A stretch of 64,000 nt of DNA from Isoptericola dokdonensis DS-3. Lineage in GTDB: Bacteria; Actinomycetota; Actinomycetes; Actinomycetales; Cellulomonadaceae. A program made the translations under genes and the position numbers. The notes under the pieces were generated by a model. The model did no database searches. It had not been told where the DNA came from and saw nothing but the letters and a program-made list of their open reading frames with translations. Positions 1-64,000 of this stretch are shown here, one piece after another; position 1 is the stretch's first letter, and every line of letters starts with the position of its first letter. The stretch spans positions 868,001-932,000 of the forward strand of contig NZ_CP014209.1 in NCBI RefSeq assembly GCF_001636295.1. The letters run 5' to 3'.

Positions 1-406
1 CGGGCAGGGCGATGACGAGCGCGAGGGTGAGCCCGGCCAGGTAGGGGCCCTTGAGGCGGGCACCGGCGAGGCCGAGCAGGAGGCCGACGGCGCCGGCCAG
101 CACCAGGGCCCCGGCGATGCCGAGCGCGAACCGGGCGGGTCCGCCCAGCCCGGCGTCGGCGGCGGGGGTCGCCGTGAGGGCGTACCCGTAGCCACCGGCG
201 GCCATGAGGACGGCGTGGCCCAGGGAGAGCTGCCCGGTCAGCCCGACCAGGAGGGTCAGGCCGGCGGTGGCGCAGAAGACGGCCGCGACGACGGCGAGCT
301 GGTAGTTGCGGTAGTCGTCGAGCACGAAGGTCGCGCCCACCGCCAGGAGGGTGCACACGGCGGCGCGCAGGAGCACGGCGCGGGTCCGCTGTCGGTCGGT
401 GGTCAT
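1..406 (-). CDS. livM: Branched-chain amino-acid-type ABC permease LivM (partial)
   Basis: This is the N-terminal 135 residues of a LivM-family inner-membrane permease; the rest lies beyond the left edge. Three hydrophobic segments are visible (about residues 12-30, 37-58 and 93-115). The motif GLTGQLSLGHA between the second and third is typical of LivM/LivH permeases. The ATG at 406 overlaps the stop of livH in an ATGA arrangement, so the two are translationally coupled in the livG-livF-livH-livM operon. The substrate is not readable from the sequence: Liv-type importers also carry urea, short amides or aromatic acids. No substrate-binding protein is in view; it may lie further left. Confidence 0.9.
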   Translation of the reverse strand, partial: MTTDRQRTRAVLLRAAVCTLLAVGATFVLDDYRNYQLAVVAAVFCATAGLTLLVGLTGQLSLGHAVLMAAGGYGYALTATPAADAGLGGPARFALGIAGALVLAGAVGLLLGLAGARLKGPYLAGLTLALVIALP

Positions 407-1281
407 GCGGTGCGGGCCTCCTTGGCGGCGAAGATCCCCCCGGGCCGCACGAGCAGCACCCCGGTGAGCAGGACGAGCACGGCGATCGGCGCGAACCCCG
501 CCCCGAGGAACCCGGTGACGAGGCTGACGAGCACGCCGACGACGACGCCGCCGACGAGCGCGCCGACCGGCGAGTCGAGGCCACCGAGGACCGCGACCGT
601 GAACGCGTGGACGAACAGGACGTCGCCGCTGTGGGCGTTGAGCCCCAGCTCGGTGGGCACGAGCAGCATGACGGCCAGGGCGGCGACGGCCGCCGACAGC
701 ATCCAGCCGAGCGTCACCATGCGGGGCACGCGGACGCCGAGGAGCCGCGACACCTCGGGCGCCATGGCCGAGGCCCGCATCTGCAGGCCCAGCCCGGTGG
801 CGTTGAACAGCACCGCGAGGGCGACGACGACGCCGAGCGCCACGAGCAGGACGAACAGGTCGTAGGGCGACAGGACGGGGACGCCGCCCACGACGAACGG
901 CTGCTCGGACAGGGGCGCCTGGACGGGGCGGTGCCGCGGCCCGAACGCGATCCCGATCGCGGACTGCAGCACCATGACCAGCCCGATGGCGACGATCATG
1001 CCGGGCAGCGGCGTGGTGGCCGGGACGAGCCGGATCAGCCACCGTTCGACGGCGTACCCGACGGCCGCGCCGGTGGCGGTCGCGACGACGAGCCCGAGCC
1101 AGAACGACCCGGTGAGGTTCGTGACGGCAAGGCCGACGAAGACGGCGACGACGGCCATGGCGGCCTGGGCGAAGTTCACGATGCGCGCGGCGCGCCAGAT
1201 GATGACGAGCGAGAGCGCGAAGAGGGCGACGACGAGGCCGCGGGCGATGCCGGTGGCAAGGAGGAAGGCGAGACGGTCCAT
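403..1281 (-). CDS. livH: Branched-chain amino-acid-type ABC permease LivH
   Basis: This 292-residue integral membrane permease starts MDRLAFLLATGIARG and has about eight hydrophobic segments. It carries the family features IVNFAQAAMA near the N-terminus and LGVRVPRMV followed by GGLDSPVGALVGG in the C-terminal half. It should pair with LivM to form the pore energised by LivG and LivF. The ATG at 1281 overlaps the livF stop by one base (TGATG), and its own stop overlaps the livM start. The true start is this internal ATG; the upstream in-frame sequence is only the shadow of livF. Confidence 0.92.
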   Translation of the reverse strand: MDRLAFLLATGIARGLVVALFALSLVIIWRAARIVNFAQAAMAVVAVFVGLAVTNLTGSFWLGLVVATATGAAVGYAVERWLIRLVPATTPLPGMIVAIGLVMVLQSAIGIAFGPRHRPVQAPLSEQPFVVGGVPVLSPYDLFVLLVALGVVVALAVLFNATGLGLQMRASAMAPEVSRLLGVRVPRMVTLGWMLSAAVAALAVMLLVPTELGLNAHSGDVLFVHAFTVAVLGGLDSPVGALVGGVVVGVLVSLVTGFLGAGFAPIAVLVLLTGVLLVRPGGIFAAKEARTA

Positions 1282-2051
1282 CAGAACCCCAGGTAGGCGT
1301 GGCGGAGGGCCGGGTCGGCGGCGAGCTGCGCGGCCGGGGCGTCGGCGACGACCTCCCCGAGGCCGAGCACGATGCCGCGGTCGGCGATGGACAGGGCGCT
1401 GGTGACGTTCTGCTCGGCGAGCAGGACGGTCAGCCCGGTGCGGCGTGCGGCCTCGCGCAGCGTCCCCAGGAGCTGGGCGACGACCCGTGGCGCGAGCCCG
1501 AGGGAGGGTTCGTCGAGCAGCAGGACGCGCGGCCGGGACACGAGCGCGCGGGCGAGGGCGAGCATCTGGCGCTCGCCGCCCGAGAGCTGGTGGCCGTAGG
1601 CCTGCCGACGGCGGGCCAGCGGCTCGAGCTCGTCGTAGAGCTCGTCGACGGCGGCGCGTCGCGCCCGTCGTCCCGGGATGCGCCAGAGCGCCCCGAGCTG
1701 GAGGTTCTCCTCGACGGTGAGCTCGGCCACGACGCTGCGCCCCTCGGGGACCTGCGCGAGCCCGCGGCGGGCCCGGTCCTCGACGGCGAGCCCGGTGAGG
1801 TCCTCGGCGTCGAGGACGACGCGGCCGCCGCGGAGCGGGACGAGCCCGGACACGGCCCGCAGCAGGGTCGTCTTGCCCGCGCCGTTGGCGCCGAGCAGGG
1901 CGACGACGTCGCCGGCGGCGACCTCGATCGTCAGGCCGTCGAGGACGGGTGCCCCGGCGTACCCGACGACGAGGCCGTCGACGGCGAGGAGGGTCCGGGT
2001 CGTGGTGGTGGGCTCGGCCGGCGCGGTCGTGCCGTTGCTGCTCGCGCTCAT
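1281..2051 (-). CDS. livF: Liv-type ABC transporter ATP-binding protein LivF
   Basis: This 256-residue ATPase has Walker A GANGAGKTT, signature LSGGERQMLALAR, Walker B VLLLDEPSLGLAP and the H-loop region LLAEQNV. EQ instead of a histidine at the H-loop position is usual for LivF. The proteins end in AYLGF, a typical LivF tail. It hydrolyses ATP in the cytoplasm with LivG to drive the LivH/LivM pore. The ATG at 2051 overlaps the livG stop (ATGA). A poorly conserved stretch of about 18 residues rich in Ser/Thr precedes the ATPase domain. Confidence 0.92.
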   Translation of the reverse strand: MSASSNGTTAPAEPTTTTRTLLAVDGLVVGYAGAPVLDGLTIEVAAGDVVALLGANGAGKTTLLRAVSGLVPLRGGRVVLDAEDLTGLAVEDRARRGLAQVPEGRSVVAELTVEENLQLGALWRIPGRRARRAAVDELYDELEPLARRRQAYGHQLSGGERQMLALARALVSRPRVLLLDEPSLGLAPRVVAQLLGTLREAARRTGLTVLLAEQNVTSALSIADRGIVLGLGEVVADAPAAQLAADPALRHAYLGF

Positions 2052-2779
2052 ACCGCGGCCTCCAGCCCCAGGTAGGCCGCCTCGACCGCAGGGTCGTTGC
2101 GGACCTCGTCGGGCGTGCCGCAGGCGACGACCCGTCCGAAGTCGAGGACGACGACCTGGTCGGCGAGGCCCATGACGAAGTCGACGTGGTGCTCGACGAG
2201 GAGCACCGAGCAGCCCTGTCCGGCGAGCTCCCGCACGACGCGGTCCAGCTCGCCGATGTCCTCGGCGCCGAGCCCGCCCGCGGGTTCGTCGAGCAGCAGC
2301 AGCCGCGGCCGGACGACGAGCGCGCGGGCGAGGGCGACACGCTTGCGCTCGGGGTAGGGCAGGGCCGCGACGGGGGTGTGCGCGTGCGCGGCGAGACCGA
2401 GACGGTCGAGGGTGCCCAGAGCCGCGTCGACGTCGTCGGCGTGCTGCCGTCGGCGCCGGGCGAGGGGCACGAGCACGTTCTCCAGGGCGGTCATCGCGTC
2501 GAACAGCCCGAGCCCCTGGAGCGTGCGCGCGACCCCGAGGTCGGCGAGCCCGGTGGGGCCGGCGGGCGCCGGGCGCCCGCCGACGCGGATCTGCCCGGCG
2601 GCGGGTCGGACGAGCGCGCAGACGGCGTTGAACACGGTCGTCTTGCCGGCCCCGTTGGGGCCGATGAGGGCGACGGTGCGGCCGTCGTCGACCGTGAAGC
2701 TGACGTCGTCGAGCGCGGTGAGGCCACCGAAGGCGACCGTCAGGCCGGAGACCTCGAGACGGGGGACGTGAGCGGACAT
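2048..2779 (-). CDS. livG: Liv-type ABC transporter ATP-binding protein LivG
   Basis: This 243-residue ATPase is the first gene of the liv operon. Motifs are Walker A GPNGAGKTT, the signature-region sequence LPYPERKRVALARAL (the LSGGQ is degenerate, as often in LivG relatives), Walker B LLLLDEPAGG and H-loop VEHHVDFVM. The ATG at 2779 follows a ribosome-binding site (AGAGGTG, about 5 bases upstream). A TetR-type inverted repeat lies 44-57 bases upstream. The length is about 10 residues short of the commonest LivG size, mainly in the insert after Walker A. The importer's ligand is unknown. Confidence 0.9.
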   Translation of the reverse strand: MSAHVPRLEVSGLTVAFGGLTALDDVSFTVDDGRTVALIGPNGAGKTTVFNAVCALVRPAAGQIRVGGRPAPAGPTGLADLGVARTLQGLGLFDAMTALENVLVPLARRRRQHADDVDAALGTLDRLGLAAHAHTPVAALPYPERKRVALARALVVRPRLLLLDEPAGGLGAEDIGELDRVVRELAGQGCSVLLVEHHVDFVMGLADQVVVLDFGRVVACGTPDEVRNDPAVEAAYLGLEAAV

Positions 2780-2822
2780 CGGCACCTCTTCGTGTCGGAC
2801 GTGGGACCACCGTAGCGCATAA

Positions 2823-2836
2823 ACCGACTGGCCGGT
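2823..2836. promoter_or_regulatory. TetR-type operator candidate upstream of livG
   Basis: The 14-mer ACCGACTGGCCGGT is an imperfect inverted repeat (arms ACCG..C and G..CGGT). It differs at only two positions from the 14-mer at 6942-6955 in front of the operon that contains a TetR gene. A further GTCGGT at 2839-2844 repeats the half-site. The shared regulator is inferred. Confidence 0.55.
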
Positions 2837-2958
2837 ATGTCGGTCTGGGAGATGTTGCACGTTCGTGACTGGGCCTCGGACTACGCGGAGCACGTGGTCC
2901 CGGGTCCGCCCCGCAGGCCGACCCTGGAACGGACCTGCCCACCGTCGAAGGAGCCACC

Positions 2959-3792
2959 ATGTCAACGCTCGCCCACCGGTCACGCCGCCTCGTCGCGATC
3001 GTGCTCGCCGTGCTGGTCGTCCTCGGCCTCGCGCCGCTCACCGCGTCCGCCGGTCCCGCCACGGACGCCGCCGCCGGGCGGCACGACCGTGCACGGCCCA
3101 CCGTCGTCCTGGTCCACGGGGCGTTCGCCGACTCCAGCGGCTGGACCGTGGTCGCCGAGAGGCTCCAGGCGGACGGCTACCCGGTCGTCGCGTTCTCCAA
3201 CCCCTTGCGCGGCATCGACCACGACGCGGAGTACCTGCGACTGTTCCTCGGCACGATCGAGGGCCCCGTCGTCCTGGTCGGGCACTCGTACGGCGGCGCC
3301 GTCATCACCGACGCGGCGACCGGCAACGACCAGGTGCGGTCGCTGGTCTACGTGGCGGCCTACGCCCTCGACGAGGGCGAGTCGGTGGCCGCCGCGAACT
3401 CCCTGGGCGGCGGGCACTCCGACGTGATCGACCACCTCGTCCTGCGTCCGTTCCCCGGCGCCGCGGTCGGCGACTACGACGCGTACATCGACCCCGCGTG
3501 GTACCCGCGCCTCTTCGCCCAGGACCTCCCGCGTCGCCTGGCCGCCACGATGGCCGGCACCCAGCGCCCCGGTGCCCTCGCCGCCCTGGTCTCGCCGTCC
3601 GGCGAACCGGCGTGGCGGACGATCCCGAGCTGGTACGTGGTCGCCACGGAGGACCGCATCATCCCCCCGGAGGCCGAGCGCGCGATGGCCGCCCGGGCGG
3701 GCTCGACGACGATCGAGGTCCGCAGCTCGCACGTGGTGATGATGACTCGCCCGCTCACGGTGGTCTCGGTGATCAAGGCGGCCGCCCGGTGA
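2959..3792 (+). CDS. Secreted alpha/beta hydrolase
   Basis: This 277-residue hydrolase has an N-terminal Sec signal peptide: Arg-rich residues 5-10, a hydrophobic core at about 12-29, and a likely cleavage after the Ala-Ser-Ala near 29-31. The fold shows the oxyanion HG at 53-54, the nucleophile elbow GHSYGG with Ser110, the acid Asp232 (ATEDRIIPP) and the base His258 (SSHVVM). It resembles the esterase or salicylate-esterase-like hydrolases of actinobacteria, and the substrate is unknown. A GGAG ribosome-binding site precedes the ATG. It stands alone, divergent from the liv operon and convergent with the SDR at 3817. Confidence 0.85.
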   Translation: MSTLAHRSRRLVAIVLAVLVVLGLAPLTASAGPATDAAAGRHDRARPTVVLVHGAFADSSGWTVVAERLQADGYPVVAFSNPLRGIDHDAEYLRLFLGTIEGPVVLVGHSYGGAVITDAATGNDQVRSLVYVAAYALDEGESVAAANSLGGGHSDVIDHLVLRPFPGAAVGDYDAYIDPAWYPRLFAQDLPRRLAATMAGTQRPGALAALVSPSGEPAWRTIPSWYVVATEDRIIPPEAERAMAARAGSTTIEVRSSHVVMMTRPLTVVSVIKAAAR

Positions 3793-3798
3793 GCGCCG

Positions 3799-3816
3799 GC
3801 CCGGTCGCCACCGGGC
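3799..3816. terminator. Hairpin between convergent genes
   Basis: GCCCGGT (3799-3805) and ACCGGGC (3810-3816) form a 7-bp stem with a CGCC loop in the 24-base gap between two convergent genes. There is no T-run, as is common for actinobacterial terminators. The right arm touches the stop codon of the SDR gene. Confidence 0.45.
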
Positions 3817-4572
3817 TCAGAGGTGGCCGACGCCGTTGATCATCCCGCCGTCGACGACGAGCTCGGCGCCCGTGACGTAGGCGGACGCGTCGCTCGCCAG
3901 GTAGAGGAGGGTGCCCGTCAGATCGTCGGGCCGGCCGCCCCGGCGCAGCGGGATCGGCAGGCCGCTCGGGTCGATCCGGGCGGTCATGTCGGTCTCGACG
4001 AATCCGGGGTGGACCGAGTTCACCCGGATGCCGTCCGCACCGAGCTCGACGGCGAGCGACTTCGTCAGCCCGCGCACGCCGAACTTGGACGCGACGTACC
4101 CGTGCAGGTGGGTGCTGCCCCGCATGCCCTCGACGGACGAGATGTTGACGATGGACCCGCCGCCCCGGGCCCGCAGGGCCGCGACGACGGCACGGCAGCC
4201 GAGGTAGACGCCGGTGAGGTTGACGGCGATGACGGCGTCCCACTTGGCCCGGGGGTAGTGCTCGATCGGCCCGGCGTTCGCGATGCCCGCGTTGTTGACG
4301 AGCACGTCCAGGCCGCCCCAACCGGCCACGACGTCCGCCACGACGGCGGCCCAGCCGTCCTCGTCGGTGACGTCCAGGCGGGCGAACCGCACCCGGTCGC
4401 CGAGGTCGGCGGCGAGCGCGCTCCCCTCGTCCTCCAGCAGGTCGGCGACGACGACGCGCGCACCGGCGTCGTGCAGCGCGCGCACGTACGCGGCACCGAT
4501 GCCGCGTGCCCCGCCGGTGACCAGGGCGACACGGCCGGAGAGGTCGAACAGGGTGGTGGCCGCCGCGGTCAC
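3817..4572 (-). CDS. SDR family oxidoreductase
   Basis: This 251-residue short-chain dehydrogenase has the NAD(P)-binding glycine motif VTGGARGIG, the NNAG motif, a catalytic Ser (NISSVEG) and YVASK, and a C-terminal VDGGM. It is a classical 3-oxoacyl-ACP-reductase-like or hydroxysteroid-dehydrogenase-like enzyme whose substrate cannot be told. The GTG start at 4572 overlaps the quinone-oxidoreductase stop (GTGA), so it is the last gene of a four-gene operon. A role in a catabolic oxidation of a hydroxy or acyl-CoA intermediate is inferred from its neighbours. Confidence 0.88.
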   Translation of the reverse strand: MTAAATTLFDLSGRVALVTGGARGIGAAYVRALHDAGARVVVADLLEDEGSALAADLGDRVRFARLDVTDEDGWAAVVADVVAGWGGLDVLVNNAGIANAGPIEHYPRAKWDAVIAVNLTGVYLGCRAVVAALRARGGGSIVNISSVEGMRGSTHLHGYVASKFGVRGLTKSLAVELGADGIRVNSVHPGFVETDMTARIDPSGLPIPLRRGGRPDDLTGTLLYLASDASAYVTGAELVVDGGMINGVGHL

Positions 4573-5558
4573 GACGCGACCTGCACGACGAGGCGGCCCG
4601 TGGTGGCGCCGGTCGCGAGCAGCTCGACCGCCTCGGGGGCCTTGTCGAACGGCACGACGTCGGCGACGACCGGACGGATCACCCCGTCGGCGGCGAGCCG
4701 GACGAGCTCGGCGTGCGCGGTGTCGACGAGCGCGGGGTCGCGCTGCGCGTACAGGCCCCAGTGCAGGCCGACGACGGAGTAGTTCTTCACCAGGGCGTGG
4801 TTGGCGCGCACCGGCGGGATCTGGCCGCTGGCGAACCCGACGACGACGATCCGCCCCTCGAACGCGACGCACTTCGTGGACGCCTCGAACGAGGCCCCGC
4901 CCACGGGGTCGAACACGACGTCGGCACCGTGGCCGCCGGTGATCTCCTTGACCGCGGCGGCGACGTCGTCGGAACGCAGCAGGACGTGCTCCGCGCCGGC
5001 GGCACGGGCGACGGCGGCCTTGGCGTCGCTGCCGACCACCCCGATCACCCGGGCGCCCGCCGCCCGGCCGAGCTGGCAGGCCGCCGTGCCCACGCCACCC
5101 GCGGCGGCGTGCACGAGCAGGGTCTCCCCGGCGGCGAGCCCGGCGCGACGGTGCAGGCCGAACCACGCGGTCTGGTAGGCGACCGTCAGCGCGGCGGCCT
5201 GCGCGTCGTCGAGCGGGGCGGGCGCGGGGTGCAGCAGGGCGGCGGGGAGGACGACCTCCTCGGCGAGCACGCCGATGTGGGACCCGACGACCCGGTCGCC
5301 GACGGCGACGCGGTCGACCCCGGCGCCGACGGCCGTGACCTCGCCGCACAGCTCGATGCCCGGCACGAACGGCGGCTCGGGGCGGACCTGGTACTGCCCG
5401 CGCGCCAGGAGCACGTCGGGGAAGTTCACCGCGACGGCCAGGACGCGGACGGACGCCTCGCCGGGCCCGGGCGGCGGGACCTCGACGTCGTCGAGGCTCA
5501 TCACCTCGGTGGGTTCGCCGGTGCGGTGCACGCGCCAGGCGCGGGTGGTGCGGGTCAT
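4569..5558 (-). CDS. NADPH:quinone oxidoreductase / zinc-less MDR alcohol dehydrogenase
   Basis: This 329-residue medium-chain dehydrogenase/reductase is of the quinone oxidoreductase type. The N-terminal GroES-like domain has NFPDVLLARGQYQ and PFVPGIELCGEV, followed by the nucleotide-binding motif HAAAGGVGTAACQL. The catalytic-zinc cysteines of alcohol dehydrogenases are absent, as expected for QOR proteins. It reduces quinones or enoyl thioesters with NADPH in the cytoplasm; the natural substrate is not known. Its ATG overlaps the TetR stop (ATGA) and its stop overlaps the SDR start, giving tight translational coupling within the operon. Confidence 0.88.
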   Translation of the reverse strand: MTRTTRAWRVHRTGEPTEVMSLDDVEVPPPGPGEASVRVLAVAVNFPDVLLARGQYQVRPEPPFVPGIELCGEVTAVGAGVDRVAVGDRVVGSHIGVLAEEVVLPAALLHPAPAPLDDAQAAALTVAYQTAWFGLHRRAGLAAGETLLVHAAAGGVGTAACQLGRAAGARVIGVVGSDAKAAVARAAGAEHVLLRSDDVAAAVKEITGGHGADVVFDPVGGASFEASTKCVAFEGRIVVVGFASGQIPPVRANHALVKNYSVVGLHWGLYAQRDPALVDTAHAELVRLAADGVIRPVVADVVPFDKAPEAVELLATGATTGRLVVQVAS

Positions 5559-6139
5559 CCGTCCTCCACGGTGATGCTTCGCAGGAAGAGGTCGGCGAGC
5601 TGGCTCGCCACCTCGGTCTTGGACTCTGGTCCCGACGGCGAGTACCAGTACGACAGGTAGTGCACGTCGGAGTAGAAGTGGGCGATGAGCACGGGCCGCG
5701 GGACGTCCGTGCGCACCACGCCCTCGGCCTGCGCGCGGGCCACGAGCGCCGCGAACTCGTCGTGGTACTCGCGCCGACGACGGGTCACCTCCTGGTTCCG
5801 CGCCGGGGTCAGCATGTGCATGCTCCGGAAGAACACCGTGCCCTCGGGCATGAGGTCGATGGACGTCTCGACGACGTCGACGCAGACGGCCCGGATGACG
5901 TCGAGGGTCGCGCCGCCCTGCGCGACGATCTCGTCGAGGCGGCGCTTCTGGAGCGTGAGGATCCGGTCGTAGATGGCGAAGAGCAGGTCGTCCTTCGACT
6001 GGAAGTAGTGGTACATGGCGCCCTTGGTGACGCCGGCGGCCTCGACGATCTGCTGGACGCTGGTGGTGGCGTAGCCCTGGCTCGCGAAGAGGTCCAGGGC
6101 AGCCTTCAGCACGGCGTCGGCGACGGGGGTGGTCTTCAT
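5555..6139 (-). CDS. TetR/AcrR family transcriptional regulator
   Basis: This 194-residue repressor has an N-terminal helix-turn-helix (TTSVQQIVEAAGVTKGAMYHYFQSK, about residues 22-46 in part) followed by an all-helical ligand-binding domain. The chosen ATG at 6139 has an AGGA ribosome-binding site and gives the usual MKTTP...A..LF start; an upstream in-frame ATG would overlap the preceding gene. It lies inside the operon it probably controls. The 14-bp inverted repeat upstream of the operon, and its near-copy before livG, are its likely targets. The inducer is unknown; acyl-CoA or aromatic-acyl thioesters are plausible for such clusters. Confidence 0.9.
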   Translation of the reverse strand: MKTTPVADAVLKAALDLFASQGYATTSVQQIVEAAGVTKGAMYHYFQSKDDLLFAIYDRILTLQKRRLDEIVAQGGATLDVIRAVCVDVVETSIDLMPEGTVFFRSMHMLTPARNQEVTRRRREYHDEFAALVARAQAEGVVRTDVPRPVLIAHFYSDVHYLSYWYSPSGPESKTEVASQLADLFLRSITVEDG

Positions 6140-6150
6140 GAGGACATCCT

Positions 6151-6891
6151 TCACCCGAGCGGCAGGATCGACGCGCCACCGTCGATCCGGAGTGTCTGGC
6201 CGGTGATCCACGCCGCGTCCGACGACAGCAGGAACGCGACGGGGCCGGCGACGTCCGCGGGCTCGCCGAGCCGCCGGAGGGGGTACCCGGCGGCCACCTC
6301 CTCCTCACGGTCGACGTAGAGCGCCTCGGCGAGGCGGGTCCGCACGACGGCGGGGGCCACGGCGTTGACCCGCAGGCGCGGGGCGAGCTCGTGGGCGAGC
6401 TGTGCGGTCAGGTTGATGAGCGCCGCCTTGGAGACGCCGTAGAACGCGATGTTCGGGCTCGCGGTGGTGCCGGCGATCGACGCCGTGTTCACGACGGAGT
6501 CCGCCAGCCCGGCCGCGACGGCGTCGCGCGTCCACTCCAGGGCGGCGACGACGTTGACGTCGATGATCTTGCGGATCACGGACGGCTCGGTCTCCAGCGC
6601 GGGCCCCCAGGCGGGGTTGATGCCCGCGTTGTTGACCAGGTGGTCGAGTCGGCCGTGCCGCTCGAGGGTGTGGGCGAGCACCTCGTCGCGGTGCGCCGGG
6701 TCGTCGGCCTTGCCGGCGACGGCGGAGGCATGATCCTCCCCCAGCTGCGCGACGGCCGCGGCGAGGCTGTCGGCCTTGCGCCCCGTGAGCACGACCCGTC
6801 CGCCCTCGGCGACGATCCGCTCGGCCACGGCATAGCCGATGCCGCGGCTGCCGCCGGTGATGATCGTGACCTTGTCCTCGAACCTGCGCAC
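6151..6891 (-). CDS. SDR family oxidoreductase
   Basis: This 246-residue short-chain dehydrogenase is the first gene of the SDR-TetR-QOR-SDR operon. It has ITGGSRGIG, NNAGINPAWGP, a catalytic Ser (NTASIAG) and YGVSK, and ends with IDGGASILPLG. The start is a GTG at 6891. The spacing and sequence suggest a FabG-like or secondary-alcohol dehydrogenase, and the substrate is unknown. An 11-base gap separates it from the TetR gene. The operator-like inverted repeat is 50-64 bases upstream. Confidence 0.87.
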   Translation of the reverse strand: MRRFEDKVTIITGGSRGIGYAVAERIVAEGGRVVLTGRKADSLAAAVAQLGEDHASAVAGKADDPAHRDEVLAHTLERHGRLDHLVNNAGINPAWGPALETEPSVIRKIIDVNVVAALEWTRDAVAAGLADSVVNTASIAGTTASPNIAFYGVSKAALINLTAQLAHELAPRLRVNAVAPAVVRTRLAEALYVDREEEVAAGYPLRRLGEPADVAGPVAFLLSSDAAWITGQTLRIDGGASILPLG

Positions 6892-6941
6892 CCGTCACCC
6901 CGTCGAACGTCGTCGTCCCGGTCGCCACCACCGCCTGGCGT

Positions 6942-6955
6942 ACCGTCTGGTCGGT
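6942..6955. promoter_or_regulatory. TetR-type operator candidate upstream of the SDR-TetR operon
   Basis: ACCGTCTGGTCGGT is an imperfect inverted repeat matching ACCGWCTGGYCGGT, the pattern also seen at 2823-2836. Its position just upstream of the operon that encodes a TetR protein suggests autoregulation. Confidence 0.55.
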
Positions 6956-7064
6956 TTGTGATGCCGACTCTAGCACCGCTCGGCGTCGCGCGGGACCGCC
7001 GACCGGGCGGAACCGGCCCGGCACCCACGTTGCCCCCGCGAGGAGGTCGCGGCAGGGTGGGGCC

Positions 7065-7595
7065 ATGGACTTCACGCGCCCGATCCCCCCGGACCCGTAC
7101 TCCCTGCTCCCCGTCCCGGCGACGTTCACCCTGACCAGCCCCGACCTCACCGACGGGGCGGCGATGTCGGCCGAGCACGCCGTGGACGGCGGCAACACCT
7201 CCCCCGAGCTGTCCTGGTCCGGCTTCCCTGCCGACACGCGGTCGTTCGTCGTGAGCTGCTTCGACCCCGACGCGCCGACGCCCTCGGGCTACTGGCACTG
7301 GCACCTGCTGGACGTGCCCGCGGACGTGACCTCGCTGCCGCGCGGCGCCGGGTCCGCGGACGGCGCGCTCCTCCCGGCCGGAGCGTTCCAGCTCACCTCC
7401 GACGGCGGCCAGGAGGGCTTCGAGGGTGCCGGTCCGCCGCCCGGGGACCACGCGCACCGCTACGTGTTCGCGGTGCACGCGCTCGACGTCGACTCCCTCG
7501 GCCTGTCGACCGACAACACGAACGTGCACGCCGCGTTCAACGTCTACTTCCACACCCTCGCCCGGGCCACCCTCACCGGGACGTACCAGCGATGA
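7065..7595 (+). CDS. YbhB/YbcL-type PEBP (Raf-kinase-inhibitor-like) protein
   Basis: This 176-residue cytoplasmic protein of the phosphatidylethanolamine-binding family shows the anion-pocket motifs GGNTSPELSWSG, DPDAP and YWHWHLLDVP. Bacterial members are small single-domain proteins of poorly known function that bind anionic or phospho-ligands. The start at 7065 has a G-rich upstream stretch but no textbook ribosome-binding site. The stop overlaps the start of the YbaK gene (ATGA), so the two form a two-gene operon. No signal peptide is visible. Confidence 0.9.
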   Translation: MDFTRPIPPDPYSLLPVPATFTLTSPDLTDGAAMSAEHAVDGGNTSPELSWSGFPADTRSFVVSCFDPDAPTPSGYWHWHLLDVPADVTSLPRGAGSADGALLPAGAFQLTSDGGQEGFEGAGPPPGDHAHRYVFAVHALDVDSLGLSTDNTNVHAAFNVYFHTLARATLTGTYQR

Positions 7596-8179
7596 ACGAC
7601 CCGACCGCCGCGCTCCTGCCCACCCTGGGCGACCTCGACTGGGTGCCCGCGGTCGGGCGCCCCGACCTGCTGGCGGACCCGGTCGCGGCGGTGCTGACCG
7701 CGTGGGCCGGCGTCGACGACCGGGCCGCGACGAGCGTCGCGGTGGCCGAGATCGACCCCGACCACGCGGACACCGCCACCCTCAACACCGTGCACGGGCT
7801 GCCGCCCGAGGCGTCGGCCAACTGCGTCGTCGTCGCGGGGCGCCGTGGGGAGGTCGAACGCGTCGCCGCGTGCGTCGTCCCCGCGACCACGGCGGCGGAC
7901 GTCAACACGCGCGTGCGCAAGCTCCTCGACGTCCGCAAGGCGTCGTTCCTGCCGATGGAGCGCGCCACCCGCGAGACCGGGATGGAGTACGGCGGCATCA
8001 CCCCGCTCGGCCTGCCGGCGGGCTGGCGGGTGCTCGTGGACGAGCGGTTCCGCGCGCCGGGCTCCCTCGCGCTGATGGGTTCGGGCCTGCGCCGCTCGAA
8101 GGTGCTGATGCCGGGACCGCTGCTGTGCGAGCTGCCCGGGGTCGAGGTCGTCGCGGACCTCGGGGTCGTCAGGGGCTGA
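7592..8179 (+). CDS. YbaK/EbsC-type aminoacyl-tRNA deacylase
   Basis: This 195-residue protein contains a YbaK/ProRS editing domain: NCVVVAGRRG, the RKLLDVRKASFLPMERATRETGMEYGGITPLGLP block and a Gly-rich C-terminus with SGLRRSKVLMP. Family members hydrolyse mischarged tRNA such as Cys-tRNA-Pro or Ala-tRNA-Pro in the cytoplasm. It overlaps the PEBP gene by 4 bases. Its stop codon abuts the stop codon of the opposite-strand siderophore protein gene with no intervening base (TGATCA). Confidence 0.87.
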   Translation: MNDPTAALLPTLGDLDWVPAVGRPDLLADPVAAVLTAWAGVDDRAATSVAVAEIDPDHADTATLNTVHGLPPEASANCVVVAGRRGEVERVAACVVPATTAADVNTRVRKLLDVRKASFLPMERATRETGMEYGGITPLGLPAGWRVLVDERFRAPGSLALMGSGLRRSKVLMPGPLLCELPGVEVVADLGVVRG

Positions 8180-9181
8180 TCAGCACTCGGCGCGGCCGCG
8201 GCGCCAGTAGCCCATGAAGGCCACGGACTTGCGGTCGACGCCGCGGTGCGTCACCAGGTGGCGGCGCAGCGTCTTGATGACGCCCGCCTCCCCCGCGAAC
8301 CACGCGTACAGCGTCGTGTCCTGGACGAGCGGGCGGCCGTCGGCGTCCACCGGGACCTCCCACAGGACGTCGGTGTCGATGTCGACGTCGGCGAGCTCGC
8401 CGTCCAGGTCGACGCCGGCGGCCGTGATCGCGGGGGCCGGCACGCCGGGCACCTCGTCGACGGACGCGCGGACGCCGAGGGCCAGCATGCGGTCGGCGGC
8501 ACCCTGGACGGCGGGCACGAGCAGGTCGCCGTGCTCGCGGTCCTCGCGGGCGAGCCAGGTGACACGGACGCCCGCGGGTGCGACGAGGGTCCAGCGGTCC
8601 TCGGCGTGCGGGACCTCGAGGAAGACCTCGCCCACGGCGTCGTCGGGCAGCGACTCGCAGATGGAGGCGATGGCCGGCACCGCCGTCTCGTCACCGGCGA
8701 GGAGCAACGCGTGGCTGGTGGCCGGCGGGTTGAACTCGAGCCCGCCGTGCGGGCCGTCGTGCGCGGCGTCGGGCCCGATGATCACGAGCGGCGAGCCGGG
8801 GCGGGCACCGTTGGCCCAGCGTGACGCGGGGCCGGTGTCGCCGTGCAGCACGATGTCGACGTCGACCTCGCGCAGGTCCGGCCGCACCGCGCGCACCGTG
8901 TAGGTGCGCAGCGGGTTGCGACGCTCCTCGGGCAGCTCGCGCCACGTCGTGAACCAGTCGGGGTTCTGGCGGTCGAGGTACTCCCAGCCGCCGCAGGGGG
9001 CGGGCAGGAGGAACTTGATGCGCTGGTCGCGGCCGTTGTCGGCGAACCGGTCGAGGTCCTGGCCGGTGAACGTGATCCGGACGAAGGACGGGCAGAGCCG
9101 GGTGACCCGCGAGACCTCGACGTCGAACATCTTGTAGGGCGTCGTCACGCTCGTGGTCTCAGCGGTGGCCGTCTGCGTCAT
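8180..9181 (-). CDS. Siderophore-interacting protein (ferric-siderophore reductase, SIP family)
   Basis: This 333-residue flavoprotein has an FAD-binding domain with [10 protein letters not shown], an NAD(P)-binding part with [13 protein letters not shown] and the family-typical C-terminal GYWRRG. SIP proteins reduce ferric siderophores in the cytoplasm to release iron. The ATG at 9181 has no ribosome-binding site but sits 7 bases after a TAGGCT -10 hexamer, so the mRNA is probably leaderless. A DtxR/IdeR-like box covers that promoter, implying iron repression. It is a single-gene unit; no siderophore transporter is adjacent. Confidence 0.92.
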
Positions 9182-9219
9182 GCAGGCAAGCCTAACCTCG
9201 CCAGGAGGGTGGTTGGCAA
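9182..9219 (-). promoter_or_regulatory. Iron-regulated leaderless promoter with DtxR/IdeR box
   Basis: Read on the minus strand, CGAGGTTAGGCTTGCCTGC (9200-9182) matches 13 of 19 positions of the DtxR consensus TTAGGTTAGGCTAACCTAA. It contains the -10 element TAGGCT (9194-9189), 7 bases before the ATG. A -35-like TTGCCA (9219-9214) lies 19 bases further up, inside the small inverted repeat GGTTG-N-CAACC. Confidence 0.7.
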
Positions 9220-9285
9220 CCACCGTGACCCACGCCACACCGGTCACCTGGGAACACGTCCCACCGGGGCACGGTTGACGCGGGC

Positions 9286-9927
9286 ATGCCCACGGTTCAC
9301 GTCGACATCTGGTCGGACATCGCCTGCCCCTTCTGCTACGTCGGCAAGCGGAACTTCGAGTCCGCCGTCGCCGCGAGCGACGTCGACGTCGAGGTGACGT
9401 ACCGCTCGTTCCAGCTCTCCCCCGACATGCCCACCGACGTCTCCGGCACCCACGCCGAGATGCTCGCCGCGAAGATGGGCGTCGACGTCGACACCGCCCG
9501 CGGCATGGAGGCCCGCACCACGGGCCTCGCCCGCGAGGTCGGGCTCGACTTCGACTACGAGGCGCTGCACCCGGCCAACACCCTGCTCGCCCACCGGCTG
9601 CTGCACCTGGCCAAGGCCCACGGCCTCCAGGGCGAGATGAAGGAGCGGCTGCTGGCCGCCTACTTCACACAGGGCCGCCACGTCGGTCGCCTCGACGAGC
9701 TCGTCGACCTCGCGGCCGAGGTCGGGCTCGACGCCACCGAGGTCCGCGCCGCGCTGACCGGCGACGACTACACCGCCGACGTCGAGCAGGACGTCGCGCA
9801 GGCCGCCGCCTACGGGATCCGCGGCGTGCCGTTCTTCGTGCTCGACGGCCGGCTCGCCGTGTCCGGCGCGCAGCCTCCCGAGGTGTTCGCGAGCGCGCTG
9901 CGCCAGGCCACGGAGCAGGTCGCGTGA
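9286..9927 (+). CDS. DsbA family oxidoreductase (FrnE-like)
   Basis: This 213-residue thioredoxin-fold protein has active-site CPFC at Cys14-Cys17 and the cis-proline loop [12 protein letters not shown] near the C-terminus, interrupted by a helical insert. It lacks a signal peptide, so it acts in the cytoplasm like actinobacterial FrnE or 2-hydroxychromene-2-carboxylate-isomerase-like proteins, probably as a disulfide oxidoreductase. The stop overlaps the GTG of a 62-codon frame (GTGA) that encodes the kind of Cys-x4-Cys tail found at the end of many FrnE-like proteins. Confidence 0.88.
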
Positions 9928-10112
9928 CCGGGACCGTCCCCACGACCGACGGCCTCGACCCGGCCCCGGCGGCAGCACCCACCGCCGCAGCCTCGCCGTT
10001 CGTCGTCGTCGGCGGCGACGCGGCGCTCTGCGAGGGCGACGTGTGCGCCGTCCCGACCGCACCGGACGCGCCCGGCGGCGTCCTCCCGCTGGCGGCTCCC
10101 CCGGCCACCTGA
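9924..10112 (+). CDS. Small Ala/Pro-rich protein with CEGDVCAVP motif (possible detached FrnE tail)
   Basis: This 62-residue frame starts with GTG overlapping the DsbA-like gene stop. The first 30 residues are low-complexity Ala/Pro/Thr; then come SPFVVVGGDAALCEGDVCAVP and a short Ala/Pro end. As I recall, FrnE-like proteins of actinobacteria often end in a CGPDGCAVP-like segment. So this may be the C-terminal tail of the upstream gene separated by a frameshift, a coupled separate peptide, or a sequencing error. The two cysteines could bind metal or act in redox exchange. It is not recognised as a family by itself. Confidence 0.5.
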   Translation: MTGTVPTTDGLDPAPAAAPTAAASPFVVVGGDAALCEGDVCAVPTAPDAPGGVLPLAAPPAT

Positions 10113-10147
10113 TCTGATCGGAGCACCACGACCGACAGGGGTGCGCG

Positions 10148-10738
10148 ATGGGGATCGTCACACGCGGGTTCGGCGGGCGCCGCGAGGTCGACCCGGACGT
10201 CCCACCGGGGCAGTACGTCACGGACGACTTCCCGGTGCTGTCCACGGGGCCGACGCCGAACGTCGACGAGGACCGCTGGTCGCTGGAGGTCCGGACCGAG
10301 ACCGGTGAGACACGGCGCTGGGACTGGTCGGCCCTGCTCGCGCTGCCGGCCGAGGACGTCACCACCGACATCCACTGCGTGACGCACTGGTCGAAGCTCG
10401 GCACCACCTGGCGCGGCGTCTCCGTGGACACGCTGCTGGCCGACGTCGAGACCTCCGCGGACTTCGTCATGGCGCACTCCTTCGGCGGGTACACCACCAA
10501 CGTGCCGCTGGAGGACCTCACCGACGGCAGGGCGTGGATCGCCTACGAGTTCGAGGGGGAGCCCCTGGACCCGGTGCACGGCGGCCCGGCCCGGCTGCTG
10601 GTGCCGCACCTGTACTTCTGGAAGAGCGCGAAGTGGGTGCGCGAGCTGGAGCTCATGACGACCGAGGACCTCGGGTTCTGGGAGGTCAACGGGTACCACG
10701 CCTACGGCGACCCCTGGCTCGAGCAGCGGTACGCGTGA
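10148..10738 (+). CDS. Sulfite-oxidase-like molybdopterin-dependent oxidoreductase
   Basis: This 196-residue protein is a single-domain member of the sulfite oxidase/YedY-like molybdopterin family. Cys77 in DIHCVTHWSKLGTTWRGV is the expected molybdenum ligand, and the block HSFGGYTTNVPLEDL follows. There is no twin-arginine signal and no dimerisation domain, so it is a soluble cytoplasmic minimal version. The stop overlaps the start of the flavin reductase gene (GTGA), which suggests that reductase is its electron partner. The substrate (sulfite, sulfoxide or other) cannot be told. Confidence 0.87.
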   Translation: MGIVTRGFGGRREVDPDVPPGQYVTDDFPVLSTGPTPNVDEDRWSLEVRTETGETRRWDWSALLALPAEDVTTDIHCVTHWSKLGTTWRGVSVDTLLADVETSADFVMAHSFGGYTTNVPLEDLTDGRAWIAYEFEGEPLDPVHGGPARLLVPHLYFWKSAKWVRELELMTTEDLGFWEVNGYHAYGDPWLEQRYA

Positions 10739-11445
10739 CCCCCTGGCTCGCCGCGACGGTGGTCGGCACCCGGGCGCTCACCGCGGCGTCGCGCACGCTC
10801 GTCCTGGCCGTCCCCGGCTTCCAGGGTGCGCGGCCCGGCCAGCACGTCGACGTGCGGCTCACCGCTCCCGACGGCTACCAGGCGTCCCGGTCGTACTCGC
10901 TGGCCGCGACCGGCACCGACGAGCGGGTCGAGCTCGCCGTCGCCGCCGTGCCGGACGGCGAGGTGTCGCCCTACCTCGTCGAGGTCGCCCGTCCCGGCGA
11001 CGTGATGGAGGTCCGCGGGCCGCTCGGCGGCTATTTCGTCTGGGACCCGGCGGATCCCTCCCCCGTGCTGCTCGTCGCCGGCGGGTCCGGCGTCGTGCCC
11101 CTGGTCGCGATGCTGCGCGCCCGTGCCGCTGCGGGGAGCGGCACGCCGTTCCTGCTCGTGCTGTCCGTGCGGACGCGCGCCGACGTGATGTTCGCCGACG
11201 AGCTGAGCGACCCCGGCGACGGGGTGACCGTGCGTCGCGTCGTCACCCGCGAGGCCGACGGCGACCGGCCGGCGGGCAGGCTCGGCGCTGCCGACCTCGA
11301 CGCCACCGGCTTCGGTCCCGACGACGCACCGGCCGTGTTCGTCTGCGGCCCCACCGGGTTCGTCGAGCACGCCGCCACCATGCTCACCGGGCTCGGCCAC
11401 CCGGCGGCGCGGGTGCGGACCGAACGCTTCGGAGGCACCTCATGA
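10735..11445 (+). CDS. Ferredoxin-reductase-type FAD-binding oxidoreductase
   Basis: This 236-residue protein has the FAD motif SRSYSLAAT and the NAD(P)-binding motifs VAGGSGVVPLVAMLRAR and VFVCGPTGFVE, with a C-terminal ERFGG. It has no [2Fe-2S] domain. It should move electrons between NAD(P)H and a partner, most likely the molybdopterin enzyme encoded just upstream with a 4-base overlap. Start is GTG at 10735. The gene overlaps the DUF6510 gene downstream by 4 bases, so the three are co-translated. Confidence 0.88.
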   Translation: MTPWLAATVVGTRALTAASRTLVLAVPGFQGARPGQHVDVRLTAPDGYQASRSYSLAATGTDERVELAVAAVPDGEVSPYLVEVARPGDVMEVRGPLGGYFVWDPADPSPVLLVAGGSGVVPLVAMLRARAAAGSGTPFLLVLSVRTRADVMFADELSDPGDGVTVRRVVTREADGDRPAGRLGAADLDATGFGPDDAPAVFVCGPTGFVEHAATMLTGLGHPAARVRTERFGGTS

Positions 11446-11711
11446 CGCTCCCGCGACCCCTCCCTCTGGACGGCAACGCCGCCGCCGGTCCCCTCGCTGC
11501 CGTGCTCGCCGGCGACGCCACCACCGCCACCGCCCGCTGCGCCGGGTGCGGCGCCACCGCTGTGCTGGCCACCGCCGTCGTGTACCGCACCGCCATGGGC
11601 ACCGTCGTGCGCTGCGCATCCTGCGAGCAGGTGCTCGCCGTCGTGGTCGAGCGCCCCGCCGGCGCGACCGTCTCCGTGCGCGGGTGCGCCTGGGTGCGCG
11701 TCGCGGGGTGA
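11442..11711 (+). CDS. DUF6510 family zinc-ribbon protein
   Basis: This 89-residue protein starts MTLPRPLPLDGNAAAGPLAA and has two CxxC pairs, Cys33/Cys36 (CAGC) and Cys58/Cys61 (CASC), which form a predicted zinc ribbon. As far as I know, DUF6510 genes tend to sit beside sulfite-oxidase-like and flavin-reductase genes, as here. The function is unknown; an assembly factor, electron-transfer adaptor or regulator of the preceding two enzymes is possible. Its ATG overlaps the reductase stop. Confidence 0.8.
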   Translation: MTLPRPLPLDGNAAAGPLAAVLAGDATTATARCAGCGATAVLATAVVYRTAMGTVVRCASCEQVLAVVVERPAGATVSVRGCAWVRVAG

Positions 11712-11796
11712 TCGGGCGGCGGCGCCCACGGCCGCGGGTGCATGATCGTTCACCTCTCCGACGTGTGCACGTTCGGTGACATCGGCACGACGCCGG

Positions 11797-12654
11797 TCAG
11801 GCCGTACGCGTCGCCCAGAACGCCACGGCCGACGCGGCGGCCACGTTGAGGGAGTCCACCGCCCCGGCCATGGGGATCTTCACCACGACGTCCGCAGCCG
11901 CGACGGTGCGCGGCTTGAGGCCGTCGCCCTCGGCGCCGAGCACCAGCGCGAGCCGCTCGGGCGGGTCGGCGGCGAGGTCGTCGAGGCTGACCGCGTCGTC
12001 GCTCAGCGCGAGGGCCGCGACGGCGAACCCGAGACCGCGCAGCAGGTCCGCGCCACCGACGTGCCCGGCGTCCGAGGCGACCGGCCAGTCCGGGATCCGC
12101 GTCCACGGCACCTGGAACACCGTGCCCATCGAGACGCGCACCGACCGCCGGTAGAGCGGGTCCGCGCAGCGCGGCGTCACCAGCACCGCGTCGACGCCCA
12201 GCGCGGCGGCGCTGCGGAAGATGGCCCCGACGTTCGTGTGGTCGACGATGTCCTCCAGCACGGCGACGCGGCGCGCCCCGGCGCCGTCGCGAGCGGCACC
12301 CAGGAGCTCGGCGACGTCGGGCAGGACGGGGCGGTGCATGGCCGCGAGCGCCCCGCGGTGCAGGTGGAAGCCGGTGATCTGCTCCAGCACGGGCTCGTCG
12401 GCGACGTAGACGGGGGCCTCGGGGTGCTCGGCGAGCACGTCGGCCATCGACTCCAGCCAGCGGTCGGCCATGAGGAAGGACCGGGGCCGGTGCCCGGCGG
12501 CGAGGGCGCGGCGGATGACGTTGGACGACTCCGCCATGAACAGCCCCTCGGCGGGCTCGCGGACGGTGCGCAGTTTGACGTCGGTGAGGCCGGTGTAGTC
12601 GTGCAGGCGCGGGTCGGCGGGGTCGGTGACACGGACGAGGGCGGGATGGTTCAC
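11797..12654 (-). CDS. TrmH/SpoU family RNA 2'-O-methyltransferase
   Basis: This 285-residue SPOUT-class methyltransferase has an N-terminal substrate-binding domain (to about residue 100) and a knotted C-terminal domain. Motifs are EDIVDHTNVGAIFRSAAALGVD (motif 1), LVLGAEGDGL (motif 2) and VKIPMAGAVDSLNVAAASAV (motif 3). It methylates a ribose 2'-OH in tRNA or rRNA using S-adenosylmethionine; the exact target is not predictable. The GTG at 12654 has a GGGAG ribosome-binding site about 8 bases upstream. It is a single gene on its strand. Confidence 0.9.
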   Translation of the reverse strand: MNHPALVRVTDPADPRLHDYTGLTDVKLRTVREPAEGLFMAESSNVIRRALAAGHRPRSFLMADRWLESMADVLAEHPEAPVYVADEPVLEQITGFHLHRGALAAMHRPVLPDVAELLGAARDGAGARRVAVLEDIVDHTNVGAIFRSAAALGVDAVLVTPRCADPLYRRSVRVSMGTVFQVPWTRIPDWPVASDAGHVGGADLLRGLGFAVAALALSDDAVSLDDLAADPPERLALVLGAEGDGLKPRTVAAADVVVKIPMAGAVDSLNVAAASAVAFWATRTA

Positions 12655-12700
12655 CCGGTGATTCTCCCAGGCGCACCGGGCACGCCGGGCGGTGCCGGGG

Positions 12701-14008
12701 TCAGGACGCCGGGACGAGCCGGGCGGTGAGCTCGCGCCACACCTGCGTGCCGACGCCGCCGGGGGCACGGTCGAACACGTGGTCGGCGGCAGGCACGAGG
12801 ACGACGTCGTGGGTCACGCCGTGGGTGCGCAGCACGTCGCCGAGCTGCTGCGTCCCGGCGGCGGGCACGAGGTGGTCGGCGGCGCCGTGCACCATCAGGG
12901 TGGGCGGGGAGACGTCGGTGACGTGGACGGCGGGCCAGATGCTCGCGTACCGATCGGGCACCTCGTCGGGGGTGCCACCGGTGTACGTCTCGGCGTAGCG
13001 GCGGGCGTCGGCGCCGAGCAGCGGGTCGGGGTTGTCGTGGAACGCCACCGGCGAGGCGACGGGGTACAGGGCGCTGACGGCGGTGACGGGCGGGACGGGA
13101 CCCTCGCAGGCGGGCGCCAGGGTGCCGGCGGCGCCGCGGTAGGCGACGTCGAGGGCGAGGTTGCCGCCGGCGGAGTCCCCGGCGAGGAGCACCCGGCCGG
13201 GGTCTCCCCCGTGGTCGGCGGCGTGCTGCCCGAGCCAGACGAGCGCGCAGGCGACCTGGGCCTCGGCGGTGTCCCAGCGGGGGGTGGTGGCGGTGGCGAG
13301 CGGGTAGTCGACGCTCGCCACCAGGTAGCCCTGGTCGGCGAACCAGGTGGCGTGCGCGGCGGTGCCCGCCTGTGCGCGGTGCCCGCCGGTCCAGCCGCCG
13401 CCGTGCACCAGCACCACGACCGGCGCGGCGGCGGCCGACGTGCCGGTCCCGCCGTCGGGCAGCCACAGCGACAGGCCGAGGGGGACGCCGTCCTGCTCGC
13501 CGTAGGTCACGTCGACGTCGTGGGCGCGGCGGTCCTGCGACACCCGGAACATCTCGGCGATGTCGACGGCGACCTCGTGCTCCTGCGCGACGCGCAGCTG
13601 CACGGTGACCACGACGACCGAGCACACGGCCGCGACCAGCCCGGCGCACACCACCACGACCCGCGCGACCGAACCGTGCCGCAGCAGCGCGACGGCTCCG
13701 AGCAGGGTGACGACCAGCCCTGCCACGGCGAGCCAGACCGCCCACGCGGACGCCTGCGCCCCGAGATGCCCGAGGCCCGGCACGCCGGGCAGCAGCGCAC
13801 CGACGGCGACGAGGGCGAGCAGCACCGCGACGACGGCGAGCACGACGACCGTGACGCTGCGCCGACGCCCGTCACGTGGCCTCCGGTCGTGGTGGTCGTC
13901 GTCACGGGAGCCGGTCGTCGCGGCCCCCGACCCACCGGCGCGGACCGTCGGGGTCCGGCCGGTGGGCGGGGCGGCGTGGTGGGGCGGGTGCGCGCTCATC
14001 GCGGACAC
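12701..14008 (-). CDS. Membrane-anchored alpha/beta hydrolase (esterase/lipase)
   Basis: This 435-residue protein has a hydrophilic His/Arg-rich N-terminus, three hydrophobic segments (about residues 51-75, 86-109 and 115-137) and a C-terminal hydrolase domain. That domain shows the HSL-type oxyanion motif HGGGW, the nucleophile motif GDSAGGN, Asp in MVHGAADHLVP and a final His in AADHVFDRA. It probably hydrolyses carboxylic esters at the membrane with the catalytic domain outside; the topology is inferred. A second ATG three codons in (13999) is an equally good start. It lies 20 bases upstream of the ABC exporter gene stop but is a separate unit. Confidence 0.82.
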   Translation of the reverse strand: MSAMSAHPPHHAAPPTGRTPTVRAGGSGAATTGSRDDDHHDRRPRDGRRRSVTVVVLAVVAVLLALVAVGALLPGVPGLGHLGAQASAWAVWLAVAGLVVTLLGAVALLRHGSVARVVVVCAGLVAAVCSVVVVTVQLRVAQEHEVAVDIAEMFRVSQDRRAHDVDVTYGEQDGVPLGLSLWLPDGGTGTSAAAAPVVVLVHGGGWTGGHRAQAGTAAHATWFADQGYLVASVDYPLATATTPRWDTAEAQVACALVWLGQHAADHGGDPGRVLLAGDSAGGNLALDVAYRGAAGTLAPACEGPVPPVTAVSALYPVASPVAFHDNPDPLLGADARRYAETYTGGTPDEVPDRYASIWPAVHVTDVSPPTLMVHGAADHLVPAAGTQQLGDVLRTHGVTHDVVLVPAADHVFDRAPGGVGTQVWRELTARLVPAS

Positions 14009-14028
14009 CCTCCCACGGACCGGCCCGC

Positions 14029-16020
14029 TCAGTCACCGTCCTCGTCGTCGTCCGTCAGGGGGGCGGCGAACTGGCTGGCGTACAGCCGGGCGTAGGCGCC
14101 GCCCGCCGCGAGGAGCGTCTCGTGGTCGCCCTGCTCGACGATGCGGCCGTGCTCCATGACGACGATGAGGTCGGCGTCGCGGATCGTGGAGAGCCGGTGC
14201 GCGATGACGAAGGACGTCCGTCCGACGCGCAACGCGTTCATCGCCTGCTGCACGAGCACCTCGGTGCGGGTGTCGACCGAGCTGGTGGCCTCGTCGAGGA
14301 CGAGGATCTCCGGGTCGGCGAGGAACGCCCGCGCGATGGTGAGGAGCTGCTTCTCCCCCGCCGACAGCGCGGTGGCCTCGTCGTCGAGCACGGTGTCGTA
14401 GCCGTCGGGCAGGGTGCGCACGAACGGGTCGACGTGGGTGGCACGCGTCGCCGCGAGGAACTCCTCCTCGCCGACCTCGGCACCGTCGCGCACGCCGTAC
14501 CGCAGGTTCTCCTCGATGGTGCCCTTGAACAGCCACGTGTCCTGCAGCACCATGCCGATGCGCGAGCGCAGGTCGTCGCGGGTGAGGGCCCGCGTGTCGA
14601 CGCCGTCGAGGGTGATGCGCCCGCCGTCGACCTCGTAGAACCGCATGAGGAGGTTGACCAGGGTGGTCTTGCCGGCGCCGGTCGGGCCGACGATCGCGAC
14701 GGTCCGACCGGGCTCCGCGACGAGGTCGAGGTGCTCGATGAGCGGCTCGTCGGGGACGTAGGAGAACGACACGTCCTCGAACGCGACCCGGCCCTGCACG
14801 GTGCCGAGCTGCTCGGGGTCGGCGGGGTCGGGGTCCTGCTCCGGGGCGTCGAGGAGCTCGAACACCCGCTCGGCCGACGCGACGCCGGACTGCAGGAGGT
14901 TCATCATCGACGCGATCTGCGTCAGCGGCTGCGTGAACTGGCGCGAGTACTGGATGAACGCCTGCACGTCGCCGATGGACAGCTGCCCCGACGCGACCCG
15001 CAGACCGCCGATGACCGCCACGAGCACGTAGTTGAGGTTCGCGAGGAACCCCATCGACGGCTGCATGGTGCCGGAGATGAACTGGGACTTGCGGGACGCC
15101 TCGTAGAGCGCGTCGTTCTCGGTCGCGAACTTCTCCGCGGCGGCGGCCTGGTGGCCGTACACCTTGACCAGGGCGTGCCCGGTGAACATCTCCTCCACGT
15201 GCGCGTTGAGCCTGCCTGTGGCTGCCCACTGGGCGACGAACTGCGGCTGCGAGCGCTTGGCGATCTGCATGGTGAGGATCACCGACAGCGGCACGGTGAC
15301 GAGCGCGACGAGCGCCAGCACCCAGGAGATCCAGAACATCATCGCGAGCACGCCCACGACGGTGAGCAGCGAGGTCACGAGCTGCGCGAGCGTCTGCGTG
15401 GTCGTCTGGGCGACGTTGTCGATGTCGTTGGTGACGCGGGACAGGATCTCGCCGCGGGCCTGCTTGTCGACGTGGCTCAGCGGGATGCGGTGCAGCTTCG
15501 CCTCGACGTCGTCGCGCAGCCGCCGCATCGTGTTCTGCACGGCGACGGTCATGATGCGCGACTGGAGCCAGCCGAACAGGAACGCACCGACGTAGATCGC
15601 GAGCACCCACAGCAGGATCTCGCCCAGGCGGGAGAAGTCGACACCCTGGCCGGGCACCACCCCGTCCATCGACGCGAGCATGTCGGCCTGGGTGTCGTCG
15701 CCCGCGGCGCGCAGCCCGTCGACGACCTGCGCCATGGTCGCACCCTCCGGCAGGCCTCGGCCGACGACCCCCGCGAAGATCACGTCGGTGGCGTCGCCGA
15801 GGATCTTCGGGCCGACGACGGTGAGGGCGACCGAGACGATGCCGCACAGCGTCAGCCAGACGACGCGTGCCCGCTCGGGGCGCATGACGACGGCGAACCG
15901 GCGCAGGGAGCCCTTGAAGTCGAGGGCCTTGGCCACGGGGGCCCCGGCCGCGCCCATCGGGCCGCCGGGGCGCCCGGCGGGGCGGGCCGGTGCGGGAGGT
16001 GCCTTGCGGTCGGTGCTCAC
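14029..16020 (-). CDS. ABC exporter half-transporter, catalytically canonical subunit
   Basis: This 663-residue fused membrane/ATPase protein is the second half of a heterodimeric exporter. An exporter-type six-helix domain is followed by a nucleotide-binding domain with Walker A GPTGAGKTT, signature LSAGEKQLLT, Walker B VLDEATSSVD with its catalytic Glu, and H-loop AHRLST. The insertion at residues 80-130 (between TM1 and TM2) is long, as in Streptomyces-type MDR pairs. The GTG start at 16020 overlaps the stop of the partner gene (GTGA). It probably exports lipids, peptides or drugs, under control of the TetR gene upstream. Confidence 0.9.
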   Translation of the reverse strand: MSTDRKAPPAPARPAGRPGGPMGAAGAPVAKALDFKGSLRRFAVVMRPERARVVWLTLCGIVSVALTVVGPKILGDATDVIFAGVVGRGLPEGATMAQVVDGLRAAGDDTQADMLASMDGVVPGQGVDFSRLGEILLWVLAIYVGAFLFGWLQSRIMTVAVQNTMRRLRDDVEAKLHRIPLSHVDKQARGEILSRVTNDIDNVAQTTTQTLAQLVTSLLTVVGVLAMMFWISWVLALVALVTVPLSVILTMQIAKRSQPQFVAQWAATGRLNAHVEEMFTGHALVKVYGHQAAAAEKFATENDALYEASRKSQFISGTMQPSMGFLANLNYVLVAVIGGLRVASGQLSIGDVQAFIQYSRQFTQPLTQIASMMNLLQSGVASAERVFELLDAPEQDPDPADPEQLGTVQGRVAFEDVSFSYVPDEPLIEHLDLVAEPGRTVAIVGPTGAGKTTLVNLLMRFYEVDGGRITLDGVDTRALTRDDLRSRIGMVLQDTWLFKGTIEENLRYGVRDGAEVGEEEFLAATRATHVDPFVRTLPDGYDTVLDDEATALSAGEKQLLTIARAFLADPEILVLDEATSSVDTRTEVLVQQAMNALRVGRTSFVIAHRLSTIRDADLIVVMEHGRIVEQGDHETLLAAGGAYARLYASQFAAPLTDDDEDGD

Positions 16021-17768
16021 GCCGCCTCCTCGAGGGACATCTGCGACGAGACGATCTCCTGATACGTCTCGTTGCCGGCCAGGAGCTCGGCGTGGGTGCC
16101 GCGGCCGACGACGCGGCCGTGGTCGAGGACGACGATCTGGTCGGCGTCGCGGATGGTCGCGACGCGCTGCGCGACGACGATCACCGCCGCGTCCCCGGTC
16201 CGTGGTCGGAGCGCTGCGCGCAGTCGGGCGTCGGTCGCGTAGTCGAGCGCGGAGAACGAGTCGTCGAACAGGTAGACGCGGGGCCGGCGCACGATCGCGC
16301 GGGCGATGGCCAGGCGCTGGCGCTGCCCGCCGGAGAACGTGGTGCCGCCCTGCGCGACCGGCGCCTCGAGACCCTCGGGCAGCGCCCGTACGAAGTCGGC
16401 GGCCTGGGCGACCTCCAGCGCCTCCCACATCTCCGGCTCGGTGGCGTCGGGCTTGCCGTACCGCAGGTTGTCCGCGACGGTGCCGCTGAACAGGTAGGCC
16501 TTCTGCGGGACGAGCCCGAGCAGGGAGCCGAGGTCGCCGGAGGCGAGGTCGCGCACGTCGACGCCGTCGAGGAGCACCCGACCCCCGGTGACGTCGAACA
16601 GGCGCGGCACCAGGTTGAGCAGGGTCGACTTGCCCGCGCCGGTGGAGCCGATGATCGCGGTGACCGCACCCGGCCGCGCCGTGAACGAGAGCTCGTGCAG
16701 CACCGGCTCGTCCGCGCCCGGGTACCGGAACTCGACGGCGTCGAACCGCACCTCGCCGCGCGGCCCCTCCCCGTCGGCGAGGGACGTCAGGGCGACCGGC
16801 GACGAGGGCTCGGTCACGGAGGTCTGGGTGCCGAGCACGTCGCTGATGCGGCCCGCGGCGACCGCCGCGCGCGGCACCATCATGACCATCATCGTGCTCA
16901 TCATGACCGCCATGAGGATGTACATGATGTAGCTGAGGAACGCCATGAGCTCGCCCACCATCAGCTGGCCGGCGTCGACCCGACGACCGCCGAACCACAG
17001 CACCGCGACGCTGGACGCGTTCATGATGAGCATGACCATCGGGAAGGCCAGCGCCATGAGCTTGCCCGCCGCCAGCGACGTGTCGTACAGCTCGGTGTTC
17101 GTCGCCCCGAACCGCGCGACCTCCCGGCGCTCCCGCACGAACGCCCGCACGACCCGCAGGCCGGTGATCTGCTCGCGCAGGACCCCGTTGATGGCGTCGA
17201 TGCGCTTCTGCATCGCCCGGAAGTACGGCACCATCCGCCACAGCAGCAGCCCGACGGCGATCCCGAGCACCGGCACCACGACCAGCAGCAGCCCGGAGAG
17301 CGCGACGTCCTCCTGGAGCGCCATGATGACGCCCCCGACCAGCATGATCGGGGCCATGACGATGATCGTGAACGTCATGAGGACGGTCATCTGGACCTGC
17401 TGGACGTCGTTGGTGGTGCGGGTGATGAGGGACGGCGCGCCGAACTGCCCGAGCTCGCGGGCCGAGAACCCCTGCACGGCGTCGAACAGGTCCCGGCGCA
17501 CGTCGCGGCCGAGCGCGGTCGCGGTGCGGGCGCCCACGAGGACGGCCCCGATCGCGCACACCACCTGGCCGAGGCTGACGACCAGCATCCAGCCGCCGAC
17601 CTGCATGATGTAGGCCGTGTCGCCCCGGGTCACGCCCTGGTCGACGATGTCGGCGTTGAGGGCCGGCAGGTAGAGCGAGGCAAGGGTGGCCAGCAGCTGG
17701 AGGGCCACCAGGAGCCACACCGCGCCCGTGTAGGGGCGCAGGTAGCTCCGCGCCAGGGAGACGAGCAT
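16017..17768 (-). CDS. ABC exporter half-transporter, degenerate-site subunit
   Basis: This 583-residue half-transporter has six predicted membrane helices and an ATPase domain with Walker A GSTGAGKST, signature FSGGQRQRLA and Walker B VYLFDDSFSALD. The catalytic Glu is replaced by Asp and the H-loop His by Gln (VAQRVAT). These changes define the degenerate half of asymmetric heterodimeric exporters, so one ATP site of the pair should hydrolyse slowly or not at all. The ATG at 17768 overlaps the TetR stop by one base. The membrane region 200-330 is unusually Met-rich (MMSTMMVMMVP). Confidence 0.92.
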   Translation of the reverse strand: MLVSLARSYLRPYTGAVWLLVALQLLATLASLYLPALNADIVDQGVTRGDTAYIMQVGGWMLVVSLGQVVCAIGAVLVGARTATALGRDVRRDLFDAVQGFSARELGQFGAPSLITRTTNDVQQVQMTVLMTFTIIVMAPIMLVGGVIMALQEDVALSGLLLVVVPVLGIAVGLLLWRMVPYFRAMQKRIDAINGVLREQITGLRVVRAFVRERREVARFGATNTELYDTSLAAGKLMALAFPMVMLIMNASSVAVLWFGGRRVDAGQLMVGELMAFLSYIMYILMAVMMSTMMVMMVPRAAVAAGRISDVLGTQTSVTEPSSPVALTSLADGEGPRGEVRFDAVEFRYPGADEPVLHELSFTARPGAVTAIIGSTGAGKSTLLNLVPRLFDVTGGRVLLDGVDVRDLASGDLGSLLGLVPQKAYLFSGTVADNLRYGKPDATEPEMWEALEVAQAADFVRALPEGLEAPVAQGGTTFSGGQRQRLAIARAIVRRPRVYLFDDSFSALDYATDARLRAALRPRTGDAAVIVVAQRVATIRDADQIVVLDHGRVVGRGTHAELLAGNETYQEIVSSQMSLEEAA

Positions 17769-18499
17769 CAGGGCTCCTCGGGGTGGGGGGTTCCGCTGCC
17801 GTGCGCGGGCGCGTCGGCAGGAGCAGGGCGGCCGTCCGGCGCGGACGGGCGGCGGTCGTCGGACACGAGCCCGTGCACGAGGACGTCGGCCACCACGCGG
17901 GCGGGTGGTGCGGGGGTCAGCCGGTCGATGCGGCCGTGGGTGCCGGCGATCGAGGCCTCGAGCACCGCGACGGCGACGTCGACCGGCACGCGCAGCCGGT
18001 GCGCGTCGGGACGCAGGAGGTCCTGCAGGCCGTGCACGGTGACGTTGCGCTGCAGCTCGCGCTGCCCGAGCAGCCGGGCACGGAGCTCCGTGGCCTGCGC
18101 GGACGTCGGGTCGGGGGCGTCGCCCGCCCGCTCGTGCAGGGACCGCAGGACGCTCATCCACCGCACGACCTCGGCCATCCGGGCCCGGCCGAGCTCGATC
18201 GCGGCGGTGAGCCGGTCCTCGAGCGGGTCGGCCGGGTCGATGCCCGCGAGCTCGGCGCGGGTGGCCTCGGGACCGGAGGCACGGTGCAGTCCTTCGTACG
18301 CGACGGCGCCGACGAGGGTCCGCTTGTCGCCGAACGCCCGGAACAGGGTGCCCTCCGCGACCCCGGCGGCCGCGGCCAGGTCGCGGCTGGTCACCTCGGC
18401 GCCGCGTGCGGCGACGAGCGGCAGCACGGCGTCCACGATCGCGGCGCGGCGGTCGGCGGGGGTCATCGGTGTCGCCCGGGTGGCAGGCGGCGTGGTCAT
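17768..18499 (-). CDS. TetR/AcrR family regulator of the ABC exporter
   Basis: This 243-residue TetR protein has a helix-turn-helix at about residues 35-60 (VTSRDLAAAAGVAEGTLFRAFGDK) and a ligand domain, then an Asp/Pro/Ala-rich disordered tail of about 35 residues. It is the first gene of the TetR-exporter operon, and its stop overlaps the exporter start. No ribosome-binding site precedes the ATG, but a -10 hexamer TAACCT lies 7 bases upstream, so the transcript is probably leaderless. A perfect inverted repeat inside the promoter is its probable operator. Confidence 0.88.
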   Translation of the reverse strand: MTTPPATRATPMTPADRRAAIVDAVLPLVAARGAEVTSRDLAAAAGVAEGTLFRAFGDKRTLVGAVAYEGLHRASGPEATRAELAGIDPADPLEDRLTAAIELGRARMAEVVRWMSVLRSLHERAGDAPDPTSAQATELRARLLGQRELQRNVTVHGLQDLLRPDAHRLRVPVDVAVAVLEASIAGTHGRIDRLTPAPPARVVADVLVHGLVSDDRRPSAPDGRPAPADAPAHGSGTPHPEEP

Positions 18500-18506
18500 G
18501 CCGTCG

Positions 18507-18536
18507 AGGTTAAATGAGTGAGCACTCACTCCGCAA
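18507..18536 (-). promoter_or_regulatory. Leaderless TetR promoter with embedded operator
   Basis: On the minus strand TTGCGG (18536-18531), 18 bases, then TAACCT (18512-18507), 7 bases and the ATG at 18499. The perfect inverted repeat TGAGTG-AG-CACTCA (18515-18528) fills the spacer, placed to block RNA polymerase. Confidence 0.7.
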
Positions 18537-18560
18537 CCCGCGGACGGTCCGCACACACGG

Positions 18561-18592
18561 CAGGGCCGCCGTCCGGGTGGACGACGGCCCTG
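18561..18592 (-). terminator. Hairpin after the SPFH gene
   Basis: CAGGGCCG (18561-18568) pairs with CGGCCCTG (18585-18592), extended inward by CGTC/GACG after one mismatch. It lies 27-58 bases beyond the SPFH gene stop and just before the TetR promoter. There is no T-run. Confidence 0.55.
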
Positions 18593-18618
18593 CGCGGGAC
18601 CGCGACGGCGGTCGGGTG

Positions 18619-19815
18619 CTACGGCTGCGGAGGCGCGGGCGGGGTCTCGCCCTCGCCGAGCGTCCGCGGCTGCGCCTGCGGCGGGGGCGGCGCCTGGTGC
18701 GTCTCCCCCTGCGGGCGCTGCCCCCGCTCGACCGACGGGTCGAACGGCATTCCCGAGCGGGTGCCCGAGCTCGTGGCGTCCGCCGTGGCGGCCTCCGCCT
18801 GGCGGCGCGCCTCGGCCAGCGCCTCGCCCGGGTCCTGCAGCCCGGAGCTCGCCAGCGCGGCCGACAGCCCGGCCCGCGTGCCGCCGTCGCCGCTGTCGTC
18901 GCCCGTCGGCTCGGCCGGGATGCCCGGGGTGCCCGGCGTGCCGCCGAACCCCTTGGCGATGGAGCCCAGCGCTGCGGTGAACTCCGTCGGCACGACCCAC
19001 AGCTTCGACGCCGTCCCGTTCGCGATCTCCGGGAGCATCTGGAGGTACTGGTAGGCCAGCAGCTTCGGGTCGGCGTCGCCCTCGTGGATGGCGCCGAACA
19101 CCTGGAGGATCGCGCGCGCCTCACCCTCGGCCCGCAGGATCTGCGACTGCGCGTCACCCTCGGCCCGCAGGATCTGGGACTGCTTCTCGCCCTCGGCCGT
19201 GAGGATCTGCGACTGCTTGACACCCTCGGCGGTGAGGATCGTGGCGCGGCGGTCGCGCTCGGCGCGCATCTGCTGCTCCATCGCACCCTGGACCGACGCC
19301 GGCGGGTCGATCGACTTGAGCTCCACACGGTTGACGCGCACGCCCCAACGCCCTGTCGCCTCGTCGAGCACGCCACGGAGCTGGCCGTTGATCTGGTCAC
19401 GGCTGGTCAGCGTCTGCTCGAGGTCCATCGACCCGACGACGTTCCGCAGCGTGGTGACGGTGAGCTGCTCGATGCCGGTGATGTAGTTCGCGATCTCGTA
19501 CACCGCGGACTTCGGCTCGGTCACCTGGAAGTAGATGACGGTGTCGATGCTCACCACGAGGTTGTCCGACGTGATGACGGGCTGCGGCGGGAACGACACG
19601 ACCTGCTCGCGCAGGTCGACCCCCGCGCGGACCTTGTCGACGAACGGGAAGAGCCAGTGCAGGCCCGGGTCGAACGTCTTGTTGTACCGGCCCAGCCGCT
19701 CGATGATGAGCGCTGTGGCCTGCGGGACCACCCGCACCATCTTGAACAGGGCCGTGACCACGAAGACCACGAACGCGAGCAGGACGACCCATCCGATGAT
19801 GGTCGCTGGTTCCAC
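18619..19815 (-). CDS. SPFH/Band 7 (stomatin-like) membrane protein
   Basis: This 398-residue protein has one N-terminal membrane segment (residues 7-27), an SPFH domain (about 28-190, with RLGRYNKTFDPGLHWLFPFVD and YFQVTEPKSAVYEI) and a coiled-coil stretch built from four 11-residue repeats of the type QSQILxAEGxx (about residues 190-232). A Pro/Gln/Gly-rich tail follows. Such proteins form large oligomers in membrane microdomains and often work with NfeD proteins, as encoded immediately upstream. The start is GTG. The low-complexity tail is longer than in QmcA-type relatives. Confidence 0.9.
   Translation of the reverse strand: MEPATIIGWVVLLAFVVFVVTALFKMVRVVPQATALIIERLGRYNKTFDPGLHWLFPFVDKVRAGVDLREQVVSFPPQPVITSDNLVVSIDTVIYFQVTEPKSAVYEIANYITGIEQLTVTTLRNVVGSMDLEQTLTSRDQINGQLRGVLDEATGRWGVRVNRVELKSIDPPASVQGAMEQQMRAERDRRATILTAEGVKQSQILTAEGEKQSQILRAEGDAQSQILRAEGEARAILQVFGAIHEGDADPKLLAYQYLQMLPEIANGTASKLWVVPTEFTAALGSIAKGFGGTPGTPGIPAEPTGDDSGDGGTRAGLSAALASSGLQDPGEALAEARRQAEAATADATSSGTRSGMPFDPSVERGQRPQGETHQAPPPPQAQPRTLGEGETPPAPPQP
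19118..19249 (-). repeat. Four tandem 33-bp repeats inside the SPFH gene
   Basis: Units at 19118-19150, 19151-19183, 19184-19216 and 19217-19249 are close copies. Each encodes 11 residues (QSQILxAEGxx) of the coiled coil. It is a coding repeat, in frame, so unit gain or loss would change coiled-coil length without a frameshift. Confidence 0.85.
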
Positions 19816-19856
19816 GAGTACCTCTCTCGGTTGTCAGAACATGGTGCGCAGGAAGG

Positions 19857-20348
19857 TCAGACGAGCCGGCCGCCGTCGTCGGTGGCCGGCCCCGTCGCCG
19901 TGGCGACGGACTGCACGACCGCGGTCGCGCCGTCGATCGCGACGACGCGCACCTCGGTGCCCGGGGCGAGGCGACCGGTGCTGTTCGGGATCCCGTCGTC
20001 GGGCAGCCGCGCCGACCACACCTCACCGGCGAGCTTGACCCGCCCGCCGGTCTCGGTCACCTCGGCCAGCACGACGGCGAGCCGGCCGACCTGCGCGGCG
20101 GCGTTGGTCTCGACCAGCGGCTCGCGCCGACGCAGGTTGGAGAGCAGCCAGGGCCGCAGCACCGCGAGCAGCAGCACCGCCACGACGCAGGCCACGACGA
20201 ACTGCAACCAGGGTGGGCCGCCGGCGGCGGCGGTCACGCCCCCGGCCAGCGCTCCCCCGGCCAGCATGATGAACACCAGGTCGAGCGTCAGCATCTCGAT
20301 CACGGCCAGGACGAGCGCCCCGCCGACCCACCACAACCAGGAGTCCAT
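19857..20348 (-). CDS. NfeD family membrane protein
   Basis: This 163-residue protein has an N-terminal membrane region (WLWWVGGALVLAVIEMLTLDLVFIMLAGGALAG then a second pair, to about residue 70). An OB-fold NfeD domain follows at about 88-155, with GRVKLAGEVWSARL and GTEVRVVAIDGATAVV. It lacks the N-terminal protease domain, so it is the short NfeD1b class. It is encoded 41 bases upstream of the SPFH gene and should act with it in membrane organisation or stress response. The ATG at 20348 has a GGAGGGGGA ribosome-binding site. Confidence 0.9.
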   Translation of the reverse strand: MDSWLWWVGGALVLAVIEMLTLDLVFIMLAGGALAGGVTAAAGGPPWLQFVVACVVAVLLLAVLRPWLLSNLRRREPLVETNAAAQVGRLAVVLAEVTETGGRVKLAGEVWSARLPDDGIPNSTGRLAPGTEVRVVAIDGATAVVQSVATATGPATDDGGRLV

Positions 20349-20371
20349 GATCCCCCTCCGACCACGCCGTC

Positions 20372-20396
20372 TCTTTGGTCAAGAAAATACCAAAGA
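20372..20396. promoter_or_regulatory. AT-rich inverted repeat upstream of nfeD
   Basis: TCTTTGGT (20372-20379) and ACCAAAGA (20389-20396) are perfect 8-bp arms around an A/T-rich 9-base centre. The stretch is strikingly AT-rich for this genome. On the minus strand it contains TATTTT, a weak -10 candidate. It may be the operator/promoter of nfeD-SPFH or a terminator of the ABC gene that ends at 20417. Confidence 0.5.
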
Positions 20397-20416
20397 TCCA
20401 GGCGGGCCGGGAGGGT

Positions 20417-21214
20417 TCAGCGCCCCGCGGGTCGTGCGGCGCGGGCCAGCCAGCGCCCGCCGCCGTGGGCGACGAGCAGATCCATGCCGAAGGCGCGGGA
20501 CAGGTTCTCGGCGGTGAGGACCTCCTCGATCGGGCCGGCGGCCTCGATCGTCCCGTCGCCGAGGAGCAGCAGGTGGGTGAAGCCCGGCGGGATCTCCTCG
20601 ACGTGGTGGGTCACCACGACGAGCACCGGCGACGCCGGGTCGCCCGCGAGCTCGGCCAGCGCGCCCACGAGCTCCTCCCGCCCGGCGAGGTCCAGCCCCG
20701 CCGCGGGCTCGTCGAGCAGCAGCACCTCGGGGTCGGTCATGAGGGCACGCGCGATCTGGACGCGCTTGCGCTCGCCCTCGCTGAGCGTGCCGTACAGGCG
20801 GTCCGCCAGCCCGGCGACGTCGAACGCCGCGAGCAGGTCGTCGGCCCGCGACTCGTCGAGCTCCTCGTACTCCTCGCGCCAGCGGCCCGTCACCCCGTAG
20901 GCGGCGGTCAGCACGACGTTGCGCACCGTCTCGTCGCGCGGGATGCGCTCCGCGAGCGCCGCGGACGCGAACCCGATGCGGGGGCGCAGCTCGAAGACGT
21001 TGACCTTGCCCAGGCGTTCGCCCAGCAGGTCCACGGTGCCGGCCGAGGGGAACGCTCGGGCGGCAAGGATGTCGAGCAGCGTCGTCTTGCCGGCGCCGTT
21101 GGGGCCCAGGACGATCCAGCGCTCCCCCTCGGCGACCTTCCAGTCGATCGAGTCGACCAGGGTCGCCGGACCCCGTCGCACGCTGACACCCTGCAGGTCG
21201 AGAACGGCGCTCAT
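20417..21214 (-). CDS. Stand-alone ABC transporter ATP-binding protein
   Basis: This 265-residue ATPase has Walker A GPNGAGKTT, signature LSEGERKRVQIAR, Walker B VLLLDEPAAGLD and an H-loop THHVEEIP. No permease or binding protein is adjacent. The sequence, including RWIVLGPNGAGKTTLLDIL and VFELRPRIGFAS, resembles orphan ATPases related to ModF/YlmA-type proteins rather than a classical importer subunit. Its role is unknown: it could energise a distant permease or act in the cytoplasm. The ATG at 21214 is the only start that begins at the first domain strand. Confidence 0.85.
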   Translation of the reverse strand: MSAVLDLQGVSVRRGPATLVDSIDWKVAEGERWIVLGPNGAGKTTLLDILAARAFPSAGTVDLLGERLGKVNVFELRPRIGFASAALAERIPRDETVRNVVLTAAYGVTGRWREEYEELDESRADDLLAAFDVAGLADRLYGTLSEGERKRVQIARALMTDPEVLLLDEPAAGLDLAGREELVGALAELAGDPASPVLVVVTHHVEEIPPGFTHLLLLGDGTIEAAGPIEEVLTAENLSRAFGMDLLVAHGGGRWLARAARPAGR

Positions 21215-21312
21215 GGTGCCCGACCCTACCGGAGCGCCGCGGTGCGGTCGCCACCATCGCCGGCACACCGTCCAGCACCCGGCCCGGCGCGCGCCCCGCG
21301 CCCCGCGCCGTC

Positions 21313-21318
21313 TATCGT
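21313..21318 (+). promoter_or_regulatory. -10 element of a probable leaderless promoter
   Basis: TATCGT ends 8 bases before the ATG at 21327. There is no ribosome-binding site in front of the gene, matching other leaderless starts in this window. Confidence 0.45.
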
Positions 21319-21326
21319 GCGGGGTG

Positions 21327-22091
21327 ATGACCCAGTTCACGGCACTGCCCCGGAGCGTCGTGCTCGCGCTGTGGCTCCAGGCCACGGGCGCGTCGCACGG
21401 CCTCGCCGTGCGGTCGGTGACGGACGACGACGAGCCGCACGACGTCGTCGGCCTGCCGGGGTCGGACGACGGCGCGACCCTGGCCGAGCTGGTGGCCGCG
21501 TTCTCGTCGGGCCCGCGCGAGGTGTGCGCCCTGCTGCCCGCGCCCGGCGACCCGACCGGGGTCCCGGCCGCCGTCGGGGAGGCGGCGGTGGACGCGGGCG
21601 AGTGCGTCCTGCTGGCCACCCCGGACGGCGCGTGGGCGGCCGTGCCCCGCGTGACCACGTTCGGCAGCGACCTCGAGCCGGGGCACCTCGTCACGTGGGA
21701 GGTGACGCCGGTGCCGCCGTGGTCGACGCTCGTGGCGGGCGCCGTCGGCTCGCTCGCGGAGGCCGAGCGCGAGCTGCGCACCAGCCTGGTCACGGCGACG
21801 GAGGCCCTCGACACGCTCGACGTCGCGCGCTGGCGCGACGACGCCGCGGACGCCATCGAGACGGTGCGGCACTCGACGACGGCGGGCTGGCCGGTGCCGG
21901 ACCTCGAGGGCCGCCGGGCGCGCGTCCTGCAGCTCGCCTGGCGCCTGCTGGCCATCGTCGACCTCGCCACCGCCGACGACGGCGGGGCGGTCAACCTGTG
22001 GCAGGTCGACCAGCGCTCGACGGCCCTGCGCGAGGTGCAGCGCACGGCCCGCCGGGCGCTCGGCGCCGCCACGTACGCGGCGGTCCGCTGA
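21327..22091 (+). CDS. Conserved hypothetical protein
   Basis: This 254-residue protein is not recognised as a named family. It is acidic, has no membrane segment or signal peptide, and shows two regions. An alpha/beta-looking half (residues 1-140) carries VVLALWLQATGASHGLAVRSV and an Asp-rich DDDEPHDVVGL. A helical C-terminal half (about 145-254) carries regularly spaced Arg/Leu. The pattern looks like an actinobacterial housekeeping protein of unknown function. The start codon follows a -10-like TATCGT by 8 bases; a GTG one codon earlier is an alternative. It is divergent from the ABC ATPase gene. Confidence 0.72.
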   Translation: MTQFTALPRSVVLALWLQATGASHGLAVRSVTDDDEPHDVVGLPGSDDGATLAELVAAFSSGPREVCALLPAPGDPTGVPAAVGEAAVDAGECVLLATPDGAWAAVPRVTTFGSDLEPGHLVTWEVTPVPPWSTLVAGAVGSLAEAERELRTSLVTATEALDTLDVARWRDDAADAIETVRHSTTAGWPVPDLEGRRARVLQLAWRLLAIVDLATADDGGAVNLWQVDQRSTALREVQRTARRALGAATYAAVR

Positions 22092-22124
22092 CCGGTCCCG
22101 CGGAGGCCGACCGCCCGACGCGGC

Positions 22125-22868
22125 CTACTGCGCCCGGCGGTGCACGACCTGGGCGGACGTCTGGTCCCGGGCGAGCATGAGGAGCTGGTCGATGTTGACC
22201 CGCGACGGGCGCGTCGCGACCCACGCGACGGCGTCGGCGACGTCCTCGGCGAGCAGCGGCTCGACGCCCGCGTACACGGCGTCGGCGCGCTCCTGGTCGC
22301 CCTTGAAGCGCACGAGCGAGAAGTCGGTGTGCACCATGCCGGGGTCGATCTCGCAGACGCGGACCGGCTGCCCGAGCAGCTCCAGGCGCAGCACCCGGGT
22401 CATCGCGGCCACGGCGTGCTTGGCGGCGTTGTACCCGGCTCCACCCTGGTACGGCTCGCGGGCGGCGATCGAGCCGATGGTGACGACCTGCCCGTCCCCC
22501 GAGGCGACGAGCTTCGGCAGCAGCGCCTTGGTCACCCGCAGCGTGCCCAGCACGTTGACCTCGTGCATCCGTCGCCAGTCGTCGAGGTCCGCGTCGGCGA
22601 CGGAGTCCGTGCCGAGCGCGCCGCCCGCGTTGTTGACCAGCAGGTCGCAGCGCTCGACCTGCGCGGCGAACGCCGCCACCGACGCGTCGTCGGTGACGTC
22701 CAGGGGGATCGCCCGCCCGCCGCACTGCTGCGCGACGTCCGCCAGGAGGTCGGCGCGCCGCGCCCCGAGCACCACGTCGTACCCGGCGTCGGCCAGCGCG
22801 CGGGCCGTGGCCGCGCCGATCCCCGAGCTCGCGCCCGTGACGACGGCGACTCCCCTGTTCCGAGCCAT
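22125..22868 (-). CDS. SDR family oxidoreductase (YdfG-like serine dehydrogenase type)
   Basis: This 247-residue SDR has VVTGASSGIGAATARALADAGYDVVLGARR, the NNAGGALGTDSV motif, catalytic Ser (GSIAAREPYQG) and YNAAKHAVAAMTRVLRLEL. The motif spacing and the GMVHTDFSLVRFKGD block resemble the YdfG/3-hydroxy-acid (serine) dehydrogenase group, so an NADP-dependent 3-hydroxy acid oxidation is a fair guess. A GGAAGG ribosome-binding site precedes the ATG at 22868. It is a single-gene unit convergent with the hypothetical gene. Confidence 0.85.
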   Translation of the reverse strand: MARNRGVAVVTGASSGIGAATARALADAGYDVVLGARRADLLADVAQQCGGRAIPLDVTDDASVAAFAAQVERCDLLVNNAGGALGTDSVADADLDDWRRMHEVNVLGTLRVTKALLPKLVASGDGQVVTIGSIAAREPYQGGAGYNAAKHAVAAMTRVLRLELLGQPVRVCEIDPGMVHTDFSLVRFKGDQERADAVYAGVEPLLAEDVADAVAWVATRPSRVNIDQLLMLARDQTSAQVVHRRAQ

Positions 22869-23034
22869 GGTGCGGGTCCTTCCGACGTGGGGCCCGCACG
22901 GCCGGACGGCGCGGCGGGCGCACCGATGGTAGCCCCGGTGGACCGCTCGGAGCCCACGACCGGCGACGACGCGCGCTACGGCACGGTCCGCACTAGGTTC
23001 GACCTCGACGACGCGACGGACGCCGGAGGCACGC

Positions 23035-25140
23035 ATGACCGTGACCGAGCAGGACACGACGGACCGGACCGCCGGACCACGGCACCGCGTGACGGCGGTC
23101 GTCCGCCGGGTCCCCTTCACGCTCGCGGTGGTCGCGGCCATGCTGGTGCTCGGAGTCGTCACCGGCGCGCTGTGGAGCCCGTTCGAGGACCACCCCTGGT
23201 TCGAGCACGTCGCGTTCGGCGCCCCGGCGTTCGCCGAGGGCCGGTGGTGGACGCCGGTGACGGGGTCGTTCTTCGCGCTGCTGCCCGCCGAGTACCTCGC
23301 CGTCGCCGGGGTGTTCCTGCTGCTGGTCGGCTGGTCCGAGCTGCGGCTCGGGACCCGACGGGCCGCGGTCGCCGCGATCACCACGCAGCTCGTGGGCGTG
23401 GTCGGCACCGCGGGCGGGCTGGCGCTGCTCACCCGCACCGGGTGGGACTGGGCCGAGCGCACCGCGTCGGTGCTCGACGTCGGCTTCAGCGCGGGCGTCG
23501 TCGGCGCGGCGACGGTCACGGCGCTCAGCCTGACGCAGCCGTGGCGGTTCCGGGTGTCGGCCCTGATCACCGTGTACGTCCTGGCCGCCCTGGTCGTCTG
23601 GGGCGGCATCGCCGACGTCGAGCACGTCATCGGCTGGCTCGCCGGGCTCGCGCTGGCCCGGCCCCTCCTGGGCGCACGCCTCGACCGGCGCACCTCCACG
23701 GGCCGGGTCCAGCGGGCGCGGGTGAACGCCGCCGGCTTCTTCGCGATCTCGGCGCTGCTCGTGCTGCTCGGCACGTTCGCGTCCCCGGCCGGCGGCCCGC
23801 TGGGCACCTTCGGCGGCGAGGGCTGGCCGGCCGGCCTCGTGTCCATCACCGTCGACCTCGTCCTCGCGCTCGGCCTGCTGCGCGGGCGCCGGTCGTGGTG
23901 GCGGATCGCCGTGGTCCTGACCACGGTGTCGGTGCTGCTGGAGGTGCTGGCGACCGTCGGCGCCGCCCTCGCCGACCGCCACGACCTGCCGCTGCTCGTG
24001 CTCATGCTGCTGCTCGACGGCGGTGCGCTGGTGCTGCTCGTGGCCCGCCGGGCGGCGTTCCGGAACCGGCGACGCGCCCGCCTCGACGCCGCGGCCGGGC
24101 TCGACCAGGACGCCGCCCGGGAGACGCTCACGCGGCTCGGAGCCGGCCAGCGGCTCTCCTGGATGACGACCTGGGAGGGGAACGAACGCTGGTCGCCGGG
24201 CGACACGGACGGCTACGTCGCCCACCAGGTGCACACCGGTGTGGCGGTCGCGCTCACCGACCCGGTCGGGGACGGCCCGATCGGTCGGGCAGAGCTCGTC
24301 GACGCGTTCGTGGAGGCCACCCGCGACGCCGGGCTGGGCGCCTGCTTCTTCACCGCGGGTCCGGAGCTCACCGCCCTCGCCACCGACCGCGGGTGGACCG
24401 TCGTGACGGTCGCCCAGGAGGCCGTGATCGACCTGCCGGGCCTGGAGTTCCGCGGCAAGAAGTGGCAGGACGTCCGCACCGCGCTGAACCAGGCGGCGAA
24501 GCAGGGCGTCACGCACCGGCTCGTCACGCTCGCGCAGGAGCCGCCGGAGGTCCTGGAGCAGGTGCGGGCCATCTCCGCGGCGTGGCTCGGTGACAGCGAC
24601 CTGCCCGAGATGGCGTTCACGCTCGGCGGGGTGCGCGAGGCGCTCGACCCGGCCGTGCGCGTCGGGCTCGCCGTCGACGCCGACGGCCGGGTGCACGGGG
24701 TGACGAGCTGGTTGCCGGTGCACGCGCCCGGCGGGCAGGTCGTCGGCTGGACGCTCGACGTGATGCGCCGCGCACCCGACTCCTTCCGGTACACGATGGA
24801 GCTGCTCATCGCGTCCGCCCTGACGACGTTCCGCGACGAGGGCGCCACCGAGGCGTCCCTGTCCGGCAGCCCGCTCGCGCACGGCCAGGACGCGCCCGAG
24901 GGTGGCATCGGTGCCGTGCTGGACCAGCTCGCCTCGACCCTCGAACCCCTCTACGGGTTCGACTCCCTGCACCGGTTCAAGCAGAAGTTCCAGCCCCGGG
25001 ACGTCCCCCTGAGCCTCGTCGTGCCCGAGCCCGCCACCCTGCCGCTGGTCGGCGTCGCGCTCGTGCGCTGCTACCTGCCCGACGCCCGCGCCCGCGACCT
25101 CGTCGCCGCGGCCCGCTCGTCGCGGCGGACGCCGGCCTGA
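23035..25140 (+). CDS. Rhomboid-like membrane protein fused to DUF2156 (phosphatidylglycerol lysyltransferase-like)
   Basis: This 701-residue protein has an N-terminal membrane half (about residues 25-340, roughly nine to ten hydrophobic segments) and a C-terminal cytoplasmic DUF2156 domain (about 355-690). The DUF2156 domain resembles the GNAT-fold aminoacyltransferase of MprF/LysX-type proteins, with FRGKKWQDVRTALNQA and a final FKQKFQP. MprF-like proteins aminoacylate phosphatidylglycerol and flip it, giving resistance to cationic peptides. Whether this one does is inferred. The start has a GGAGG site 6 bases upstream, and a TAGGTT -10 candidate lies at 22994. Confidence 0.82.
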   Translation: MTVTEQDTTDRTAGPRHRVTAVVRRVPFTLAVVAAMLVLGVVTGALWSPFEDHPWFEHVAFGAPAFAEGRWWTPVTGSFFALLPAEYLAVAGVFLLLVGWSELRLGTRRAAVAAITTQLVGVVGTAGGLALLTRTGWDWAERTASVLDVGFSAGVVGAATVTALSLTQPWRFRVSALITVYVLAALVVWGGIADVEHVIGWLAGLALARPLLGARLDRRTSTGRVQRARVNAAGFFAISALLVLLGTFASPAGGPLGTFGGEGWPAGLVSITVDLVLALGLLRGRRSWWRIAVVLTTVSVLLEVLATVGAALADRHDLPLLVLMLLLDGGALVLLVARRAAFRNRRRARLDAAAGLDQDAARETLTRLGAGQRLSWMTTWEGNERWSPGDTDGYVAHQVHTGVAVALTDPVGDGPIGRAELVDAFVEATRDAGLGACFFTAGPELTALATDRGWTVVTVAQEAVIDLPGLEFRGKKWQDVRTALNQAAKQGVTHRLVTLAQEPPEVLEQVRAISAAWLGDSDLPEMAFTLGGVREALDPAVRVGLAVDADGRVHGVTSWLPVHAPGGQVVGWTLDVMRRAPDSFRYTMELLIASALTTFRDEGATEASLSGSPLAHGQDAPEGGIGAVLDQLASTLEPLYGFDSLHRFKQKFQPRDVPLSLVVPEPATLPLVGVALVRCYLPDARARDLVAAARSSRRTPA

Positions 25141-25158
25141 CCCGACCGGCCCCGGGGC

Positions 25159-26385
25159 TCAGCCGCGCAGCACCGCGGCGTACACGTCCATGGTGCGCTC
25201 GGCGATCGCGGCCCAGGCGAAGTGGTCGGCGGCCCGACGGCGCCCCGCGGCCCCCATCGCGGCGGCACGGCCCGGGTCGGCGACGACGGCGGTCAGCGCG
25301 TCGGCCAGGTCCTGCTCGTACCGGGCCGGGTCCACGGGTGTGCCCGTGCCGTCGGTGACCTGCTCGATCGGGACCAGGCGACCGGTGACCCCGTCGTCGA
25401 CGACCTCCGGGATGCCGCCCGTCGCGGAGGCGACCACCGGCAGCCCGACGGCCATCGCCTCGAGGTTGACGATGCCGAGCGGCTCGTACACCGACGGGCA
25501 GACGAACACCGTGGACGCCGCGAGCACCGCACACAGGTCGGGCCGCGGAAGCATCTGCTCGATCCACACCACGCCCGCCTCCTGCCCGCCGCCGCGGACC
25601 GTGCGGAGGTCGTCGACCAGCCCACGGACCTCGGCCATGATCTCGGGGGTGTCCGGCGCGCCGGCGCACAGCACCACCTGGACCTCCGGCGGCAGCAGCG
25701 CGGCGGCGCGCAGGAAGTGCGGCAGCCCCTTCTGTCGGGTGATCCGGCCGACGAACACCACGGCGGGACGCTGCGGGTCGATCCCGTGCGCGGCGGCGAC
25801 CCGGGCGACGTCGTCGTCCGCGGGCCGCACCCACCCGTCGAGGTCGATCCCGTTGTGCACCACGTGCACCCGAGCGGGATCGAGCTCCGGGTAGCAGCGC
25901 AGGATGTCGGCACGCATCCCGGCCGACACCGCGACCACGCCCGCCGCACCGAGGTACGCCGTGCGCTCCGCCCAGCTCGACACCGCGTACCCGCCACCGA
26001 GCTGCTCCGCCTTCCAGGGCCGCAGCGGCTCCAGGGAGTGCGCCGTGACGACGTGCGGCACCCCGTGCAGCAGCCCCGCGAGGTGACCGGCCATGTTCGC
26101 GTACCAGGTGTGCGAGTGCACGACGTCCGCGCCGGCGACGTCGTCCGCCATCGCCAGGTCCACCCCGAGGGTGCGCAGCGCCGCGTTCGCCCCCGCCAGG
26201 GTCGCGGGCTCGTCGTAGCCGGTGACGTCGGCGACCCCCGGTCGCGGTCCGTCGAAGCAACGCACCCGCACGTCGGCGTGCGCGCGCAGCACGGCGGACA
26301 GCTCGGCGACGTGGACACCCGCTCCCCCGTACACGTGCGGCGGGAACTCGCGGGTCAGCAGGTCGATCCGGGGCAGGGTGCTCAC
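25159..26385 (-). CDS. glgA: Glycogen synthase / maltose-1-phosphate synthase (Corynebacterium-type GlgA)
   Basis: This 408-residue GT4 glycosyltransferase begins [24 protein letters not shown], the signature of the actinobacterial GlgA/GlgM family. It has [27 protein letters not shown] and the GT4 [20 protein letters not shown] active-site region. In mycobacteria the homologue makes maltose-1-phosphate from ADP-glucose for the GlgE alpha-glucan pathway. The GTG at 26385 lies 7 bases after a -10 TACCTT with no ribosome-binding site, so translation is probably leaderless. It is divergent from glgC, the usual pairing of enzyme and ADP-glucose supplier. Confidence 0.93.
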
Positions 26386-26392
26386 GCACGTC

Positions 26393-26398
26393 AAGGTA
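26393..26398 (-). promoter_or_regulatory. -10 element of the leaderless glgA promoter
   Basis: TACCTT on the minus strand (26398-26393) fits the actinobacterial TANNNT pattern and ends 7 bases before the glgA GTG at 26385. No clear -35 is seen. Confidence 0.6.
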
Positions 26399-26441
26399 GC
26401 GCCCTTCGCCGCGTCGTGCGGCATGCGGTCGCCGGAGCCCC

Positions 26442-26447
26442 TAGGGT
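26442..26447 (+). promoter_or_regulatory. -10 element of the leaderless glgC promoter
   Basis: TAGGGT (26442-26447) ends 7 bases before the glgC ATG at 26455, the same geometry as the divergent glgA promoter. No clear -35 is seen. Confidence 0.6.
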
Positions 26448-26454
26448 TCTGGGC

Positions 26455-27699
26455 ATGGCGTCGTCACACCCCCGCGTCCTGGCCATCGTCCTCGCCGGCG
26501 GGGAGGGCAAGCGGCTCATGCCGCTCACCGCGCAGCGCGCGAAGCCCGCGGTCCCCTTCGGCGGGATCTACCGGCTGGTCGACTTCGCGCTGTCCAACAT
26601 CATCAACTCCCACTACCTGCACGTCATCGTGCTGACCCAGTACAAGTCGCACTCGCTGGACCGGCACATCTCCAAGACGTGGCGCATGTCGTCGCTGCTC
26701 GGCAACTACGTGTCGTCCGTGCCGGCGCAGCAGCGCGTGGGCAAGCACTGGTACCTCGGCTCCGCCGACGCGATCTACCAGTGCCTCAACATCATCGACG
26801 ACGAGCGGCCCGACATCGTCGTCGTGGTCGGTGCGGACCACGTCTACCGCATGGACTTCTCGCAGATGGTCGAGGCGCACGTGGAGTCCGGCGCCCGGGC
26901 CACCGTCGCGGCGATCCGGCAGCCCATCGCGATGGCCGACCAGTTCGGCGTGATCGACATCGACCCGAGCGACCCCACGCGCATCCGGGAGTTCCTGGAG
27001 AAGCCGGTGAACCCGGTCGGGCTGCCGGACTCCCCCACCGAGGTCCTGGCCTCGATGGGCAACTACGTCTTCGACACCGACGCCCTCGTCGAGGCCGTGA
27101 CGAAGGACGCGAGCGACCCCGACTCCCGCCACGACATGGGCGGCGACATCATCCCGGCGTTCGTGGCCGACGGCACCGCCGGGGTGTACGACTTCATCCG
27201 CAACGACGTACCCGGCTCCACCGACCGCGACCGGGACTACTGGCGCGACGTCGGGACCATCGACGCCTACTTCGACGCGAACAAGGACCTCATCGCCGTC
27301 CAGCCGGTGTTCAACCTCTACAACTCCGACTGGCCGCTGCTCACCGGGTACACCGGGCTTCCGCCGGCGAAGTTCGTGCACGCCGGGCCCGGGCGGCTCG
27401 GGCACGCGGCAGACTCGATCGTCTCACCTGGTGTCCTCGTCTCCGGGGCGACCGTCGCGGGGTCCATCCTGTCCCCGGGCGTGCACCTGCACTCCTGGGC
27501 GACCGTCACCGACTCCGTCGTGATGGACGACGTCCAGGTGCACCGGCACGCCCAGGTCCACCGCGCCATCCTCGACAAGTTCGTGGTGGTGGACGAGCGT
27601 GCCCGGATCGGCGTCGACCACGAGGAGGACCGGGCCCGCGGGTTCACCGTCACCCCGTCGGGGATCACCGTCGTCCCGAAGGGTACCCACGTTGCCTGA
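26455..27699 (+). CDS. glgC: Glucose-1-phosphate adenylyltransferase
   Basis: This 414-residue ADP-glucose pyrophosphorylase makes ADP-glucose from ATP and glucose-1-phosphate, the committed step of glycogen synthesis. It has the N-terminal nucleotide-binding motif [30 protein letters not shown]-like [10 protein letters not shown], and a C-terminal left-handed beta-helix for allosteric regulation. The [16 protein letters not shown] start follows a leaderless promoter. Its stop overlaps the probable TTG start of serB. Length and motifs are normal for actinobacterial GlgC. Confidence 0.96.
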
Positions 27700-28393
27700 C
27701 CGCGCTCCCGCCGCGACCCCGTCCGCCCCGCACGACCCGCAGCACCCTCGGCGACTCGTCGTCACCGACGTCGACTCGACCTTCCTCACCCAGGAGGTCA
27801 TCGAGCTCATCGCCGAGCACGCCGGCACCCGCGAGGAGGTCGCCGCCGTCACGGAGCGCGCCATGCGCGGCGAGCTCGACTTCGCCGCGTCCCTGCGGGA
27901 GCGGGTCGCGACGCTCGCCGGGCTGCCGGTGAGCGTGCTGGACGCCGTGCGCGACGCCGTCGTCCTCATGCCCGGCGCCGCCGAGCTGGTCACGGAGGTG
28001 CAGCGGCGCGGCTGGGAGTTCGGGCTGGTCTCCGGCGGCTTCGCCGAGATCCTCGAACCGCTGGCCGCCGCGCACGGCATCACCCGCTGGCGCGCGAACC
28101 GGCTCGAGGTCTCCGACGGCGTCCTCACCGGCCGCACGGTCGGGCCGGTCGTGGACCGCGCCTTCAAGGAGGCCACCCTGCGGGAGTGGGCCGACGAGCT
28201 CGGCCTGCCGATGGACGCCACCGTCGCCGTCGGCGACGGCGCCAACGACCTCGACATGATCGGGGCCGCCGGGATCGGGATCGCCTTCGCGGCCAAGCCG
28301 CTCGTGCGCGAGCAGGCGCCGTACGGCATCGACGGGCCCCGGCTCGACGAGGTGCTGCGGGTCGTCGACGAGGTCGACGGCCGCACCGCCTGA
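27692..28393 (+). CDS. serB: Phosphoserine phosphatase SerB
   Basis: This 233-residue HAD phosphatase has DVDST (nucleophile Asp26 and Asp28), the SGGF motif 2, and [20 protein letters not shown] as motif 3. It hydrolyses phosphoserine to serine in the cytoplasm. No ATG or GTG lies before the domain in this frame. The chosen TTG at 27692 overlaps the glgC stop and has an AAGGG ribosome-binding site about 9 bases upstream. A fairly long disordered N-terminus ([20 protein letters not shown]) precedes the domain, so the exact start is less sure than the function. Confidence 0.88.
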
Positions 28394-28396
28394 GCG

Positions 28397-28430
28397 GTGG
28401 GCCGGCCCGGCCTCAGCTCGGGCGGCCCAC
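28397..28430. terminator. Hairpin between convergent serB and the SixA-like gene
   Basis: GTGGGCC plus GCCCG (28397-28409, one bulged base) pairs with CGGGC plus GGCCCAC (28419-28430) around a 9-base loop that contains the stop codon of the opposite-strand gene. It is suited to terminate both genes; no T-run. Confidence 0.55.
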
Positions 28431-28970
28431 CCGCACGAGGCTGGCGCTGCGCCGGCCCCACTCGGGCCAGGGCTGCTTGACCGCGTGCAGCACCGAGTAC
28501 GTGGCCGTCGGCACCCCGACGCGCACCTGGGCGAGCGCCCCCTCGTCCGAGCCCTTGTCGGCGACCCAGGCGGCGGTCGCGGCCATCGTGGGCTCGTGCC
28601 CGACGACGAGCAGCGTCTTGACCGACGGGTCGACGTCGCGCACGAGGTCCAGCACGTCCGCGACGCTCGCCACGTACAGCTCGTCGCGCACGACGGCCTT
28701 CACCTTGCCCCCGCCCCCGCCGAGGTGGCCCCTGGCCAGCTCCCACGTCTGACGGGTGCGCAGCGCCGACGACACCAGGACCAGCTCCGGGACGAGACCC
28801 GCCGCCGTCAGCGCCATCCCGACGCGGCTCGCCTGCTTGCGCCCGTTGAGCGCCAGCGGCCGGTCGTGGTCCGGCAGGGAGTCCGAGGAGGGCTCCGCCT
28901 TGGCGTGCCGGAGCAGCACGAGACGACGCCCCGGGATCGAGGCGCCGTCCGCGTGCTTGGGCTGCTTCAT
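28413..28970 (-). CDS. SixA-like histidine phosphatase
   Basis: This 185-residue histidine-phosphatase-superfamily protein has the catalytic LRHAKAE (His22) and VVGHEPTM motifs and a 12-Gly-containing loop (HLGGGGGKVKA). It belongs to the SixA-type phosphohistidine phosphatases, which remove phosphate from His residues of signalling proteins; the partner here is unknown. The start lies 10 bases after the fabI stop, so it may be co-transcribed with fabI. It has no signal peptide. Confidence 0.85.
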   Translation of the reverse strand: MKQPKHADGASIPGRRLVLLRHAKAEPSSDSLPDHDRPLALNGRKQASRVGMALTAAGLVPELVLVSSALRTRQTWELARGHLGGGGGKVKAVVRDELYVASVADVLDLVRDVDPSVKTLLVVGHEPTMAATAAWVADKGSDEGALAQVRVGVPTATYSVLHAVKQPWPEWGRRSASLVRVGRPS

Positions 28971-28980
28971 GGGTGGGTGC

Positions 28981-29748
28981 TCACTGCCCCATCGCGTGCA
29001 CGCCGCCGTCGACGTGGACGATCTCGCCCGTGGTCGCCGGGAACCAGTCGGACAGCAGGGCCACGACGGCGCGGGCCGCGGGCTCGGCGGTCGTCTGGTC
29101 CCAGCCCAGCGGCGCGCGCTGCGGCCAGTTGTCCTCCATCGTCGCGAAGCCCGGGATCGACTTCGCGGCGGTGGTACGGATCGGGCCGGCGGACACGAGG
29201 TTCGCGCGGATGCCGTGCGGGCCCAGGTCGCGGGCCACGTAGCGGTTCGCGGACTCCAGGCCGGCCTTCGCGACGCCCATCCAGTCGTAGACGGGCCAGG
29301 CGAACTGCGCGTCGAACGTCAGGCCGACGTACGCGCCGCCGGAGGTCATCAGCGGCTGGGCCGCCGTGATGAGCGACTTGTACGAGTAGGTCGAGACCTG
29401 CAGCGCGGTGGCCACGTCCTCCCAGCCGGCGTCGAGGAAGTTGCCGCCCATGACCGACTGCGGCGCGAACCCGATGGAGTGCACGACGCCGTCGAGACGG
29501 TCGGTGTGCTCGCGCACCTGGTCGGCCAGCGAGGCCAGGTCGTCGTCGTCGGTCACGTCGAGCCGGACGACGGGGGCCTCCACCGGCAGCCGCTTCGCGA
29601 ACGCCTGCGTCAGCTTCATCTGGCGGCCGAACGACGTCAGCACGACCTCGGCGCCCTCCTCCTGCGCGAGCCGCGCGGCGTGGAACGCGATGGAGCTGTC
29701 CGTCAGGACGCCCGTGATGAGCAGCTTCTTGCCGTCGAGCAGAGCCAT
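28981..29748 (-). CDS. fabI: Enoyl-ACP reductase FabI (InhA-like)
   Basis: This 255-residue NADH-dependent enoyl-ACP reductase starts MALLDGKKLLITGVLTDSSIAFHAARLAQEEGAEVVLTSFGR, the InhA-type start. The catalytic YDWMGVAK (Tyr-x6-Lys) distinguishes it from FabG-type SDRs. It catalyses the last step of the type II fatty-acid elongation cycle. It lies downstream of fabG with a 66-base gap and a good AAAGG site before the ATG; the fabG-fabI (mabA-inhA-like) order is that seen in actinobacteria. The SixA-like gene follows closely. Confidence 0.93.
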   Translation of the reverse strand: MALLDGKKLLITGVLTDSSIAFHAARLAQEEGAEVVLTSFGRQMKLTQAFAKRLPVEAPVVRLDVTDDDDLASLADQVREHTDRLDGVVHSIGFAPQSVMGGNFLDAGWEDVATALQVSTYSYKSLITAAQPLMTSGGAYVGLTFDAQFAWPVYDWMGVAKAGLESANRYVARDLGPHGIRANLVSAGPIRTTAAKSIPGFATMEDNWPQRAPLGWDQTTAEPAARAVVALLSDWFPATTGEIVHVDGGVHAMGQ

Positions 29749-29814
29749 GGTGACCTTTCAGTGAAGTTCTGGGTGGAGCGTAACGGGCAGGGCGCCCGTT
29801 GGACAGTTCGTCGG

Positions 29815-30537
29815 TCAGTGCCCCATGCCGAGGCCACCGTCGACCGGGATGACGGCGCCCGAGATGTACCCGGCGGCGTCCGAGGCGAGGAACTGCACGA
29901 CCCCGGCGACCTCGTCGGTCGACGCGAAGCGGGCGGCCGGGATGGACGCCAGGTACTTCTTCTGCGTGTCCTCGGGCAGGGCCGCCGTCATGTCGGTCTC
30001 GACGAACCCGGGCGCCACGACGTTCGCGGTGATGCCGCGCGAGCCGAGCTCGCGGGTGACCGAGCGGGCCATGCCGACCAGGGCCGCCTTCGTCGAGGAG
30101 TAGTTCACCTGGCCGGGGCCGCCGTAGAGGCCGACGACCGACCCGACCAGCACGATGCGTCCCGAGCGGGCCCGGATCATGCCCTTGGAGGCGCGGCGCA
30201 CGCAGCGGAACGTACCGGTCAGGTTGACGTCGACGACCTGCTCGAACTCCTCGTCCGTCATCCGCATGAGGAGCTGGTCGCGGGTCATGCCGGCGTTCGC
30301 GACGAGCACGGTGACGGGACCGAGCGTGGACTCGATGTCCGAGAACGCCGCGTCGACCGCCGCGGTGTCCGTGACGTCGGCGACGAACCCGTGGACGCCC
30401 TCCGGCAGCTCTCCGCCCCGGTAGATCGTGGCCACGGTGTCCCCCGCCGCCACGAACCGCTCCGCGATCGACCGGCCGATGCCTCGTGCCGCACCGGTCA
30501 CGACGACGACGCGACCACCGGATGCTGCTGCTGCCAC
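29815..30537 (-). CDS. fabG: 3-oxoacyl-ACP reductase FabG
   Basis: This 240-residue SDR has VVTGAARGIGRSIAERF, NAGMTRDQLLMRMTDEEF, a catalytic Ser (VGSVVGLYGGPGQVN) and YSSTKAALVGMARS, ending VIPVDGGLGMGH. It reduces 3-oxoacyl-ACP to the 3-hydroxyacyl form, upstream of the FabI reaction. The GTG at 30537 follows GAGGAGCAGCCC, a clear ribosome-binding site; an in-frame upstream extension would lie across the promoter of the DUF3099 gene and is discarded. Shared operon with fabI is likely (66-base gap). Confidence 0.93.
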   Translation of the reverse strand: MAAAASGGRVVVVTGAARGIGRSIAERFVAAGDTVATIYRGGELPEGVHGFVADVTDTAAVDAAFSDIESTLGPVTVLVANAGMTRDQLLMRMTDEEFEQVVDVNLTGTFRCVRRASKGMIRARSGRIVLVGSVVGLYGGPGQVNYSSTKAALVGMARSVTRELGSRGITANVVAPGFVETDMTAALPEDTQKKYLASIPAARFASTDEVAGVVQFLASDAAGYISGAVIPVDGGLGMGH

Positions 30538-30698
30538 GGGCTGCTCCTCTCGACGACGGACCTGCGGCCCGGGCGCACGTCGGTGCACCTCAGCGACCGT
30601 ACCCCGCGCGGGGCCGCCGACCCCGCTGGGGGCGCGGCACACGTCCGGAGGCTCGATTGTCGGAAACCTCCAAAGACCTGAGGCCCTCGGTGCGGACG

Positions 30699-30704
30699 TA
30701 GACT
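30699..30704 (+). promoter_or_regulatory. -10 element of a leaderless promoter (DUF3099 operon)
   Basis: TAGACT ends 7 bases before the ATG at 30712 and no ribosome-binding site is present, matching the glgA and glgC arrangement. Confidence 0.55.
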
Positions 30705-30711
30705 TCGACGT

Positions 30712-31068
30712 ATGGGCACGCACGACCCGTCCGAGGTGCACTCGATCACGAGCGCCCCGACGGCGCTCGCCGAGGACCAGTGGCGTCGGATGCGCCAGTA
30801 CCTGGTCCAGATGGGTGTGCGTATCGTGCTGATCTACCTGGCCGTCGTGTTCACCCGTGGCAGCTGGCTGATGTGGGTGTGCGTCGCCGGGGCGGTGGTC
30901 CTTCCGTACACGGCCGTCATCCTCGCCAACGCCGGTCGTGACCGCACCAGCCACGAGGTCGACGCCGTCCCGCCCGAGATGCCCCGCGAGATCGGTCCCG
31001 CCCCCACGAGGCCACCGGGGACCGACCACCGCGTGATCGACCACGACGACTCCCCGGAGGACCACTGA
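30712..31068 (+). CDS. DUF3099 family membrane protein
   Basis: This 118-residue protein carries the ITSAP motif (HSITSAPTALAEDQ) of DUF3099 in its N-terminal cytoplasmic part. Two membrane helices (about residues 38-57 and 61-81) follow, then a charged Pro-rich C-terminal tail. The function is unknown; DUF3099 is a widely conserved actinobacterial family. It starts a three-gene operon: its stop overlaps the next start by one base (TGATG). The ATG appears leaderless. Confidence 0.88.
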   Translation: MGTHDPSEVHSITSAPTALAEDQWRRMRQYLVQMGVRIVLIYLAVVFTRGSWLMWVCVAGAVVLPYTAVILANAGRDRTSHEVDAVPPEMPREIGPAPTRPPGTDHRVIDHDDSPEDH

Positions 31069-31307
31069 TGGACGTGCTCGGCCTCGGCGCCGACCCCGTC
31101 GCCGCCGACGCGCTCGTCTGCTCCGCCAAGGGCTGCCGCGCCGACGCGCGCTGGGGGCTGCTGTGGAACAACCCGAAGCTCCACACCCCCGACCGGCGCA
31201 AGGTCTGGCTCGCGTGCGACGACCACCGCGAGCACCTCGAGCAGTTCCTCGGCGCCCGCAGCTTCTGGAAGCGGACCGTCGGCGTCGACGAGCTGGAGCG
31301 CGCGTGA
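31068..31307 (+). CDS. Conserved actinobacterial small Cys/His protein
   Basis: This 79-residue protein has CSAKGCRADARW near the N-terminus and LACDDHREHLEQFL near the C-terminus; these cysteines and histidines could bind zinc. I recall homologues being mislabelled as acetone carboxylase in actinobacterial genomes, an annotation with no support in this sequence. Function unknown. The stop overlaps the start of the SURF1 gene (GTGA). Its conserved middle, LLWNNPKLHTPDRRKVW, makes it likely a real gene. Confidence 0.82.
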   Translation: MDVLGLGADPVAADALVCSAKGCRADARWGLLWNNPKLHTPDRRKVWLACDDHREHLEQFLGARSFWKRTVGVDELERA

Positions 31308-32176
31308 CGAGGACCCGCCGCCAGTGGGTCACGCTCGGCCTCGGCGCCGTCGTGCTCGCGGCCCTGTGCGTGACCGCCGCGTTCTGGCAGTGGCACCGCT
31401 ACACCGACCGCGAGGCGCAGATCGCGCTCGTCGAGGCCAACTACACCTCCGACCCCGTGCCCCTGGACGACGTCCTCGGCGGCCCGGGCGACGTCCTCGC
31501 GCCCGACGACGTGTGGCGACCCGCCGTCGTCGTCGGCGAGTACGTCCCCCAGGACACCGTGCTGCTGCGCAACCGGCCCGTCAACAGCACCCCCGGCTTC
31601 CACCTGCTGGTGCCGCTGCGCACCCAGCTCGACGGGCAGGACGTCGTGCTCGTCGTCGACCGCGGCTTCGTGCCCCTCGGGGCCGACGCGAGCGAGCCCG
31701 CCGCCGTGCCCGACCCGCCCACGGGCGAGGTCGCGGTCACCGTCACGCTGCGCGCCGACGAGCCCGCCTCCGACCACGACGCCAACCAGGCGACCGTCGC
31801 CGCGATCAACACCGAGCAGGTCCTCGCCGTCGGCGCCACCGGCGAGGCGCGGGCCGCGGGCGCGACCGTCGGCGCGTACGGCCAGCTCCGCACCGAGGAC
31901 CCCGCGGCCGACACCGCGCTCGTGCCGCTGCCCGCACCGGACACCGACCCCGGCTCCCACCTCAGCTACGCCTTCCAGTGGGCCATCTTCGCCATCGGGG
32001 CCGTCGGGGGGTACGTCGTGCTGTGGCGTCGCGAGACCCGCGCCGCCACCGTCACCGCCGGGCAGCTCCTGGCCGACGACGACCCGCTCGGCGGTTCCCG
32101 GCCGCCGCGCACCCGGCGCCGCAAGGTCGACGAGGAGTTCGAGGACGCCCTCGTCGACTCCGCCCACCCGCGCTGA
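31304..32176 (+). CDS. SURF1 family cytochrome-oxidase assembly protein
   Basis: This 290-residue protein is the SURF1/SHY1 type: two membrane helices (about residues 11-30 and 216-236) flank an extracellular domain with NRPVNSTPGFHLLVPL and VVDRGFVPLG. SURF1 proteins help insert haem into the aa3-type cytochrome oxidase. GTG start at 31304 overlaps the preceding stop. The C-terminal 55 residues are a charged tail. The stop codon lies inside a perfect palindrome that extends beyond the gene. Confidence 0.9.
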   Translation: MTRTRRQWVTLGLGAVVLAALCVTAAFWQWHRYTDREAQIALVEANYTSDPVPLDDVLGGPGDVLAPDDVWRPAVVVGEYVPQDTVLLRNRPVNSTPGFHLLVPLRTQLDGQDVVLVVDRGFVPLGADASEPAAVPDPPTGEVAVTVTLRADEPASDHDANQATVAAINTEQVLAVGATGEARAAGATVGAYGQLRTEDPAADTALVPLPAPDTDPGSHLSYAFQWAIFAIGAVGGYVVLWRRETRAATVTAGQLLADDDPLGGSRPPRTRRRKVDEEFEDALVDSAHPR

Positions 32177-32194
32177 CTCGCGAGTCAGCGCGGG
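32167..32194. terminator. Perfect 28-bp palindrome at the SURF1 stop
   Basis: A perfect palindrome centred at 32180/32181 (left half CCCGCGCTGACTCG) includes the SURF1 TGA stop at 32174-32176. A partial second copy (CGAGTCAGCGCTGGG) follows at 32200-32214. It can fold as a 12-bp stem with a CGCG loop and is placed to terminate the operon. Confidence 0.65.
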
Positions 32195-32232
32195 TCGGCG
32201 CGAGTCAGCGCTGGGCCGTCAGGCCCGGACCT

Positions 32233-32361
32233 CTCTCGCCTGAGCCTGCGGCTGCGCCTCCGGCTCAGTCAGTCCTTGCTCTCGCCTGAGCCTGCGACTC
32301 CGCCGTCGGCGGACGCTCGTCCCTCACGCCCACCGTCGGCTGCGCCTCCGACTCAGGCGAG
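32233..32361. repeat. Short repeat units between SURF1 and the ABC-F gene
   Basis: An 18-mer CTCTCGCCTGAGCCTGCG occurs at 32233-32250 and again at 32279-32296. Its core appears inverted at 32352-32361 (CTCAGGCGAG). A second 19-mer GGCTGCGCCTCCGGCTCAG at 32250-32268 recurs at 32338-32356 with one mismatch. Arms such as CTGAGCC/GGCTCAG give hairpins. The last copy runs over the ABC-F stop at 32353. Its origin is unknown. Confidence 0.75.
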
Positions 32362-33951
32362 GGAGATGAGCTCGGCGTAGTCGTCCGACCACAGGTCCTC
32401 GTCGCCGTCGGGCAGCAGCAGGACGCGCTCCGGGTGCAGCGCCTCGACCGCGCCGTCGTCGTGGGTGACCATGACGACGGCGCCCTCGTAGGTGTCGAGC
32501 GCGCCGAGGATCTCGGCGCGCGACGCCGGGTCGAGGTTGTTCGTCGGCTCGTCGAGGAGCAGCACGTTCGCGGCGGAGACCACCAGGGTGGCGAGCGCGA
32601 GGCGGGTCTTCTCCCCGCCGGACAGCACGTGCGCGGGCTTGTCGGCGTCGTCGCCGCTGAACAGGAAGGAACCCAGCACGGACCGCACCTGGGTGTCGGT
32701 GAGGTCCGGCGCGGCGTGCCGCAGGTTCTCCACGACGGTGGCGTCCATGTCGAGGGTGTCGTGCTCCTGGGCGTAGTAGCCGATCTTCAGGCCGTGCCCG
32801 GGCACGACCTCGCCGGTGTCGGGGGCCTCGACGCCGCCGAGGATGCGCAGCAGCGTCGTCTTGCCGGCACCGTTGAGGCCGAGGATCACGACCCGCGACC
32901 CGCGGTCGATCGCGAGGTCCACCCCCGCGAAGACCTCCTGCGAGCCGTAGCTCTTGGACAGCTCGGTCGCGGTGAGGGGCGTGCGGCCGCAGGGCGCGGG
33001 CTTCGGGAACCGCAGGGCGGCGACCTTGTCGCTGCGCCGCTCCCCCTCGACGCCGGCGAGCATGCGCTCGGCGCGCTTCATCATGTTCTGCGCGGCGGTC
33101 GCCTTGGTGGCCTTGGCGCGCATCTTGTCGGCCTGCGCGAGGAGCGCCCCGGCCTTCTTCTCGGCGTTCGCGCGCTCGCGACGACGGCGGCGCTCGTCCT
33201 GCTCGCGCTGCTCGAGGTACGCGTCCCAGCGGAGGTTGTACTGGTCGAGCTCGCCGCGGTTGGCGTCCAGGTGGAACACCTTGTTGACGGTGGCGCGCAG
33301 CAGCTCCACGTCGTGGGAGATGACGACGAAGCCGCCCTCGTAGGCCTTGAGGTAGTCCCGCAGCCAGGTGATGGAGTCGGCGTCGAGGTGGTTGGTGGGC
33401 TCGTCCAGCAGGAGCGTCTGCACGCCCGAGAACAGGATGCGCGCGAGCTCGATGCGGCGGCGCTGACCGCCCGAGAGCGTGCCGAGCGGCTGACCGAGGA
33501 CGCGCTCGTCGAGGCCGAGGTTGGTCGTGATGACGGCCGCCTCGGACTCCGCGGCGTACCCGCCCGCGGCGAGGAACCTCGTCTCCAGCTTCGGGTACCG
33601 CTCCATCGCCGCGGCCTGGACGGCCGGGTCCTCGCTGGCCATGTTCTTCTCGGCCTCGCGCATCTGCGTGACGATGTGGTCGAGCCCGCGGGCCGACAGC
33701 ACGCGGTCGCGGGCGAGCACGTCGAGGTCGCCGGTGCGCGGGTCCTGCGGCAGGTAGCCGATCTCGTTGCCGCGCGTGATCTTGCCGCCGGTGGGCAGGG
33801 TCTCCCCCGCGAGCGTCTTGGTCAGCGTGGTCTTGCCGGCACCGTTCCGGCCCACCAGGCCGATGCGGTCGCCGGAGGCCACGCGGAACGTGGCCTCGTG
33901 GAGCAGGACGCGGGCGCCGATGCGCAGCTCGACGCCGTGGGCGGTGATCAA
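32353..33951 (-). CDS. ABC-F family ATPase (EttA/Uup-type ribosome-associated)
   Basis: This 532-residue protein has two ATPase domains without membrane segments: Walker A GRNGAGKTT, LSGGQRRR and LLDEPTNHLD in the first; Walker A GLNGAGKTT, LSGGEKTRLALA and LLDEPTNNLD in the second. A charged linker (about residues 240-320, rich in Lys/Arg/Glu) separates them. ABC-F proteins act on ribosomes in translation control or antibiotic protection. The TTG start at 33951 has a GAAGGA site and begins LITAHGVELRIGARVLL as in relatives. An upstream ATG at 34053 would leave no room before the divergent gene. Confidence 0.9.
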   Translation of the reverse strand: MITAHGVELRIGARVLLHEATFRVASGDRIGLVGRNGAGKTTLTKTLAGETLPTGGKITRGNEIGYLPQDPRTGDLDVLARDRVLSARGLDHIVTQMREAEKNMASEDPAVQAAAMERYPKLETRFLAAGGYAAESEAAVITTNLGLDERVLGQPLGTLSGGQRRRIELARILFSGVQTLLLDEPTNHLDADSITWLRDYLKAYEGGFVVISHDVELLRATVNKVFHLDANRGELDQYNLRWDAYLEQREQDERRRRRERANAEKKAGALLAQADKMRAKATKATAAQNMMKRAERMLAGVEGERRSDKVAALRFPKPAPCGRTPLTATELSKSYGSQEVFAGVDLAIDRGSRVVILGLNGAGKTTLLRILGGVEAPDTGEVVPGHGLKIGYYAQEHDTLDMDATVVENLRHAAPDLTDTQVRSVLGSFLFSGDDADKPAHVLSGGEKTRLALATLVVSAANVLLLDEPTNNLDPASRAEILGALDTYEGAVVMVTHDDGAVEALHPERVLLLPDGDEDLWSDDYAELISLA

Positions 33952-34051
33952 GGCAGGGGTGTCCTTCGGGAGCGGGGTGGGGACCGTCGGCCAGTCTACG
34001 GCTCGGCGGGCCGCCGGGGCAGCGACGCCCGTCACGTGCGAGCCTGTGGCC

Positions 34052-34906
34052 ATGACGGATCAGGGCGGGCTGTTCCCTGGCAGGCAGTTCATCTCCACGG
34101 TGCTCGACGCGCTCGAGACGAAGACGACGATGAGCGGCCGGCTGGCACACGTCTACCTCATGCGCGCCGCGATGGCCGGGATCGTCATCGGGATCATGTA
34201 CGTCACGAACTACACGGTCGTCGCCGCGTTCGCCGGCATCGGCGACGGGTCCCTGGCCGGGCTGGGGACCATGGTCGGCGCGTTGGTCTTCGGCTTCGCG
34301 CTGGTGTTCATCTACTACAGCAAGTCCGAGCTGCTGACGTCGAACATGATGATCGTGTCGATCGGGCGCTACCACCGGCGGATCACCCGGTGGCGGGGCG
34401 TCCGCGTGCTGGCGCTGTGCTACCTGGGCAACGCCCTGGGCGGCCTCGCGATCGCCCTGGCCCTGCTCGCCTCCACCCTCGTCGACGGCGCCGTGGGCGA
34501 GCAGATGCAGGCCTCCGTCGACCACAAGCTCGCCTACCTCGGCGAGGGGCTCGCCGGCTGGTCCGACCTGTTCGTGCGGGCCGTGCTGTGCAACTTCATG
34601 ATCAACCTCGCCATGCTGCTCGTGTACAACGGGCTCATCAAGGAGGACATCACCAAGGTGCTCGTGATGGTCATGAGCGTCTTCGTCTTCGCGTTCGTCG
34701 GGTTCGAGCACTCGGTCGCCAACACGGCGCTCTTCACGATCGTGGGCCTGACGCACGGGATCGACGTCGGCCTCGCGCTGGGGAACCTCGCGATCGTGCT
34801 CGCGGGGAACTTCCTCGGCGGCGGGCTGCTCATCGGGTACTACTACGCCTTCGCCAACGACGACCGCCGCTACCTGCGCCGGGTCCGGTCCACCGACGGC
34901 ACGTAG
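34052..34906 (+). CDS. Formate/nitrite transporter (FNT) family protein
   Basis: This 284-residue channel has six predicted membrane segments between about residues 35 and 270. The conserved FNT signatures here are ANTALFTIVGL, HSVANTALF and AGNFLGGGLL. FNT proteins carry small monovalent anions such as formate, nitrite or hydrosulfide; the ion cannot be assigned. It is divergent from the ABC-F gene and stands alone. The stop is followed by 160 bases with the next operon's promoter. Confidence 0.85.
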   Translation: MTDQGGLFPGRQFISTVLDALETKTTMSGRLAHVYLMRAAMAGIVIGIMYVTNYTVVAAFAGIGDGSLAGLGTMVGALVFGFALVFIYYSKSELLTSNMMIVSIGRYHRRITRWRGVRVLALCYLGNALGGLAIALALLASTLVDGAVGEQMQASVDHKLAYLGEGLAGWSDLFVRAVLCNFMINLAMLLVYNGLIKEDITKVLVMVMSVFVFAFVGFEHSVANTALFTIVGLTHGIDVGLALGNLAIVLAGNFLGGGLLIGYYYAFANDDRRYLRRVRSTDGT

Positions 34907-34979
34907 CCCGCGCTGTCCCGCGACCGGGGCACGCGCCCCTGGAACAAGACCGCCGCGCCCTCCCACGCCTCGGGAGAGG

Positions 34980-35010
34980 TTGGACACCCCCGGCCCGCCG
35001 CCCCTATGCT
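34980..35010 (+). promoter_or_regulatory. Promoter of the K+ channel/GspS operon
   Basis: TTGGAC (34980-34985) and TATGCT (35005-35010) are separated by 19 bases, upstream of the GTG at 35071. A transcription start near 35017 would fall in the inverted repeat described at 35010-35030. Confidence 0.55.
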
Positions 35011-35030
35011 CCGGACCGCGCCGGTCCGGA
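35010..35030. promoter_or_regulatory. Inverted repeat (operator candidate) at the channel-operon start
   Basis: TCCGGACC-GCGCC-GGTCCGGA is a perfect 8-bp-arm inverted repeat lying over the predicted transcription start. It could be a repressor site or an mRNA hairpin in the 5' leader. Confidence 0.55.
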
Positions 35031-35070
35031 ATGTCCCGCTGGTGATGAATCCCAGCAGGAGGGGCCTGTC

Positions 35071-35514
35071 GTGTTCCAGCAGCTGACCGGAGCCGTGTCG
35101 TGGTTGTGCGACTCCGGCCGCAGGGTCGTGACGGCCATCGTGGTCAACGTGGCGGTGTGCGCGGGCGGCTTCGCGCTCCTGGAGCGCACCGACTACCTGG
35201 AGGGCCTGTACTGGGCGGTGACGACCGCGACGACCACCGGGTACGGCGACCTCTCCCCCACCACGGCGCCCGGCCGCGCGCTGGCGATGTGGCTCATGGT
35301 CTCCAGCGTCGCCCTCGTGGCGATCGCGACGGCCCGCCTCGCGGCCCGCCTCGTCCAGGACCCGCACCTGTTCTCCCACGAGGAGCAGGAGGAGCTCAAG
35401 GACGACGTCGACGACGTGCGCGACATGCTCGTCCTCGTCTGCGAGCGCCTGCAGATCCCGGTGCCGGAGTCGGTGGAGGAGGCGCACCGCCCGGCGAGCG
35501 GTGCGGACCGGTGA
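35071..35514 (+). CDS. Two-helix potassium channel protein
   Basis: This 147-residue protein has a first helix (about residues 19-37), a pore helix and the selectivity filter TTTGYGD (residues 54-60), and a second helix (about 69-88). A charged cytoplasmic C-terminus follows. It is a minimal two-helix K+ channel, missing the RCK domains of MthK-type channels. It starts with GTG and has an AGGAGGGG ribosome-binding site. The GTG of the APC permease overlaps its stop (GTGA). Being first in this operon, it could act as the ion sensor/effector of the module. Confidence 0.9.
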   Translation: MFQQLTGAVSWLCDSGRRVVTAIVVNVAVCAGGFALLERTDYLEGLYWAVTTATTTGYGDLSPTTAPGRALAMWLMVSSVALVAIATARLAARLVQDPHLFSHEEQEELKDDVDDVRDMLVLVCERLQIPVPESVEEAHRPASGADR

Positions 35515-36881
35515 GCGTCGCGACCCCCGTCGAGACCTCTCGTCCCGGGCTGCGGGCCGGCGCCGTCTCCCGGTTCGACTCGTCGGTCTTCGGGATCGCC
35601 TCGACGGCGCCCGCGTACTCCCTCGCCGTCACGGTGGGGGTCCTGGCCGCCGCCGTCGGCACCGCCGCCCCCACGGCCCTGCTGCTCTCTGCCGTCCCGG
35701 TCGTCCTGGTGGCGCTCTGCTTCCGCGAGCTCAACCGGGCCCAGCCGGACTGCGGCACCGCCTACGCGTGGGCGCAGCGCGCGATCGGCCCGCGCACGGG
35801 CGCGCTGTCCGGCTGGCTGACGATCGCCGCCTGCCTGCTCGTCATGGCGAACCTGGCGCTGGTGGCCGCCGACTACGCGTTCGTGCTGCTCGGCGCGGAC
35901 GACCTGGTCGGCTCCACGCCGGCGCGGGCCGTGGTCGGCTCCGCGGGGATCGTCGTCATGGCGTGGCTCGCCTACCGCGGGATCCAGCTCGCGGCCCGGC
36001 TCCAGGCCGTGCTCGTCGGCGTCGAGCTCGTGGCGCTGCTGTGGTTCGCGGGTACGGCGCTCGCCGAGGCCGAACGGCTCACCTGGCCCACGTGGCAGGC
36101 CACGGGCGTCGGGGGCGTGTCGGGCTGGAGCGCCGCGTTCCTCGCCGCGGTGTTCCTCTACTGGGGCTGGGACTCGTCGTTCTCCACGAACGAGGAGTCC
36201 GACGACCCTCGCGAGACGCCCGGGTGGGCCGCGCTCACCGCCAACGCGGTGCTCGTCGTGCTGTACGTCGTCGTCACGTGGGCGGCGGTCACCTGGGCGG
36301 GCACCGAGCGGCTCGCCGAGGTCGCCGACGACGACTTCTTCGTCGTCCTGGCCGGTGACCTCATGGGCACCACCGGCGGGCACGTGCTGCTCGCCGCCGT
36401 GCTCGTCTCGGGCCTGGCCTCCGCGCAGACCACCGTGCTCCCCACGACCCGCACCATGCTCGCGATGGGTCGCGACGGCGTCGGCTCCCCCCGCCTCGCC
36501 GACGTCTCCCGGTTCGGCACGCCCTCGACCGCCACCTGGGTGTTCACGGCCGCGTCGGTCGGCCTGTACGTGCTGCTCGTCTGCCTGTCGGAGGACGTCC
36601 TGTACGACTCCGTCGCCGCCACCGCGGTGCTCGTCTCCGGCTACTACCTCGTCACCACCGTCGCCACCCTGCGCTACCCGTGGGCCGACGACGCCGTCCG
36701 CCCGCTGTGGCGCGTCGTCGTGCCAGGGCTGGCCGCCGTCGTCTTCGCCGGCGTGCTCGTCGTCTCCGTCGTCGACCTCAGCGGCGTGTCGCTGCTGGTG
36801 GTCGCCCTGTCCGTCCTGCTCGGTGTCCCGCTGCTGCGGGGACGCCGCCCTGCCCCGACCTCCCTGGAGGAAGCCCTGTGA
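35511..36881 (+). CDS. APC superfamily amino-acid/polyamine permease
   Basis: This 456-residue permease has about twelve hydrophobic helices. It starts with SRFDSSVFGIASTAPAYSLAV, near the substrate-binding first-helix break typical of APC permeases, and has DSSFSTNEESDDPRETPG between helices 6 and 7. The family moves amino acids or polyamines; polyamine transport would fit the ligase encoded downstream but is inferred. Its stop overlaps the lipoprotein GTG (GTGA). It is long enough to be complete and lacks a fused domain. Confidence 0.87.
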   Translation: MSVATPVETSRPGLRAGAVSRFDSSVFGIASTAPAYSLAVTVGVLAAAVGTAAPTALLLSAVPVVLVALCFRELNRAQPDCGTAYAWAQRAIGPRTGALSGWLTIAACLLVMANLALVAADYAFVLLGADDLVGSTPARAVVGSAGIVVMAWLAYRGIQLAARLQAVLVGVELVALLWFAGTALAEAERLTWPTWQATGVGGVSGWSAAFLAAVFLYWGWDSSFSTNEESDDPRETPGWAALTANAVLVVLYVVVTWAAVTWAGTERLAEVADDDFFVVLAGDLMGTTGGHVLLAAVLVSGLASAQTTVLPTTRTMLAMGRDGVGSPRLADVSRFGTPSTATWVFTAASVGLYVLLVCLSEDVLYDSVAATAVLVSGYYLVTTVATLRYPWADDAVRPLWRVVVPGLAAVVFAGVLVVSVVDLSGVSLLVVALSVLLGVPLLRGRRPAPTSLEEAL

Positions 36882-37261
36882 CCTCGTCCACCCGGCGGAT
36901 GCGCAGCCGGTCCGTCGCCCTCGGCCTGACGACGGTCGTGGCCGCCTCGCTCACCGGCTGCGCCCCCGCCGCCGACAACCGGGCGATCTGCGTCGACCCG
37001 GAGACCCAGCTCCGGGTCGACGACGACCTCTGCGACGAGGACGACGACGACTACGTCTCCAGCAGCTCCGGCGGCGGGCACTACTGGTACTACGTGCGCT
37101 CCGGGTCCCGTGCCCCCGCGGTCGGGACGTCGTACGCGACGACGGGCGGCACGTACGACTCGAAGACCCTCACCGGCACCACGGCCAAGGGCGGGGTCTC
37201 GTCCGACGGCGGCACCGTCTCCCGCGGCGGCTTCGGCGGCAGCGGCAAGATCGGCTCCTGA
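36878..37261 (+). CDS. Lipoprotein with YgiB-like RGGFG tail
   Basis: This 127-residue protein has a signal peptide and lipobox LTGC with Cys28, so it should be attached to the outer face of the membrane. A Ser/Gly/Tyr-rich region follows, and the C-terminus contains SRGGFGGSGKIGS. I recall a similar RGGFG end in DUF1190 lipoproteins such as E. coli YgiB, next to YgiC, a glutathionylspermidine-synthase-like protein. The gene overlaps the permease stop by 4 bases. The start is GTG; an ATG seven codons in also fits. Confidence 0.8.
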   Translation: MTSSTRRMRSRSVALGLTTVVAASLTGCAPAADNRAICVDPETQLRVDDDLCDEDDDDYVSSSSGGGHYWYYVRSGSRAPAVGTSYATTGGTYDSKTLTGTTAKGGVSSDGGTVSRGGFGGSGKIGS

Positions 37262-37297
37262 CCTCCTCTCCCTGCCCGTCCCCTCGAAAGGCTCGAC

Positions 37298-37720
37298 GTG
37301 ATCGACCTGCTCTCCGCCCTGTCCTACGGCGCCGCGTACTGCGTCGTCGGCACCCTCGTGCTCATCGCGTCCTGGAAGGTGCTGGACGTCCTCACCCCCG
37401 GCAAGCTGGGCGAGCACCTGCACACCTCGCACTCCGCGGCCCTCGTGTCGGCGACGTGGATGGTGGCGCAGGGCCTCATCATCTTCACCGCGATCTGGAC
37501 GAACGCCGAGTCCGCGTTCGGGGTGGCGCTGGCCTGGACGCTGGCGTTCAGCCTCGTCGGCGTGCTGCTCCAGGCCCTCGCGTGGCGGCTCGTCGACGCC
37601 GTCACGCCGGGGACGCTCGGCGAGGAGGTCACCGTGCCCGGCCCGGTCGTGCCGCTGGCCGGCGTCAGCGCCGGCGTCATCGTCGCGGTCGCCCTCGTCG
37701 TGGTCGCCTCGATCGCCTGA
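37298..37720 (+). CDS. DUF350 family membrane protein
   Basis: This 140-residue protein has about four hydrophobic segments (residues 6-27, 45-68, 72-96 and 113-138), with duplicated internal sequence: VVGTLVLIASWKVLDVLTPGKLGEHL and LLQALAWRLVDAVTPGTLGEEV resemble each other. DUF350 proteins (E. coli YjfL type) are of unknown function and repeatedly neighbour glutathionylspermidine-synthase-like genes. It starts with GTG after a GAAAGG site and its stop overlaps the ligase ATG by one base. Confidence 0.88.
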   Translation: MIDLLSALSYGAAYCVVGTLVLIASWKVLDVLTPGKLGEHLHTSHSAALVSATWMVAQGLIIFTAIWTNAESAFGVALAWTLAFSLVGVLLQALAWRLVDAVTPGTLGEEVTVPGPVVPLAGVSAGVIVAVALVVVASIA

Positions 37721-38952
37721 TGCGTCGCCACGAGATCACCCCGCGCCTGGGCTGGCGGGAGAAGGTCGAGTCGCAGGGCCTCGTCTTCCCCGTCACCCCG
37801 GTCGACGGGCCGGACGGCACCGCGACGGACGTGCCGTACTGGAACGAGTCCGCCTGGTACGACTTCTCGATGGCCGAGGTGGAGCGTCTGGAGTCCGCCA
37901 CCGACGAGCTGTACGGGATGTGCCTGGAGGCGGCGCGGGAGATGACGCGCCGCTACACCGACGCCGACCTGGGCCTGCCGTCCGGCGCGCTGGCGCTCGC
38001 GAAGGCGTCGCTCGACCGGGGCGACCCGTCGGTGTACGCCCGGTTCGACCTCGTCTACGACGGCGTCGGCGCGGCGAAGATGCTGGAGATCAACGGCGAC
38101 ACACCGACCGGGCTGGTCGAGACCGCGGTGGCGCAGTGGGGCTGGCTGGAGGACGTCTTCCCGTACCGGGACCAGTGGAACTCGCTGCACGACCGGCTCG
38201 TGCGCTGGTGGACGGACTCCGAGGAGTCCGGCCGGTACCCCGACGGCGTGCACTTCCTGCACTCGGACGTCGACGAGTCCGGCGAGGAGGAGATGACGAC
38301 CACCTACCTGCGGGACACCGCCGCGCTCGCCGGGGTGCGCACGTACGGCCACCCGATCCAGGGGCTCGGCTGGGACGACGCCGCGGACGCCCGGCAGTTC
38401 GTCGACGACTTCGGCCTGCCGGTCCGTGCGGCGTTCAAGCTCTACCCGTGGGAGGACATGCTCCACGAGCCGTTCGGCGCGCACGTGCTCGCCGGCCGGG
38501 AGGCCCGCCCCGTGCAGTGGCTGGAGCCCGCGTGGAAGCTCCTGCTGTCCACCAAGGCGATCCTGCCCGTGCTGTGGGACCTGTTCCCCGGGCACCCGAA
38601 CCTGCTGCCTGCCTACCTGGGCGAGCCGCGGGGCCTGACCCAGTGGGTCGCCAAGCCGCTGTGGGGCCGCGAGGGCGACAACGTGCACGTGCACGCCGAC
38701 GACGTGCGCCAGGTCAACGACGGCGCGTACGGCGACCAGCCGCTGGTCTACCAGCAGTACGTCCCTCTGCCCGACTTCGACGGCAACCGCGTCGTGCTCG
38801 GGTCGTGGGTGATCGGCGGCGTCGCGGCCGGATGTCTGGTGCGCGAGTCCGACGGGCCCGTCACCGACTACTTCTCCCGCGTCGTCCCGCACGTCATCGG
38901 CGACGCCCGCATGCCCGACGACGCGCAGGTCCAGGCCTGGCTCGACGAGTGA
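37720..38952 (+). CDS. Glutathionylspermidine-synthase-like ATP-grasp ligase
   Basis: This 410-residue protein has the synthetase-domain hallmarks ARFDLVYD and KMLEINGDTPTGLVE, which match the ligand-binding RFD and E-x-N-x-DTPT signature of GspS. A later KPLWGREGDNVHV and SWVIGG mark the ATP-grasp end. In E. coli the GspS domain joins glutathione to spermidine. Proteins such as YgiC and YjfC lack the amidase and their products are unknown, as here. It lacks the N-terminal amidase of Gsp. Actinobacteria use mycothiol, not glutathione, so the amine and acid substrates are open. Confidence 0.88.
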   Translation: MRRHEITPRLGWREKVESQGLVFPVTPVDGPDGTATDVPYWNESAWYDFSMAEVERLESATDELYGMCLEAAREMTRRYTDADLGLPSGALALAKASLDRGDPSVYARFDLVYDGVGAAKMLEINGDTPTGLVETAVAQWGWLEDVFPYRDQWNSLHDRLVRWWTDSEESGRYPDGVHFLHSDVDESGEEEMTTTYLRDTAALAGVRTYGHPIQGLGWDDAADARQFVDDFGLPVRAAFKLYPWEDMLHEPFGAHVLAGREARPVQWLEPAWKLLLSTKAILPVLWDLFPGHPNLLPAYLGEPRGLTQWVAKPLWGREGDNVHVHADDVRQVNDGAYGDQPLVYQQYVPLPDFDGNRVVLGSWVIGGVAAGCLVRESDGPVTDYFSRVVPHVIGDARMPDDAQVQAWLDE

Positions 38953-38956
38953 CGGG

Positions 38957-40672
38957 TCACACCGGCTCGGCCGCCGGAGCGGTGCCGGCCGGCAGGGTCA
39001 CGGTGAACGTCGTGCCCGCCCCTTCGACGCTGCTGATCGCCAGCTCCCCGTCGTGCGCGTCGACGATGGCCTGGGTGATGGACAGCCCGAGCCCGACGCC
39101 GGGGACCCGGCGCCTGGTCGCCGTCGTCGCGCGGAAGAAGCGGTCGGTGAGCCGGTGCACCTCGTCCGCGGGGATGCCGACGCCGTCGTCCTGCACGGTC
39201 AGCACCGCCTGCGGCGCGCCGTCGGGCGCCTGGCTTCGTACCGCGCGGACCTCCACGCGCCCGCCCGCCGGGGTGAACTTCAGGGCGTTGGACAGCAGGT
39301 TGTCGACCATCTGCCCCAGTCGCACCGGATCGGCCGACAACGCCACCGGGCCCGGCGTGGAGTCGACCAGCGCCAGGTCCTGCGAGATCGCGAACGGGAC
39401 GGCGGAGCGCACGGCGGCCGCCAGGACGTCGGCGAGGTCGGTGGGCTCCTGGCGCACCACGAAGCCACCCGCGTCGACCTGGGCACGCAGCAGGAGGTCC
39501 TCGACGAGGTGCAGCAGCCGCTGCGCGTTGCGTTCGATCACCTCGAGGTAGCCGCGCTGCTCGGCGGAGAGGTCGTCGTCGTCGAGCCGGAGCAGCTCCA
39601 GGTAGCCGAGGACCGACGAGATCGGGGTGCGCAGCTCGTGGCTGACGTAACCGAGGAACTCGTCCTTGGCCCGTTCCGACTCGCGCTCGGCGGTGACGTC
39701 GGTCGCCACGAACAGATAGCCCTGCTCCTCGTCGCCCGGCAGGGGCGTGCGCCGCGTGACCGTCAGCCGCACCACCCGCGTGCGCTCCCGGCCGACGAGC
39801 GTCCAGTCGTGCTGGAACGCCAGGCCGTGCGCCGCGCTGCCCACCAGGACCGACCACCGCTGCGGGTCGCCCTCGGGGCCGGGCGGGATCCGGTGGCCCT
39901 GCTCGAGCGCCACCGCGTCGAGCTCGGCGGAGACACCGAGCTCGAGGAGCGGGCGCCCGATCATGTCCTGTGCCGCCCGGCCGCTGAGGTGTTCGGCCCC
40001 CTTGTTGAAGACCTCGACCGTGCCGGTCACGTCGGTGCCCACGATGGCCTGCTCGGTGGCGGCCTCCACGAGCCCGGCCATGAGGTCGCGGGACGTCCGC
40101 AGCTGGTCGGCCAGCGCGCTCTGCGCCGCAGCACGGGCGCGCAGACCCTGTGCGGCGTCGGACACGAAGACGGCGAGGACGAACGCGACGAGCGGCACGA
40201 GGATGCCCCGGTACACCGTGACCCCCGTGCTCGCGAAGTCCTCGATCCACACCGCGGGCACCAGGACGCTGATCGTCGCCAGCGCCGTCCCGAGCAGGAC
40301 CCCGCGCCGTCCGCTCGTCCAGGCGAGGGTGGTCACGGGCAGCAGGACGAGGATGGAGAAGTAGAGCAGCTCGCCCGACGTCCCCCGCTGCAGGAGCAGC
40401 AGCGCCCCGACGGACGTGACCGGCAGCAGGTCCTGCGCGGCGGGCGCCCAGCGCCCCCAGGGCAGGAACGCCGCCGCCATCAGCACCGCCACCTCCACGA
40501 GGACCGCGGCCACGACGAGCACCGGTTCGTCGAGGTGGGCGATCACCACCGGGAGCACCGCCACCGAGATCCCGAAGATCGCCGCGAACGCGACCTGCCG
40601 CTGCAGCACGCTGTTGAGCGGGAGGTGCGCGACCTGGAGGCGCGGGATCCAGGGGGCGTCGCCGGTGTTCAC
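38957..40672 (-). CDS. Membrane-bound PAS sensor histidine kinase
   Basis: This 571-residue kinase has about five to six hydrophobic segments in residues 25-175, a PAS domain (about 195-330), a HisKA domain with the phospho-His345 in FLGYVSHELRTPISS, and a HATPase domain (DNLLSNALKFTPAGG, DDGVGIPADE, VGLGLSITQAIVDAHDG). It lacks a large extracellular loop, so it may sense within the membrane. It is the last gene of a six-gene operon whose first gene encodes the receiver-PIG-L fusion, its probable partner. GTG start at 40672 overlaps the small protein gene by 4 bases. Confidence 0.88.
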   Translation of the reverse strand: MNTGDAPWIPRLQVAHLPLNSVLQRQVAFAAIFGISVAVLPVVIAHLDEPVLVVAAVLVEVAVLMAAAFLPWGRWAPAAQDLLPVTSVGALLLLQRGTSGELLYFSILVLLPVTTLAWTSGRRGVLLGTALATISVLVPAVWIEDFASTGVTVYRGILVPLVAFVLAVFVSDAAQGLRARAAAQSALADQLRTSRDLMAGLVEAATEQAIVGTDVTGTVEVFNKGAEHLSGRAAQDMIGRPLLELGVSAELDAVALEQGHRIPPGPEGDPQRWSVLVGSAAHGLAFQHDWTLVGRERTRVVRLTVTRRTPLPGDEEQGYLFVATDVTAERESERAKDEFLGYVSHELRTPISSVLGYLELLRLDDDDLSAEQRGYLEVIERNAQRLLHLVEDLLLRAQVDAGGFVVRQEPTDLADVLAAAVRSAVPFAISQDLALVDSTPGPVALSADPVRLGQMVDNLLSNALKFTPAGGRVEVRAVRSQAPDGAPQAVLTVQDDGVGIPADEVHRLTDRFFRATTATRRRVPGVGLGLSITQAIVDAHDGELAISSVEGAGTTFTVTLPAGTAPAAEPV

Positions 40673-40866
40673 GTCGCCGTGGGCCCGCCGTGCAGCACGA
40701 GGACCACGGCGGCTCCGGCCATCGCGAGAGGGGCGGCCAGGAGGAGCCACCGCTCACGGCGCCGGTTCGTCTCCGTCTCGTCGCGCAGCGCGTCGTCGTC
40801 GAGCGTGGCCCACCAGTCCGACCGGTCGTCGGGAGGCTCGTCCGTCGCGGCGTGGCGTGGCGTCAT
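40669..40866 (-). CDS. Small membrane protein of the GT2/HK operon
   Basis: This 65-residue protein is acidic at the N-terminus (MTPRHAATDEPPDDRSDWW, charged to about residue 40), has one hydrophobic segment (about residues 43-60) and a short Gly/Pro tail. The ATG at 40866 overlaps the GT2 stop by 4 bases and its stop overlaps the histidine kinase start by 4 bases, which supports it as a real coupled gene. Function unknown; a membrane partner of the synthase or kinase is possible. Confidence 0.6.
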   Translation of the reverse strand: MTPRHAATDEPPDDRSDWWATLDDDALRDETETNRRRERWLLLAAPLAMAGAAVVLVLHGGPTAT

Positions 40867-42335
40867 CCCATCACCCTTCCCGTCTTCTCGGTCTTGTCCC
40901 AGGTCGCCGCCGCGCCCTGCGCCTCCTTGAGGTAGGAGTCGAGCGTGACGGCGCACAGCAGGGGTCCGAACCCGACGACGTACAGCAGCAGGCTCGTCAC
41001 CCACCGCCACCGCACGACGCCGTCCAGGAGCTTGAGCAGCCAGGCGAGCATCATCGCCACCAGGGGCCAGGCGTACAGCACGTACAGCAGCACCGTGCGG
41101 GTCTCCTGGGTCACGTCGATCCCGACGAGCTCGAGCCAGGTGTTCGGACGCCAGGCCGCCACCATGACCACGATCGCGCCGAGGCCCGGGAAGGCGAGGC
41201 CCTCGAACCACGCGCGCCGGGCGGTGCGGTGGTCCAGCATGAGGGTGAGCAGGGTGACGTAGACGTAGGCCACGACGGCGAGCCACCAGAGCCAGGTGAA
41301 GAGCTCCAGGGCGGCGACGTCGTTCACCGCATGGAGCACGACCAGACCCACCGAGGCGAGCACGGCCGCGACCGGCAGGCCGAACACCGAGAACCAGACG
41401 ACCCCGAACGAGACCGACCCCAGCCGGTGGTCGCGCGAGGGCCGGAACCAGACCTTGCGGAACCGGGACGTGATCTGCACGTTCCCGCGGGCCCACCGCA
41501 GCCGCTGCTTCCACAGGGCCCGGATCGACGCCGGTTCCTCGGCGAGCACGTGGACCGTGGGGTCGAACACGACGCGACGCCCGCCGAGCTGGGTGAGGAA
41601 CGTCGTGCAGGTGTCCTCCGCGAGCGTGGTGGTGTCGATCTCCCCGCCGATCGCCTCCAGGTTGACCCGCGAGTGGAGCTGGGCGCCGCCCGCCAGGCAG
41701 GCCATCGCCCCGAGCACGTTCTGCGCGCGGCGCGCGGCCGCCTGCGCGGCGACGTACTCGAACCCGACGAACCGGGCCACCGCGGCGGGACGCCGGCTGC
41801 CCTCGGCGATGTAGCCCGTCACGGCACCGATCTCGGGGTCGGCCAGGTGCCGGGTCATCCGGCGCAGGGACTCCGGCGCGAAGATGACGTCGGCGTCCAT
41901 GACGAGCAGCGCCTCCATCCAGTCGTCCGCGAGCGCCTGGCGGATGCCGTGGTTGAGGGTGTGCGCCTTGCCCTGCCCGCCCTGCTCGCGGCGCAGGTGC
42001 CGGATGCGTCCCGGGTAGCGGGCGGCCATCGCCCGGGCGACGTCGGGGGTGTCGTCGGTGCTGGCGTCGTCGACGACGAGCACGCGCAACCGGTCCGGGG
42101 GGTACTCGAGGTGCATGAGCCGCTCGAGGGACGGCTCCAGCACGGCGCCCTCGTTCCAGGCCGGCAGCACCACGACGACGCGCGGCAGGTAGGGCGCCGA
42201 CCGCGGCCAGTGGTTCGTCACGGCATGGACCGGCACGAGCAGGTACTGGTAGACGCCGACGACGACCGGCACGGCCCCCAGGGCGACCGCCGCGACGCAG
42301 AGGACCTCCAGGACCTGGAGCAGGACGTCCGTCAC
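40863..42335 (-). CDS. Processive family-2 glycosyltransferase (membrane polysaccharide synthase)
   Basis: This 490-residue protein has an N-terminal membrane segment (about residues 4-32), a cytoplasmic GT2 domain, and about five C-terminal helices. It carries the processive-synthase set: VVDDASTDD (88-95), DAD (147-149), AED (239-241) and QRLRW (277-281). Cellulose, hyaluronan and PNAG synthases share this QxxRW pattern, so it probably polymerises a sugar and passes it through the membrane. The donor sugar is unknown. It overlaps the PHP and small protein genes by 4 bases each. Confidence 0.88.
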   Translation of the reverse strand: MTDVLLQVLEVLCVAAVALGAVPVVVGVYQYLLVPVHAVTNHWPRSAPYLPRVVVVLPAWNEGAVLEPSLERLMHLEYPPDRLRVLVVDDASTDDTPDVARAMAARYPGRIRHLRREQGGQGKAHTLNHGIRQALADDWMEALLVMDADVIFAPESLRRMTRHLADPEIGAVTGYIAEGSRRPAAVARFVGFEYVAAQAAARRAQNVLGAMACLAGGAQLHSRVNLEAIGGEIDTTTLAEDTCTTFLTQLGGRRVVFDPTVHVLAEEPASIRALWKQRLRWARGNVQITSRFRKVWFRPSRDHRLGSVSFGVVWFSVFGLPVAAVLASVGLVVLHAVNDVAALELFTWLWWLAVVAYVYVTLLTLMLDHRTARRAWFEGLAFPGLGAIVVMVAAWRPNTWLELVGIDVTQETRTVLLYVLYAWPLVAMMLAWLLKLLDGVVRWRWVTSLLLYVVGFGPLLCAVTLDSYLKEAQGAAATWDKTEKTGRVMG

Positions 42336-43072
42336 GGCTCCCCCGCGAGCCACCGGTAGGCACCGACGTCCCCGGCGTGGTGGGCGTCGGTCGACGCGAC
42401 GAGCGGGACGCCCGCGGCGCGCAGCTCGGCGACGACCCGGTCGCCGGGGCACCGCCACTTCTCGTTGATCTCGACGACGCCGTCGGCCGCGAGCAGCGCG
42501 GCGACGAGGGCCGTGAGGTGGTCGTCGTCGACGTGGGACTCGTCCAGCCCGACCTTGGGCAGGACGGAGAACGGGTGCGCGAGCTGCGCCGGCCCGGAGG
42601 CGGCGAGGGCGTTCACGTAGGCGGTCACGAGATGCCCGACGACGTCGGCCGGGTCCAGGCCGGCCGCGAGGCGCTCCCGCGTGGCAGAGGGTGACCAGGG
42701 TCCGTCGGGTGCGGGGAGCTGGTGGTCCGCGAGGAGCACCCGGCCGGGACCTGCGCGGGTGCCGACGGCGGCCAGGACGTCGGCGGGCGCGTCCACGGTT
42801 CCGGCGGTGTCGAGGATCTTCGCCTCGATGCCGGTGCGGACCGTCAGCCCGTCGGGGACGTCGAGCGCGGCGACGGCGGCGAGGAAGTCCGGCACGTGGG
42901 TCGCGGCGACCCGGACGTGCTCCACCATGCGGATCCGGGTCAGGCCTCGTCGGGTCGCGGCGGCGAGGTTCTCCGCCGGGGTGCTGTGCGCGTCGTCCGA
43001 GAAGGTGGAGTGCACGTGGTGGTCGCCCCGCAGGTCGACGCCACCGCGGGCGGCGGTGCCGGCGTCCGTCAC
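42332..43072 (-). CDS. PHP-domain phosphoesterase
   Basis: This 246-residue protein has the PHP metal-binding motif DHHVHSTFSDDAHSTPAENL at its N-terminus, then MVEHVRV and late STDAHH with DAH as metal ligands. PHP proteins include histidinol-phosphate phosphatases and polymerase-associated nucleases. As a stand-alone enzyme in this operon it probably removes a phosphate from a sugar or glycan intermediate, an inference only. The GTG start overlaps the ATP-grasp stop, and its stop overlaps the GT2 start (GTGA). Confidence 0.8.
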   Translation of the reverse strand: MTDAGTAARGGVDLRGDHHVHSTFSDDAHSTPAENLAAATRRGLTRIRMVEHVRVAATHVPDFLAAVAALDVPDGLTVRTGIEAKILDTAGTVDAPADVLAAVGTRAGPGRVLLADHQLPAPDGPWSPSATRERLAAGLDPADVVGHLVTAYVNALAASGPAQLAHPFSVLPKVGLDESHVDDDHLTALVAALLAADGVVEINEKWRCPGDRVVAELRAAGVPLVASTDAHHAGDVGAYRWLAGEP

Positions 43073-44064
43073 CGCTCCCCCGGGCCGGCCGCTGCCTCGA
43101 GGGCGGGCAGGACCTCGTCGAGCGGGAGGAACCTGTCCTCCAGGAACCGGACGTTCGCGACCTCGCGGAAGTCGAGGCGGGCAGGGACCGGCCGCCCGAG
43201 CACGGCGTCGAGCGTGATCGACGGCATGTCGACCCCGGACGCGACGGTCAGGGGCATGGCGCCCGGGAACCGCGGGTTCACCTCCAGCAGGGCGGGCACG
43301 CCGTCGGCGTCGCGCTTGAGCTGGACGTTGGCGACGGTCGTCAGGCCGATGACGCGGGCGACCTCCGCGGCGGTCGCGATCAGCTCCTCGTCGTGCACCG
43401 TCACGCCGGCCACGGACACGCCGGAGTCGACGCGCAGGCGGGCCCGCGGCACGGCCGCCACGACGTGGCCGTCCAGGTCCGCCAGCACGTCCACGGAGTA
43501 CTCGTCGCCGGGCAGCAGCTCCTGGACGAGCAGGTCCTCGGCGGCGCTGGTCGCGACCAGCTCGGCATGGTCGGTGACGAGCCGTACCCCCCGCGAACCG
43601 GCGCCGCGGCGCGGCTTGACGATCACCGGGAAGGTCCACCCCTCGTCGGCGCCCTGCGTGCCGAGCAGCTCCGTGCGGGGCACGCGCAGGTGCGGTGCGC
43701 ACGCCCGGGCCAGCGCGAGCTTGTCGAGCGCCGTCTCGAGGGTCTCCAGGGACGGCGAGGCCAGGACGGTGCCGACGTCCGCCAGCCGGTCGCGCGCCGC
43801 CGCCAGCCGCGGCAGCTCGACGTCGACGGTGGCGAACAGCACCTCGACACGGTCCCGGTCGCACAGCGCCACGACCTCGTCGACGAACCCGTCCGCCAGT
43901 CCGGGCGGGACGAGCCGGCGCCGGTCCGCCTCGACGAGGTAGATCCCGCTGGCCCACCGGTCCATGTCGGCGGCGTGCACCGCGACGTCGCCCCGGGCCA
44001 GCAGCGAACGGATCACGGCCACCCCGGCGGGTCCTCCCGCACCGGTCACCAGCACTCGCGTCAT
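43069..44064 (-). CDS. ATP-grasp carboxylate-amine ligase
   Basis: This 331-residue protein has a Rossmann start MTRVLVTGAGGPAGVAVIRSLLARG, an ATP-grasp domain with FPVIVKPRRGAGSRGV and the Mg-binding LLEVNPRFPG. It resembles CPSase-like and PylC-type ATP-grasp ligases that join a carboxylate to an amine with ATP. In this operon the amine could be the deacetylated sugar made by the PIG-L domain, which is inference. The ATG at 44064 lies 14 bases after the RR-PIG-L gene stop; the next start overlaps by 4 bases. Confidence 0.82.
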   Translation of the reverse strand: MTRVLVTGAGGPAGVAVIRSLLARGDVAVHAADMDRWASGIYLVEADRRRLVPPGLADGFVDEVVALCDRDRVEVLFATVDVELPRLAAARDRLADVGTVLASPSLETLETALDKLALARACAPHLRVPRTELLGTQGADEGWTFPVIVKPRRGAGSRGVRLVTDHAELVATSAAEDLLVQELLPGDEYSVDVLADLDGHVVAAVPRARLRVDSGVSVAGVTVHDEELIATAAEVARVIGLTTVANVQLKRDADGVPALLEVNPRFPGAMPLTVASGVDMPSITLDAVLGRPVPARLDFREVANVRFLEDRFLPLDEVLPALEAAAGPGER

Positions 44065-44078
44065 CGTGCGTCCTTCCG

Positions 44079-45137
44079 TCAGTGGAGCGGGCTCTGGCCG
44101 TGCACGCCCGCATGGTCGCCGACCAGCAGCCCGAGGCGCCCGACGGCACGCAGCGCCTCCATCGGCTCGGCGTAGGTGCCGACGCCGAACCTCGACCAGT
44201 AGCGGGCGGTCGCCCGCACCGACTCGGGCTGCATGTAGTCGCGGTGCGCCTGCGACGCGAAGGCGGCGAGCATCCGCAGCTTCGTCTCGATGTGCTCGTC
44301 GACGGGCGAGAAGCGGGCGGGCTTGAAGTCGATCGTGGCCGAGGGGCTCTGGTAGCACAGCACCGTGGGGACGCGCCGTGCCGCGACCTCGACGCCCTGG
44401 TGGACGGCCCGGTGGTCCTGGTGGCGGTCGTTGGCGGTGTGGGTGTACACGATGGTCGGGTCGACGTCGGCGACGACCTCCTCGATCGCCCGGATGACCG
44501 CCGCGAGCGGCTCCATCCGGGTGTCCTCGAAGTCGAGCAGCACCAGGTCGGCACCGATGACGGCGGCGGCCGCCCGCGACTCGTGCTCCCGCGCCGACGG
44601 CTGCCCGCCGACCGCGCCGCGGGACAGGGTGAGCACGGTGACGTCGTCGCCGATCGCGCGGTGCGCGGCCAGCGTGGCCCCGGCGCCGATCTCCACGTCG
44701 TCGGGGTGAGCGCCGACCGCGAGCACGCGTTCGCGGGGCGTCGGGGTGCCGGCCTGGCGGGCTCTCTCGACGAGCGTCCGCGCCCGGTCCACCAGCCTGG
44801 CGGAGTCGAGCGGCTTCACGAGGAACTCGTCGGCGTCGTCGCGCAGGGCCTCGACCGCGTAGTCGACGCTCGCGTACGCCGTCATGACGATGACCGGCAG
44901 GCGTGACCCCTCGGCACGGATCGCCCGGACGACCTCGAGACCCGACATGCCCGGCAGCTCGATGTCGGTCACCAGCAGGTCGAAACGCTCGGCCCGCAGC
45001 CGCGCCAGCGCCGACACGCCGTCCTCGACCACCGCCGTCTCCATGCCGCCCGTCCGCCGCAGCACCGTGGCCACGTAGATCGCGGCGTCCGGGTCGTCCT
45101 CGACGACGAGCACCCGGACCGGTCGTGCATCCTCCAC
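44079..45137 (-). CDS. Response-regulator receiver domain fused to a PIG-L/LmbE deacetylase
   Basis: This 352-residue protein joins a receiver domain (residues 7-125: acidic EDD at 13-15, phospho-Asp58, Thr86, Lys108) to a PIG-L-type metal deacetylase domain (about 135-340, with AHPDD at 143-147 and a further His/Asp cluster NDRHQDH). PIG-L enzymes remove acetyl groups from N-acetyl sugars. The receiver has replaced the usual DNA-binding output, so deacetylation may be switched by the kinase of the same operon. The start at 45137 has GGGGGAGG spaced 6 bases before GTG. Confidence 0.85.
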   Translation of the reverse strand: MEDARPVRVLVVEDDPDAAIYVATVLRRTGGMETAVVEDGVSALARLRAERFDLLVTDIELPGMSGLEVVRAIRAEGSRLPVIVMTAYASVDYAVEALRDDADEFLVKPLDSARLVDRARTLVERARQAGTPTPRERVLAVGAHPDDVEIGAGATLAAHRAIGDDVTVLTLSRGAVGGQPSAREHESRAAAAVIGADLVLLDFEDTRMEPLAAVIRAIEEVVADVDPTIVYTHTANDRHQDHRAVHQGVEVAARRVPTVLCYQSPSATIDFKPARFSPVDEHIETKLRMLAAFASQAHRDYMQPESVRATARYWSRFGVGTYAEPMEALRAVGRLGLLVGDHAGVHGQSPLH

Positions 45138-45247
45138 CGCGATCCTCCCCCGCACCTCGTCCGATGAGGTCACGATGCCAAAGGACGGTCGAGGGCGCGC
45201 GAGGAGCGGTCCCCACCGCCGCACGCCGGGGCACGTCCCGTGGCCCG

Positions 45248-46249
45248 TCAGCCGCGGCGAACCCTCCGGGCTGTGGCCACCGTGGCGGCGACGCGGGGCA
45301 CCGTCCAGGCGGCGGCCAGCGCGAGGGCGACCCCGAGGAGCGTCTCGCCGACCCGTTCGGCGAACCAGTGCCCGGCGTGGGTCTCGTCGCCGACCAGCAG
45401 CAGGGACAGCACGAGCAAGGTCGAGAAGAAGGGCATGACGTACCAGCGGCTGCCCGCGGTCGCGGCGGCCCCGGCGAGGGCGACCACCACGAGCAGCGCC
45501 CGGACGCCGTCGCTCGGTCCCGCGAGCGCGATCACGCAGGCCAGCAGCGACCCGGCCAGGACGCTCAGCGACCGCCCGACCTCCCGCACGTGCGCGTCCC
45601 GCAGGCGTGGACGGCTCACGAGCAGCGCCGTCGTGCAGGCCCAGCCCGGGTGGTCGAGGCCGAGGGCCAGGCCGATCGCGGCCGCCACCGCGCCCGCGAC
45701 GCCGATCTGCACCCCGTAGACCAGCATCGCGCGCCGCGCCGGCACGGGCCGGGCCGGCGGCTGCGGCACGTCCCGCTCCGGCCAGGCGAGGGACACGAGC
45801 CAGGCGTACACCGAGCCCGCGAGCATCAGCAGAGCCATGCCTGCCGCCGACCCCACCGAGTCGAACGACAGCCCCGCCCCCACCAGCGGCAGCCCCAGCG
45901 CCATCGCCAGCGGGGCGAGGCGTCGGCCCGGCACGGCGACGGCGGCCGCGACGGCGACGCACAGCGCGAACACCGTCAGCACGGCGACGACCGGGTAGGG
46001 CGCGACGACGGAGCCGATCACCATCGAGACGCCGGCCAGCGCACCCACCCCGACCACACCGGCCCGACGCCGCCGGCTCGCCGGCAGGCCGACCGCAGCC
46101 GCCGGCAGCACGCCGACCGCCAGCGCGAGCCCCCGCGCCGGGTCGTCGAAGGCCACGACGGTCGCCGGCGCCGCGTACGCGACACCCAGCCCGAGGCGCG
46201 ACCACGACCAGCTCAGCGGCCCTCGTTCCGGGCTGTCCGACGACGGCAT
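45248..46249 (-). CDS. FUSC-type aromatic-acid-exporter-like membrane protein
   Basis: This 333-residue protein has about ten hydrophobic segments arranged as two halves of five to six around a short hydrophilic central loop (PERDVPQPPARPVPARR). This is like FUSC (fusaric acid resistance) proteins, but shorter, lacking their long cytoplasmic domain. It is upstream of the RR-PIG-L operon on the same strand with a 110-base gap, so co-transcription is possible but not shown. The ATG at 46249 lies 6 bases after TAGCGT and appears leaderless. The substrate is unknown. Confidence 0.75.
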   Translation of the reverse strand: MPSSDSPERGPLSWSWSRLGLGVAYAAPATVVAFDDPARGLALAVGVLPAAAVGLPASRRRRAGVVGVGALAGVSMVIGSVVAPYPVVAVLTVFALCVAVAAAVAVPGRRLAPLAMALGLPLVGAGLSFDSVGSAAGMALLMLAGSVYAWLVSLAWPERDVPQPPARPVPARRAMLVYGVQIGVAGAVAAAIGLALGLDHPGWACTTALLVSRPRLRDAHVREVGRSLSVLAGSLLACVIALAGPSDGVRALLVVVALAGAAATAGSRWYVMPFFSTLLVLSLLLVGDETHAGHWFAERVGETLLGVALALAAAWTVPRVAATVATARRVRRG

Positions 46250-46255
46250 GCGGCC

Positions 46256-46261
46256 ACGCTA
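46256..46261 (-). promoter_or_regulatory. -10 element of the leaderless FUSC-like gene
   Basis: TAGCGT on the minus strand (46261-46256) ends 6 bases before the ATG at 46249; there is no ribosome-binding site in front of the gene. Confidence 0.5.
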
Positions 46262-46291
46262 GCCGCGGCCACCACGTCCTGCGCGACGTCC

Positions 46292-46310
46292 CTCAGCGAC
46301 GCGGGTCGTG
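46292..46310. repeat. Left copy of a 19-bp direct repeat flanking gad
   Basis: CTCAGCGACGCGGGTCGTG is identical to 47962-47980, in the same orientation. The base on each side differs. The left copy is in the non-coding 285-base stretch between the FUSC-like gene and gad. The 285-base stretch otherwise holds only a probable gad leader. Confidence 0.85.
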
Positions 46311-46321
46311 ACCAGGTGTCG
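46311..46321. repeat. 11-bp inverted repeat, left copy
   Basis: ACCAGGTGTCG immediately follows the left direct repeat. Its exact reverse complement CGACACCTGGT is at 47926-47936, just after the gad stop. Confidence 0.7.
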
Positions 46322-46534
46322 ACGGCACCTCGGACGTCGACAGCCGGGCAGCCGCCGTGAAGCCGGGCACCACGTCGTTCGGCAGCATCGCGTCGATAGG
46401 CGTCCGACGGCGAACGGGTCGACACTCGGAGGAGCTCGAGAACACGGCGGCGACCGCTGGGTCCAGATCCGGAGTGACTGGCTCCACGCACGTCGGGCAC
46501 ACCCTGTGCCGAGGACCGGGCGGAGGAGCAGACC

Positions 46535-47908
46535 ATGGGGACCCTGCCGCACGACGACGACGCAGAGATGTTCGGCAACCGCTTCGCCATCGAGGAGGTG
46601 CCGACCAGCAGCTTTCCCACCGGCGGCATGTCCGCCGTCGACGCGATGCGGCTGGTCGGGGAGGACCTGGCCCTGGAGGGCGACCCGGCCCGCAACCTGG
46701 CGACGTTCGTGACCACCTGGATGGAGCCCGAGGCGCAGCGGGTGATCGCCGCGAACCTGCACCGGAACTTCATCGACCACGCGGAGTACCCCCGGACGGC
46801 GGAGATCGAGCAGCGGTGCATCCGCATGCTCGCCGACCTGTTCCACGCCCCCGGGGAGACGACGGGGGCCCGCACGCAGGGGTCCTCGGAGGCGATCATG
46901 CTGGGCGCGCTGTCGCTGAAGTGGAACTGGCGCAAGCGCCGCGAGTCCGCCGGTGCGTCGACGTCCAGCCCGAACCTCGTGTTCGGCGGCGACGTCCACG
47001 TCGTGTGGGAGAAGTTCTGCCGGTACTTCGACGTCGAACCCCGGATCGTCCCGTTGAAGCCCGGCAAGTACACGATCGGCCCGGAGGACGTCGCACCGCA
47101 CGTCGACGAGAACACGATCGGGGTGGCCGCCGTCCTCGGCACCACGTTCACCGGGCACAAGGACGACGTCGTCGGCATCGACCAGCTCCTCGTGCGGCTC
47201 AAGCAGGAGCGCGGGATCGACGTCCCCCTGCACGTCGACGCCGCGAGCGGCGGCTTCGTGTGGCCGTTCCTCTACCCCGACTCGCCGTGGGACTTCCGCC
47301 TCGAGCAGGTCCGGTCCATCAACGTGTCCGGCCACAAGTTCGGGCTCGTCTACCCCGGCATCGGCTGGCTGATCTTCCGCGAACGGTCCGACCTCGCGCC
47401 GGAGCTCGTCTTCGAGGAGAACTACCTCGGCAAGACCGACGCGACGTTCACCCTGAACTTCTCCACGGGCTCCGCGATGGTCCTCGCGCAGTACTACAAC
47501 CTGGTGCGGTACGGCCGCCACGGATACACCTATGTCATGCGCAACATGCAGCTCAACGCCCGTGTCCTGGCAGAGAAGCTGCAGGCCATGGGTCGCTTCG
47601 AGCTGATCGGGGCCGACGAGGAGCAGCTGCCGCTGGTCGCGTTCCGCCTCGCGGAACCCCAGGCGTACGACGAGTTCGACATCGCCTGGCAGCTGTCCGC
47701 CGAACGCGGCTGGATGGTCCCGGCGTACACCTTGCCGCCCGACGCGCAGGACGTCACGATCATGCGGGCTCTCGTCAAGCAGACGCTCAGCCGCGAACAC
47801 GTCGACACCCTTGCACGGGACATCGAGGAGGCCTGCGCGACCCTGGACAAGAAGGGTGGCGTCCACGAGTCGGAACGGCGCAAGGTCGTCACCGGCAGCG
47901 GACACTGA
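46535..47908 (+). CDS. gadB: Glutamate decarboxylase
   Basis: This 457-residue PLP enzyme of the group II decarboxylases matches bacterial glutamate decarboxylase: HVDAASGGFVWPFLYP, the PLP lysine K268 in NVSGHKFGLVYPG and EENYLGKTDATFTLNFSTGS. It converts glutamate to GABA in the cytoplasm, consuming a proton, a classical acid-stress function. No GABA antiporter is adjacent. A GGAGGAG site precedes the ATG. It sits in a segment bracketed by a direct repeat (46292 and 47962) and an inverted repeat (46311 and 47926), which suggests acquisition. Confidence 0.93.
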   Translation: MGTLPHDDDAEMFGNRFAIEEVPTSSFPTGGMSAVDAMRLVGEDLALEGDPARNLATFVTTWMEPEAQRVIAANLHRNFIDHAEYPRTAEIEQRCIRMLADLFHAPGETTGARTQGSSEAIMLGALSLKWNWRKRRESAGASTSSPNLVFGGDVHVVWEKFCRYFDVEPRIVPLKPGKYTIGPEDVAPHVDENTIGVAAVLGTTFTGHKDDVVGIDQLLVRLKQERGIDVPLHVDAASGGFVWPFLYPDSPWDFRLEQVRSINVSGHKFGLVYPGIGWLIFRERSDLAPELVFEENYLGKTDATFTLNFSTGSAMVLAQYYNLVRYGRHGYTYVMRNMQLNARVLAEKLQAMGRFELIGADEEQLPLVAFRLAEPQAYDEFDIAWQLSAERGWMVPAYTLPPDAQDVTIMRALVKQTLSREHVDTLARDIEEACATLDKKGGVHESERRKVVTGSGH

Positions 47909-47925
47909 CCTGCGGGGCTCGCACC

Positions 47926-47936
47926 CGACACCTGGT
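47926..47936. repeat. 11-bp inverted repeat, right copy
   Basis: CGACACCTGGT is the reverse complement of 46311-46321. It lies 18 bases past the gad stop and 26 bases before the right direct repeat. Confidence 0.7.
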
Positions 47937-47961
47937 GGGCGCCGGACCGCGGGCGCGTGCT

Positions 47962-47980
47962 CTCAGCGACGCGGGTCGTG
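47962..47980. repeat. Right copy of the 19-bp direct repeat, at the 3' end of rhaB
   Basis: This copy of CTCAGCGACGCGGGTCGTG contains the rhaB stop codon (47963-47965) and its last codons, a typical location for an integration target at a gene end. Confidence 0.85.
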
Positions 47981-49369
47981 CCGCCGGGGCGGGTGGGTAC
48001 GGGCGACGAGGGCGCGCAGGTCCTCCAGGGTGCCGTCGAGCAGGCCGGCGGCCCGTGCCTGCACGAGGAGGTTGCCGGTGGCGGTCGCCTCGACGGGGCC
48101 GGCGAGCACGACCCGTCCGGAGAGGTCGGCGAGCCGCTGGCAGAGCAGCCGGTTGAGGCTGGCGCCGCCCACGACGTTGACGGTGTCGAGGCTGTCCCCG
48201 GTGAGCGTCTCGAGCGCATCGAGGGTGCGGGCGTAGGCGACGGCGAGGCTCTCGACGATCGAGCGCAGCACGCGGGCGGGCGACGCTCCGGCGAGGCCGG
48301 GCGCGAGGGCGACGAGCCGCGCCGGCATGTCGCCCGCGGGCACGAGCGACGGGTCCTCGACGTCGAGCACGACGGGGTCGTCGATCGTCGCGGCCTCGTC
48401 GAGGAGCGCGGGCAGGTCGGCCGGGTGACCGGCGGCCTGCCAGGCGGCGACGCACTCGTTGACGAGCCACATCCCCATGACGTTGCGCAGGTAGCGGGTG
48501 CGGCCGTCGACGCCGCCCTCGTTCGTGAAGTTCGCGGCGCGGCTCTCGGGCGTCAGGACGGGCGCGTCGGTCTCGGTGCCGATCAGCGACCAGGTCCCCG
48601 AGCAGATGTACGCCGACCCGGGACCCGGCAGCGGCACCGCGACGACGGCCGACGCCGTGTCGTGCGACCCGACGGCCACGACCGGTACCGGCCGGCCCCC
48701 GACTACCGCCGCCACGTCGGCCGTGAGGGTCCCGATCCGCTCCCCCGGCTCGACGACCGGCGCGAACAGGGCGCGCGGCAGGCCGAGCCGGGCGACGAGC
48801 GCGTCGTCCCAGTCGCCCGTGGTGACGTCGAGCAGCCCGGTGGTCGAGGCGTTGGTGCGCTCGGCCCGCCGCTCGCCGGTGAGCCAGAACGCGAGGAGGT
48901 CGGGCACGAGCAGCATCGACGTGGCGACGTCGAGCATCCCCTCGTCCCGGTCGACCGCGAGCTGGTAGAGCGTGTTGAACGGCAGGAACTGCAGCCCGTT
49001 GGCGGCGTACAGCTCGGCGCGCCCGACGACGTCGTCCACGGCGGCGACGCCGCGCGCGGTGCGCTCGTCGCGGTAGTGGTAGGGGTCGCCGAGCAGCCGG
49101 TCGCCGCGCAGCAGCCCGTAGTCCACGGCCCAGGAGTCGATGCCGATGCTGACGATCCCCGGCTCGACGTCGAACGCCTTGCGCAGCCCCTCGAGGACGT
49201 TGCGGTACAGGTCCAGGACGTCCCAGTGCAGGCCGTCCCGGGTCCGCACGGGCCGGTTGGGGAACCGGTGGACGTCCTGGACGTCGAGCGTGCCGCCGCC
49301 TACGCGGCCGATCACCACGCGACCGCTGGTCGCCCCGAGGTCGACCGCGGCGACCACGCCGGCCGTCAT
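47963..49369 (-). CDS. rhaB: Rhamnulokinase RhaB
   Basis: This 468-residue FGGY-family sugar kinase has the phosphate-1 motif AAVDLGATSGR, GIDSWAVDYGLL, and the late NVVGGASLNRLLCQ adenosine motif. It phosphorylates L-rhamnulose to rhamnulose-1-phosphate for the aldolase in the same operon. It is the last gene: its ATG overlaps the aldolase-dehydrogenase stop (ATGA). Its own stop lies in the 19-bp direct repeat that flanks gad. Confidence 0.93.
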   Translation of the reverse strand: MTAGVVAAVDLGATSGRVVIGRVGGGTLDVQDVHRFPNRPVRTRDGLHWDVLDLYRNVLEGLRKAFDVEPGIVSIGIDSWAVDYGLLRGDRLLGDPYHYRDERTARGVAAVDDVVGRAELYAANGLQFLPFNTLYQLAVDRDEGMLDVATSMLLVPDLLAFWLTGERRAERTNASTTGLLDVTTGDWDDALVARLGLPRALFAPVVEPGERIGTLTADVAAVVGGRPVPVVAVGSHDTASAVVAVPLPGPGSAYICSGTWSLIGTETDAPVLTPESRAANFTNEGGVDGRTRYLRNVMGMWLVNECVAAWQAAGHPADLPALLDEAATIDDPVVLDVEDPSLVPAGDMPARLVALAPGLAGASPARVLRSIVESLAVAYARTLDALETLTGDSLDTVNVVGGASLNRLLCQRLADLSGRVVLAGPVEATATGNLLVQARAAGLLDGTLEDLRALVARTHPPRRHDPRR

Positions 49370-51402
49370 CGCAGGAACGCCGCGGCGACGCCCGAGTCGA
49401 CGGGCACGTGCAGGCCGGTCGTGCGGGACAGCTCGGGGCCGGTGAGGACGTACACGGCGTCGGCGACGTTCTCGGGGACGACCTCACGCTTGAGGATGGT
49501 GCGGTTCGCGTAGAACTGGCCGAGGTCCTCCTCGGCGACGCCGTAGGTCGCGGCGCGGTTCGCGCCCCAGCCGGAGGCGAAGATGCCGGAGCCGCGCACG
49601 ACGCCGTCGGGGTTGATCCCGTTGACGCGCACGCCGTGCTCGCCGAGCTCGACCGCCAGCAGCCGGACCTGGTGGGCCTGGTCGGCCTTGGTCGCCGAGT
49701 AGGCGATGTTGTTCGGGCCGGCGAAGACGCTGTTCTTCGAGGAGATGTAGACGACGTCGCCGCCCATCTGCTGGTCGACGAGCGCCCGGGCGGCGGTCTT
49801 CGCCACGAGGAACGACCCCTTGGCCATGACGTCGTGCTGGAGGTCCCAGTCCGCCTCGGTGGTCTCCAGCAGCGGCTTCGACAGGGACAGGCCGGCGTTG
49901 TTGACGACGAGGTCGATGCCGCCGAACGCGAGGACGGTCGCGTCGATCGCGGCCTGCACCGCGGCGGCGTCGGCGACGTTCGCGGCGACGCCGATCGCGA
50001 CGTCGGTGGAGCCCAGCTCGGCCGCGGCCGCCTGGGCCTTGGCCAGGTCGAGGTCGGCGACGACGACGCAGGCGCCCTCTGCGGCGAGCCGGGTGGCGAT
50101 CGCCTTGCCGATGCCGGACGCCGCGCCGGTGACGAACGCGATGCGCCCCTGGTGGCTCTTCGGCCTCGGCATGCGCGCCAGCTTGGCCTCCTCCAGCGAC
50201 CAGTACTCGATCCGGAACTTCTCGGCGTCGGAGATCGGCGTGTAGGTGGACAGCGCCTCGGCGCCGCGCATCACGTTGATCGCGTTGACGTAGAACTCGC
50301 CGGCGACGCGCGCGGTCTGCTTGTTCGCCCCGTAGGAGAACATGCCGACGCCGGGAACCAGCACGATGAGGGGGTCGGCGCCGCGCATCGCCGGGCTGTC
50401 GGGCGTGGCGTGGGCGTCGTAGTACGCCTGGTAGTCGGCGCGGTACTCGGCGTGCAGCTCGCGCAGGCGGGCGATCTGCTCGGCGGTGGTCGCCGTGGCA
50501 GGCAGGTCGAGCAGCATCGGCTTGACCTTGGTGCGCAGGAAGTGGTCGGGGCAGCTGGTGCCCAGCGCCGCGAGCGCCGGCGCCTTGGCGGACGCGAGGA
50601 AGTCGAGCACGACGTCGGCGTCCGTGAAGTGGCCGACCATCGGCCGGTCGGTGGAGGCCAGGCCGCGGATCGTCGGCGCGAGCGCGGCCGCGCGGGCGCG
50701 GCGCTCGTCGTCCGGCACGGCCTCGAAGCCGGCGCGCGCGCCGCCGAACGGGTCCTGGCTGCCGTGCTCGGCGATGTGGGCGGCGGCGGTCTCGATGATC
50801 CACCGTGAGTTCGCCTCGGCCTCGGCGGACGTGTCGCCCCACGCGGTGATCCCGTGGCCGCCGAGGATCGTGCCGACCGCCTGCGGGTTCTGCGCCTTGA
50901 CGGCCGCGATGTCGAGCCCGAGCTGGAAGCCGGGCCGGCGCCAGGGCACCCAGACGACCTTGTCGCCGAAGATCGCCGTCGTCAGCGCGGGGCCGTCGGC
51001 CGCCGTCGCGATGGCGATCCCGGCGTCCGGGTGCAGGTGGTCCACGTGCGCGGCGTCCACGAGCCCGTGCATGGCCGTGTCGATGCTCGGTGCGGCGCCG
51101 CCCTTGCCGTGCAGGCAGAAGTCGAACGCGGCGACCATCTCGTCCTCGCGGTCGACGCCCGGGTAGACGGCGACGAGGGCGCGCAGGCGGTCGAGCCGCA
51201 GCACGGCCAGGCCCTGCTCGGTGAGGGTGCCGAGGTCGCCCCCGGACCCCTTGACCCACAGCAGCTCGACGGGCTCGCCGGTGACGGGGTCGACGTCCGT
51301 GCCCTGGGCGGACGTGTTGCCGCCGGCGTAGTTGGTGTTCCGCGGGTCGGCGCCCAGCCGGTTGCTGCGGGCGACGAGCTCGGCGACGGTGGGGTGTGTC
51401 AT
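49366..51402 (-). CDS. Bifunctional rhamnulose-1-phosphate aldolase / alcohol dehydrogenase
   Basis: This 678-residue fusion has an N-terminal class II aldolase/adducin domain (to about residue 420; FDFCLHGKGGA, HVDHLHPDAGIAIA and GGHGITAWG carry metal-binding His). An SDR domain follows (about 425-678; FVTGAASGIG, NNAGLS, YSATKAD). The aldolase splits rhamnulose-1-phosphate into dihydroxyacetone phosphate and L-lactaldehyde, and the dehydrogenase oxidises lactaldehyde. This fusion is typical of actinobacteria and Bacilli using RhaI of the Gram-positive type. ATG at 51402; 35 bases separate it from rhaI. Confidence 0.92.
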   Translation of the reverse strand: MTHPTVAELVARSNRLGADPRNTNYAGGNTSAQGTDVDPVTGEPVELLWVKGSGGDLGTLTEQGLAVLRLDRLRALVAVYPGVDREDEMVAAFDFCLHGKGGAAPSIDTAMHGLVDAAHVDHLHPDAGIAIATAADGPALTTAIFGDKVVWVPWRRPGFQLGLDIAAVKAQNPQAVGTILGGHGITAWGDTSAEAEANSRWIIETAAAHIAEHGSQDPFGGARAGFEAVPDDERRARAAALAPTIRGLASTDRPMVGHFTDADVVLDFLASAKAPALAALGTSCPDHFLRTKVKPMLLDLPATATTAEQIARLRELHAEYRADYQAYYDAHATPDSPAMRGADPLIVLVPGVGMFSYGANKQTARVAGEFYVNAINVMRGAEALSTYTPISDAEKFRIEYWSLEEAKLARMPRPKSHQGRIAFVTGAASGIGKAIATRLAAEGACVVVADLDLAKAQAAAAELGSTDVAIGVAANVADAAAVQAAIDATVLAFGGIDLVVNNAGLSLSKPLLETTEADWDLQHDVMAKGSFLVAKTAARALVDQQMGGDVVYISSKNSVFAGPNNIAYSATKADQAHQVRLLAVELGEHGVRVNGINPDGVVRGSGIFASGWGANRAATYGVAEEDLGQFYANRTILKREVVPENVADAVYVLTGPELSRTTGLHVPVDSGVAAAFLR

Positions 51403-51437
51403 CTCAGGTCCTGTTCGGTGTGGGGTGTCGAGGGCGC

Positions 51438-52604
51438 TCAGGCGCCCCAGCCGGCCTGGGTGCCGCCGACGCGGTCGGCCGCGATCCGGTGCTGGTAGCC
51501 CGACGCGGCGAACGCCGCCATCGGGTCGGCGGGCAGCCCCCGCGACTCGCGCCATGCGGCCAGGTGCGGGCGCACGTCGGTGTAGAAGGCGTCCATGAGG
51601 ACGGCGTTCGCGCCGAGGACGTCGTTCGCCGCCTGGGCGGCCGCCAGCGCGTCGGTGTCCACGAGCAGCGCGCGCGCCGCCATCTCCTGCACGTTCAGCA
51701 CCGAGCGGATCTGGCCGGGGATCTTGTCCTCGACGTTGTGGCACTGGTCGAGCATGAACGCGACCCCCGCCGCCGGGTCGAGCCCGCCGCCGCGGACGAC
51801 CTCGAAGAGGATCCGGAAGAGCTGGAACGGGTCGGCGGCGCCGACGATGAGGTCGTCGTCGGCGTAGAACCGCGAGTTGAAGTCGAACGCGCCGAGCCTG
51901 CCGAGCCGCAGGAGCTGCATGACGATGAACTCGATGTTGGTGCCGGGCGCGTGGTGGCCCGTGTCGAGGCAGACGACGGCGCGCTCGCCCAGGGCGGCGA
52001 CCTGCGCGTACGAGGTGCCCCAGTCCGGGACGTCGGTCGCGTAGAAGGCCGGCTCGAAGAACTTGTACTCCAGCACCAGCCGCTGCTCGTCGCCGAGCTG
52101 GGCGTAGATCTCCGCGAGGGACTCCGCCAGGGTGTCCTGGCGCCGGCGCAGGTCGTTCTGTCCCGGGTAGTTCGAGCCGTCGGCCAGCCAGATCTTGAGG
52201 TCGCGCGAGCCCGTGGCGCCCATGATCTCGAGGCACCGCAGGTGGTGGTCGATCGCCTGGCGGCGGGCGGCCGGGTCGGCGGCGGTCAGGGAGCCGAACT
52301 TGTACGCGTCGTCCTGGAACGTGTTCGAGTTGATCGTGCCGAGCCCGACGCCCTGGTCGGCGGCGTGGCGGCGCAGCGCCGCGTAGTCGTCGACCTCGTC
52401 CCATGGGATGTGCAGCGCCACCGTGGGGGCCGCCCCGGTGAACCGGTGCACCTGCGCCGCGTCGTCGATCTTCTCCTCGACCGTGCGCGGCGTGCCCGGG
52501 GTGGAGAACACCTTGAACCGCGTCCCGCTGTTGCCGTACGCCCACGACGGGACCTCGATCGCGAGGCCCTCCAACCGGGTCGTGACGTCCTCGAACCTGA
52601 CCAT
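51438..52604 (-). CDS. rhaI: L-rhamnose isomerase (Gram-positive type)
   Basis: This 388-residue TIM-barrel isomerase converts L-rhamnose to L-rhamnulose, the entry step of the pathway. It shows DLKIWLADGSNYPGQNDLRRRQD, EYKFFEPAFYATDVPDWG and CLDTGHHAPGTN, with the metal-binding Glu, Asp and His of the family. MVRFEDVTTRL at 52604 has GGGGGAG upstream; the in-frame extension would reach into the operator. It is the first gene of the rhamnose operon, behind a strong promoter and a LacI-type operator. Confidence 0.93.
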   Translation of the reverse strand: MVRFEDVTTRLEGLAIEVPSWAYGNSGTRFKVFSTPGTPRTVEEKIDDAAQVHRFTGAAPTVALHIPWDEVDDYAALRRHAADQGVGLGTINSNTFQDDAYKFGSLTAADPAARRQAIDHHLRCLEIMGATGSRDLKIWLADGSNYPGQNDLRRRQDTLAESLAEIYAQLGDEQRLVLEYKFFEPAFYATDVPDWGTSYAQVAALGERAVVCLDTGHHAPGTNIEFIVMQLLRLGRLGAFDFNSRFYADDDLIVGAADPFQLFRILFEVVRGGGLDPAAGVAFMLDQCHNVEDKIPGQIRSVLNVQEMAARALLVDTDALAAAQAANDVLGANAVLMDAFYTDVRPHLAAWRESRGLPADPMAAFAASGYQHRIAADRVGGTQAGWGA

Positions 52605-52640
52605 CTGGCACTCCCCCGATCGGCATCGCCGGCGACGATG

Positions 52641-52656
52641 CTTGAAACGATTCAAG
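52641..52656. promoter_or_regulatory. LacI-family operator in front of rhaI
   Basis: CTTGAA-ACGA-TTCAAG is an inverted repeat with the central CG typical of LacI operators (TGAAACGNTTCA-type). It overlaps the predicted rha transcription start. The cognate LacI-type gene is not in this window. Confidence 0.75.
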
Positions 52657-52660
52657 CGTG

Positions 52661-52689
52661 AATCTAGGGGCCCCCCTCGCCGGTGTCAA
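52661..52689 (-). promoter_or_regulatory. Consensus-like promoter of the rhamnose operon
   Basis: On the minus strand a perfect TTGACA (52689-52684), 17 bases, then TAGATT (52666-52661). The operator at 52641-52656 lies just downstream and would block initiation when bound. Confidence 0.8.
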
Positions 52690-52781
52690 GCACGCGCGGC
52701 CGCGGCCCGGACCCTCGCGGGGACGCCGCGGTCGCGACGCCCCCGCGATGCCGCCGGCCGGCCGCTCCGGCCGAGCCGCAC

Positions 52782-53441
52782 TCAGCCCCGCAGCAGCGCG
52801 GGCACGTCCGCCACGCTGTCCACCACGTGCGTGTGCGGGGCCGCCTCGAGAACCGCGCGGGGCACGCCGCCGCTGAGGACCCCCACGACCAGGCCGGCCC
52901 CGGCGTTCGTGCCGGCCTCCAGGTCCAGCACGGTGTCGCCGACGGTCAGCACCCGGGCGACGTCGGTGACGCCGGTGCGCTCCATCGCCCGGTGCACCAT
53001 GTACGGTGCCGGACGCCCGGAAGGGACGTCGTCGGTGGTCACCACGGCGTCCAGCAGGCCGTCGGCCCAACCGAGGCGGTCGAGCAGCAGCCCGGTGACG
53101 TCCGCGGAGAAGCCCGTGGTCAGGACGATGCGGACGCCATGGTCCCGCAGCGCGGTGAACGCGTCGAGGACACCCGGCATCGGCGCCGGCGGCGTCGTGT
53201 CGTAGGCCTCGCGCAACAGCTTCTCGAAGTCGACGAACGCCGGCTCGACGGCCGACGTGTCCCCCCCGAGCTCCAGCAGGGCGCGGATCGCGGTGCGCTT
53301 GTCCGCCCCCATCCAGCGGGCGACGTCCGCGACGTCGGCGGCGCTGCCGTGCCGGCGCACGGCGTCGTGCAGCGCGCGGTAGACGGCGCCGCCCTCCTCC
53401 ACGGTGGTGCCGGCGATGTCCAGGGCGGCGAGGTCGATCAT
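52782..53441 (-). CDS. Phosphonatase-like HAD hydrolase (TIGR03351-type)
   Basis: This 219-residue HAD protein resembles TIGR03351. The nucleophile is Asp8 in LDIAGTTVEEGG, and Ala10 replaces the usual acid Asp, as in phosphonoacetaldehyde hydrolase PhnX. Lys48 in WMGADKRTAI occupies the place of the Schiff-base lysine of PhnX (MGLLK), 40 residues after the nucleophile. So it may cleave the C-P bond of phosphonoacetaldehyde or a related aldehyde. It follows the FAD oxidoreductase gene on the same strand (63-base gap), which probably makes its substrate. Confidence 0.85.
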   Translation of the reverse strand: MIDLAALDIAGTTVEEGGAVYRALHDAVRRHGSAADVADVARWMGADKRTAIRALLELGGDTSAVEPAFVDFEKLLREAYDTTPPAPMPGVLDAFTALRDHGVRIVLTTGFSADVTGLLLDRLGWADGLLDAVVTTDDVPSGRPAPYMVHRAMERTGVTDVARVLTVGDTVLDLEAGTNAGAGLVVGVLSGGVPRAVLEAAPHTHVVDSVADVPALLRG

Positions 53442-53505
53442 GAGGTGGTCCTTCCGGTCGGTGGTGCGGTCCAGACCCGAGCGCGGGCTCGGGGTGCAGG
53501 GGTGG

Positions 53506-54669
53506 TCAGTCGGTGAGACCTGCGCGGTCGAGGACGTCGACGGCGAGCCCGAGGCCGGTGGTCATGCCGATCCCGGTGGTGACGACCGCGACGTGCACGC
53601 CGGGTGCCGGCTCGGCGACGAGGAACTCACGTCCCGGGGCCGTGGCGTACGTGCCCTGCCAGCGCTCGAGCACCCGCAGGTCGTCGCGGCCGAGCAGGTC
53701 GCGGCCCAGGCGCAGCAGCAGGTCGAAACCCTCCTCGTCCTGGAACACGGGGGCGTCGGTGGCGCGCAGGTGGGTGTCCCCGAGGATCAGGGTCCCGCCC
53801 TGCGGCGTCGCCATGAGGTTCACGTCCCACCGGGCGCCGTCCGGGTCGGCGGCGGCGAGCTCGGCCGCGACGTCGGCGGCCGACGGGCACACGGCGAAGG
53901 CGGCGTACCGCACCATCGACCAGCCGGTGAGCAGGGGCGCGGCCAGGCCGTGCGGCGTGCCGGGCCGCACCCGCAGCATGTGCAGCCGGCAGCGCCGCAG
54001 CCCGACCTCCTCCGCGAGATCCGGCAGCAGGCGGTCGAGGTCGTGGTGGACGGCGACCACGACGACGTCCCCCTCGACGACGCCCCGCGTGGTCTCGACC
54101 CGGCCGGGGGCGACGCCCCGCACGGCGGTGCGCCAGCGGAACGCCACGCCCTGGGAGGCGAGCCAGCGGGCGAGCGCGGGTGCCGCCGCGCGCGGGTCGA
54201 CGAGCAGGTCGAGGTGCAGGTGCGCGCCCCCGACCACGTCGTCGGCCCGCATCGGGGCCACCGCCCGGACCTCCGCGACGTCCAGGAGACGGACCTCCTC
54301 CTCGCCGCGCTCGGCGGCCAGCTCGCCGAGCAGCCGCAGCTCGGCCGCGCTGCGCGCCACCACGTGGGTGCCGACCGCCGCGACGTCGAACCCGGCCGCG
54401 GAGCCGAGCGCGATCCACCGCTCCCGGGCGGCGAGCGCGTACCGACGCGCGTCCCCGGCCTGCGCCGTGGTGCAGACGTGCCCGAAGTTCTGCACCGACG
54501 AGCCGGTCACGCCCGCCGCCTGCTCGACGACGGTCACCCGGTGGCCCCGGCGGTGGGCCTCGGCAGCCACGCCCAGGCCCACCACGCCGGCGCCCACGAC
54601 GACCACGTGGCGGCCGGTGGCGGACCGCGTGCCGACGGACGGGACGGGGGTCGGTGCGGGACCGGTCAT
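53506..54669 (-). CDS. FAD-dependent oxidoreductase associated with phosphonate use (TIGR03364-type)
   Basis: This 387-residue DAAO/glycine-oxidase-like protein has the N-terminal FAD motif VVVVGAGVVGLGVAAEAHRRGHRVTVVEQ and a C-terminal TTGIGMTTGLGLAVD. It resembles TIGR03364, a family often next to phosphonatase-like HAD genes, as here. It probably oxidises an amine, such as an aminoalkylphosphonate, to an aldehyde. There are two ATG-proximal starts; 54669 has GAGGAAGG upstream. It is divergent from a GntR regulator with an operator in the 80-base gap. Confidence 0.85.
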   Translation of the reverse strand: MTGPAPTPVPSVGTRSATGRHVVVVGAGVVGLGVAAEAHRRGHRVTVVEQAAGVTGSSVQNFGHVCTTAQAGDARRYALAARERWIALGSAAGFDVAAVGTHVVARSAAELRLLGELAAERGEEEVRLLDVAEVRAVAPMRADDVVGGAHLHLDLLVDPRAAAPALARWLASQGVAFRWRTAVRGVAPGRVETTRGVVEGDVVVVAVHHDLDRLLPDLAEEVGLRRCRLHMLRVRPGTPHGLAAPLLTGWSMVRYAAFAVCPSAADVAAELAAADPDGARWDVNLMATPQGGTLILGDTHLRATDAPVFQDEEGFDLLLRLGRDLLGRDDLRVLERWQGTYATAPGREFLVAEPAPGVHVAVVTTGIGMTTGLGLAVDVLDRAGLTD

Positions 54670-54730
54670 CGGAGGCCTTCCTCGGGGTGGTGGCGCTGGG
54701 CGGTCGGGTCGTTCACCGCACGGCCACCTG

Positions 54731-54745
54731 GGACCGGTACGGTCC
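54731..54745. promoter_or_regulatory. GntR operator candidate over a leaderless -10
   Basis: GGACCG-GTA-CGGTCC is a perfect inverted repeat just before the GntR start. The TACGGT (54738-54743) inside it is a -10 that ends 6 bases before the GTG at 54750, so the gene would be leaderless and autoregulated. The site could also control the divergent FAD oxidoreductase gene. Confidence 0.6.
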
Positions 54746-54749
54746 GCGC

Positions 54750-55487
54750 GTGAGCGCAGAGAACGGCCCGGCGTCGCCGTCGGCACGCATCGTGCGGGTG
54801 CTCGCCGACGAGCTCGCCGGCCTGCCGTCGGGGACACGGGTGGCCTCCGAGGCAGAGGTCGGGAGGCGCTTCGGCGTCGGTCGCGCGGCCGCGCGGGCCG
54901 CGCTCGTCGAGCTGGAACGACGGATGCTCGTCAGCCGCATCCAGGGTCTGGGCACCTTCACGCGCCGCCGGGTCGACTACCTGGTCGCACCCGGCCTCGC
55001 CCCGTCGTGGAGCAGGACGCTGCGGGAGGCGGGTGCGTCGCCACGGACCGTCGTCCTCGCGTGCGACGCCGTCCCGTTGCCGGCCGCCGTCGCGACCGAG
55101 CTCGAGACCGAGCCCGGTACCCCGGGGTTCCGGCTGGTCCGCCGCTCGCACATCGACGAGATGCCCGCCGCCTGGGGCGTGGAGTGGCTCACCGCCGACC
55201 TCGTGCCCGAGCTGCCCGCTGCCTTGCGGCTCGAGGAGTCCCTCGACGCGATCCTGCGGGACTCGGCCGGCGCGCGCCCGGAACGCGCCTGGACCCGCGC
55301 CAGCGTGGAGCCCGCCCCGGAGGTCGCCGTCGACGGGCTGGGGTGCCGGCCGGGCGATCCCGCCTGGCTCATGGTGAGCGTCGCGCGGGACGGCGCCACC
55401 GGCCACGCCCTGCTGTTCACCGAGCGCTGGGTGCGGGCCGACGCCGTGCGGGTCGTCCTGGAGCTGGGGAGCGCGCGGAGCTCCTGA
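54750..55487 (+). CDS. GntR/HutC-type regulator of the phosphonate genes
   Basis: This 245-residue protein has an N-terminal winged helix (PSGTRVASEAEVGRRFGVGRAAARAALVELERRMLVSRIQGLGTF, about residues 27-75) and a C-terminal UTRA-type ligand domain. Its position between the FAD oxidoreductase and the zinc dehydrogenase, with an inverted repeat at the divergent promoter, suggests control of this phosphonate locus. The ligand is not readable. The start is a GTG with no ribosome-binding site. Confidence 0.85.
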   Translation: MSAENGPASPSARIVRVLADELAGLPSGTRVASEAEVGRRFGVGRAAARAALVELERRMLVSRIQGLGTFTRRRVDYLVAPGLAPSWSRTLREAGASPRTVVLACDAVPLPAAVATELETEPGTPGFRLVRRSHIDEMPAAWGVEWLTADLVPELPAALRLEESLDAILRDSAGARPERAWTRASVEPAPEVAVDGLGCRPGDPAWLMVSVARDGATGHALLFTERWVRADAVRVVLELGSARSS

Positions 55488-55510
55488 GGGGCGCGTCCGC
55501 ACCGAGCGGG

Positions 55511-56566
55511 TCACGGTGCCACCGCCGCGCGCGGCGCCGTGCCCGCCGGGCCGGTGAGCAGCCCGGCCAGGTCGGCGAGCCGCGCGGCGGGGGCCACGAG
55601 GTCGGTCCAGGGCACCACGTCGCGGGTACGGTCCAGCAGCTCCAGCGCCGCCCGCAGGTGCCGCGGCTCGTAGTTGTGCACCCCGGTCACGGTGTGCCAG
55701 CCCCGCACGATCCGCTCCGGGTCGAGCGGCACGGCCGGCCCCGGCGCGACGGAACCGACGAGCACCAGCCGCCCGCCGACGTCGAGGGCGTCGAGGCACC
55801 GGGCGACCGCCGCGCTCGCCCCGGAGAGCTCGACCGCGACGTCGACCGGAGCGACCGCGTCGTCGGTCCCCGGGGTCGCGGTGGCGCCGAAGCGCGCGGC
55901 GAGATCCCGGCGGGCGGCATCGGGGTCGCTCACGACGACGGCCGCCGCACCGGCGTCACGCGCGGCGACGACGGCGGCCAGACCGAGCATGCCGGCACCG
56001 CTGACGAGGACCCGTCGCCCGGCCAGCGGGCCGGCAGCCTCGACCGCGGCCATCACGGTCGCGGTGGCGCACCCTGCGGGCGCGGCGAGCGTGTCGGGCA
56101 CCGTCGTCGGCACCCGGGCGACCGTCGCACCGGCGGGCAGCACCAGGTGGCGGGCGTACGTGCCGGACAGCGGCCACGCCGAGTCGAACGGCTCGTGCCC
56201 CACCTTGCGTACCGATCGGCACTTGGCCGTGCGTCCGGCCCGGCAGCGGTCGCAGGCGCCGCACGCCACGGTGACGCCCCACACGACGCGGTCCCCGGCC
56301 GCGAGCGCACCGCCGTCGTCGCCTGCCGCGCCACCGGCGCCGATCTCGACGATCTCGCCCACCGCCTCGTGGCCGAGCACCGACGGGCAGGGGGACGTGC
56401 GGCGGCCCGACACGGTGTGGCGGTCGCTGCCGCACACGGTGGCCAGGAGCACGCGCACGAGCACCTCGCCAGGCCCGAGCACGGGCAGCGGGACGTCGAC
56501 CAGACGGACGGCGTCGCCGCCCTCCCAGAGCGCGACGGTGGTCAGGTCAGCTGAGCGCGGATCCAC
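55511..56566 (-). CDS. Zinc alcohol dehydrogenase of phosphonate catabolism (TIGR03366-type)
   Basis: This 351-residue zinc MDR dehydrogenase has the catalytic-zinc region CGSDRHT and GHEAVGE, the structural-zinc cysteines CGACDRCRAGRTAKC and a nucleotide motif VSGAGMLGLAAV. It resembles TIGR03366, described as a putative phosphonate-catabolism alcohol dehydrogenase. The GTG start gives a 25-base overlap with phnE upstream, which is unusual but there is no better start. It is the last gene of the phnD-phnC-phnE operon and may oxidise a hydroxyphosphonate or phosphonoaldehyde. Confidence 0.82.
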   Translation of the reverse strand: MDPRSADLTTVALWEGGDAVRLVDVPLPVLGPGEVLVRVLLATVCGSDRHTVSGRRTSPCPSVLGHEAVGEIVEIGAGGAAGDDGGALAAGDRVVWGVTVACGACDRCRAGRTAKCRSVRKVGHEPFDSAWPLSGTYARHLVLPAGATVARVPTTVPDTLAAPAGCATATVMAAVEAAGPLAGRRVLVSGAGMLGLAAVVAARDAGAAAVVVSDPDAARRDLAARFGATATPGTDDAVAPVDVAVELSGASAAVARCLDALDVGGRLVLVGSVAPGPAVPLDPERIVRGWHTVTGVHNYEPRHLRAALELLDRTRDVVPWTDLVAPAARLADLAGLLTGPAGTAPRAAVAP

Positions 56567-58182
56567 CCGGAGAGCCTCTCGATGAGCAGGACGACGATGA
56601 ACACGAGGAGGACGATCCCGCCCGCCACCTGGAAGTGGAGGGTGCGGACGGCCTCGAAGAGGAGGAAGCCGACACCGCCGGCGCCGACGATCCCGAGGAT
56701 CGTCGACGTGCGGATGTTGACGTCCAGCAGGTACATGCCCGACCCGACGATCGAGGGCATGCCCTGGGGCAGCACGGCCGAGAACAGCACCTTCCACCAG
56801 CCGCCACCGACGGATCGCACGGCCTCGGCCGGGCCGGGCTGGATCTCCTCGACGGCGTCGGCGACGAGCTTGCCGAGGAACCCGATCGAGCCGATCCCGA
56901 GCGCGACCGCCCCGGCGACCGGTCCGAGCCCGACCGCCGCGACGAAGACGACGGCGAGAATGAGCTCCGGGATGGCGCGCACGACGAGGATCACCGTGCG
57001 TGCAGCGCCGTACGCGAGCGGGTGCGGCGCCACGTTGCGCGCGGCGAGCAGCCCGAGCGGCAGGGACAGCAGCACGCCGATGCCGGTGGCCGACAGGCCG
57101 ATGGCGAGCGTCTGGAGCAGGGCCTCCCAGAGCGCCGGGCCGAGCGTGGTGAGGTCCGGCGGGAAGGTGCGCCCCGCCACGGCGAGCAGGTCGGGCACGG
57201 AGGTGACGAGGGCCGCCGGGTCGATGTCGAGCCGCACGAACGACGCGACGAGCAGCGCGGCCGCGGCGCCGCCGACGGCGAACCGCACGGCACGGTCCCG
57301 GCCGTACCGGGGATTCTTCGGGGCGAGCAGCGTGCGCCGGATCGCGACGGAGAGCAGCTCCATGCCCGCCACGAGCGCGAGGATCACCAGGACGATGCCC
57401 ATCGCCTTGGGGTAGACGAGGCCGCGCAGCGCGTCCTGCAGCGCGAACCCGATGCCGCCGGCCCCGACGAAGCCCAGCACCACGGAGGTGCGCAGGTTGA
57501 TGTCGACGCGGTACACGAACGCCGACACCCACGCGGGGACCACCTGCGGCACGACGCCGTTGAGCAGCTCCCGGACGGGGCCCACCCCGATGCTGCGCAC
57601 GGCTTCGCGCGGCCCGGCGTCGGAGGACTCGATGGCGTCGGCGAACAGCTTGCCGAGCATCCCGATCGAGTGCAGCGCGAGGGCGAGGACGCCGGGCAGC
57701 ACACCGAGGCCGAGCGCCCGGACGAACAGCACCGCGAACACCAGGTCCGGCACGGCGCGGCAGAAGGTGATGATGCCGCGCGCGACGGCGGCCACCGCGG
57801 GGTGCGGTGTCGTGTTGCGTGCCGCGAGGAAGGCCAGCGGCACGGACAGCACGGTGGCGAGCACCGTGCCGAGGAACGCCATGAGCACGGTGTCGAGGGC
57901 GAGGGTCGCGATGCGCGCGGGGTCCGCGAGCGTGGGCGGCACCATCCGACCGAGCAGGTTCGCCACGTCTCCGGCGCCGGCGACGAGCGTCGGCAGGTCG
58001 AGGCCGATCGCCGACGAGGCCACCAGGGTCAGCAGGACCCCGAGACCCGCCAGCCAGCGGATCACGCGGGCCCGCGGGTCCGCCGGTGGGCGGACGGCGC
58101 CGGGCCGCGAACCGCTCGGTCCCGCGGCGTCAGCGCCGCCCGTCGGACTCTTCGGGCGGGCGACGACGGGGGTCCCGGTCAC
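56542..58182 (-). CDS. phnE: Fused tandem PhnE phosphonate ABC permease
   Basis: This 546-residue protein contains two PhnE permease units in one chain, each with the permease EAA-like loop (EAVRSIGVGPVRELLNGV and EAVRSVGGGWWKVLFSAV) and about five to six helices. Phosphonate importers often have two separate PhnE genes; here they are fused, with a short hydrophilic hinge near residue 300. It works with PhnC and PhnD at the membrane. The GTG start overlaps the phnC stop by 4 bases. Confidence 0.9.
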   Translation of the reverse strand: MTGTPVVARPKSPTGGADAAGPSGSRPGAVRPPADPRARVIRWLAGLGVLLTLVASSAIGLDLPTLVAGAGDVANLLGRMVPPTLADPARIATLALDTVLMAFLGTVLATVLSVPLAFLAARNTTPHPAVAAVARGIITFCRAVPDLVFAVLFVRALGLGVLPGVLALALHSIGMLGKLFADAIESSDAGPREAVRSIGVGPVRELLNGVVPQVVPAWVSAFVYRVDINLRTSVVLGFVGAGGIGFALQDALRGLVYPKAMGIVLVILALVAGMELLSVAIRRTLLAPKNPRYGRDRAVRFAVGGAAAALLVASFVRLDIDPAALVTSVPDLLAVAGRTFPPDLTTLGPALWEALLQTLAIGLSATGIGVLLSLPLGLLAARNVAPHPLAYGAARTVILVVRAIPELILAVVFVAAVGLGPVAGAVALGIGSIGFLGKLVADAVEEIQPGPAEAVRSVGGGWWKVLFSAVLPQGMPSIVGSGMYLLDVNIRTSTILGIVGAGGVGFLLFEAVRTLHFQVAGGIVLLVFIVVLLIERLSGWIRAQLT

Positions 58183-58964
58183 GCCGCCACCCCCGCGGGC
58201 TCGACCCGCCGGTAGATCGCCATCGCCTCGTCCTTGGTCAGCCCGGCGACGGGCCGGTCGAGGACCTTGACGCCCTGGCGCAGGCCCACCAGGCGGTGCG
58301 CCCAGCCGAGCGCCAGGTCCACCTGGTGGAGCGTGCACAGCACGGTCAGCCCCTCCTCGGCGCAGACCCGCACCAGCAGGTCCATCACCGTGCCGGCGTT
58401 CTCCGGGTCGAGCGAGGCGACGGGCTCGTCGGCGAGCACCAGCTGCGGGCGCTGCATGAGCGTCCGGGCCAGGGCGACCCGCTGCTGCTGCCCGCCGGAC
58501 AGCGTGTCCGCGCGCTGGAACGCCTGGTCGGCCAGGCCGACACGCTCGATGTGCTCCAAGGCCTCCGCGCGCATCCGGCGCGGGTAGGTCGTCACCCCGT
58601 AGCGCGGGCCGCGCACCCTGCCCAGACCGCCGACGAGCACGTTCTCCAGGCAGGACAGCCGACCGACGAGGTTGAACTGCTGGAAGACGAACCCGACCTG
58701 TGTGCGCAGGTGCCGCAGCTCACGGGCCGACGCCCGGTCCACCCGCGTCCCCGCCACCGTGACCTCCCCGTCGCTCGCGCGGTGCAGACCGTTGAGGCAG
58801 CGCAGCAGCGTCGACTTGCCGGAGCCGGACAGCCCGAGCAGCACGACGAGCTCGCCCGCCGCGACGTCGAGGTCGACGCCCGCGAGCGCCGTCGTCCCGT
58901 CGAACTCCTTGCGGAGCCCGCGGACCCGCACCAGCGGCTCGTCGGCGGTGGGCACGCCGCTCAC
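58179..58964 (-). CDS. phnC: Phosphonate ABC transporter ATP-binding protein PhnC
   Basis: This 261-residue ATPase has Walker A GLSGSGKST, signature LSGGQQQRVALAR, Walker B LVLADEPVASLD and H-loop TLHQVDLA. The PhnC-specific FQQFNLVGRLSCLENVLVGGL is clear. It energises import of phosphonates or phosphite/phosphate esters via PhnE. It overlaps phnD and phnE by 4 bases each (GTGA). Confidence 0.93.
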   Translation of the reverse strand: MSGVPTADEPLVRVRGLRKEFDGTTALAGVDLDVAAGELVVLLGLSGSGKSTLLRCLNGLHRASDGEVTVAGTRVDRASARELRHLRTQVGFVFQQFNLVGRLSCLENVLVGGLGRVRGPRYGVTTYPRRMRAEALEHIERVGLADQAFQRADTLSGGQQQRVALARTLMQRPQLVLADEPVASLDPENAGTVMDLLVRVCAEEGLTVLCTLHQVDLALGWAHRLVGLRQGVKVLDRPVAGLTKDEAMAIYRRVEPAGVAA

Positions 58965-59935
58965 TCCTCGCACTTGTCCGACTTGGTGATGGTGCAGACC
59001 TCGCGGGTGCCGTCGTAGTCGGCGTCCTCGGCGGGCACGAAGCCCCACGCGTCCTCGTCGGTGAGCAGGCAGTCGCCGTCGCAGTAGCCGTGCTCGAGCA
59101 GGTAGTCGGCGTTCGCCTTCTCGGTGAGCAGGGTCGCGAGCTGCTCGTTGACGTCCGCGCCGAGCGCGTCGTTCCCGACGAACAGGGATCCCGAGATCGT
59201 CGCGGACCGCCAGACCTCCTTGAGGTCGCCGTCCGCGATGTCGCCGGCGTCGGGCAGGGTGTCCTCGACCATCGACTGCATGGCGAACCCGACCTCGCAG
59301 TCGCCGGAGGCGACGGCCAGGGCGGAGGCGTCGTGGCCTCCCGCGTACACGGGCTGGACGCCGGCGGCGACGTCCGCCTCGGTGCCGGACTCGATGACCC
59401 CGGCGTCGATCAGGCCGGCGCTCGGGTAGAGGAAGCCGGACGTCGAGCCCGGGTCGACGAAGCAGACGGTCTTGCCGGCGAAGTCCTCCAGCCCGTCCAC
59501 GGCGTCGTTGTCCCCCTGGGTGATGCCGAGGGAGTAGTAGCCGGGCTCGGCGCCCGGCTCCGCGATGACGGCCGCCAGCGGGGTGATCGCGGCGTCGTTG
59601 TGGGTGGCGAGCACGTACCCGAAGGACCCGAGGAAGGCGAGGTCGACCTTGTCGGCGATGAGTCCCTCGATGACGCCGGCGTAGTCGGAGGCCTGGCTGA
59701 CCTCGACCTGCGCGCCCGTCTCCTCCTCGAGCATCGCGATGATCGGCGCGTAGCCCTCGGCGAGGTTCGTCGAGTTCTCCGCCGGGATGGCGCCGAGCCG
59801 CAGCACCTCGGGGAATCCCTCGGCGGTGGTGCCGCCGTCGGCGGACGCCGAGCCCAGCGCCCCGCAGCCGGACAGCACGAGGGCTGCGGCGCCGGCGAGC
59901 GAGACGGCGGCAAGAGTGGTCCTGGTGTTCAACAT
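58961..59935 (-). CDS. phnD: Phosphonate ABC transporter substrate-binding lipoprotein PhnD
   Basis: This 324-residue lipoprotein has a signal peptide with a lipobox ending at Cys24 (LSGC) and the PhnD/phosphonate-binding fold: RLGAIPAENS, LADKVDLAFLGSFGYV, and FVDPGSTSGFLYPS. It captures phosphonates outside the membrane for PhnCE. First gene of the operon; the ATG has GGAG 7 bases upstream. The candidate PHO box and two inverted repeats lie in the 144-base divergent region to phnM. Confidence 0.93.
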   Translation of the reverse strand: MLNTRTTLAAVSLAGAAALVLSGCGALGSASADGGTTAEGFPEVLRLGAIPAENSTNLAEGYAPIIAMLEEETGAQVEVSQASDYAGVIEGLIADKVDLAFLGSFGYVLATHNDAAITPLAAVIAEPGAEPGYYSLGITQGDNDAVDGLEDFAGKTVCFVDPGSTSGFLYPSAGLIDAGVIESGTEADVAAGVQPVYAGGHDASALAVASGDCEVGFAMQSMVEDTLPDAGDIADGDLKEVWRSATISGSLFVGNDALGADVNEQLATLLTEKANADYLLEHGYCDGDCLLTDEDAWGFVPAEDADYDGTREVCTITKSDKCEE

Positions 59936-59967
59936 GTGTCGTCTCCGGTGCTCGGTCTCCACGTGGA

Positions 59968-59981
59968 CGCCGGATCCGGCG
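59968..59981. repeat. 14-bp palindrome in the phnD leader
   Basis: CGCCGGATCCGGCG is a perfect palindrome about 33-46 bases upstream of the phnD ATG, between the PHO-box candidate and the gene. It could form an mRNA hairpin in the leader. Confidence 0.4.
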
Positions 59982-60022
59982 CCGAGAGGAGTCTGTGAGC
60001 AGGCAAAGAAGGAACTTCCCCC

Positions 60023-60055
60023 GGGCGATGAACGCCCGGTGAAACCTCGTTAACC
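60023..60055 (-). promoter_or_regulatory. PHO-box candidate (PhoP) upstream of phnD
   Basis: On the minus strand three adjacent 11-mers, GGTTAACGAGG, TTTCACCGGGC and GTTCATCGCCC, each match about 8 of 11 positions of the Streptomyces PHO-box unit GKTCAYYYRSG. Tandem 11-base units are the known PhoP arrangement. This implies induction of phosphonate uptake by phosphate limitation. Inverted repeats lie over and beside it (60021-60039, 60056-60076). Confidence 0.5.
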
Positions 60056-60079
60056 GTCCGGCCAGGTCGTCCGGACAAG

Positions 60080-61315
60080 ATGCGCGCCATGCTCACCACG
60101 TCGCCCGCCGCGCACCGCCCGCCCTGGCCGATCGCCGCCCCGCCGGGCGAGTGGACGCTCGCCGGCGTGCACGGGGTCCTGCCCGACCGCGTGGTCGACG
60201 ACTGCCGGGTCGTCGTGCAGGACGGCCGGATCGTCGAGGTGGGCGAGCGGCCGCACGGCTTCCGGGCCGACCTCGACGGTGGCGGCGCCTGGTGCCTCCC
60301 GGCGCTGGTCGACGTGCACACCGACGTCCTCGGGCACGAGCGGCGGCCGCGGCCCGGGGCCGCTCTGCCGCTGGACCTCGCCGTCCGCACCGCCACCGAC
60401 AGGCTGGCCGCCGGCGGCGTGCTGACCGCCTTCCACGGCGTGCCCTTCGGGGAGCGCACCCCGGTCGGGCTCGCGGCAGGAGCCCCCGGGCCGGGACCGG
60501 TGCTGGCGGCGCTGCGCGACCCGGTGGCGACGGCGGAGGGTGCCCGGGTCCTGTTCCGGGTCGACGTCCGGTGCGCCACCGGCCTCGCCGACCTCGAGTC
60601 GGCGCTGGCCGACGACGACGGCGACGTCCCGCCGCTCGTCTCCCACGAGGACCACACCCCCGGCATCGGGCAGTACGCCGACCCCGCCACGATGGAGCGC
60701 TACCTCGTGGAGCGCGAGGGGATGGCGGCCGCCGACGCGCGATCGCACGTGACGTCCTGGCGGGCGCTGCGCGAGGAACGCTCGGACGTCGCGACCGCGG
60801 CCCTGCGGCGGCTCGGCGACTGGGCTCGGGCGGGCAGGATCCGGCTCGCCGGGCACGACCCGCAGACCCGCGCGGACGTCGAGGACCTCGTCGCACGCGG
60901 AGGCACCGTCGCGGAGTTCCCCACCACGCTCGAGGCGGCGCGCGCCGCCCGCGAGCACGGGCTGTCCGTGGTCGCGGGCGGACCCAACGCGGTGCGCGGC
61001 TCGTCACACACCGCCAACGTCTCGGCCCGCGAGCTGGTCGCGCACGGCCTGGTCGACGCGCTGGCCTCCGACTACGTGCCGTCGTCCCTGCTCATGGCGG
61101 TCGAGGTGCTCGTGCGCGAAGGGCTCACCGACCTGCCCGGCGCCGTCCGGCTCGTCACCTCAGGGCCCGCGCGCGCTGCCGGGCTGCACGATCGTGGCGC
61201 GCTCGTCCCCGGCGCGCGCGCCGACGTCGTGCTCGTGCGCCGGTCGAACCGCTGGCCCACCGTCGCCGCCGTGCTCCGGGCGCACCAGCACGACGGGTCA
61301 CCCTCCTGGCGGTGA
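60080..61315 (+). CDS. phnM: PhnM-type amidohydrolase (alpha-D-ribose 1-methylphosphonate 5-triphosphate diphosphatase family)
   Basis: This 411-residue amidohydrolase has DVHTDVLG, HEDHTPGIGQY, GPNAVRGSSHTANVSARELVAHGLVDALASDYVPSSLL, which matches PhnM closely. In C-P lyase operons PhnM hydrolyses ribose-1-methylphosphonate-5-triphosphate. No phnGHIJKL core is in this window, so either the core lies elsewhere or this PhnM has another job in the hydrolytic route. A second ATG three codons in (60089) is an alternative start. It is divergent from phnD. Confidence 0.9.
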   Translation: MRAMLTTSPAAHRPPWPIAAPPGEWTLAGVHGVLPDRVVDDCRVVVQDGRIVEVGERPHGFRADLDGGGAWCLPALVDVHTDVLGHERRPRPGAALPLDLAVRTATDRLAAGGVLTAFHGVPFGERTPVGLAAGAPGPGPVLAALRDPVATAEGARVLFRVDVRCATGLADLESALADDDGDVPPLVSHEDHTPGIGQYADPATMERYLVEREGMAAADARSHVTSWRALREERSDVATAALRRLGDWARAGRIRLAGHDPQTRADVEDLVARGGTVAEFPTTLEAARAAREHGLSVVAGGPNAVRGSSHTANVSARELVAHGLVDALASDYVPSSLLMAVEVLVREGLTDLPGAVRLVTSGPARAAGLHDRGALVPGARADVVLVRRSNRWPTVAAVLRAHQHDGSPSWR

Positions 61316-61337
61316 CACCGCCGGCCCGGGGAAGCAG

Positions 61338-61369
61338 CGGAGCCACGCCCCGGGAGGGGCGTGGCTCCG
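61338..61369. terminator. Strong hairpin between convergent phnM and the sufT-like gene
   Basis: CGGAGCCACGCCCC (61338-61351) and GGGGCGTGGCTCCG (61356-61369) form a perfect 14-bp stem with loop GGGA. It lies between the phnM stop and the stop of the opposite-strand gene. There is no T-run, so it probably works as a GC-rich bidirectional terminator. Confidence 0.75.
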
Positions 61370-61391
61370 GAAGACCGGGTGCTGAGCCAGA

Positions 61392-61733
61392 TCAGACGTT
61401 GAAGCCCAGCATGCGGAGCTGCTCGCGACCGTCGTCGGTGATCTTCTCCGGGCCCCACGGCGGCATCCACACCCAGTTGATGCGCTGGCCGGTGACGATG
61501 CCCTCGAGGGCCTGGGCGGCCTGGTCCTCGATGACGTCGGTCAGCGGGCAGGCCGCGGAGGTGAGCGTCATGTCGATGACGGCGTGCTGGTTCTGGTCGA
61601 GCTCGATGCCGTAGATGAGGCCGAGGTCGACGACGTTGATCCCGAGCTCGGGGTCGATGACGTCGCGCAGGGCCTCCTCGACGTCGGCGGCCGTGGTCGG
61701 CGCGGGCGCCGGCTCGGTCGTGTTCTCAGTCAT
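61392..61733 (-). CDS. Metal-sulfur cluster assembly factor (SufT/MIP18/DUF59 type)
   Basis: This 113-residue protein has the DUF59 features DPELGINVVDLGLIYGI, VIDMTLTSAACPLTDVI with a conserved Cys in the ACP motif, and WMPPWGPEKI. SufT/PaaD-like proteins assist iron-sulfur cluster delivery to client proteins. It lies at the 3' end of the suf operon; its start overlaps the end of sufU by 8 bases. A Pro/Ala/Thr-rich N-terminal segment precedes the domain. Confidence 0.88.
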   Translation of the reverse strand: MTENTTEPAPAPTTAADVEEALRDVIDPELGINVVDLGLIYGIELDQNQHAVIDMTLTSAACPLTDVIEDQAAQALEGIVTGQRINWVWMPPWGPEKITDDGREQLRMLGFNV

Positions 61734-62226
61734 CGGTTCCTCCGGTTCGGTGGTCGGGTGCGCCGCTGCGCACCAGGGAGTCCTTCAGCGCGGCCCAGCC
61801 GAGCAGCGCGCACTTGATGCGGGCGGGGTACTGCGAGACGCCGGTGAAGGCGTCGGCGTCGCCGAGGGCGTCGAGCGCCGCATCGTCGGCCAGGCCCTTG
61901 CCGCGCGAGGCCATGAGGTCGTGGAAGAGGGCGTCGAGGCGGGCGATCTCGGCAAGGTCCTGGCCCTGCACGAGCGTGGTCATGACGGACGCGGACGCCT
62001 GCGAGATGGAGCAGCCCTGGCCCTCCCAGGTGACGGCGGCGAGCCGGCTGCCGTCGGGGCCGGGCTCGACGTCGACGCGCAGGGTGATCTCGTCGCCGCA
62101 GGTCGGGTTGACCTGGTGGGACTCCCCCGCCAGGTGGCCGGGCGCCACCTCGGTCAGCCCGCGCCCGTGCGGGCGCTTGGCGTGATCGAGGATCACCTGC
62201 TGGTACATCTGCTCGAGCGAGCTCAC
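61726..62226 (-). CDS. sufU: Iron-sulfur cluster scaffold/sulfurtransferase SufU
   Basis: This 166-residue SufU has the three cysteine motifs NPTCGDE, GQGCSIS and RIKCALLGW, with the SufU-type insertion rather than the IscU form. SufU receives sulfur from SufS via its zinc-bound cysteines and passes it to the scaffold. It starts with GTG at 62226; the previous gene, sufS, ends at 62278, and the next overlaps it. Order sufC-sufS-sufU-sufT-like matches actinobacterial suf operons. Confidence 0.93.
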   Translation of the reverse strand: MSSLEQMYQQVILDHAKRPHGRGLTEVAPGHLAGESHQVNPTCGDEITLRVDVEPGPDGSRLAAVTWEGQGCSISQASASVMTTLVQGQDLAEIARLDALFHDLMASRGKGLADDAALDALGDADAFTGVSQYPARIKCALLGWAALKDSLVRSGAPDHRTGGTDD

Positions 62227-62277
62227 GGTCTTCCTTCCCCGGTCTCCTGACCGAGCGTCCGGTGCCTCTTCGTCTTC

Positions 62278-64000
<1,723 letters not shown>

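Follow-up and report, generated by a model that had tools for sequence, protein, structure and literature searches.

A six-gene operon encodes a receiver-fused deacetylase and a membrane glycosyltransferase

The window analysed here is a stretch of 64,000 nucleotides from Isoptericola dokdonensis DS-3. It contains six open reading frames, all on the minus strand from 45137 to 38957, in which neighbours are either 14 bases apart or overlap by 4 (Table 1). The gap (44079 to 44064) lies between the genes for a receiver-PIG-L fusion (RR-PIG-L) and an ATP-grasp protein, and the 4-base overlaps link ATP-grasp to PHP, PHP to GT2, GT2 to the small protein and the small protein to the kinase. RR-PIG-L starts with GTG at 45137, preceded by GGGGGAGG. 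A preliminary description of the locus had proposed a same-strand set of six genes, and the ORF coordinates confirm both the set and its spacing; the genes named in its title are also correct, but their order was reversed, RR-PIG-L being transcribed first, followed by ATP-grasp, PHP, GT2, the 65-aa protein and, last, the histidine kinase. The families it had given to the kinase, receiver-deacetylase, GT2 and ligase agree with the Pfam matches below.

Table 1 Genes and domains of the operon, in window coordinates
Feature	Position	Strand	Description
RR-PIG-L, receiver + PIG-L (LmbE-like) N-deacetylase	44079..45137	-	352 aa
Receiver domain, residues 9-119	44781..45113	-	Pfam Response_reg
PIG-L catalytic region, residues 139-252	44382..44723	-	GAHPDDVE and HTANDRHQDHR motifs
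ATP-grasp ligase	43069..44064	-	331 aa; PRK12767 / ATPgrasp_Ter / PylC-like
PHP-domain phosphoesterase-like protein	42332..43072	-	246 aa
GT2 synthase	40863..42335	-	490 aa; six hydrophobic segments; DxD, ED, QxxRW
Small one-TM protein	40669..40866	-	65 aa; behind GT2
Histidine kinase	38957..40672	-	571 aa; five hydrophobic segments, PAS, HisKA, HATPase_c

The single RR-PIG-L chain matches both Response_reg (102.8 bits) and PIG-L (87.8 bits) in Pfam. Its receiver carries the residues of a response regulator (an acidic pair, a phospho-acceptor aspartate, T/S and K), namely E13/D14, D58, T86 and K108. Across 85 sequences, position 13 is E or D in 81, D14 is kept in 79, D58 and K108 in 84 each, and position 86 is T in 82 and S in 3. 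The deacetylase part has the PIG-L fold with the AHPDD and HxxDH-type metal site of LmbE-like proteins, and its metal-site residues are nearly invariant (H144, P145 and D147 in 84/85; D146, H233 and H242 in 85/85). An intact receiver and an intact deacetylase thus share one chain, as had been claimed. The closest relative of the PIG-L part is BshB, with likeness also to MshB, glycopeptide deacetylases and diacetylchitobiose deacetylase; by their entry titles, BshB and diacetylchitobiose deacetylase are enzymes of GlcNAc-type substrates. Among the best 50 matches listed for each structure search there was no receiver-PIG-L chain. Because RR-PIG-L is fused to a receiver, lacks a signal peptide and so stays cytosolic, it probably acts on a precursor rather than on finished surface glycan.

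GT2 matches Glyco_tranf_2_3 (104.6 bits) and Glyco_transf_21 (54.1 bits) in Pfam. Its best NCBIfam match is PgaC_IcaA (TIGR03937) at 127.7 bits, under the cut-off of 422.3; NodC, HpnB (71.5 bits) and HpnI (34.9 bits) also match under their cut-offs, and identity to E. coli PgaC is 28% over 271 columns. The protein has the multi-span form of a synthase-type GT2, and its motif residues D147, D149, E240, D241, Q277, R280 and W281 are kept in 55/55, bearing out the QxxRW assignment. Behind it lies the 65-aa protein, which gave no Pfam match at E 0.01 and has one hydrophobic segment (residues 40-58). After removal of GT2 genes shorter than 430 aa or with less than 350 bases downstream, a one-TM ORF of 38-95 aa was found behind 47/55 GT2 genes, overlapping by 4 bases in 43 of those 47. 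Such an ORF follows only 0-8% of the other genes (RR-PIG-L 0/78, ATP-grasp 2/64, PHP 4/53, kinase 0/54, other genes 10/443).

The ATP-grasp protein matches ATPgrasp_Ter at 119 bits and PRK12767.1-4 at 155.4 bits, the latter under the NCBIfam cut-off of 390. Its best solved chain is 2pn1, and residues K150, E261, N263 and R265 are kept in 69/69. At an E-value of 0.01, Pfam gave no match to the window's PHP protein. Its NCBIfam matches, to PHP-domain and HisJ models, lie under their cut-offs (PRK09248, 43.2 bits against 264), its E-value against YcdX (1m65) is 0.021, and all five scanned relatives lie above the PF02811 cut-off. Residues H21, E83, H117, H166, D229 and H231 are kept in 54/54, and D17 and H19 in 51/54. 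The histidine kinase matches HATPase_c (99 bits), HisKA (72.9 bits) and PAS_4 (26.1 bits), with H345 to P350 (HELRTP) kept in 56/56. For PIG-L, ATP-grasp, PHP, GT2 and kinase, conserved residues were counted in members above length limits of 300, 290, 215, 450 and 500 aa, respectively, together with the window's protein.

Related operons in other genera and phyla

The survey of the gene set across genomes that the preliminary description had proposed recovered the same gene order in other genera and phyla, which argues that the operon is not a chance arrangement and upholds the claim of a single unit. Carriers of the locus include named strains of Cellulomonas and Microbacterium, as well as gammaproteobacteria. 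The set seeded with RR-PIG-L comprises the best 80 of 536 confirmed relatives, and its counts favour near relatives; eight of the 80 loci end less than 4.5 kb downstream of RR-PIG-L. Among these named loci (best 80 of 536), RR-PIG-L is followed immediately by ATP-grasp in 59, ATP-grasp, PHP and GT2 are the next three genes in 45, and GT2 is among the next three in 50. ATP-grasp is not adjacent in 21 of the same 80, and in 12 it had no tblastn match anywhere in the fetched stretch. Three loci (L034, at a contig end, L068 and L086) have RR-PIG-L followed by stand-alone receivers, with neither ATP-grasp nor GT2, and three Leifsonia loci (L052, L060, L061) lack an adjacent GT2.

An independent search seeded with GT2, in which three candidates were scored per genome, found PIG-L, ATP-grasp and PHP adjoining GT2 in 21/22 loci outside the window's genome; at L121 a GT2 copy stands alone. 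Genes were called with a simple codon-bias caller that may split or miss them, and the PHP gene of L120, which it missed, was recovered by tblastn. The place of PHP in the claimed set is upheld in part only: the eight pseudomonadotal loci, two of which (L081, L084) end early, gave no tblastn match to it, and PHP is thus not obligatory.

Four loci (L041, L042, L051, L096) hold a convergent second cassette, in which RR-PIG-L and the kinase face ATP-grasp, GT2 and a 380-aa protein with a hydrophobic start (cluster c42). As a PgaB-like hydrolase this protein was rejected (no PgaB match; hhalign probability 0.3%). In Pfam it matched just DUF7616, at E 0.31 and in one of four members, and among solved chains just 6s9p, at E 0.94.

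A possible pathway to an amino-sugar polymer

A tentative reading, to which we give nearly even chances, is that the six genes together make an amino-sugar polymer as a synthase-dependent exopolysaccharide system, with kinase-set deacetylation and re-acylation of its precursor. The membrane GT2 would polymerise and extrude a HexNAc-derived glycan, with the one-TM protein as its probable partner. In the cytosol, the PIG-L part would strip the N-acetyl group, most likely from the precursor, a GlcNAc conjugate such as a nucleotide sugar, since the enzyme has no route to the extruded chain. At the amine so exposed, the ATP-grasp enzyme would attach an acid or amino acid, presumably before or during use of the sugar. 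PHP may contribute to the pathway.

Polymer export, as claimed earlier, is suggested by a TPR-barrel gene seen in diderm loci only, not in the window's monoderm lineage. The TPR proteins of eight diderm loci can be aligned together, and the one modelled, from L091, is predicted to combine TPR with a 14-strand barrel (pLDDT 86.5), pointing to a protein of polysaccharide-exporter type. Among the Foldseek matches listed for this model, the cellulose exporter BcsC ranks first (9b8a, E 1.1e-11), PelBC is at rank 11 and BcsC (6tzk) at rank 26; the matches listed are mostly ordinary porins and TPR proteins, and TM-scores to BcsC are just 0.37 and 0.31 at 14.6 Å. With 43.4 bits against a TPR_Slam cut-off of 35.2, the L091 protein may instead be a Slam-type protein exporter.

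The same enzymes could instead form an aminoglycolipid pathway, in which GT2 glycosylates a membrane lipid with GlcNAc, the lipid-linked sugar is deacetylated by the cytosolic PIG-L, ATP-grasp acylates or aminoacylates the amine, and the kinase tunes membrane charge. We regard this as unlikely, if a serious alternative. A cytosolic deacetylase would suit an inner-leaflet lipid-linked sugar, like eukaryotic PIG-L on GlcNAc-PI, and the matches of GT2 to Glyco_transf_21, HpnB and HpnI are consistent with a lipid acceptor; GT2 nevertheless scores higher against PgaC than against HpnB or HpnI, and a glycolipid would have no obvious need of the TPR-barrel gene that diderm relatives carry. A precedent exists in P. 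aeruginosa, where GpgS and GpgD yield GlcNAc-PG and then GlcN-PG, although in the passages matched these are a GT4 and a COG3233 protein, respectively, and so of other families (PMC12713373).

Proposed pairing of the histidine kinase with the fused receiver

Under the exopolysaccharide reading, the membrane histidine kinase would phosphorylate receiver D58, setting the fraction of precursor that is deacetylated and re-acylated. Several gene arrangements point to this pairing. A kinase gene with the orientation of RR-PIG-L is found no more than 7 kb downstream of it in 47/80 named loci (best 80 of 536), directly behind it in 5/80 (same set), and also behind it in L007-L010; in L041, L042, L051, L058 and L077 the two form a bare pair. 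Of the PIG-L proteins in GT2-seeded loci, 17 keep the five receiver residues in full, and a same-strand kinase is found in 13 of these 17 loci, compared with none of the four without an intact receiver (L103, which has no receiver, and L125, L126 and L127, whose receivers have lost the residues), a correlation noticed post hoc and resting on four loci, two of one family. The remaining intact-receiver loci are L117 and L119, with no kinase match, L128, which matches the kinase core only, and L129, where the match is on the other strand.

In 34/80 named loci (best 80 of 536), same-strand stand-alone receivers (clusters c5 and c7) are found up to 7 kb downstream, and signalling may be branched in those genomes. 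Where gene rows were compared, these receivers adjoin the kinase. Those found behind GT2 in other genomes might even be the main partners of the kinase; the RR-PIG-L receiver would then serve for localisation or as a phosphate sink, and control of the operon would come from elsewhere. This is quite unlikely, however, given the bare pairs and the absence of the kinase where the fused receiver is not intact; moreover, in the window and in several Cellulomonas loci the fused receiver is the only one beside the kinase. Pairing of the kinase with RR-PIG-L remains the reading that we infer.

If the deacetylase is indeed a response regulator, an external signal would control the chemistry of a glycan directly, fast and post-translationally. 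A broader proposal is possible but distinctly doubtful: that such loci, in Actinomycetota, Pseudomonadota and other phyla, form a class of synthase-dependent exopolysaccharide systems not described before, with direct two-component gating of a cytosolic N-deacetylase, re-acylation by ATP-grasp, and a new synthase subunit in the one-TM protein. Phosphorylation in that class would set monomer chemistry, not gene expression. The locus is compact and, in the named Cellulomonas, Microbacterium and gammaproteobacteria, directly testable.

Comparison with known systems

The charge of many biofilm glycans is determined by deacetylation, which to our knowledge takes place outside the cytoplasm in such systems. 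The window's operon reads as an undescribed synthase-dependent exopolysaccharide system; among the matches listed in open-licence papers, judged mostly by title, we found no description of it, in line with the earlier claim that no described pathway has this gene set. Open-licence papers likewise yielded nothing on PIG-L together with ATP-grasp or on PIG-L with a receiver domain and deacetylase, and the matches listed held no description of a receiver with a sugar N-deacetylase output. In the passages matched, the response-regulator gene of a C. difficile Pig-L paper is a neighbour, and those of an LmbE review (PMC4101496) held nothing relevant. Among the papers listed, PMC9487997 and PMC5660220 mention LmbE alongside a receiver domain and a response regulator.

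Synthesis of a small cytosolic GlcN conjugate by a thiol- or aminoglycoside-like route of glycosyltransferase, PIG-L and ligase, with GT2 incidental, is improbable: the closeness of the PIG-L part to BshB, its resemblance to MshB and glycopeptide deacetylases, and the parallel of ligation to a freed amine in mycothiol and bacillithiol synthesis would favour it, but RR-PIG-L reaches only 79.1 bits against the BshB1 (TIGR04001) cut-off of 182.5, by which a thiol pathway proper was rejected, the GT2 is regularly adjacent (21/22 GT2-seeded loci; 50/80 RR-seeded, best 80 of 536) and has six hydrophobic segments, and diderms add a barrel gene. Unlike BshB and MshB, moreover, the window's deacetylase is receiver-fused, and no soluble glycosyltransferase is among the six genes.

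The operon shares with pga/ica a QxxRW membrane GT2 synthase, an N-deacetylase in the unit, a small membrane partner gene (by gene layout) and, in diderms, a putative TPR-barrel porin. It differs in its receiver-fused PIG-L, which is not of PgaB type, in the extra ATP-grasp and PHP genes, and in a GT2 far under the PgaC_IcaA cut-off. A PNAG operon proper was rejected on that cut-off and on the lack of a PgaB/IcaB-type deacetylase among the six genes. The matched passages of PMC12713373 describe gpgSDF of P. aeruginosa, with hexSDF of C. difficile called analogous, as pairing a glycosyltransferase with a deacetylase on a HexNAc conjugate; in gpgSDF, however, the families are GT4 and COG3233, with a flippase and no receiver fusion or ligase.

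E. coli yaiS-yaiP-(yaiX)-yaiO offers another likeness. Its PIG-L protein YaiS is 38% identical to RR-PIG-L over 175 aa, the best family of its GT2 YaiP is also PgaC_IcaA (100.5 bits), it has an outer-membrane barrel, YaiO (TIGR04390), as diderm relatives may have in their TPR-barrel protein, and where the window's operon has the ligase it has an acyltransferase gene, which IS2 interrupts in K-12. On the other hand, the annotated stretch lacks genes for a receiver, a kinase, ATP-grasp and PHP, the alignment of YaiP to GT2 spans only 116 aa at the GT-A start, and YaiO gives no alignment with the TPR-barrel protein (E 1.6). Among open-licence papers naming two or more yai genes, none was a glycan paper by title. 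The operon provides a lead for these genes.

CheB and PleD are response regulators in which a receiver is fused to a catalytic domain. RR-PIG-L resembles them in the direct fusion of receiver to enzyme and differs in its output, a sugar N-deacetylase.

Organisation of the operon

A minus-strand operon of six genes had been described from the sequence, and its arrangement was borne out: neighbours overlap by 4 bases at four junctions and are 14 bases apart at the fifth. Transcription runs from the gene for RR-PIG-L, a receiver domain fused to a PIG-L N-deacetylase (45137), through those for an ATP-grasp protein, a PHP-domain phosphoesterase-like protein, a family 2 membrane glycosyltransferase (GT2) and a 65-residue protein with one transmembrane segment to a histidine kinase (38957). 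For RR-PIG-L the best start is a GTG at 45137 preceded by GGGGGAGG, and its receiver is the only one in the operon. The genome is a single contig of 3.83 Mb. The upstream neighbour, ~110 bases from RR-PIG-L, had no tblastn match in the named loci (best 80 of 536 RR-PIG-L relatives). An ORF convergent with the kinase gene probably resembles glutathionylspermidine-synthase-type ATP-grasp proteins; a relative at locus L106 also lies near the operon, but on the opposite side.

Features in the window and at related loci (L-numbers)
Location	Position	Strand	Feature	Remark
Window	45248-46249	-	FUSC_2 membrane protein	Upstream neighbour
Window	37659-38952	+	ORF	Convergent with kinase gene
L099 (E. coli K-12)	6070-10617		yaiS, yaiP, yaiX, yaiO	yaiX broken by IS2
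L103	5230-9175		Receiver-less PIG-L, ATP-grasp, PHP, GT2, 44-aa ORF	Order as in operon
L105	8304-10382		692-aa ORF, best match ATP-grasp family	Beside PIG-L and GT2
L125	5100-6248		RR-PIG-L homologue, degenerate receiver	No kinase match at locus
L126	11654-12715		RR-PIG-L homologue, degenerate receiver	No kinase match at locus
L127	7715-8680 (match)		RR-PIG-L homologue, degenerate receiver	No kinase match at locus

The gene set is patchy in occurrence and tightly linked

The survey across genomes proposed in the preliminary description was run from two independent seeds. With both, the set was linked wherever present, while its occurrence proved patchy. The RR-PIG-L seed gave 536 confirmed relatives, and the following counts rest on the best 80, all named loci; the best named relatives of RR-PIG-L among the matches listed are from Cellulomonas species (59-65%). 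ATP-grasp directly follows RR-PIG-L in 59/80, the next three genes are ATP-grasp-PHP-GT2 in 45/80, and the next two are ATP-grasp-GT2 without PHP in 5/80. In 47/80 a same-cluster kinase is encoded in the same direction no more than 7 kb downstream. No ATP-grasp match was found within the fetched stretch at 12/80 (L034, L058, L066, L068, L070, L073, L077, L085, L086, L088, L090 and L092). The GT2 seed (threshold E 1e-50) found matches in 20 of the 396 genomes taken from the order and in 3 of the 396 taken from the phylum, the window's own genome counted in each. Outside that genome it gave 22 loci (L103, L109-L129), 21 of which have PIG-L, ATP-grasp and PHP beside GT2; at the sole exception, L121, the GT2 is an additional copy, its genome carrying the full set at L116.

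Several variants were observed. Bare RR-PIG-L/kinase pairs, with the kinase directly next, occur at L041, L042, L051, L058 and L077 (5/80, best 80 of 536). A second cassette, in which RR-PIG-L and kinase converge on ATP-grasp, a shorter GT2 and a 380-residue protein, is found at L041, L042, L051 and L096; no family assignment was obtained for the 380-residue protein, and in the strains to which L041 and L051 belong the main operon is present as well (L028 and L024). Leifsonia L052, L060 and L061 retain RR-PIG-L, ATP-grasp, PHP, an ORF of 51-52 codons, a stand-alone receiver and the kinase, with GT2 not adjacent. At L086 four genes of the kinase cluster, together with stand-alone receivers, come after a divergent RR-PIG-L. 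In Blastococcus (L030, L031, L035, L038, L040) the same-cluster kinase, accompanied by a stand-alone receiver, is found ~3.5 kb upstream of RR-PIG-L, outside the operon. The ORF at L105 is possibly a ligase fusion.

Receiver and kinase

Because the receiver is fused to the deacetylase, its residues are conserved and a kinase is adjacent, direct control of the deacetylase by phosphorylation would be the simplest reading. All five receiver residues are present in 17 of the 21 PIG-L proteins of the GT2-seeded set. At L125, L126 and L127 they are lost, the five places holding G, D, P or A, G or A, and D, and one of the 21 (L103) has no receiver; with no kinase match there, L103 is the same cassette without the switch. 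An operon-type kinase lies on the same strand at 13/17 intact-receiver loci versus 0/4 loci with a lost or absent receiver. Among the other four intact-receiver loci, L128 has a match to the kinase core only, L129 a match on the opposite strand, and L117 and L119 no kinase match. This co-occurrence is suggestive of pairing, not proof, because it was noticed post hoc and because L125 and L126 belong to a single family. Stand-alone receivers in 34/80 named loci (best 80 of 536) leave room for a relay.

GT2, the small protein behind it and a proposed pathway

The NCBIfam ranking of GT2 is led by PgaC_IcaA (127.7 bits), mycofactocin GT (78.3), NodC (74.3) and HpnB (71.5), all four under their cut-offs. 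GT2 aligns with E. coli PgaC at 28% identity over 271 columns, running through the KQRLRWA motif. A HexNAc donor and processive synthesis would be the natural reading, but not a proven one, because Glyco_transf_21 likewise matches and the best solved chain is the family 2 enzyme 6yv7.

An ORF of 38-95 codons with one transmembrane segment stands directly behind 47/55 GT2 genes, with a 4-base overlap in 43 of the 47. The same scan behind other genes gave 0/78 for RR-PIG-L, 2/64 for ATP-grasp, 4/53 for PHP, 0/54 for the kinase and 10/443 for the remainder. By eye, the versions from actinobacteria and from gammaproteobacteria have in common an acidic stretch, followed by an R/V-x-E-R/K-type motif and then a transmembrane segment ending V-R. 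This makes the small protein a good subunit candidate for the synthase; counter to this role, an ORF of 51-52 codons is kept at its place in the three Leifsonia loci without adjacent GT2.

The preliminary description had PIG-L expose an amine, ATP-grasp join an acid to it, PHP remove a phosphate and GT2 polymerise and export. That interpretation is supported in part and made more specific: the conserved unit stands, with the deacetylase now proposed to act before export. Fused to a receiver and without a signal peptide, the deacetylase would remain cytosolic, whereas synthases like this GT2 push the chain out while making it; deacetylation should thus precede export, with a nucleotide sugar or some other GlcNAc conjugate as its substrate, and the freed amine would be capped at the same stage by the ATP-grasp ligase. 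In PNAG, by contrast, polymerisation comes first and deacetylation follows outside the cytoplasm. The main rival is that the GT2 product may be a lipid-linked sugar, by analogy with GlcN-PG synthesis (PMC12713373). The operon would best be filed as a synthase-dependent exopolysaccharide variant with a receiver-fused cytosolic deacetylase.

Diderm relatives

Four loci from Marinicella, Kangiella and a gammaproteobacterial MAG (L069, L072, L087, L097) carry RR-PIG-L, ATP-grasp, GT2, the small protein and then a TPR protein, in that order. The TPR cluster has seven members (L069, L070, L075, L082, L087, L091, L097), with which the 414-residue TPR protein of L072 forms an alignable set; a GT2 match shares the locus in 7/8, L075 being the one without. 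In the single member modelled, from L091, the model shows 11 helices and 14 strands (pLDDT 86.5). Its first Foldseek match is the cellulose exporter BcsC (E 1.1e-11), but with TM 0.37/0.31 at 14.6 Å; among the matches listed, PelBC ranks 11 and the remainder are mostly ordinary porins and TPR proteins, and the barrel by itself most resembles OmpG and CymA. The L091 protein exceeds the TPR_Slam cut-off, and a Slam-type protein exporter is therefore possible.

Part of this group carries a divergent hybrid kinase (cluster c21, seven loci) and a LuxR-type regulator (c38, five loci), both with Pfam identity from L091. PHP had no match in any of the eight pseudomonadotal loci (L081 and L084 end early), and a low-molecular-weight tyrosine-phosphatase gene (c37) lies near 5/8 (L069, L072, L084, L087, L097; assigned by Pfam at L087 and through clustering elsewhere). 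In other bacteria, enzymes from both of these families act as capsule tyrosine phosphatases, which offers the lead that PHP may be a regulatory phosphatase.

Relation to known systems

The open-licence literature searched contained no case of PIG-L together with ATP-grasp, nor with a receiver domain and deacetylase, and passages checked in one of the papers that mention PIG-L with a response regulator do not describe this system. Within those sources, the view that no pathway with this set had been described stood, and the operon is a conserved system for which no description was found. The nearest named parallel found is yaiS-yaiP-yaiX-yaiO of E. coli K-12, which looks like a PIG-L/GT2/outer-membrane-barrel set. 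YaiS is 38% identical to the operon's PIG-L over 175 residues, YaiP has the same best family as GT2 (PgaC_IcaA, 100.5 bits), YaiO is the barrel, and the unit includes an IS2-broken acyltransferase gene. Within its annotated stretch, the E. coli unit lacks receiver, kinase, ATP-grasp and PHP.
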